A DNA stretch of 23,639 bases from a virus. The stretch is from positions 1-23,639 of IMG/VR virus record IMGVR_UViG_3300028025_000985. One strand, written 5' to 3'. How positions within the stretch are numbered: the stretch's first letter is position 1; each line of letters opens with the position of its first letter. Shown here piece by piece: positions 1 through 23,639 of the stretch. Made by a program: the position numbers and the translations under genes. The notes beneath the pieces are model-generated. The model was not told the DNA's origin and did not search any database. It was given only the letters and a program-made list of their open reading frames with translations.

Positions 1-180
1 CTTTACACCTTTTGCTTTTGCAATTCGGTACAGTTCCCGATGCCCAGATAAGGTTCCGTGATCTGTGATAGCCAATGCTGGCATACCAAGTTCAACTGCT
101 CGGTCAATATATTCTTCTGGAGTAGCCACACCATCAAATAATGAGTAGTGTGTGTGTACGTGTAAGCCTGCGTAGTTCAT
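1..180 (-). CDS. dnaE: DNA polymerase III alpha subunit (DnaE-type), N-terminal PHP domain, truncated by window edge
   Basis: Only the first 60 codons are in the window; the frame is open to base 1. It starts with ATG at 178-180, 3 nt after the stop of the upstream ssDNA-binding protein gene. The N-terminus reads MNYAGLHVHTHYSLFDG, followed by a block ending ALAITDHGTLSG. These are the first two metal-ligand blocks of the PHP domain that opens bacterial C-family replicative polymerases (H7, H9, D40, H41). In E. coli DnaE the equivalent of H41 is Phe and its PHP domain is inactive, so a retained His is compatible with a metal-binding, possibly proofreading, PHP domain. The context of helicase, primase and SSB supports the phage's own replicative polymerase. 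The polymerase core is outside the window, so a stand-alone PHP phosphoesterase cannot be fully excluded. Confidence 0.87.
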   Translation of the reverse strand, partial: MNYAGLHVHTHYSLFDGVATPEEYIDRAVELGMPALAITDHGTLSGHRELYRIAKAKGVK

Positions 181-183
181 CTA

Positions 184-840
184 TTACCAGTCTGTATTTG
201 TTGCAGACGAGGTGCTTGGACCATCAAAGCCCAAATAGAATGCTTCCTGTTCAGCATAAGGAATCTTCTTGAGTGCTGCCTCTAGTGGGAATGGCTCTGT
301 GCCAGACCAATCAAAAGGCTCCTTATCTGGTGCAGATGGAATGAGTGTGTAACTTGTTTCAGTTCCCTGACCGTTACGCTTTACCTTCCATACAAGGTTT
401 GAGATGCTCCCTGTTTCAAGAGCATACTCACGAATTGTGTTAAATGCAGATTGCTTGCTAACACCCATTGACCAAATAGCCACATACGGTGCTTCAATGC
501 CATCATCTACAAGTACGTTGCAATAGAAACGAAGACGACCACGCCATCCAGCCTTTGGATCCTTGCGGTGCATTTCTTCCGCCCAGTCACGACCTTCTGA
601 TTCCATTGTATCTACAGCCTTACGCTTGTAGTCCTTTGGATTTGTGTGTTCCTTAACAACTAGTGCAAGTCCACGACCTTCGTTATAATTTGCTGAGTCT
701 TCATCTAGTTCTTCAATAAAGCGAATCTTTACTGATTGACCATCGGCAAGTTTAAGCCACTTAACCTTTGGTGAGTTTTCGTCATACTTTGGCTTGTCAA
801 GCAGGGCATTGATATTCTTAAGTCCCTTTACTACGCTCAT
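184..840 (-). CDS. Single-stranded DNA-binding protein, gp32-like (probable)
   Basis: A 218-residue soluble protein with no membrane segment, expected to coat ssDNA at the replication fork. The N-terminus (MSVVKGLKNINALLDKP) is followed by a strand-rich stretch around residues 24-45 (KWLKLADGQSVKIRFIEEL). A second strand-rich region at about 100-170 includes RGRLRFYCNVLV and YVAIWSMGVSKQSAF. This layout resembles the OB-fold ssDNA-binding proteins annotated beside primase and helicase genes in many phages. The C-terminus is Ser/Thr-rich and ends in Asp-Trp, in place of the acidic DDDIPF-type tip of bacterial SSB. ATG at 838-840 is preceded by AAGGAG at good spacing. The gene has its own promoter-like element in the end of the primase gene and is followed 3 nt later by dnaE. 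Assignment rests on overall pattern and neighbours, not on a diagnostic motif. Confidence 0.66.
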   Translation of the reverse strand: MSVVKGLKNINALLDKPKYDENSPKVKWLKLADGQSVKIRFIEELDEDSANYNEGRGLALVVKEHTNPKDYKRKAVDTMESEGRDWAEEMHRKDPKAGWRGRLRFYCNVLVDDGIEAPYVAIWSMGVSKQSAFNTIREYALETGSISNLVWKVKRNGQGTETSYTLIPSAPDKEPFDWSGTEPFPLEAALKKIPYAEQEAFYLGFDGPSTSSATNTDW

Positions 841-864
841 ATTTTCTCCTTCGTGTTGTTTATA

Positions 865-1788
865 TTAGTTTAGCATAGACGAGATAGATTTGTCAAACTG
901 GAACTCTATGCTCCTGATTGCGCTATCATCCATATCGCCAATGTCTTTGTATTTTTTATCTATGGTAACTACGCTGACTAGAGATCCAAGTTTTTCAATT
1001 AACTTATCTTTCATAATAGCGCCAGCCTCGTCATTGTCTGCAACAAGTACAACGTTATTGAAGTACTTTTCTAATAGTTTAATCTGCGATGCAGAAACAT
1101 TAGCACCCAGTGTTGCAACTGCTGGGAAACCTACTTGGTCTAAGCGGATAGCATCAAATGATGATTCCACTACATATATAATACTAGAAGTCTTAACTCT
1201 ATGCAAGTTAAAAAGTATCTTGGACTTTGGTAGCCCAGGTGTGTTCTTAAATTCTTTTCCTTCAACAGATCTTCCAACAAAACCAATTGTCATTCCGTCT
1301 GGAGAGTGAACTGGTATAGTGACCATATCTTGTTTTTCTGAATACCCAAGAGAAAACTTTTTTACTGAGTCTTCTGTGATATATCTGCCAGCGTAATATC
1401 TCATTGCTCTTGGTGACTCAAGTGCTTGATTATTCAAACGTTTAATAAGAACCTCGTCGTATTGCACAAAGTCAGGTGCTGCATACATAGCCTTATTGAC
1501 AGCAATCTCAATATTCGTCTCTGTCTCTTTACTTTTAATGTAACGAGCAGTTTCAAAGTATGATCTTCCAGTTGTAAACATTATGAACTCTTCTAGATTC
1601 TTAGTTGTTTGACAACCAAAGCAAAAGAAAAGACCGCTATCCTTTGCAACCTCACCTGCTGGAGTTCTACTATTGTTGTGATATGGGCAATAAACAATAA
1701 AGTCATTGCCAAACTCTGCTTCAATTTCAATACCAGAGCCATTAAGAACTCTACGAATTTGCTCTTCGCTATAAAGATTACTTGCCAT
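865..1788 (-). CDS. DnaG-type DNA primase, short form (CHC2 zinc finger plus TOPRIM)
   Basis: A 307-residue primase that would make RNA primers for lagging-strand synthesis. The zinc finger lies at about residues 34-59: CPYH then FFCFGC, i.e. C34, H37, C56, C59, the CHC2 pattern. The catalytic TOPRIM fold is at roughly 200-255: YVVESSFDAI provides the conserved Glu, TLGAN follows, and VLVADNDEAG provides the acidic metal-binding DxD pair. It is about half the length of bacterial DnaG and ends soon after TOPRIM, so it lacks the C-terminal helicase-binding domain. I chose ATG at 1786-1788 over an upstream TTG (1824) because AAGGA sits about 8 nt before the ATG and the TTG has no ribosome site. 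This start gives an 11-nt overlap with the helicase gene and implies coupling. No helicase domain is fused to it. Confidence 0.93.
   Translation of the reverse strand: MASNLYSEEQIRRVLNGSGIEIEAEFGNDFIVYCPYHNNSRTPAGEVAKDSGLFFCFGCQTTKNLEEFIMFTTGRSYFETARYIKSKETETNIEIAVNKAMYAAPDFVQYDEVLIKRLNNQALESPRAMRYYAGRYITEDSVKKFSLGYSEKQDMVTIPVHSPDGMTIGFVGRSVEGKEFKNTPGLPKSKILFNLHRVKTSSIIYVVESSFDAIRLDQVGFPAVATLGANVSASQIKLLEKYFNNVVLVADNDEAGAIMKDKLIEKLGSLVSVVTIDKKYKDIGDMDDSAIRSIEFQFDKSISSMLN
867..896 (-). promoter_or_regulatory. Probable sigma70-type promoter for the ssDNA-binding protein gene
   Basis: On the minus strand a perfect -35 TTGACA (896-891) is followed by an 18-nt spacer ending in TATGC and then TAAACT (872-867) as -10. 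TG one base before the -10 makes it an extended -10. The element lies in the last codons of the primase gene, and the last base of the -10 is the first base of its stop codon. There are 26 nt between the -10 and the ATG at 840, giving a short leader with an AAGGAG ribosome site. It would let SSB and polymerase be expressed apart from the upstream operon. Confidence 0.66.
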
Positions 1789-3004
1789 CTTCAAAGTCCT
1801 TATATCTGTAGTAGCCCTTATCAAAGTCTACTTGCACTAAGAAGTCACCCATAAAACCATTACGGTTCTTTCTAAATACACATTCAATAATATCACTGTT
1901 TGTTCCACGACCTAGAGCAAGAAGCCAGTCAGCATCATAAGAGATCTGTCTAGACCATGCTGTTTGACCAAGTGTTGGAGGTGTGCTTAAATCCTTTACA
2001 TCGTCAGGCGTAGCAGATGAGATAGCGATAATAGGCACTTCTTCGCTAATAGACATAAGTTTAAGTTCACGTGAAAGATTCTTCATCTTTACCGTTTCAT
2101 TATCAGCCTTTTGATTTGGACTCATCAACTGCAAGTAGTCAACCACAACAAAGTCAGGCTTGTACTGGTCAATCTTTCCACGAATAACAGAAGGTGTAAC
2201 TTCTCCACCTGAATCATTAGAAATGATATGGAACTCTGGGCGACCTTCAACCTTGTTAGCATGCCACTTACGAAGCATGTCAATCTCTATCTCGCCGTTT
2301 GACAACTTACGATGTGACCAAAGACCCTCACCCATAATAGCAAATACACGGTTACGAACTTCTGTCTCAGACATTTCAAGAGAGATAATCATTGGGGATT
2401 TGCCTTGCTTCCATGCCTGCACTGCAAAGTAAAGTGCCATCCATGACTTACCAATACCTGGATAAGCAAGGAATACTCCAAGTTGTCCTGGCATAATTCC
2501 TGCAGGAAGATAGTTGTCAAACCCTGGAAGACCTGTCTTAATACCTACTGCGCCAAGTTCATTTTGCTTTGCTACTCTTTCATAGTATGCAACTGCATCT
2601 TCAAGATCTGTTGCATCAATATCACGAATAGCAGCAGTATTCTTTTTTAGTTCTGAAGTTTTTGTAATAAGATGCTCAAGGGCTTCTGTTCCATTACCAG
2701 TTTGAACATCCCCAGCAGCACTACGAAGAATATCTTTTAGGCTATCGTTAAGGTATTCTGTCTGCAACTCTGCAAGATGATGCTTGGTTGAGCCAATACC
2801 TGTTACTGGTTCAAAGTCACGAAACTTCTCTCTAACTAAATCTGCTGGAGGAAGTGCCTGATTGTTTTCAGAATATAAACGAATGAAGTTCCAGATATCG
2901 TTATGAGTTCTTAGAAGTGTCTCTACATTTGCCTGAAGTAGTACGTGAATCTGCTTATCTTCCAATACTGCTGAGATTACTTTTGCCTCTGTATTGTTAT
3001 TCAC
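1778..3004 (-). CDS. dnaB: Replicative DNA helicase, DnaB family
   Basis: A 408-residue RecA-fold helicase. The N-terminal ~130 residues are helical, as in the DnaB collar domain. The ATPase domain then shows Walker A at about 181-187 (YPGIGKS), the DnaB-typical SLEMS at 208-212, Walker B VVVDYLQLM with D289, a sensor-like IIAISS, and a C-terminal KNRNG motif matching the KxRNG signature of DnaB. The first Gly of the classic Walker A is Ala (A180), a tolerated variation. The start is GTG at 3002-3004 with AAAGGAG 7 nt upstream, overlapping the 102-residue gene by 8 nt. It would unwind DNA at the fork together with the primase, which overlaps its 3' end. DnaB (versus RadA- or UvsX-like proteins) is supported by the SLEM and KNRNG motifs. 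Confidence 0.93.
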   Translation of the reverse strand: MNNNTEAKVISAVLEDKQIHVLLQANVETLLRTHNDIWNFIRLYSENNQALPPADLVREKFRDFEPVTGIGSTKHHLAELQTEYLNDSLKDILRSAAGDVQTGNGTEALEHLITKTSELKKNTAAIRDIDATDLEDAVAYYERVAKQNELGAVGIKTGLPGFDNYLPAGIMPGQLGVFLAYPGIGKSWMALYFAVQAWKQGKSPMIISLEMSETEVRNRVFAIMGEGLWSHRKLSNGEIEIDMLRKWHANKVEGRPEFHIISNDSGGEVTPSVIRGKIDQYKPDFVVVDYLQLMSPNQKADNETVKMKNLSRELKLMSISEEVPIIAISSATPDDVKDLSTPPTLGQTAWSRQISYDADWLLALGRGTNSDIIECVFRKNRNGFMGDFLVQVDFDKGYYRYKDFEDGK

Positions 3005-3305
3005 TTAACCACTCCTTTGCTAATTTTCTTCGCTCTGCTCTATCTTTTTTGTCTTGCTCTACATCTTTTTTGCCATTAATAATTTTTTCCATGTTATATG
3101 CAAAGTAGTTCCAACTAGGCTCTTGTGCAATAGAAAAATAGTATTCTAAAACATCATAGCACTCTCCTATGCCATAGGACTCAATGAGTGCATCTGCAGC
3201 CCACTGTTCCACATTTAGATTCATGTTAGACTTTTGCTCATACCGTTGAAGGTAAAACTTGTTAAATCTACTGAGCAAAGCCATTCGGTCTTTGCGATCA
3301 GCCAT
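2997..3305 (-). CDS. Small unknown protein beside the helicase (possible helicase accessory factor)
   Basis: A 102-residue protein I do not recognise. It is charged and mostly helical by composition, with an aromatic-rich middle (ECYDVLEYYF, SWNYFAYNMEKI) and a very basic/acidic C-terminal helix (KKDVEQDKKDRAERRKLAKEW). There is no signal peptide, membrane segment or nucleotide-binding motif. Its ATG overlaps the preceding stop codon by one base (TAATG), and its own end overlaps the DnaB start by 8 nt, so translation of the three genes is probably coupled. The position immediately before a DnaB gene is where phages often keep a helicase loader or modulator. That is positional inference only, since no DnaC, gp59 or DnaD signature is visible. 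Confidence 0.8.
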   Translation of the reverse strand: MADRKDRMALLSRFNKFYLQRYEQKSNMNLNVEQWAADALIESYGIGECYDVLEYYFSIAQEPSWNYFAYNMEKIINGKKDVEQDKKDRAERRKLAKEWLSE

Positions 3306-3514
3306 TATGCTTCGGCAGCCTCTTCTTGTGCCTCACGGATCTTGTCTGTCAACTTGTCTTCTACAAACTTATAGACACGCTCAAAAGCCTGATCTGTGTT
3401 TTCGCCATCTCGCTTACTATCTACAACACCAAGATCAAGTCTTAGTGACTGAAAGTTACCAAGGTTAAGTGTATAGCCCAGAGTAACTGATACCTTCGTT
3501 GAATCGTTTTCCAT
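3305..3514 (-). CDS. Small unknown protein, replication-region operon
   Basis: A 69-residue protein of unknown function. The N-terminal half alternates as for beta strands (KVSVTLGYTLNLGNFQSLRLDLGVV) around an NLGNF-type turn. The C-terminal half is a long amphipathic, acidic helix (QAFERVYKFVEDKLTDKI) ending in a Glu/Ala-rich tail. There are no cysteines and no membrane segment. ATG at 3512-3514 is preceded by a GGGTGG-type site, and its stop overlaps the next start by one base. It sits between the HTH gene and the helicase operon and is probably a real gene given its spacing. Small beta-alpha proteins with a similar opening occur in other phage genomes, but I know of no assigned role. Confidence 0.78.
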   Translation of the reverse strand: MENDSTKVSVTLGYTLNLGNFQSLRLDLGVVDSKRDGENTDQAFERVYKFVEDKLTDKIREAQEEAAEA

Positions 3515-3531
3515 TATCCACCCATTTCGTT

Positions 3532-4074
3532 TTAAATGGACTCACTCCACACTGGAATAAATCGTCCATCTTCTGTCTTCGTATATGTAAGTATACCGTC
3601 TCCCATGCGCCGTGTCAATTCCTGGCTTGTGGGAGTCATATTATTTGTTATTAATTTGTCTTTTCTTGGTTGCCCAATATGTATACTTGCAAGTATAGCA
3701 CGAATCTCTTTCACATGCGATTCAGAGTAATACGCTCTAACCTGCCAAGATCTTTCTCCATTTAGACTAGCACCAATTGGTGGAGGGATAATTCCTCGTT
3801 TAATTAAACTTGGAATATACTTCCTATGCCTATTGACAAGTACAGCAGTTTCTGCTACACTGTATGCTCTTTCTCTAGTTTTTTTAAAGTCAACAAGAAG
3901 GCAAGACTCTAACCTATCTTTTGTTATGTTGTATAGGGTTACTAGTCCTGTTGATCTTGATGAATGATGAACCTTTACAAGGTCCCCATTTAAAAACCAT
4001 ACTTTAACTTTACCCTTTATTACAGGTTCGTTATTGTATGCTTCGCTCTGGATTTTTCGCTTAGAAGTATCCAT
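3532..4074 (-). CDS. Helix-turn-helix (MerR/excisionase-like) DNA-binding protein
   Basis: About 180 residues. The N-terminal part (roughly 18-62) looks strand-rich and contains KVKVWFLNGDLVKVHH. A winged-HTH-like block follows at about 70-130: YSVAETAVLVNRHRKYIPSLIKR, then GIIPPP and a wing with ERSWQVRAYYSESHVKEIRAIL. This order (helix, recognition helix, RG-hydrophobic-P, wing, helix) is that of MerR/Xis-type DNA-binding domains. A basic tail (QPRKDKL) follows. ATG at 4072-4074 has a strong AAGGAAGG site. Its first 55 nt overlap the end of the zinc ribbon gene in another frame. Located between the tail and replication modules, it could regulate the switch between them or act at the origin; both are inferences. 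It lacks the metal or drug sensor domain of cellular MerR proteins. Confidence 0.78.
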   Translation of the reverse strand: MDTSKRKIQSEAYNNEPVIKGKVKVWFLNGDLVKVHHSSRSTGLVTLYNITKDRLESCLLVDFKKTRERAYSVAETAVLVNRHRKYIPSLIKRGIIPPPIGASLNGERSWQVRAYYSESHVKEIRAILASIHIGQPRKDKLITNNMTPTSQELTRRMGDGILTYTKTEDGRFIPVWSESI

Positions 4075-4211
4075 GCGCCTTCCTTACTTTCGCTTGGTGG
4101 ATGAAAAAACTTTCTTCCGCCACAACTAATGCAGTAAATCTCAATATGATCACTGCTAGAATATTGTCTGTCAACGAACATTCTGCCATTGCACTTTTTG
4201 CAAGAAATCAA
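4020..4211 (-). CDS. Small zinc ribbon protein
   Basis: A 63-residue protein with two CxxC knuckles, CKKC (C4, C7) and CISCGG (C27, C30), separated by 19 residues, i.e. one four-cysteine zinc ribbon. The start is TTG at 4209-4211. It is chosen because AAAGGA sits 7 nt upstream and because the next possible start (ATG, residue 11) would remove the first CxxC. The last 55 nt overlap the HTH gene, an unusually long overlap for this window. Such ribbons typically bind nucleic acid or act as adaptors to polymerase or a partner protein. With the HTH protein directly downstream, a regulatory pair is plausible but unproven. Confidence 0.74.
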   Translation of the reverse strand: MISCKKCNGRMFVDRQYSSSDHIEIYCISCGGRKFFHPPSESKEGAWILLSEKSRAKHTITNL

Positions 4212-4228
4212 TTTATTATCCTTTGGTA

Positions 4229-4669
4229 TTAGTTTGGTATGCCGATAGCAATAATGTTAACGCCAACGGTAGCAGTACCAGCAGTATTAAATCTAACCAC
4301 TCCATCTACTCTTGTAGATGTTACGCTTGTTAAGGTAACTGTAACATTCTGTCCTGCTGCTGTTCCATCAACGTTAATTGGTGTTGCCGTAATAATTGGA
4401 GCATATTTAAAATCACTATAAGAAAAGTCAAACTTGACTTCCTGTGCAACACCAACATCAGTCTTAGTAGTAACTTCTTTATATCCTCCAACAAATTTTG
4501 CTTCAGAGGTTTTAACATTTTGATTACCAGCAGTTCCTGCAGATACTGTTGTTGTCTTGAATGTTGTAGACGATACCTGAGAAGACAGGTCGTTTACTGC
4601 TTTTGCTAGTTCGTAGATGTATGTAACATCTATCGGTTGCCCTCTTTCGGGTAGTGGTACTTTTGCCAT
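4229..4669 (-). CDS. Tail-tip or fibre-type structural protein (putative)
   Basis: 146 residues in two parts. An N-terminal region (about 1-38) has a short amphipathic helix (YIYELAKAVNDLSSQVSS) that could trimerise or attach to the tail. A strand-rich C-terminal domain is low in charge and high in Thr, Val and Gly (TATPINVDGTAAGQNVTVTL, VGVNIIAIGIPN), as is common in phage fibre tips. There are no catalytic motifs or cysteines. ATG at 4667-4669 has GGAGAG upstream, and the gene follows the 166-residue gene by 17 nt. It is the last gene of the tail block before the zinc ribbon gene. Function is inferred from composition and position. Confidence 0.7.
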   Translation of the reverse strand: MAKVPLPERGQPIDVTYIYELAKAVNDLSSQVSSTTFKTTTVSAGTAGNQNVKTSEAKFVGGYKEVTTKTDVGVAQEVKFDFSYSDFKYAPIITATPINVDGTAAGQNVTVTLTSVTSTRVDGVVRFNTAGTATVGVNIIAIGIPN

Positions 4670-4687
4670 TATCTCTCCATTATATCA

Positions 4688-5188
4688 TTAGACCGTATGT
4701 ATCGCTGGTTCATAAACAAGAAGTGAATCATATTCTCTAGTAATAGGATCACCCTTTAAGTATACCTCAACTGTGATTCTGTTTGGAGTATCAGATTGAT
4801 CAACTCCATTAATAAAAAATGTATCTGGAACTACTAAGGTAGCAGTGTTAGTTGCTACTCTATCTGCATACTTCCAGTCTCCTATGCCATCAGACTTACT
4901 CCATTTTACCCAAATATCATAATCTTTTGCTTGACGAATAGTATTAGCACCAATTTTAATTGTTACTGGGTCCCAGGCTACACGCACTGATCCACTTGAA
5001 GAAGAGATATTAATCTTTCCTGAAACATAGGTGTAGTTTGGGTCTACGCTATAGACAGAAGACCAGGCCGAAGTTCTATTCTTGTCTTCAGAGATTATTC
5101 TGTAACGCACACTGTAGGCTCCAGTTATGCTGTTGATTGTTGGTAAGTTATCCTTAGATATCTTGACCTTTTTAATTATCTCAGCCAT
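4688..5188 (-). CDS. Minor tail protein with fibronectin-III-like beta domain (putative)
   Basis: 166 residues, almost entirely strand-like. Features typical of a fibronectin-III or Ig-type sandwich include YSVRYRIISEDKNRTSAWSS near the start, VRVAWDPV in the middle, and YDIWVKWS followed by WKYADRVATNTATLVVP. These could represent one or two tandem modules. Such domains decorate phage tails and are thought to help in weak carbohydrate contacts on the host surface. The ATG overlaps the previous stop by one base (TAATG), implying coupled translation with the 374-residue gene. No enzyme motif is seen, and the fold assignment is by eye. Confidence 0.7.
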   Translation of the reverse strand: MAEIIKKVKISKDNLPTINSITGAYSVRYRIISEDKNRTSAWSSVYSVDPNYTYVSGKINISSSSGSVRVAWDPVTIKIGANTIRQAKDYDIWVKWSKSDGIGDWKYADRVATNTATLVVPDTFFINGVDQSDTPNRITVEVYLKGDPITREYDSLLVYEPAIHTV

Positions 5189-6312
5189 TATGTAACACCA
5201 ATAGAAAATCTAAACTCAATATAGTTGCTTGTATTAGGGGACTTAATGATAGACTCTGCTGTACTGTTTTGAATTACAGAATAGCCAGTCATTCCATACA
5301 GTGTGTTTACTGTTGCAATGTTTTCTAGTCTCATTGAGTCAAGTGCTACATAATAATCATCTGAAACAGTTCCACCATCAATAATGCTAACATAAATTTT
5401 TACAACATTAACAGCGTCCCACGTAAAGTTTGCACTTGTGTATAGATCCTGTAACTGCTTTGATACAACAACATATCTATTATTTTCTAGATCGTACTCA
5501 CCTTCGCCTGTCCCATCTGTTATCTCTGCTTCAAACCTTGCATACTCTCCAGTTCCAGCGTCGGTAGACGAAAAGTCTACAAGGATACGAACAGTATCTG
5601 GAGCAAGTCCTGAAGTTCCATCTTTATTAATAACAGAAAATGCTAATCTTAATTCATCTGTTGGTGAATTTTGAGAAAAGTTTGAACTTGGCTTTGTGTA
5701 GTGTATATGGTTTGAGCCCGTTCCAACTACAAAGTGTCCGCCTGTAACTGTAAGGGTTGCATCATCTCCACGCATAAGTATTGTATTATTTAAAAATCTA
5801 CATCTTTCAAACCTTAGTGCTCTAGATGTTTTATAAAATATTGAGTTATCAGCATTTGTTTGAAAAACCTTTAATGCTGTTGATATAACATTATCATCAG
5901 CAGTATCAAGGGCTGTTGAGATTGAAGTAATTGCAGTAGCAGCAGAAGATGTGTGGTAGTTCCAGTTCTCTGCACTTGTAAATGCAAAGACTGTCTTGCT
6001 ATCATATGCACCAGCAGAGGGGTTAGACTTTGCTGAAAATACCCCTACTTCTGTAATTTCATACCTTTCTTCTGCTGGTAACTCTGCTGTAAATACAATT
6101 TTATCAGTACCGTTTTCAGTAACAAAACCTCTAGAAGAGATGGGGACTCTTAGCATTTCAAACTCTAGGTTCTTTTTATCTGAGTAGTCTCCTAGAACAT
6201 CTGTGGTGTCTAGTGGTCGTGCTCCACAACCAATAGCAATAAAAGATGCATAGGCTGGTGCTTGTCCAAGTAGATATTTGCCTAAAATAGACTTTCCAGT
6301 ATTAGTTATCAA
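5188..6312 (-). CDS. Tail fibre / minor tail protein
   Basis: 374 residues. The N-terminal ~110 residues (MITNTGKSILGKYLLGQAP, FIAIGCGA, EERYEITEVGVFSAK) resemble the attachment domain found at the start of many tail-collar and fibre proteins, with the typical xxITEVGLF-like block. The remaining two thirds are strand-rich, with a segment (GEYDLENNRYVVVSKQLQD, then DDYYVALDSMRLEN) reminiscent of jelly-roll carbohydrate-binding modules. The start is TTG at 6310-6312: it overlaps the previous stop by 4 nt (TTGA) and GAGGGAG lies 4 nt upstream, and the next Met is more than 50 residues in. Likely role: part of the distal tail or side fibre that contacts the host. No catalytic residues are visible. 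Confidence 0.76.
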   Translation of the reverse strand: MITNTGKSILGKYLLGQAPAYASFIAIGCGARPLDTTDVLGDYSDKKNLEFEMLRVPISSRGFVTENGTDKIVFTAELPAEERYEITEVGVFSAKSNPSAGAYDSKTVFAFTSAENWNYHTSSAATAITSISTALDTADDNVISTALKVFQTNADNSIFYKTSRALRFERCRFLNNTILMRGDDATLTVTGGHFVVGTGSNHIHYTKPSSNFSQNSPTDELRLAFSVINKDGTSGLAPDTVRILVDFSSTDAGTGEYARFEAEITDGTGEGEYDLENNRYVVVSKQLQDLYTSANFTWDAVNVVKIYVSIIDGGTVSDDYYVALDSMRLENIATVNTLYGMTGYSVIQNSTAESIIKSPNTSNYIEFRFSIGVT

Positions 6313-6983
6313 GATACTCCCTCATTAAAATCCGTCTCATATATTGTACCACTTGTGGCAATTTGAATTTCTATCTGTTGATCTGGCTCTAAATTTACAG
6401 CCTCAATAACGAGGCTTCCTGTCAACTGATCTATGTACACGTAGTCCCCATTAGGACCTGTTCCGTCTAGTGGAATTTTATCGTCAAGTTTAATTGAAAA
6501 ATTAGCAAAATATTTATCTGATGTTGACTGAAGACTAACTATATTATTAGGGTTATATTGCTGTTCAATAGATGAAAGATTTCTAATAGGCTGATAACTA
6601 ATAGGTTGACCATTTACAGTATCTCTTCTAGCAATGCTTATTAACTCTTCTCCACCAATATCTTCAAAAATTAAATCTGCCATAATGCTTATTGGCACAA
6701 CTCCATCATCAAAAAGTATAATGTCTTTAGTTGCAGTCTTTACCTGTTTTGTCGTTGTTGTTGCAGTTGCAGTAGTTGTTGCAGGTGTTGGAGATACTGC
6801 TGGAGCAGAAGAAGTAGTTACAGTTTTTGATGTTGACTGATTGTTGGTAGTTGCATTAAGTTGTGCAACCATCGCATCAATTCTTTTTTGATAACCTGCT
6901 TCTTTAAGTACTCTAGACCCATCAGAAAAAAGTTCATACAGGTTGCCATCTGCACCAACCATAACTCCATTGCTTGTAGCCAT
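6309..6983 (-). CDS. Minor tail protein with Thr/Ser/Pro linker (putative)
   Basis: 224 residues from ATG at 6981-6983. This start is preferred to a GTG at 6995 because GAGGTG lies 4 nt before the ATG and the gap to the upstream stop is then 1 nt. The first ~40 residues (NGVMVGADGNLYELFSDGS) look like a small conserved cap. Residues about 43-88 are a low-complexity Thr/Ser/Ala/Pro linker rich in TT, TA and SP, likely flexible. The C-terminal ~135 residues are a compact strand-rich domain containing DIILFDDGVVPISIMADLIFED and LTGSLVIEAVNLEP. The gene lies between the large hub-type protein and the fibre gene and ends in a 4-nt overlap with the latter. Role inferred from position: an adaptor between tail tip and fibres. 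Confidence 0.72.
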   Translation of the reverse strand: MATSNGVMVGADGNLYELFSDGSRVLKEAGYQKRIDAMVAQLNATTNNQSTSKTVTTSSAPAVSPTPATTTATATTTTKQVKTATKDIILFDDGVVPISIMADLIFEDIGGEELISIARRDTVNGQPISYQPIRNLSSIEQQYNPNNIVSLQSTSDKYFANFSIKLDDKIPLDGTGPNGDYVYIDQLTGSLVIEAVNLEPDQQIEIQIATSGTIYETDFNEGVS

Positions 6984-6984
6984 A

Positions 6985-9900
6985 TTACACCTCACTCAAA
7001 TAGACAGTCATACTTGGACCATCTATGTCTCTTGTATATTCAATGTTGTAAATAACAAACCTAGTTGTAGGAGAAGAAACCATGTCAATTCCATTATCCT
7101 GATAATTAAGTGTAACAATATCTCCAAGTTGTAATGTTGGTACGCTAAAGATATTCACACCAACAGATCTCTTTGGTATCATTAGTTTATTTATAATCCA
7201 GCCCATAAGACTATTAGCAGAGTCTTGAGTTTGAATGTATGGGGCATCAATTGAGAACTCATTGTTTCCATAGATCATTCTGCTTTGCTTAATCTGATTA
7301 TACTTCTCTGCTTCAACATAGGGAGATGTAAGAACAGTTGTTCCTTCTAGTTCTGGGTCCGACTGGCTTGATCTCTTATTAAAGTATTCATCAACAGTTA
7401 ACTCATGTGTAGTGTCTTGTGTAAATGTTATACCCTGAATTCTTAAGTAATTGCCACTTGTATCATCAAGAACAATTGCTTTATCTGTAGCGTTAAAAAT
7501 CATAAACTCTGCACCATATGAATCAGCATAGAAGCCAGAGGTTGTATAACCCTTGATTCTGTTAAAGGTTGGAGACAATTGTGCATATAGTGCTGGGTAT
7601 GCACGATCATACTTAATGTCAAAATATGCACATTCACGCATAATGGTTCCAAACTCGTCAAAGTACATACTATATTTTGGAGGTTGTTGTGCGCTTATTC
7701 CAGAAAGGTATGTTGACTGAACAACTCCAGACATTGCATATTTTCTAAAAGACTCATTAAGGTCTATTGATTCATCACCAAAAACTTGTGCAATTGTGTC
7801 TGATGCTGTTGCTACAGTATTTTGTGAATAATTTTCAGATAATGCATAAATGTTTTCAAACATTATTCTAGAAGAGCCTCGTGTAAACAATGCCATGTTG
7901 TTATAAATAGGAAGTGGGTCTGTATCATCAACCACTTTAACTAGATTATTATTTATATACAGATAAAATCTTCTAGTCTTTCCAATATCCTTATACTCAA
8001 CTGAAAGATCATAAACTGTTGGAGTTGTTTGTGTTGTCATTCTATACTGCCCAGTAAAGGTACCATCGTCAACAGTAATCTTTGACAATCCTCCCCAAAG
8101 TTTTACTGGAATTGCGTCTGAGTTAGAATTATCTTTTTTAATCTTGTAAAACAAAACATTATGAATAACAACATCATCTGACCCATCAGCATTAGTTTTA
8201 AGATATGACTCAACGTTATTTTCTGTTAGCGCAACTATCTCAAAATAGTATCCGTTATTTGTTTCTGGATTAAGAAGTACCCCAAGACCTCCAGAACCTC
8301 CAGCAATGCTTACATTTTGATCTGTAAGAGATCCCGTAACTTGATAGTATGTACTGCTTCCTGCAGGTGTTTGACCTCTTGTCTGATTATTTTCAATCTT
8401 TCCAATTATTCGCATTCTTGTTCCAAAATGCTTATATGCATTGTTAAGTGGCTTATACACATATGAAACAAAGTCAATTGGAGTTTCTGTTGTTTTAAAT
8501 GATGGACCGTTCATAACAAGTGCAGAAGATTGAATTGTTCCAGTTCTTGTTTGACTAAATGCATTAACTTCTGTTTCTGTTTTACCACTAATAGCCATGA
8601 AGTTTCTTATGATGCTATTTCTTGTTGTCTGCTTTGCACGAGCAAGATCTACACCCGCAGTGCCAGTGGCAGTTGCTGGCAATACAGGACTTGGATCTGT
8701 AGTAAATAGATACTGAGACTTCATAGCACATCCACGGACATTATCGTTATTAGACCAGTAAGGGTCAATGCCTGCAGTGTGCTTTGATATTGTTGTTCCA
8801 AACTGTGCTCTACCGTGCTCCAAGACTGGACCATTCTTCATCTTTGTAATTCCACCTACTGTTTCATAGTATGGAACGGTATAAATTCTAATTCTTCCAG
8901 TAGGATAGATCTTTCCGTTAAACGGCAATACTGAAAAATACTTTTGATATTCTTCATTACTACTAATCCAGACATTGCTTGAGCCTTGTCTGTGTGTTGA
9001 CTTCCAGCGATCAATCGCTGTGCTTGCTTCTGCTTGAATCTTAGCCTTATCAGCCTCTGTCTTAGCCTTATCGGCATCTGCCTTAGCCTTTGCTTCAATA
9101 TCAGCAATAACAGATCCTGGGGCTAGTCTTCCTGGTTCTACAAAATATTGTTTTGAATAGTCTATAGTTCCATCAGTCTTTAGGTCATACCATAGCCCAA
9201 TTGTTACGCTAAACTCTGCAGCATCGTATTTAATAATTTCTCCATTAGAGTATAGGTGTCCAGTGTATCTTGTAAGCCAATAGACGTTTTCGCCTAGATC
9301 AATAATATTATTTGTTAATTCATTTTTAACAACTGTTGGTGCAACCGAAGGAACGTCTGATGCTATTGGCATTGCTCCTAGAACATAACTTCCTTGTGAA
9401 CTTGCTACCTCGTTAATTGTTTTAGTGTTTTCTGTGCCTGCGACTTCCCACAAAAGTGCAGGTTTATAAATCCAGGTCTTTTCTTGATCAACCATGCTTG
9501 CCTGACGAATACTCCCATAAGACCTTTGGATATAGCGAGTTGTATAGTTAATTTTTCCAGAGTTAAAAATCTTCTTGTCTTCTGATGCTATAGAAATAAT
9601 GTTAGGTAATTTTCCAGATGTTGCGTTTTCTATTACCCCAGTATCAGATTGATTATTAGAACCAGAGAGCGTAAAGACTTCTGATCTTTGTGCTGCAGTT
9701 GGCATCATATAATCTTTACTCATTATAACAAAGTTGTTATATTCATCAAAGAACATTGCAGTTTGTGTTGAAACTGCTAACTGATTGAGCACTTCTGCAA
9801 CATTTTGATCTGGTGCAATAAAGAAAAATGGAATTATTGGATCCTTTTCTCCAGCAACTCTTAGGAATGTATAGTTTGTAAATCCAATATAATCAAGCAA

Positions 9901-11832
9901 AAGAGTTATTGCATAACTTAAAGATGCTTCAGTTACAAGCATTCTTGGTGCTGGCATTGACTCAAAGTAAAAATACATATCCCGTAGACCCAAAGATAGG
10001 GTTCCACCATTGCGATCTACCTGCGGAAATCCTTCTGAGTAAAGAGTTTTAATTGGAATAAAATAGTCATATCCATTAACATTAATAACTTTTTCATAGA
10101 AATTAAACTTAATGTTTTTTCTAATATATTTATGGATAATGCTTGATGTATTGTTTGGGTTAAATGCTTGATCATCATCAAATAAAGAAATATCTCCAGT
10201 TGATGCAAGTAACTGTCCTACTGGCAAAGATGTTGACCCTAAGTCTGCAAGACTTTTGTTAATTCTAAAATCTAAAACCTTGTTAGAAATATCAACAACA
10301 AGTCTAGGAGACATTTCAATAAGGTCAAACCTAGAGTCAAATTTATTCATAGTATCTACAACAATGCGGATTCCACGAATATACTGAAATTCTCTATATA
10401 CCTTTTGAGCATCTGTCTCATTATTAAAATAAACTGGAGAAGTTACATCTTCTATAAAACTACTTTCATTATTAATAGTTTCTTCAGCAAGTTTCCAGCC
10501 ATACTGTGGGGTAAATGTTTCATACTCACCTGTGAGATTGTTCCAGATGTGGAATTCACCACGAGTATTGCTTGTAGATATTACTAAATATGCATAACCG
10601 TCAAATGCTAAGTCTGGAAGAAATGCTGATGAAGATAGTGTGCCCTGATAATTAAACCGTGATTTGTGCTCTTTTGGAAGGATTAGTCCATATTGCAATT
10701 CAACATAGCCGTCTGATCCAATTATTGGTGAACCGTTATCTCTAATACTTGATGGATTAAATGACTGAGCATCAACCCAACTGTTATTCTGTAAGTATTG
10801 AATCTTCCAGGTTACTGGTGTTGTTTTATAATCTACTCTATATAAAGGATCTTGAATTGATGTGGATGCACTTGCATATGGTCCAAGGTTAATGCTTCCT
10901 ACATTTGTTTGCATCTTAACGACAATCCTGTTTGCAGGAACAGGGTCTTTATATACTACAAACGGAGCAGCATCATGAATATAGTTTTGACTATTAGCCT
11001 TAATGTTTGCAACACCATACTCATTATTATTTTCTGTTCTGTAAGAAGTCCAGTAACGAAACTCATCATATCTTGACGACATGTAGTATCTAGGTCTTTG
11101 AGACATTGATTCATTTGAGTTATGAACAAAATTTCCTGGAAAATATAACAGTTTATTGATTCCAGATCTTGGTCTAAATGGCTTGATGCAATCCTCAAGA
11201 GAATAAAGCATCTTCATCTTTTCTTTTTTAGAATAGAATAGTTGTGGGTATCCAGAATTTGTATAACCATTGTCAACAGTTGTATCTGCATCTGTTGCTT
11301 TTGTATAATATCCATTTATGCCAAAAACATCATTTGTTGAAACAAAGTATGATTTCCAAGACTCAATCCCTGTTCCTGTTATTAGTTTAACAACAAACTG
11401 TGCAGATGTTTCTGCTGGCATAGAAAATATAGTATTCAGTCCAGAGGTTTTAATTAAAATTTCTTGTGAACTTGAATTATGTATGGTATATGTAATTCCT
11501 AGGCCAAGAGTGCTTACTACTGGAAGAACTACCTGATATGGAACATTATGAATTTTTGTTCCAGTGAAGACATACTCCTTGTTATCTTTTGCAAGTAGTG
11601 TTGTCTTTCCTTCGTTAACTGTCTCTACTGAAGTATATCCAATATCCAATTGATCAAAATTATTTGGCAAAGTCTTAAACTTAATATCATTGCCTTGTGG
11701 TCTATACCTATAGTTACCAATTTTAAAAATATTATCTGGCATATTCATATTCCACTCAGCCAGTACTAAAGACTGCAACTGAACTGTTGAAGAAGACTCT
11801 AGGTGTGTCTTTAAATCACTACTTACAAACAC
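6985..11832 (-). CDS. Large minor tail protein (hub/adsorption type) with a LamG-like domain
   Basis: 1615 residues. The N-terminal third holds beta-sandwich-like segments (for example TPVTWKIQYLQNNSWVDAQS, discoidin-like). The middle contains regions like those of tail hub proteins. At about 905-945 a short Ala/Lys/Asp heptad coiled coil (DADKAKTEADKAKIQAEAS) acts as a spacer. Residues about 1125-1325 look like a LamG/concanavalin-type lectin domain, with YYFEIVAL, then VYDLSVEYKD and RRFYLYINNNLVKVVDDTD. The last 65 residues (LQLGDIVTLNYQD, FVIYNIEYTRDIDGPSM) match the closing domain of siphovirus hub proteins. The start is GTG at 11830-11832 with AGAGG 6 nt upstream, 1 nt after the previous stop. 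Position after tape measure and Dit-like genes suits a Tal-like central tip protein that binds the host surface. Confidence 0.82.
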   Translation of the reverse strand: MFVSSDLKTHLESSSTVQLQSLVLAEWNMNMPDNIFKIGNYRYRPQGNDIKFKTLPNNFDQLDIGYTSVETVNEGKTTLLAKDNKEYVFTGTKIHNVPYQVVLPVVSTLGLGITYTIHNSSSQEILIKTSGLNTIFSMPAETSAQFVVKLITGTGIESWKSYFVSTNDVFGINGYYTKATDADTTVDNGYTNSGYPQLFYSKKEKMKMLYSLEDCIKPFRPRSGINKLLYFPGNFVHNSNESMSQRPRYYMSSRYDEFRYWTSYRTENNNEYGVANIKANSQNYIHDAAPFVVYKDPVPANRIVVKMQTNVGSINLGPYASASTSIQDPLYRVDYKTTPVTWKIQYLQNNSWVDAQSFNPSSIRDNGSPIIGSDGYVELQYGLILPKEHKSRFNYQGTLSSSAFLPDLAFDGYAYLVISTSNTRGEFHIWNNLTGEYETFTPQYGWKLAEETINNESSFIEDVTSPVYFNNETDAQKVYREFQYIRGIRIVVDTMNKFDSRFDLIEMSPRLVVDISNKVLDFRINKSLADLGSTSLPVGQLLASTGDISLFDDDQAFNPNNTSSIIHKYIRKNIKFNFYEKVINVNGYDYFIPIKTLYSEGFPQVDRNGGTLSLGLRDMYFYFESMPAPRMLVTEASLSYAITLLLDYIGFTNYTFLRVAGEKDPIIPFFFIAPDQNVAEVLNQLAVSTQTAMFFDEYNNFVIMSKDYMMPTAAQRSEVFTLSGSNNQSDTGVIENATSGKLPNIISIASEDKKIFNSGKINYTTRYIQRSYGSIRQASMVDQEKTWIYKPALLWEVAGTENTKTINEVASSQGSYVLGAMPIASDVPSVAPTVVKNELTNNIIDLGENVYWLTRYTGHLYSNGEIIKYDAAEFSVTIGLWYDLKTDGTIDYSKQYFVEPGRLAPGSVIADIEAKAKADADKAKTEADKAKIQAEASTAIDRWKSTHRQGSSNVWISSNEEYQKYFSVLPFNGKIYPTGRIRIYTVPYYETVGGITKMKNGPVLEHGRAQFGTTISKHTAGIDPYWSNNDNVRGCAMKSQYLFTTDPSPVLPATATGTAGVDLARAKQTTRNSIIRNFMAISGKTETEVNAFSQTRTGTIQSSALVMNGPSFKTTETPIDFVSYVYKPLNNAYKHFGTRMRIIGKIENNQTRGQTPAGSSTYYQVTGSLTDQNVSIAGGSGGLGVLLNPETNNGYYFEIVALTENNVESYLKTNADGSDDVVIHNVLFYKIKKDNSNSDAIPVKLWGGLSKITVDDGTFTGQYRMTTQTTPTVYDLSVEYKDIGKTRRFYLYINNNLVKVVDDTDPLPIYNNMALFTRGSSRIMFENIYALSENYSQNTVATASDTIAQVFGDESIDLNESFRKYAMSGVVQSTYLSGISAQQPPKYSMYFDEFGTIMRECAYFDIKYDRAYPALYAQLSPTFNRIKGYTTSGFYADSYGAEFMIFNATDKAIVLDDTSGNYLRIQGITFTQDTTHELTVDEYFNKRSSQSDPELEGTTVLTSPYVEAEKYNQIKQSRMIYGNNEFSIDAPYIQTQDSANSLMGWIINKLMIPKRSVGVNIFSVPTLQLGDIVTLNYQDNGIDMVSSPTTRFVIYNIEYTRDIDGPSMTVYLSEV
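9039..9101 (-). repeat. 21-nt tandem repeat, three units, encoding coiled-coil heptads
   Basis: Three 21-nt units lie head to tail at 9039-9059, 9060-9080 and 9081-9101. The first two differ at 2 of 21 bases; the third matches well only in its first half. Each encodes one heptad with an Ala-Lys core (ADADK, TEADK, IQAEA contexts). This looks like local heptad duplication lengthening a coiled-coil spacer inside the 1615-residue tail protein. Confidence 0.75.
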
Positions 11833-11833
11833 A

Positions 11834-12520
11834 TTAAACCTCTTCCAGCGTTACTGAAATATTCCAAAGATCATGGTTGCTTCCACCACGCTTTACAACA
11901 GTATAGTTAAAGTCTGCAATATAAACCTGAATAACTTGATTATATTGACCAAGATGTTTATACGCAGCGTTTGCATCTTCTACTGTTGGTCCAAAATTGC
12001 TATACTTATCATATGCTAGATACATCCAGAATGGTCCTGTGTGTGTTTCATACCAATCTAGAATGTCTACTCCACCAGCACCACCGTCTGCAGTATATTC
12101 ATTTGCTGCAGAATATGTTGTACCTTCTGCATTTCTAGTAGCATTTTGTAGTGATAAAGATGGTTTACCGTTCTCATCAAATTCTGGCGACTGGCTATGA
12201 GATCTTGAAGGAAGATTATCCCAAGACCAAGAAATTTCAAGTTTATCTGCAATATGGTATGAGCGCATGCGACCATTAATTGTTCTTTGGCGTTGCTCTA
12301 GTCTTTTAGGGGTAAATCTTATCTCACTACGATTATGGTCAGATAATACTAGGAACTGATCTACTAGAGATGCGTTTGTGCCTGCCTCAATCTCTGCCCC
12401 AATTTCATACCCTGTAGGCACGTAGAGGCCTTCTGAGAGCGTTCCTGCGTTATTAGACCAAAGGATACCCTGCGGTCTCTGATACCGTTTTCTACCCGTC
12501 ATATAGTCTGCTGTTGCCAT
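11834..12520 (-). CDS. Minor tail protein in the distal-tail (Dit) position
   Basis: 228 residues, directly downstream of the tape measure gene with a one-base stop/start overlap (TAATG) and one nt before the large hub-type gene. In siphoviruses this slot encodes the distal tail protein that joins the tube to the tip. The protein is soluble and strand-rich with a hydrophilic middle (PSRSHSQSPEFDENGKPSLS). The C-terminus (VIQVYIADFNYTVVKRG, then LWNISVTLEEV) resembles the final strands of Dit-like proteins, which commonly end in a statement of the form 'W-x-V-x-LxEV'. No cysteines or catalytic motifs are present. The Dit label is inferred mainly from synteny; the assignment as a tail protein is more secure. 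Confidence 0.77.
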   Translation of the reverse strand: MATADYMTGRKRYQRPQGILWSNNAGTLSEGLYVPTGYEIGAEIEAGTNASLVDQFLVLSDHNRSEIRFTPKRLEQRQRTINGRMRSYHIADKLEISWSWDNLPSRSHSQSPEFDENGKPSLSLQNATRNAEGTTYSAANEYTADGGAGGVDILDWYETHTGPFWMYLAYDKYSNFGPTVEDANAAYKHLGQYNQVIQVYIADFNYTVVKRGGSNHDLWNISVTLEEV

Positions 12521-15500
12521 TATCTCTGCCCTCTAAGTCTTTGTGAATCAATATACTTAATCTCTGCCATTACTACCTTGGCAATGTCATCTGCACTAGC
12601 ACTTGTATTATTTACGCTAATTCCTACATTGTAATTATACACCCTGCTGGAGTTATCCGCTACCATTGTTGAAGATCCTGCTCCAACACTAGTAGTATTA
12701 TTATCCATTGCAGAATATGTTGGAGCCTGAAGAGACTTGTATGTTCCATTATTTAATGACTGAAGCATTGCTCCATATTGATCAGCAACATTTTTCTTTA
12801 CTATAAACTCACCAGGTGTCAGCATAGCAGGAACTGTGTCTGTTCCTCTTGCAACAAATCCACCTTCTGCATAGTATCCCATGCTCTTTAAAATTGATTG
12901 CTGTGAAGAAAGGGACATACTTCTTAGCCAGTCATTTTTGCCAAGACCTTCTGCAAATGATCCCTTTCTATTTGGATCTGTATTTGTTTGTCTTTTCTTT
13001 GCGTCTTCTTCAGCAATTTTTGCAAGTCTTTCTTTTTCTGCCTTTTCAGCAGCGGCTTTAGCCTTTGCTTCTGCATCAGGATCTGGGTATGTTCCTATCT
13101 TTAATCCAGCATCTGTAATTCCCTTTGACACTGTTCCCCATGCAGTAGCAACTCCTGTAACTGATGTTGCCATTTTATCAATGTCTAGTATCTGTGCATC
13201 ATAAGCATCATTGAGTGCAGCAACTGCATCCTTAACAGTCCCCCATTCTTCAGCAGTCATTCCCTGAAGTTCAACATACTTTAATTGTTTTTCAACAGAG
13301 AGTTCGTGTGCAGCAACTAACTTATTTCTTGCTTCAATCTCTTTCTCAAGAGGGGCAATAAGTGTTTCTTGAACTCTTGCAATCTCATCAGTTAACTGCT
13401 TTCTTGTATAGTCTTTTCCATTAATCTTTGTTGTAAGATTATCAATTTCTTTTTGTCTAGCAATTTCCATTGCAGATCTTTGTTCATCAAGAGCATCTCC
13501 AGCACTTCTTGATGCAACCTCTGCCTGCTGTGCAGAATATTCTGCTGCTGCCTGTGCTGCTGCAGAAATATCTCCTTGAGTAAGAGCATCAGCAAGTGTT
13601 AGTTGGTTTTGCTGCTGTGCTGCAATGTCTTCATTAATAGAAAGAACATCGTCTAAAGCCTTAGCCTGAGCATCAATTAACTTAATCTTATCATCATACT
13701 TATCATTGACAGATGTTTCAAGTTTCTCAATAGCAGAAAGCCCATCGTTGTAATCGTCAATCTGGTCTTGATAGGTTTGCTGAAGCGCTTCCTTCTCCTT
13801 AGTAACAAGGTTATACTGTTCAACTGACATTTTATTTGCTGTTCTAAAGGCAGACTGTGATGCCAAGTTAATTCTTGCTGCTTCTGCTGCAAACTTTTGA
13901 TCTAATTTTGTTGACTTAGATTCTTGCATTTGTTGTAATTCAAACAATACTTTCTTATAGTCTTCTGCAGACTTAATAAGTTGAGGGAACTCATCTTTTA
14001 TTTTACCAGTAGAGGAAAGCACTCCTTCTACCCATTCTGATTTAGAAATTATTTGAAGGATTGTTTCATATGCAATACCCTCATTTTTTAATTTCTTAAA
14101 TGCATCTATTTGCATTTGAATCTTATTTGTTTCTTGTGCCTGATTTACTACTCCCTCTTTGGCTCTTAGCGCTGCACCCTGCTTATTTATTTCAATTAAG
14201 CCTGCAAGTTCATCCTTTGAGTATTGAACTCCATTTGCAATATCAGCAACAAATGACTGGTTTTTCATAAGATCGTTTGTTTCTGCTATAGTAAAGCCAT
14301 ACTCTCTAGATAATGATATTAGTGAGTAGTATGCATTAACTCTGTCACGAATTTCATCAACAGCCTTCTTCTCATCCTCAATATATTCACCAATAGTTGC
14401 TGTTCTAAATGCACTATTAATATTAATAAAGTCTTCTGTAAGTCCTGAGATTCTTCCATCTTTGCCAACCTTAAACAATGTCTTTGACCACAAGACAAAT
14501 TGTTCTGGATCCATGTTTACTAGAATTTCACGGAAGTCATCTGACAAACCTCTAATGTTTCCGTCAAGAGCAAGTTTATCAATTGCTTGAATGGCGCCTA
14601 GTTGTTTATCAAGCGACTTATTGCTTGCAACACTGCCTCCACCTTTACCACCAAGATCTCCGCCAAGGAACTTCTTAATAGACTTTAGAGGATTTAGTGC
14701 ATCAATTGAAGAATCCTTTACAATCTTTAGTCTTTGAGCAAGATCCATTAAGAATGAATCATCTCTCTTTGTCTTGTTAGCATTTGCATTATTATTGCTA
14801 TTATTGTTAGTAGTTGTTGGTGTTGCAACGCCAAATATCTGTGTTCTAAACTTGTCCATTGCTGCTTTTCTTGCTGCCTCAATATTTTTTGGATCAGTTG
14901 TAAACATTTCACGATCAAGTTTTTGTTGTCTATTAAAGGTTCTCATGCTTTCTTTGCTTCCAAACATCTGCTGTCCAGCATACTTTGGATTTGCCTTTTC
15001 AAACGCCGCATCTAGTTCTGTCTTTAACATAGCATCAAAACTATCGCTAACTTCAATAGATGCCATTGTAAAGATTGCCTGGAACTGTAACTCTTTAGGA
15101 AGTTTTTCTATTTCCTTCCAGTCTCTGATAGCAGAGTCTAGAGTTAAGTTCTTTCCTGGGCCACCACCTTCTTGTTGCATTTTGATTAATGCCTTAAGAT
15201 CTACTTGGCCATTAGGGAATTGCTTTTTAAGAGCAGCAATCTCTTTACCTGTTTTCTTAAGGTTTGCAATATCATTACTATCTGTTTCAAGACTTAGGTC
15301 AATACCAATAAAGTCTGGAATTTTTGCAAGTTCTTCAATTGCTGAATATGTTGCATCTGAATCTGCTTTATTCATTTGCTTAACTGCTATCACTAAATTT
15401 CTTTGATTAGTTTCATCTGGAATCAGTGTCAGGAGTGTAGATAGTCTCTGAAGTCCCTCGGTGCCCTGAACAGAAACAATTGACTGAAGATTTTTAGTAA

Positions 15501-18500
15501 TATCTCCACCTGTAGCAGTTAAAGTCTTAAGCATAATAGAGGCTTCATTTGGTGTTAAAACATCAGATGTTACTAATGTTGATATCTGAAGTGTTACTTC
15601 GTCATTACCAATATCATCTAACTCACTCTGCAAAGCACTAGCCTGTGCTTTAAGTGCTGCATTATCTTTAAACTTTTCTTGCATTGCAGTAGAGAATGCT
15701 TCCATGTACTTATCACGAACTTGTCCACGACCAGAACCAAGTGGGCTTAGTCTTTCTCCTATAGTCGGACCACTTACACCTTGATAACTAGTGACAGCGC
15801 TCTGTAGTATATTCCCTTGAGTTTCTCTTAGTGTTTTAAGTCCAGAAGTCTTTTTATCTTGTAATGCTAAAATCTCTTGGTCTACAGCAGCACGCTCTTG
15901 TTCTGTTTTTAGCGTCTTCTTCTTAAGTTCTAGATTTGCAATTGCTGTATCATACTGTGAAGTTAATGCATCAATACTTCCCTGTGACGCTGCAAGGTTT
16001 TGAGATACTATGCCCTGAACAATACCAGCAGCCTTACCTATGGCAGCCTTTTCTTTGCCCTTCTGCCACATTCTAATTCCTGTTTCAATTCCACCGAATA
16101 CAACTGTAGAGATTGCTAAACCAACTAATCCAGGAATTGCTCCAGCACCAGTTGCTGCAGTTGCTCCTGAAGCAAGTTGTGTTCCAACTCTAACATTTCT
16201 TGCAATTGTAAGTGCCTTGCTTACCTTTGATGCATCTGATGCAACCTTTGCAACCTTTGCTTCCGCAGCAGCGATTGCACCAGCATTTGATATTGCACCC
16301 ATCATTGCAGTAGCCTGCATACCTGCACGTGCTGCTACATAACCTCCACCAATTGCTCCTACTCCAAGTTGACCAGCCTCGCCTAGATCTATTCCACGTT
16401 GTCTGTCTGCAACCTTGTTCAGATTTCCAAGAGCAGCATCCTGCAGACGGGTATTGGTTGCTATTAGGTCAAGTTGAACCTTTAGTCCATTCGTGGTGAG
16501 GTTCTCTCCATTAGGACCAAGAAGTTCAATTAATCTTCCTCTTACATCAAGTTCAAGTTTTGCGTCTTTGAGGTTTCTAGTAAGTGCAACCGCAATTGAT
16601 TCTGCCTGTACCACAGTTAGAACTCCCTGAGAAACAGCAGTTCCAAGTTGGCTTACTAGTGAGTCAACTGCAGGACCAGTTCCAAAATCTTTTACTGTTT
16701 GTTCAAAAGATGTTTTAAGATTTTTACCAAAATCGCTTTGCTCTAGAACATTATTTCCAAACTCCATGCTGACTGGAACAATGTCCATATTTCTTGCTTT
16801 TCTTTTTGCATCAGCAATCTGTGTAACTGAAACAGTATTAGTGATCTTTCCAAGTTCTTCAAGTCTGCTGGTTGTCATCGTCATAGACTTTGCTTGTTTT
16901 TCACCTTCAATAATATTTTTCTTAATTGTTGAAGACTGCATCTTAAATATAGCAGCCAAGCCAGCAGCAGATGCTAGTAGAAGTTTTAATGGGCTATTAA
17001 GCATTGGAAGAATCATAGGTAGCATAGATGCTCCCATGATCGCTGTCATATTCTTTGCTACCCAACTTTCTTCATTCTTTTGAGCATATGCACTAGCAAC
17101 CATAGGAACCATCATGGCAGCCATGCCAACACCCATCATTCTTTGGCTGGTCTGCATTCTCTTGTCTGTACGCATATTAGTGCGTTCTTCTACAGTTGCT
17201 TTTCTTAATTGTTTTGTTTCTTGGTCAACTATTTGATCTGGTACCCGACCATAACCACTCATAAATCCACGGAAACCACGTGTCTTATCTGCTTCTGCAA
17301 AACTGGTAGATAGGTTTTGAGTTCTAGTATTTAGAACCTTAACCCCGCCTGCTGTCTTAACTGCTGTCTTTGCAAGTGCTTCCATTCCACGAACAGATGC
17401 TGCTGTTGCTGCAGCCATTCTTGCTGCTGCTCTTTCTGCAGCCCTTGAGACTATAGGTGCTGCATAACGTTGAGCACGATTTATTCTTCCTCGCCAGTTA
17501 GGTCTGACTGGTGATGGTCCATCAAAGTTTTGATTAGGAAGTGGACGGGGGACTCCAGTTTTCTTTCCAGTTATGTGACCTGGAATCTTATCATCAATAA
17601 TTCCGTCAACAAGCGGTGCATACTTTTGAGCCATGTCTTTTGGAATAACCGCTTCTCCAGGTGTGAGCATTGCAGGAACAGTATCCTTGTTTCCTGTTCC
17701 AGGAACAGAGAACACTCCCTTATTGTAATAATAAGGAGTTGTATTAGCATGACCAGACTGACGCTCTCTTTGGTCTCTATCTTGTTTTTGCTTAAGAATT
17801 TGTGCTGCAGATAAAGGCTTCTTAACTTGTGGAACTACAGATGAGTGGACTGCATGATACTCTGCCCAGTTAACGTTTTTACCTTCTTCAAGGCGTAGGA
17901 TCATTCGGTTATAAATTTCTTGTTCTTTTGGATCAAGACCCATTCCCGCAATTGATTTTCTCAATCTAGGAAGTGTTTCTTCAATTTCTCTTATCATTGC
18001 TGCATGGTATTGAGTAGGAGTCATGCTTCTAGCAACATCTAATGTTGACTCTGCAAAGAATCTTTTTGCTCCTCCCTTTACACCAAGAAGGTTAATCTTT
18101 GCCTGATCTGCCATTGACGGCATGCTGTCTGCATAAACTCTTACGCCCGATGCTCTCTCAAAGACTCCCGCTGTTCCAACGTCTGCAAGAACATTTCCTG
18201 AAAGATTAGACATTTGCAAGTCTTTGTCTCCACGAAGTGATGATGCCACTAATTGTTTAATATACTCATCCTTTGTAAACTTACCAGTCATGCTTGCAAA
18301 TTGCTCTTCAACTGGAGATTCTAATACAAGAAGCCTTCTCTTCTTTTGTGGATCAGTTGGATCAATCATTACTTTAATTGTCTGCTTTGGTGCTTGTAGG
18401 CCATGAGCCTCTCTTGCAATCGTCGTTGCTCTCATTTCTGCAAGGGCTGCAACCTCATCTAGAACTGGCTTTACAAATACAGACTCTCCTGCACCATTCT

Positions 18501-21500
18501 TATAAATTCCTCCAACACCAGGCACTGGGAATGAGTGTCCAATAGTTGCAGAGACTTGCTCTCCGTATGTAGTTGTTGGCAATCCAGCAAAACGACTCTT
18601 CTCTACACCAGCACTGATCTGCTGCATTAATGACTGCTGATCTCTCTTTACGGCAACCTGCTTTGCAGTCAATGGCATACCTAGGAATAGTGGATTCTTT
18701 GGTACTGCAGCAATTCCTGCCATGTACCCTGGAACTCCTGGTAGAGAACTAATATCTTCCTTTGTCATACCAGAACTCTTTAGTAGTGAGTACTGGCTAG
18801 ACTTTCTTCCAAAGTTTTTTCCACCTGCATCATAGAATCCAGTAGCAAGTCTTCTTTCAAATATTGCCTGAGCAACCTTTTGAGATCCAGATTTATTCTG
18901 CATTGCAGAAAGGGCTGCAACCATTGTTTCTGCCTGGTCTCTTCTTGCTACGTGAATTCCACCAATAATTCCCTTGTTTTCTTCAAAGAACTTATTTAAG
19001 AATGTGTGCTCTTCAAAAATGTTAGATGGTCTATTTCTTGTTGTTGCATTAAATAATTGAGAGTCTGCCTTTTGTCTATGGCTAAATGCTGGAGCATAAC
19101 TAAAATCTTCTTTTCCTCTTCTAGAACCTCTTGATACTGTAATAAGATCATCTAGGGTTAATCCATAGGCATTTGGTCCGCCTGCAATGCTCTTAAGATA
19201 TGAAATCTCTGCTTCATGCTCTGCAACAAGTGCTTGATACTCTGGGCTATTCTTGTAAAGTTTTCTGCGTGATGTAACTTCTTTTGGAACGGCTCTAGTT
19301 CTTGTTCCTTGCCCATACGGAGTAATGCTCTTAAGTCTTGATGGAGTAAGGACATTGCCAACCAGTTTTCTGTCTGGCTTAGATATTGCAGCCCGAACAG
19401 TTCTTAGAATATCATCTGGAGAATCTCCTCTTGCACGTTGGAACTCTTCATTCTTAATAAGTTCTTTCTTAAAACTTGCAACCTTCTTTTGATGTACAAA
19501 AAATGTTACTCCTCCACCAAGATCAACAGGAACAAGACCCTTTGCATTTGGTGTTCCAATCTTTAGTGCAGACAGAGTTGAAAATTGCTGCTCAACTAGT
19601 GATAGAGGATTTGCAACTCGTCCACCCATTGCTCTTGCTGCGCCAAAACTTAGTTTGCCAACAACTGTTGGTTCAGCAGCCATCATTGGGAATACTGAAC
19701 GAATACCATACATATGTCCTGGAACCGAGTCTCCAACAATTGCATTAATCAAACCACCATGCTTTTCAACCATTCCCTTTGGAATAACTGCTTCACCTGG
19801 TGTAAGCATTGCTGGTACTGTATCTGTGTTGCCTGTACCTGGTACATATGACACACCCTTGTTATAACGCTTTGGAGCAATGCCACCACCCATAGGGGCT
19901 TTTGGCATAAACATTCCAGGATTATTCTTAGAGAATGTCATCATTGCAGCATTTGCTTGCTGATAAACAGCAGTCAAAGCCTTAAGACTTGATGCTTCAA
20001 GTACATATGCTGCAGAAAGGTTCTGGTGACTTGTTGTCATTGCATTAGTTACTGCTGTGTTCTCAAGTTCTTCTTGAGTCATATAGCGTGTATTTAATGC
20101 TGCATCTTTAGTTCCGTATGCTAATCTTTGATACCCTTGGCGAACAAGGTTAAACATTTTCATAAGGTTTGCAATACCATTGGCTACAAGACCAACAGTC
20201 ATAAGAACTACTGGACCAATACCAGCAACAGCACCAATAATGATACCAACAATCTTCTTAAAGCCTTCTGGCATTTCGTTAAACTTGTTAAACAATTTAA
20301 CAAAGAATTCAATAACTGGTGTGAGGATCTTAGCAAAGAGTTCACCAATTGGAGCAATAGAAGCCTTAAGTTTTTCAATCTGAGATTGCATCTTATTCAT
20401 TGCAGAATTTTCTTGAGTCTTCATTTCTCGCTGACTTAGGATTGCAAGTTCTTCGGCTGATGCAACCGACAATTTCATAACTCTGTTTGCTTGAGTTCCT
20501 TCTTTTGTAATGTTATTAAACATTGCAGAAAGTCTTGCAAACTGATACTTACCAAAAATCTTTTCAATAATCTGACCACGCTGAAGATCGTTGAGTGTAC
20601 TAAGAGAACTTGCAAACTGCATAACAGTTGCTTTAAGGTCTCCAGCATTACTTTCAACAATTGCTTTAAGGTTAATTCCAAGTGCGTTTGTTGCCTTTAC
20701 AGCAGCAGTAGATGGGTTAATTAAAGATGCAAGACCAGATTTAAGTGCGTTTGCGCCTTGTGCTGCGCTTACGCCTCCTTCTTTCATTGCTGTAAGGAAT
20801 ACAGTTAAGTCTTTAACATCTCCACCAAGTTGTTGAATAATTGGACCAACTCTTGGAATGGCTTCTGTCATATCCTCAAGGGTGAGGACTGTCTGGTTTT
20901 CAACTGCGTTCAGGAAGTCAATATTCTTTCCAAGTTCTGCTGCAGTAATTCCAAAAGCATTCTTAAGTGCAACAATTGTTTCTAGTGATTTATCTTGAGC
21001 AATGCCACCAAGAACTGCAAGTTTGTTTGCTTGTCTTACTACTTCTTCTAAGTCTTTTCCAGCGTTACCCGCTGCTGCAGCATCTGCTGCTGTCTTGATA
21101 GTCTCAGATACCTTAAGACCATACTTTGTGTACTCATCTGCAATCTTCTGCATATTTTTGAGGGCAGTTTCTGTTTCGCCCTGTGTTGTAAAAATTTCTC
21201 CATAAACCTTCTTAAAACGAATAGCCTGAGTTTCAATCTCTTTAAAACTCTTGATTGCTGAAGCAGCAAACATAGCCAGAGGTATTGTAAAACCAACCAT
21301 CAACTGACGGCCAGCCCACTGGGTATTCTTACCAAAGTTTAGAAGTCGTACAGAACCATCATTAAGAAGTTTATTCATTATCTGCTGACGCTGAATAACC
21401 ATCTGCATTCTTGTTAGTTGATCATTATAATTTAACTTCTTTGGGGTCATACGCATTGCATTTAGCGCACCCTGGGCATCTTTACCCAATCCTACATATT

Positions 21501-21879
21501 GAGTCTGTAGAGTCTTTACTCTCTTTTGTACGAGACTGCTTACTGTCTCAAATTCTTTACCGAAAAATCTTCCAAAAGTTCTGGAAGAGGCCATACTATA
21601 TCTATAGTATTCTCTAAGCGATAACTTGCCAGCATCAAGTCTTCTTGAGAACTGATCAACAGATGTAGACATTTTTGCTGTTGAAGCAGTAAAGGCTCCA
21701 GTAGCATTTACGTTATGAAGAAGTGATCTTGTGAAGTCTGCCTGTGCTGCTGCTGCTGCACGTGTTCCAACAACCATGGAACGGTTAAATGCGGATAACT
21801 GCTTATCCAGTCCACGAAGTGCAGACATGGCTTGAACAGTATCAATATTTATAAAAATATTGCTATTTATATCCGCCAT
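12520..21879 (-). CDS. Tail tape measure protein (3119 residues) with embedded kinase-like region
   Basis: The largest gene in the window. It sets tail length and probably enters the host envelope during DNA ejection. Residues ~185-570 form a TP901-1-type tape measure core (alpha-helical, PRVGPIIQQLGGD, GGVSAAQGANALKSGLASL) ending in a strongly hydrophobic segment at about 537-570. Further hydrophobic segments lie at about 1580-1600, 1608-1643, 1834-1871 and 1911-1935. Residues ~2050-2950 are mostly charged helices likely to form coiled coils. A motif centred on DTVPAMLTPGE occurs three times (about 679-703, 1392-1416, 3011-3031), and residues ~1110-1290 look kinase-like. ATG at 21877-21879 has only a weak site close by; an AGGAG lies 15 nt upstream. 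At the usual ~0.15 nm per residue the full length would predict a tail near 470 nm, less if the inserted region does not span the tube. Confidence 0.96.
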   Translation of the reverse strand: MADINSNIFINIDTVQAMSALRGLDKQLSAFNRSMVVGTRAAAAAQADFTRSLLHNVNATGAFTASTAKMSTSVDQFSRRLDAGKLSLREYYRYSMASSRTFGRFFGKEFETVSSLVQKRVKTLQTQYVGLGKDAQGALNAMRMTPKKLNYNDQLTRMQMVIQRQQIMNKLLNDGSVRLLNFGKNTQWAGRQLMVGFTIPLAMFAASAIKSFKEIETQAIRFKKVYGEIFTTQGETETALKNMQKIADEYTKYGLKVSETIKTAADAAAAGNAGKDLEEVVRQANKLAVLGGIAQDKSLETIVALKNAFGITAAELGKNIDFLNAVENQTVLTLEDMTEAIPRVGPIIQQLGGDVKDLTVFLTAMKEGGVSAAQGANALKSGLASLINPSTAAVKATNALGINLKAIVESNAGDLKATVMQFASSLSTLNDLQRGQIIEKIFGKYQFARLSAMFNNITKEGTQANRVMKLSVASAEELAILSQREMKTQENSAMNKMQSQIEKLKASIAPIGELFAKILTPVIEFFVKLFNKFNEMPEGFKKIVGIIIGAVAGIGPVVLMTVGLVANGIANLMKMFNLVRQGYQRLAYGTKDAALNTRYMTQEELENTAVTNAMTTSHQNLSAAYVLEASSLKALTAVYQQANAAMMTFSKNNPGMFMPKAPMGGGIAPKRYNKGVSYVPGTGNTDTVPAMLTPGEAVIPKGMVEKHGGLINAIVGDSVPGHMYGIRSVFPMMAAEPTVVGKLSFGAARAMGGRVANPLSLVEQQFSTLSALKIGTPNAKGLVPVDLGGGVTFFVHQKKVASFKKELIKNEEFQRARGDSPDDILRTVRAAISKPDRKLVGNVLTPSRLKSITPYGQGTRTRAVPKEVTSRRKLYKNSPEYQALVAEHEAEISYLKSIAGGPNAYGLTLDDLITVSRGSRRGKEDFSYAPAFSHRQKADSQLFNATTRNRPSNIFEEHTFLNKFFEENKGIIGGIHVARRDQAETMVAALSAMQNKSGSQKVAQAIFERRLATGFYDAGGKNFGRKSSQYSLLKSSGMTKEDISSLPGVPGYMAGIAAVPKNPLFLGMPLTAKQVAVKRDQQSLMQQISAGVEKSRFAGLPTTTYGEQVSATIGHSFPVPGVGGIYKNGAGESVFVKPVLDEVAALAEMRATTIAREAHGLQAPKQTIKVMIDPTDPQKKRRLLVLESPVEEQFASMTGKFTKDEYIKQLVASSLRGDKDLQMSNLSGNVLADVGTAGVFERASGVRVYADSMPSMADQAKINLLGVKGGAKRFFAESTLDVARSMTPTQYHAAMIREIEETLPRLRKSIAGMGLDPKEQEIYNRMILRLEEGKNVNWAEYHAVHSSVVPQVKKPLSAAQILKQKQDRDQRERQSGHANTTPYYYNKGVFSVPGTGNKDTVPAMLTPGEAVIPKDMAQKYAPLVDGIIDDKIPGHITGKKTGVPRPLPNQNFDGPSPVRPNWRGRINRAQRYAAPIVSRAAERAAARMAAATAASVRGMEALAKTAVKTAGGVKVLNTRTQNLSTSFAEADKTRGFRGFMSGYGRVPDQIVDQETKQLRKATVEERTNMRTDKRMQTSQRMMGVGMAAMMVPMVASAYAQKNEESWVAKNMTAIMGASMLPMILPMLNSPLKLLLASAAGLAAIFKMQSSTIKKNIIEGEKQAKSMTMTTSRLEELGKITNTVSVTQIADAKRKARNMDIVPVSMEFGNNVLEQSDFGKNLKTSFEQTVKDFGTGPAVDSLVSQLGTAVSQGVLTVVQAESIAVALTRNLKDAKLELDVRGRLIELLGPNGENLTTNGLKVQLDLIATNTRLQDAALGNLNKVADRQRGIDLGEAGQLGVGAIGGGYVAARAGMQATAMMGAISNAGAIAAAEAKVAKVASDASKVSKALTIARNVRVGTQLASGATAATGAGAIPGLVGLAISTVVFGGIETGIRMWQKGKEKAAIGKAAGIVQGIVSQNLAASQGSIDALTSQYDTAIANLELKKKTLKTEQERAAVDQEILALQDKKTSGLKTLRETQGNILQSAVTSYQGVSGPTIGERLSPLGSGRGQVRDKYMEAFSTAMQEKFKDNAALKAQASALQSELDDIGNDEVTLQISTLVTSDVLTPNEASIMLKTLTATGGDITKNLQSIVSVQGTEGLQRLSTLLTLIPDETNQRNLVIAVKQMNKADSDATYSAIEELAKIPDFIGIDLSLETDSNDIANLKKTGKEIAALKKQFPNGQVDLKALIKMQQEGGGPGKNLTLDSAIRDWKEIEKLPKELQFQAIFTMASIEVSDSFDAMLKTELDAAFEKANPKYAGQQMFGSKESMRTFNRQQKLDREMFTTDPKNIEAARKAAMDKFRTQIFGVATPTTTNNNSNNNANANKTKRDDSFLMDLAQRLKIVKDSSIDALNPLKSIKKFLGGDLGGKGGGSVASNKSLDKQLGAIQAIDKLALDGNIRGLSDDFREILVNMDPEQFVLWSKTLFKVGKDGRISGLTEDFININSAFRTATIGEYIEDEKKAVDEIRDRVNAYYSLISLSREYGFTIAETNDLMKNQSFVADIANGVQYSKDELAGLIEINKQGAALRAKEGVVNQAQETNKIQMQIDAFKKLKNEGIAYETILQIISKSEWVEGVLSSTGKIKDEFPQLIKSAEDYKKVLFELQQMQESKSTKLDQKFAAEAARINLASQSAFRTANKMSVEQYNLVTKEKEALQQTYQDQIDDYNDGLSAIEKLETSVNDKYDDKIKLIDAQAKALDDVLSINEDIAAQQQNQLTLADALTQGDISAAAQAAAEYSAQQAEVASRSAGDALDEQRSAMEIARQKEIDNLTTKINGKDYTRKQLTDEIARVQETLIAPLEKEIEARNKLVAAHELSVEKQLKYVELQGMTAEEWGTVKDAVAALNDAYDAQILDIDKMATSVTGVATAWGTVSKGITDAGLKIGTYPDPDAEAKAKAAAEKAEKERLAKIAEEDAKKRQTNTDPNRKGSFAEGLGKNDWLRSMSLSSQQSILKSMGYYAEGGFVARGTDTVPAMLTPGEFIVKKNVADQYGAMLQSLNNGTYKSLQAPTYSAMDNNTTSVGAGSSTMVADNSSRVYNYNVGISVNNTSASADDIAKVVMAEIKYIDSQRLRGQR
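12787..12849 (-). repeat. TPGE motif copy 3, near the tape measure C-terminus
   Basis: Encodes residues 3011-3031: RGTDTVPAMLTPGEFIVKK. It is preceded by YYAEGGFVA, comparable to the YNKGV lead-in of the other copies. It shares the DTVPAMLTPGE core but has FIVKK where the others have AVIPK. This form is common near the ends of tape measure proteins. Confidence 0.85.
17632..17706 (-). repeat. TPGE motif copy 2 in the tape measure protein
   Basis: Encodes residues 1392-1416: VPGTGNKDTVPAML then TPGEAVIPKDM. It is preceded by YNKGVFS, parallel to YNKGVSY before copy 1, and followed by a similar block ending PGH (KIPGHITG versus SVPGHMYG). The repeat unit is therefore about 50 residues. It lies just after the kinase-like region. 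Confidence 0.88.
18010..18552 (-). other. Kinase-fold (HipA/PI-kinase-like) domain inside the tape measure protein
   Basis: Residues ~1110-1290 of the tape measure protein. The order of elements is that of an atypical protein-kinase fold. A Gly-rich strand pair GGIYKNGAGESVFVKP supplies K1137 as candidate ATP-binding Lys. A helix with E1142/E1148 leads into ATTIAREAHGLQAP, followed by a strand and hinge (RLLVLESPVEE). Then come the block DLQMSNLSGNVL (D1220, N1225, N1229) and ADVGTAGVFERASG (D1233), close to the 'D-x-GG-x-L-x-FRA-x-G' ending of the kinase-like domains found in some phage head and MuF-type proteins. Assigned by eye. The catalytic loop is short and activity cannot be judged. 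Confidence 0.52.
19771..19845 (-). repeat. TPGE motif copy 1 in the tape measure protein
   Basis: Encodes residues 679-703: VPGTGNTDTVPAML then TPGEAVIPKGM. It matches copy 2 at 23 of 25 residues, but many third codon positions differ, so it is not a recent DNA duplication. It lies just before the inserted kinase-like region. Confidence 0.88.
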
Positions 21880-21891
21880 TTAACCAACCAT
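21880..21891 (-). other. Three-codon leader ORF (Met-Val-Gly-stop) abutting the tape measure start
   Basis: The minus strand reads AGGAG, ATC, then ATG GTT GGT TAA, then directly the ATG of the tape measure gene. The best Shine-Dalgarno match in the gap serves this mini-ORF (3-nt spacing) and is 15 nt from the tape measure start. It may be chance, or it may tune tape measure translation by termination-reinitiation. Confidence 0.3.
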
Positions 21892-21909
21892 GATCTCCTA
21901 TATTTAATT

Positions 21910-22236
21910 TTATTCTTGTGCTGCGAGAGCAAGCAAGGCTGAATCAGTCAAGTTAATACCTGATGCTGCTTCAATGATTTCGTACACTGTAGGTAGATCA
22001 AGTAGATCTTCCAACTTCTCAACGTCTTCTGCCAATTCTGGCTTGTACTGCTTCATTGCGATTTGTACGCATTCAACAAGTACATCCATTGACTTATCAT
22101 TATCTGCCTGGACTGCTCCAAGGCCTTCAAATGACTTCATAAACGGACGAAGAAGTGATACCTTCAACGGTCGTACTTTAACCTTTGTGCCGTCAATTAA
22201 TGTGACGACTTTCTCTTCATGGACAGTTGTTGCCAT
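21910..22236 (-). CDS. Tail assembly chaperone, short form (gpG-like)
   Basis: 108 residues, between the long chaperone and the tape measure gene. It aligns along its whole length with residues 1-95 of the long form: about 43 identities in 95 columns by hand with one gap, including PLK, VAMKQY-like IAMKQY, and LPTVYEI versus MPTVYSI. In lambda-type phages the short product (gpG) coats the tape measure protein while the tail is built. ATG at 22234-22236 has a near-perfect AGGAGGGG site and a strong promoter-like element 26 nt upstream. Reading past its stop in the -1 or +1 frame hits a stop within about 20 codons, so no frameshifted gpT partner follows it. Confidence 0.84.
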   Translation of the reverse strand: MATTVHEEKVVTLIDGTKVKVRPLKVSLLRPFMKSFEGLGAVQADNDKSMDVLVECVQIAMKQYKPELAEDVEKLEDLLDLPTVYEIIEAASGINLTDSALLALAAQE

Positions 22237-22244
22237 TTACCCCT

Positions 22245-22254
22245 CCTAATTAGG
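22245..22254. promoter_or_regulatory. 10-bp perfect palindrome in the leader of the short chaperone gene
   Basis: CCTAATTAGG lies about where transcription from the upstream promoter should start and shares its last bases with the ribosome binding site. It could be a small operator half-site pair, but 10 bp is short enough to occur by chance. Confidence 0.3.
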
Positions 22255-22262
22255 TTAAGTTA

Positions 22263-22292
22263 ATTATAGCATAAGAGAGGGATCTCTGTCAT
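22263..22292 (-). promoter_or_regulatory. Probable sigma70-type promoter for short chaperone and tape measure genes
   Basis: The minus strand carries ATGACA (22292-22287, 5 of 6 to the -35 consensus), an 18-nt spacer ending TATGC, and a perfect TATAAT (22268-22263) with TG extension. It overlaps the last codons and stop of the long chaperone gene. There are 26 nt from the -10 to the ATG at 22236, identical to the element before the SSB gene. Confidence 0.7.
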
Positions 22293-22998
22293 CTTCATAA
22301 TCTAGTCCAAGCCCAATTCCGAAGCCTAATTGCTTTGCTTTTGGACCTTGTAGTGACAGCACATCATCTGAATTATCAGCCTGACCTTTAGAAAATACTC
22401 TAGCCTTCATGTCTTCCCACTCTTTCTGGCCTCTATCTTTACCAGACTCCTTATCTAAATCTACACCCTGCATTGCTGCTAAAAATTTCTTTTCTTGATA
22501 ATCTAAATCTCTCATTACTTCTAATGTAGACATGAGTTCTGGCATAGATAGTGATCTTTCTAATTCATCATAATCTTTATAAATGCCGAGCAAAAATATT
22601 TCAGATTCCAACTTGGCTAAATCTAAACTCTTCCAAGTAACACCTTCTTTGTCTGCTTTTGATTTTAATGATTTTTCTGCCTGATCTTTAATTGATTCAT
22701 CAGAGTCTTCTTTAACCTTAATGCCAGCAGCAAAGTCTGCTATAGAGTAGACTGTAGGCATATCAAAATTATCCTCAATGTCTTCTACGCTACCAGATAA
22801 CGATGGGTAATACTGTTTCATAGCAACCCTTACGCATTCTGTAATAATATGCAAAGAGTCTTGCTCATTTTGTACAGTCTGCATTCCGTCAAACTTCTCC
22901 ATGAACTCACGAAGATACTTGATCTTTAAAGGTGACATTTCTATATGAATGCCATCAACTGTTTCAACTGTTTTTGTAGAATAAACTATAGTAGCCAT
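22264..22998 (-). CDS. Tail assembly chaperone, long form (gpGT-like) in one reading frame
   Basis: 244 residues from ATG at 22996-22998; this start aligns with the start of the short paralogue (MATIV versus MATTV), unlike a TTG two codons upstream. Residues 1-95 are homologous to the short form. A Lys/Glu/Ser-rich hinge (about 96-120) then leads to a C-terminal domain containing LESEIFLLGIYKDYDELER, SMPELMSTLEV and DLDYQEKKFLAAMQGVDLD. This resembles the T-type extension that most siphoviruses reach only by programmed frameshifting; here no frameshift is needed. The long form would bind the tape measure protein and recruit tail-tube subunits. There is no convincing Shine-Dalgarno, and a -10 element ends only 9 nt before the ATG, so a leaderless mRNA is likely. 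Confidence 0.84.
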   Translation of the reverse strand: MATIVYSTKTVETVDGIHIEMSPLKIKYLREFMEKFDGMQTVQNEQDSLHIITECVRVAMKQYYPSLSGSVEDIEDNFDMPTVYSIADFAAGIKVKEDSDESIKDQAEKSLKSKADKEGVTWKSLDLAKLESEIFLLGIYKDYDELERSLSMPELMSTLEVMRDLDYQEKKFLAAMQGVDLDKESGKDRGQKEWEDMKARVFSKGQADNSDDVLSLQGPKAKQLGFGIGLGLDYEDDRDPSLML

Positions 22999-23007
22999 AT
23001 ACAATCT

Positions 23008-23016
23008 ATTCTAGCA
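23008..23016 (-). promoter_or_regulatory. Extended -10 promoter, probably giving a near-leaderless mRNA
   Basis: The minus strand reads TATGC TAGAAT just downstream of the terminator U-tract. There is TG extension but no recognisable -35, since that position falls in the terminator stem. The -10 ends 9 nt before the ATG at 22998, so transcription would begin 0-4 nt from the start codon. It shares the TATGCTAnAnT core with the other two promoters. Confidence 0.52.
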
Positions 23017-23017
23017 T

Positions 23018-23050
23018 AAAACAACAAAGCCTGCCTCCGAAGAGACAGGC
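23018..23050 (-). terminator. Rho-independent terminator after the major tail protein gene
   Basis: On the minus strand a 9-bp stem, GCCTGTCTC / GAGGCAGGC with one G-U pair, closes a TTCG tetraloop (23029-23050) and is followed by TTTGTTGTTTT (23028-23018). It begins 22 nt after the major tail protein stop codon. It is the only clear terminator in the window and separates the abundant tube protein from the chaperone/tape measure operon. Confidence 0.9.
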
Positions 23051-23072
23051 CTAGTCGCTAATTTATATTAAA

Positions 23073-23639
23073 TTATGAAGCAGGAGTCCAAGTACGATCT
23101 ACGATCTTACCGTATGATCCTGATGCATCTTCTGGAAGAAGACGGAATGAAACTTCAAACATTGATGCTTCATCACGCTTTGCAGATACTGTAACATTTT
23201 CAATTGAAAGTGCACGGTATGCAGAGTAGACACGCTCAATGTAAGCAGACTCAGCACAGTCACCTGTTCCTGGTCCGACTGCTACAATTCCACGCTCAAC
23301 TGGGCATTCACCAAGTTCACCTGCAGAAAGGTTAAGTGCCTGTCCTGCTGATGTTGACTTGTTTCCTGTAAGTTGTGCGTCGCTGTATGCTAGTGAGAGA
23401 AGCAAGTTCTCTAGTGTAGCCTCAGCAAAAGCAGTTGCAAGGTTAACCTGCATTCCCTGCTTGTAAAGTTTTGCAACGTCAAGAATCTGGTCCACTCTAA
23501 CTTCACCGAAGTCAGGTTGGAACTGCAGTTCAAGGCCGTTCATTGTATAACCCACGTTTGTGTATGTTGCGTCATCTGCGAGAGTCTCACGGAATGATTC
23601 GCCTGATACAGCGGTCTCTAGTGTTCCTGGAGTAAGGGT
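23073..23639 (-). CDS. Major tail (tube) protein, 5' end outside the window
   Basis: Open from the window edge to TAA at 23073-23075, giving at least 188 residues; an internal GTG at 23555 is not the start because the frame continues with coding-like sequence (LTPGTLETAVSGESFRETL, then VGYTMNGLELQFQPDFGEV). The mixed alpha/beta pattern with EVRVDQILDVAKLYKQG, helix-forming NLATAFAEATLENLLLSLA and a strand-rich C-terminus (MFEVSFRLLPEDAS, KIVDRTW) suits a tail-tube subunit. Its position immediately before the chaperones and tape measure gene is the canonical one. It is followed by a strong terminator, as expected for a highly expressed structural gene. A sheath protein is unlikely given the length and the absence of any other contractile-tail gene. 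Confidence 0.86.
   Translation of the reverse strand, partial: TLTPGTLETAVSGESFRETLADDATYTNVGYTMNGLELQFQPDFGEVRVDQILDVAKLYKQGMQVNLATAFAEATLENLLLSLAYSDAQLTGNKSTSAGQALNLSAGELGECPVERGIVAVGPGTGDCAESAYIERVYSAYRALSIENVTVSAKRDEASMFEVSFRLLPEDASGSYGKIVDRTWTPAS

Follow-up and report, generated by a model that had tools for sequence, protein, structure and literature searches.

Tape measure proteins (TMPs) occupy the lumen of the phage tail and are ejected into the cell envelope ahead of the DNA, and effectors derived from TMPs of contractile injection systems carry a nuclease or modules with other functions (PMC11126660, PMC13277306). The proposal there is that a globular domain is accommodated in the tube until it is ejected and takes up its fold only then (PMC11126660, PMC13277306). 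In Tme and Sle1, the carrier is TMP-like and belongs to a bacterial injection system, and the functional module (nuclease, deaminase-like) is C-terminal and varies between relatives; a kinase module is not reported (PMC11126660, PMC13277306). Delivery with the virion has also been proposed for MuF/ART proteins of phage heads (PMC9503650). Kinase modules have been described in polyvalent proteins of Verrucomicrobia-Chlamydia and Bacteroidetes (pro)phages, as kinases without the C-terminal subdomain and with no mention of TMPs (PMC5512222).

Here, we analyzed a virus record of 23,639 bases (the window), whose largest ORF encodes a TMP (PF10145, 94.4 bits against a Pfam cut-off of 33.2) with a predicted kinase-like domain in its interior. 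As in Tme and Sle1, the carrier is TMP-like and the module varies between relatives, whereas the module is internal here. The window also stands apart from TMP-derived effectors of contractile injection systems, being a phage whose genes include replication and tail functions (PHROG) and having no DUF4157 match among the 11 of its proteins scanned with Pfam. With the polyvalent proteins it shares a kinase module within a multidomain phage protein; several helices follow the DVG site in our kinase model. Ten further ORFs scanned (window positions 184-840, 2997-12520 and 22264-23004, minus strand), including one for a 1615-aa minor tail protein, gave zero Pfam matches.

A first-pass annotation of the window had placed the ORF, its coordinates and its residue numbers correctly (K1137, D1218/D1220, N1225 and D1233, where given). 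The roughly 700-residue block that it treated as one unit is made of two parts, domain A and the kinase (Table 1).

Table 1. Positions of the TMP and its elements in the window
Feature	Residues	Coordinates	Strand	Evidence or conservation
Tape measure protein, 3119 aa		12520..21879	(-)	PF10145 PhageMin_Tail, E 1.1e-26; PHROG tape-measure families, best 5e-90
Conserved N-terminal part	1-665	19885..21879	(-)	Common to related IMG/VR phages and, at a greater distance, to phages of Streptomyces (Stanwilliamsviridae)
Motif copy 1, VPGTGNTDTVPAMLTPGE region	672-722	19714..19866	(-)	Motif HMM
Domain A	~740-1065	18685..19662	(-)	In 20 related TMPs, kinase-bearing or kinase-free; fold not recognised
Kinase-fold cassette	~1090-1345	17845..18612	(-)	AlphaFold2 model, pLDDT 86.6, pTM 0.82; fold matches; presence/absence
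beta3 lysine	K1137	18469..18471	(-)	115/115
Helix-C glutamate	E1148	18436..18438	(-)	114/115
Catalytic loop	D1218-K-D1220-LQMS-N1225	18205..18228	(-)	D1218 (part of the scan pattern), D1220 and N1225, 115/115
DVG site, metal-binding aspartate	D1233	18181..18183	(-)	115/115
Motif copy 2	1385-1435	17575..17727	(-)	Motif HMM
Conserved downstream region	1601-1800	16480..17079	(-)	Right-hand anchor for the variable zone
Motif copy 3, near C-terminus	3003-3048	12736..12873	(-)	Motif HMM

Predicted fold and active site of the kinase domain

The structure of the kinase domain was predicted with AlphaFold2 from an alignment of the window's domain and 20 relatives (alignment A1), which resulted in a confident model (Table 1). 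As seen in the model, K1137 lies on strand beta3 and E1148 on helix C, and these are followed by the catalytic loop, a short hairpin, D1233 and a helical C-lobe. The Gly-rich stretch corresponds to GVGG at residues 1121 to 1124. VIA-align matched the model best to CotH (Z 11.9; 215 residues aligned, 3.9 Å) and next to Helicobacter pylori CtkA (11.2), followed by PI4KIIalpha (9.9), bacterial HipT (9.5 and 9.3), LepB (9.2) and HipA (9.1), and at lower scores by VPS34 (8.9), Golgi casein kinase/Fam20C (8.7 to 8.9) and actin-fragmin kinase (8.4). Altogether, 64 chains reached a Z of 8 or more. Domain A, passed through the same tools, gave a moderate model (pLDDT 68.8) and a best Z of 4.3, and therefore provides a useful negative control for the kinase matches. 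Foldseek also returned kinases, with modest E-values (best, 4.5e-4) and low TM-scores (about 0.2 to 0.36 among the PDB matches listed), both counting against the main explanation considered below. The best viral matches (BFVD) were giant phage proteins annotated as ADP-ribosyltransferase (ART), portal or PI3K/PI4K-like, such as the PI3K/PI4K-like protein of HSTV-2. These proteins have a similar fold, and the analogy with phage head proteins drawn in the first-pass annotation holds at this level, whereas the carrier in the window is the tail TMP. Overall, the confident model together with the intact catalytic set gives good support for the kinase-like two-lobe fold suspected from the sequence, of the HipA/PI4K/CotH/Fam20 type and with a predicted active site.

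We then considered 115 distinct domains, namely the window's own and 114 others with 31 to 62% identity to it. Loss of K1137, D1220/N1225 or D1233 was looked for among them, and these residues were kept throughout (Table 1); E1298 and R1329 are likewise invariant (115/115). The patterns used to scan the collection include R1216-G1217-D1218, so that these three residues are ascertained by design while the others are unbiased, and the first 21 members, reached pattern-free through the TMP N-terminus, exhibit the same invariant residues. Over 92 pairs, the kinase has a median dN/dS of 0.116, a value that shows purifying selection. Judged from this alignment, the kinase pattern picked out in the window is conserved and is not due to chance. 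The Lys-Glu pair, the catalytic Asp with an Asn at +5 and the metal-binding Asp have a spacing shared with the CotH, CtkA, HipA, PI4KIIalpha and Fam20C families. In particular, HipA, CotH and PI4K kinases have the same step as D1220 to N1225 (+5); that from N1225 to D1233 (+8) is short relative to HipA or PI3K, and this counts against the main explanation considered below.

The predicted model thus shares its two lobes with CotH, CtkA, HipA/HipT, PI4KIIalpha and Fam20C, but the domain differs from all of them in having no detectable sequence similarity, a shorter N-to-D hairpin and a location inside a TMP. By sequence, no match was found in Pfam, PHROG or solved structures. Neither HipA_C (PF07804) nor CotH (PF08757) gave a Pfam hit in 21 members, the family-model searches for both being empty (for HipA_C, that of the window) with control genomes positive, and PI3/PI4 kinase (PF00454) gave none in the 21 members up to an E-value of 10. 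A profile search of PDB sequences returned chance hits only, three divergent kinase domains had no real match among GenBank phages by tblastn, and a pattern-limited scan of the genome collection with the kinase alignment returned no bacterial relative. Since no Pfam family matched, including HipA_C, CotH and PI3/PI4 kinase, the kinase is classed by its fold only and as a member of none of these; on the basis of the model, it is a sequence-novel family of predicted atypical kinases that Pfam and PHROG annotation misses. As far as the tools show, a kinase within a TMP is unreported, none having been found in the open-access literature (subscription papers and preprints lay outside the search).

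Distribution of the kinase among tape measure proteins

Viral contigs scanned with a single sequence, either the whole block or the kinase alone, gave no hits, and relatives were reached first via the TMP N-terminus and then via the alignment. The N-terminal search yielded 80 loci, with the kinase region present in 23 of the fetched TMPs. A profile scan of IMG/VR with alignment A1 yielded 361 encoding stretches, and another, with the most divergent member in the lead, yielded 307, 80 being kept from each. In all, 181 kinase ORFs were examined, which contain 114 unique domains besides that of the window and never two kinase copies in one ORF. The TMP N-terminus is also present on 176 of them; four of the other five start at a contig end, and the fifth is the frame-split copy L145. 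The kinase is restricted to TMPs in every fetched N-terminally complete ORF, L145 aside. Its position is internal, with a median start at 34% of the TMP length, which counts against cargo delivery. In L145 (5193-10112), the kinase lies in a separate ORF that is frame-shifted from the ORF of the TMP N-terminus, due to either a sequencing error or a real split gene. This locus was dropped as a kinase-free case, since its kinase sits in the shifted ORF at the contig end.

Among TMPs found irrespective of the kinase, 22 of 66 scorable proteins carry it (window included) and about two thirds do not, a distribution that requires no fewer than 8 gains or losses on the N-terminal tree. In collinear TMPs with 88 to 91% identity at the N-terminus, the kinase is an insert of ~260 to 325 aa that is either there or not. 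For example, L016 is without residues ~1041 to 1350 of L013 (91% N-terminal identity), the flanks resuming just before motif 2, and L026 and L021 (89%) differ by an insertion at the same place. Between L032 and L058 (88%), the insert spans ~966 to 1285 and the second motif is not nearby. In close relatives, motif 1 and the conserved region that follows it are ~500 to 580 aa apart in kinase-free TMPs versus ~820 to 910 aa in kinase-bearing ones. Across these aligned proteins, the kinase is shown to behave as a cassette that is optional and sits in the TMP's variable middle. No other known enzyme was found by Pfam in 63 variable regions.

The kinase and the TMP N-terminus have partly separate histories. 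The kinases of L126 and L109 are 71% identical versus 35% for their N-termini, and those of L013 and L015 are 40% identical versus 95%. A kinase-only swap between L013 and L015 was considered and rejected, since profiling shows that the whole center, residues 745 to 2615, differs. These two proteins are nearly identical over the ~745 residues at the start and the ~550 at the end, and their ~1900-residue center is diverged, with 12 to 60% identity in most segments compared, suggesting a wholesale exchange of the TMP center.

As described at first pass, two near-identical motifs flank the block: the TVPAML of the motif VPGTGN-[TK]-DTVPAMLTPGEAVIPK falls at residue 687 in one copy and at 1400 in the other, a spacing of 713 residues. 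A third, more diverged copy of the VPGTGN-DTVPAMLTPGE type, overlooked in that reading, is found at residue 3015. In most TMPs, kinase-bearing or kinase-free alike, a motif profile placed one copy immediately downstream of the conserved N-terminal part and another close to the C-terminus, and a copy directly downstream of the kinase in part of the TMPs only, many relatives (e.g., L032, L040 and L050) having none close after it. The motif is also present in Gordonia phage TMPs. The suggestion that its copies mark domain or processing boundaries did not hold: processing sites were rejected on the motif profile and the collinear TMPs, and the comparison of related TMPs, which bore out the presence or absence of the kinase, did not bear out the motif copies as edges of the variable block. 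In the proteins compared, the motif is a general TMP element and not a marker of kinase excision.

Candidate roles of the kinase

Since the TMP fills the tail tube and leaves ahead of the DNA, the kinase would be carried in the virion, and a kinase that is optional, conserved, catalytically complete and confined to TMPs fits the logic of TMP-derived effectors. In our analysis, cargo delivery explains the observations best, though it is about as likely as not (roughly 0.5): an atypical HipA/CotH/PI4K-like kinase, encoded as an optional TMP cassette and catalytically competent, would travel in the virion, refold and phosphorylate a host target. The kinase would ride in the lumen, probably unfolded or elongated, refold at or inside the host membrane, and use host ATP to phosphorylate its target, such as a component of defence, the envelope or translation, within the first minutes of infection. 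The size of a folded kinase, which we estimate at 4 to 5 nm, counts against this explanation, as such a domain would hardly fit several times over in the tail lumen. Somewhat more tentatively, the domain may represent an interchangeable, internal, tail-delivered counterpart of the head-delivered MuF/ART effectors, with the TMP serving as ruler, channel former and effector carrier. Were the kinase to be delivered, the tail itself, and not the head, would be the route by which hundreds of uncultured phages inject an enzyme, which would add a further role for TMPs and provide a natural model for delivering proteins by tails. Two questions also become testable, namely whether a folded insert is counted in the length of the tail and which part of the TMP reaches the cytoplasm.

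The leading alternative has the kinase act in the cell that produces the phage, where it could phosphorylate tail proteins, chaperones or the TMP during tail assembly, or regulate tail maturation. Its occurrence only inside TMPs, which has it made with the tail, and its internal position would suit assembly. Nevertheless, the majority of scorable related TMPs are kinase-free, some being otherwise collinear, and tail assembly would thus not generally depend on the kinase; we consider this role unlikely, although a modulatory one is unaffected by the argument. A polymorphic-toxin or exclusion module resembling MuF toxins, directed against competing bacteria or superinfecting phages, might be expected from the mosaic distribution and from the matches to giant phage proteins (ADP-ribosyltransferase, portal), but Pfam found no MuF domain in the TMP and the kinase is internal, not C-terminal, making this quite unlikely.

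A structural explanation, in which a nucleotide-binding or folded spacer sets tail length or plugs the tube and catalysis is irrelevant, could draw on the TMP lengths of relatives (1668 to 4268 aa), as an insert of ~300 aa would change the length ruler. A spacer is not expected to keep the K, D, N and D residues that are invariant at 31 to 62% identity, and these, with a dN/dS of 0.12, point to catalysis; this explanation is very unlikely. The failure to match any known kinase family by sequence would also agree with a chance resemblance, in which a normal helical spacer of the TMP was mistaken for a kinase; the probability of this is close to negligible as it is contradicted by the confident model, the consistent matches to atypical kinases and the invariant catalytic residues.

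Possible hosts and domain A

Among isolated phages, both the TMP and the DnaB helicase point to Streptomyces phages of ~130 kb (Stanwilliamsviridae) as the nearest relatives, which hints at actinobacterial hosts. Their TMPs are akin at the N-terminus, with about 26 to 33% identity, and the four that were fetched (~2130 aa) are all kinase-free. The sole match in the genome collection, L245 (CAINGU010000031.1, a 110-kb contig), has an N-terminus with 37% identity, is kinase-free and comes from a bin labelled as a cyanobacterium; the contig is possibly a phage co-binned in a metagenomic bin. The range of TMP lengths given above is that among the relatives of one family and is wider than a plain dependence of tail length on TMP length would predict.

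Domain A (~330 aa) adjoins the kinase, which follows it in the window, and the order is reversed in the L007/L093 group, where the kinase precedes a domain-A-like stretch. Domain A was considered as a candidate second enzyme; its model is moderate, and no match exceeded the Z value reported above. It evolves fast, with Asn228 and His242 (numbering of alignment A3) being nearly invariant.

Follow-up and report, generated by a model that had tools for sequence, protein, structure and literature searches.

Most long-tailed phages make a short and a long tail assembly chaperone from one gene by ribosomal frameshifting, and this G/GT frameshift is among the most conserved recoding events in tailed phages. 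In lambda-type systems, the event is a −1 programmed frameshift (Levin 1993; Xu 2004, 2013; reviewed in PMC5009743), and the ratio required in lambda is about 30 G to 1 GT (PMC5009743). By analogy with lambda, many copies of G and few of GT would coat the tape measure protein, and T would recruit tail-tube subunits. Some T4-like phages are described as carrying a short chaperone gene and a separate long fusion gene, with no frameshift (Vladimirov, Gautam and Davidson 2022, Virology 566:9-15, as presented in the PRFect paper, PMC10885494). As far as that description goes, the two-gene solution is therefore already known.

The locus described here lies in a window of 23,639 nt (the whole stretch of DNA that was analysed, from virus record IMGVR_UViG_3300028025_000985). 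It resembles the lambda-type system, which is used by the window's own one-gene relatives, in gene position, in its short/long logic, and in the shared N domain with a T extension. In contrast to that system, the two products come from separate genes, a slippery site is absent, T is in frame with an N domain of its own, and the ratio is apparently set at initiation. As in the T4-like phages, so far as that source presents them, a short gene accompanies an in-frame long fusion gene without a frameshift; however, the phage group is a different one (compared by description only), and in the window's clade both frameshifting sisters and the promoter and leader signals of both genes are seen. Since the closest relatives of this clade frameshift, an origin independent of the T4-like locus is likely. 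The nearest described phages, Stanwilliamsviridae (Streptomyces phages such as Coruscant, Moab, Braelyn, and TunaTartare), share a homologous G (about 38% identical), a homologous T, and the same gene order. Their chaperone, however, is a single gene in which T overlaps G in the −1 frame (TunaTartare and Emma1919 carry this as an annotated join), and the overlap starts with CCCAAAT or CCCGGAA.

Tandem chaperone genes in the window

The features of the locus, all on the minus strand, are as follows.
23073–23639 (−), major tail protein gene, the upstream neighbour, with its 5′ end beyond the window; match to phrog_2175 'protein with Ig domain' (4.5e-29)
23027–23052 (−), intrinsic-terminator-like hairpin with a T-rich tail, 3′ of the major tail protein gene and 5′ of the long-gene promoter
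23008–23016 (−), extended −10 box of the long gene, TGCTAGAAT, a predicted leaderless promoter 9 nt from the ATG; equivalent in 90/91 relatives
22264–22998 (−), long tail assembly chaperone gene (GT fusion, 244 aa, ATG start), assigned from BLASTP, PHROG, and the two-gene form in 157/160 relatives
22705–22998 (−), G-like N domain of the long gene, fused in frame to the T-like domain
22291–22608 (−), T-like domain of the long gene, with a T profile match and phrog_10474
22287–22292 (−), −35-like hexamer ATGACA with an 18-nt spacer to the short-gene −10 box; a consensus match only
22263–22271 (−), extended −10 box of the short gene, TGCTATAAT, 26 nt from the ATG; it shares bases with the long gene's TAA stop
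22240–22247 (−), Shine-Dalgarno sequence of the short gene, AGGAGGGG; the long gene has none
21910–22236 (−), short tail assembly chaperone gene (G, 108 aa, ATG start), with a T extension absent in every frame
12520–21879 (−), tape measure protein gene (3119 aa), the downstream neighbour; a match to phrog_25241 tail length tape measure protein covers its C-terminal 126 aa

The chaperone pair is thus flanked by the major tail protein gene and the tape measure gene. The gene order is identical in Stanwilliamsviridae, where the counterpart of the 23073–23639 gene is annotated as major tail protein. By the rule of thumb of 1.5 angstrom of tail length per tape measure residue, the 3119-aa tape measure protein would correspond to a tail of roughly 470 nm, which is very long. 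Beyond the tail genes, on the same strand at 184–3004 (−), lies a replication module with a DnaB-like helicase, a primase, and a single-strand binding protein. A nucleotide search of 13.6 kb of the window against the phage collection gave zero matches. When bacterial genome contigs were scanned with the short protein, no relative was returned, and hence no link to a host or prophage.

An earlier note, made from the letters of the window, had aligned the 108-aa and 244-aa proteins over ~95 residues with ~43 identities. BLASTP reproduced this alignment with 44 identities in 100 columns, one gap, and an E value of 2e-30. The profile phrog_10504 matched the N-termini of both the long and short proteins (8e-17 and 6e-21, respectively), and the match of phrog_10474 was confined to residues 139–226 of the long protein, consistent with the note's reading that the long form runs on in frame into a T-like domain. 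Both families are labelled as of unknown function, yet their members include the G and T portions of proteins annotated as tail assembly chaperones. Searches of Pfam and NCBIfam with both proteins gave nothing useful, and PDB sequence profiles gave chance matches only. The long protein has a G-T architecture, the short protein is G alone, and the two genes are tandem paralogues.

The N-domains of the two proteins were modelled with AlphaFold2 (pLDDT 68.8 and 72.2). Both models had the same order of elements, with strands at residues 9–12 and 18–21 and helices at ~26–41, 45–64, 71–78, and 80–92. The two N-terminal domains, whose possible unrelatedness the earlier note had raised against its own proposal, are thus homologous in sequence and alike in predicted element order. 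The top PDB row for both models was the HK97 gp13 tail assembly chaperone 2ob9, with weak matches that are too low to stand alone (Z 4.3 over 88 aligned residues, rmsd 5.6; Z 4.8 over 86 aligned residues, rmsd 5.5). The matches to viral models included named tail assembly chaperones and, weakly, the GT of phage N15. Taken as a whole, the reading of this locus as encoding the paired tail assembly chaperones of an actinophage-type virus with a long tail, including the duplication and the ratio control described below, is one that we hold with fairly high confidence.

One-gene and two-gene relatives

Two scans of viral contigs yielded 160 first-round related loci, which were read with G and T profiles. 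The order 'G-T | G', with the in-frame long fusion first and the short gene second, was found in 157 of them; in the remaining three, contig ends fall inside the locus. Eight long contigs (58–110 kb) each contained exactly two G matches, which were adjacent, and a third copy was absent. These results indicate that the duplication is fixed in a diverse clade and is not an oddity of one contig. The two-gene arrangement, which is carried by a large group of freshwater phages, recurs far above chance. Locus L151 has a gap of 776 nt between the long and short genes compared with 26–68 nt otherwise, possibly due to an inserted gene. One locus (L234) was considered as a frameshift intermediate of the form G|T|G and was set aside, as its break is a local tandem repeat in a normal G-T|G locus and is probably an assembly error.

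One-gene forms were found in sister lineages. By tblastn, homologous proteins were detected in about 127 Streptomyces phage records, with E values down to 3e-30. All of the records opened were Stanwilliamsviridae with the order major tail protein, chaperone, and tape measure, and their G and T lay in different frames with an overlap of roughly 43–90 nt. Joined products are annotated for the chaperones of TunaTartare, Emma1919, and Francesca, a Rhodococcus phage that is more distant. A freshwater one-gene sister group (L211 and similar), with a −1 overlap, came from a further search that started from a mixed alignment. In both the Stanwilliamsviridae and the freshwater sisters, the homologous T segment lies in the −1 frame of the single G gene. 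Hence, the comparison of one-gene and two-gene forms proposed in the earlier note separated the two-gene relatives from sister lineages that have one gene.

A slippery heptamer, C_CCA_AAC or C_CCA_AAT, was present in 17/17 distinct freshwater one-gene overlaps, and nearly all Streptomyces forms had C_CCA_AAT or C_CCG_GAA at the same LNDP codons. The form C_CCG_GAA was confined to one Streptomyces subfamily (L197–L209 and similar); it is non-canonical, and re-pairing in the A site would be imperfect. Streptomyces phage Faust (L166) has a 60-nt gene annotated at 2091–2150 for what is the T part of its chaperone, probably because the frameshift was unrecognised, and many other Streptomyces phage records list T as a separate 'hypothetical protein'.

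The CCCAAA[C/T] heptamer is missing from both genes of the two-gene clade, and the LNDPN codons of the one-gene forms have become LTDSA in the window. The earlier note had named a slippery site giving GT from the short gene of relatives as evidence that would count against it; such a site exists only where the second gene is absent. Likewise, the lambda-type layout, in which T overlaps the end of G in a different frame and a conserved slippery heptamer is present, was seen only in the one-gene sisters and not in the window. The earlier note also stated that the frames after the short stop close within ~20 codons. The −1 frame around the stop of the window's short gene is closed, and among 92 distinct short-gene tails the median number of open codons in the −1 frame past the G stop was 6, compared with 111 in the freshwater one-gene forms.

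Frameshifting could still be active if the short gene were recoded into T, or if the long gene were recoded to give a short product as in dnaX. A heptamer of the X_XXY_YYZ type does occur in 5/92 distinct short-gene tails, where it is TTTAAA[T/C], and a T- or A-rich heptamer occurs in 32/107 segments of the long-gene linker and T start. However, none of the 92 tails has the ancestral CCCAAA[C/T] that the two-gene clade has lost, and the short gene has no T-coding frame after it into which ribosomes could shift. The heptamers of the long gene show no sequence conservation and are in keeping with AT-rich Phe-Leu/Lys codons. We thus regard continued frameshifting as highly improbable.

Origin of the gene pair

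The earlier note had proposed that gene duplication replaced the frameshift, with the long form first and the short form second. The data support this proposal, as the Streptomyces and Rhodococcus phages examined, which serve as outgroups, are one-gene. In the G tree, the short G proteins formed one clade (100/89) within the freshwater one-gene G, and the GT N-domains formed another clade (99/93) outside it. A single clade of GT and short G was not rejected by the AU test (p=0.156). In the T tree, the freshwater one-gene T domains formed one clade (99/100). Replacement of the frameshift by duplication is therefore supported, and the trees are compatible with more than one branch for it. The freshwater one-gene forms fell inside the two-gene forms in the major-tail-protein tree, in conflict with the G tree, which suggests recombination or module exchange. 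The major-tail-protein tree was hence set aside as a guide to the direction of change, since its conflict with the G tree was read as recombination between modules.

In the simplest model, a unit of −10 box, leader, G, and T would have been duplicated in tandem. The upstream copy would then have been fused to give an in-frame GT, and its leader would have been shortened by about 18 nt including the Shine-Dalgarno sequence, so that the same −10 box became leaderless. The downstream copy would have kept its promoter, leader, and Shine-Dalgarno sequence and lost the slippery site and T. Such a duplication of the whole unit would account for the shared terminator and −10 context.

Start signals and the proposed control of the G:GT ratio

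Shine-Dalgarno duplex energies were calculated for 117 non-redundant two-gene loci. The mean was −2.0 kcal/mol for the long gene and −10.4 kcal/mol for the short gene, compared with −10.6 kcal/mol for the freshwater one-gene G; pairing was weaker for the long gene than for the short gene in 117/117 loci. The short gene carries AGGAGG, like its single-gene sisters, whereas the long gene lacks a Shine-Dalgarno sequence and starts with ATG in all 117 loci. Duplex energies below −8 were found for 6% of background ORFs.

An extended −10 box was present in 90 of the 91 distinct regions upstream of the long gene, and in 83 of them it lay 6–9 nt from the ATG. TGnTATAAT preceded the short-gene ATG in 87/87 regions, with a spacing of 23–30 nt in nearly all, and TGCTATAAT was found 24–30 nt before the freshwater one-gene G in 17/17. 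The corresponding means in shuffled sequences were 3.0, 2.0, and 0.7 for the long gene, the short gene, and the freshwater one-gene G, respectively. Leaderless-type spacing occurred in 2/404 other ORFs of the same loci, a loose control in which ORFs and starts were assigned mechanically. A terminator-like hairpin was located upstream of 96/102 long genes.

In Mycobacterium tuberculosis, the centres of TANNNT boxes lie 7–12 bp upstream of transcript starts, and one gene in four is leaderless (PMC3898074). With a −10 box 6–9 nt from the ATG and no Shine-Dalgarno sequence, the long-gene mRNA should be leaderless, and by the M. tuberculosis spacing, which may not be that of the host, it is predicted to start at most about 3 nt from the ATG. 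In these two properties, the long gene resembles leaderless transcripts described for actinobacteria and for actinophages (PMC3898074, PMC7148126; Cluster O mycobacteriophages, PMC4351075). In seven of the 91 distinct upstream regions the −10 box lies 14–15 nt away and a short leader remains, some with GGGG. GGG or GGGG is found between the −10 box and the long-gene ATG in L096, L238, L248, L251, L140, L158, and L159, perhaps as a re-evolved short leader with a weak Shine-Dalgarno sequence.

On this basis, we propose that GT would be translated from a leaderless mRNA made from its own extended −10 promoter just past the terminator, giving low output, and that the mRNA for G would be leadered, with a strong Shine-Dalgarno sequence, and would be supplied by its own promoter and by readthrough from GT, giving high output. 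Expression signals would thus replace recoding in setting the G:GT stoichiometry. The start signals probably agree in direction with lambda's excess of G over GT, the ratio here being a prediction. In M. smegmatis, leaderless reporters yielded less protein than leadered ones, and translation efficiency was not uniformly lower; in mycobacteria, leaderless mRNAs can equal some leadered mRNAs in translation (PMC7148126). Since such mRNAs are sometimes well translated, low output of the long gene is not guaranteed. Overall, we lean towards the view that an aquatic phage lineage swapped recoding for a leaderless GT and Shine-Dalgarno G pair, in which the mode of initiation fixes the G:GT ratio.

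The TGnTAnAAT before the long gene might instead be a promoter whose mRNA is leadered, or the long protein might be translated mostly from readthrough mRNA, with the ratio arising from promoter strength, terminator leakage, and the missing Shine-Dalgarno sequence. The few relatives with 14–15 nt spacing fit such a scheme, and the transcript starts of the long gene are predictions. However, a 6–9 nt spacing that is kept in 83/91 distinct regions and rare before other ORFs sets the expected start at 0–3 nt from the ATG, so we consider this scheme possible but the less probable one. It is more doubtful that the two proteins have divided roles, with the long protein acting, for example, as a separate initiator or tube factor that does not co-assemble with G, which would make a G:GT ratio meaningless. 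Such a division would suit the GT N-domain, which diverges faster than the short G and forms a strongly supported clade of its own. The mean identity over the same 41 genomes was 73.5% for the short G versus 57.1% for the GT N-domain, a difference that is also expected if G is the abundant coat. Against divided roles, the long and short genes strictly co-occur side by side, the two-gene loci keep the gene order of their one-gene relatives, and G-like core residues are conserved in both proteins.

What is new in this locus is probably how the G:GT ratio is kept, as judged from its signals. No earlier report of a leaderless/leadered pair setting the ratio of two paralogous assembly proteins was found in the literature searched. 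Two-gene chaperones in an actinophage-related lineage, with frameshifting sisters and leaderless/leadered signals, were likewise not found in that literature, which was mostly open-access and is thus weak evidence of absence. The question at stake is whether phages need the frameshift as such or just the ratio that results from it; close sisters that solve the same problem in two ways, together with the strong asymmetry of the two-gene signals, argue that only the ratio matters. The two-gene clade also shows a concrete way in which recoding can disappear, and it suggests that leaderless starts may serve phage assembly genes as a means of keeping output low. Its loci caution phage annotators against imposing a frameshift join where two genes are present.

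The stop codon of the long gene falls inside the short-gene −10 box (ATG CTA TAA T) in the window and in roughly a dozen distinct relatives, so that the promoter and the -Met-Leu C-terminus constrain each other. A second leaderless-type start was noticed elsewhere in the window, where TGATATAAT at 4679–4687 (−) lies 9 nt before the ATG of a 146-aa ORF at 4229–4669 (−). Judging from this gene, leaderless initiation may serve elsewhere in the phage.
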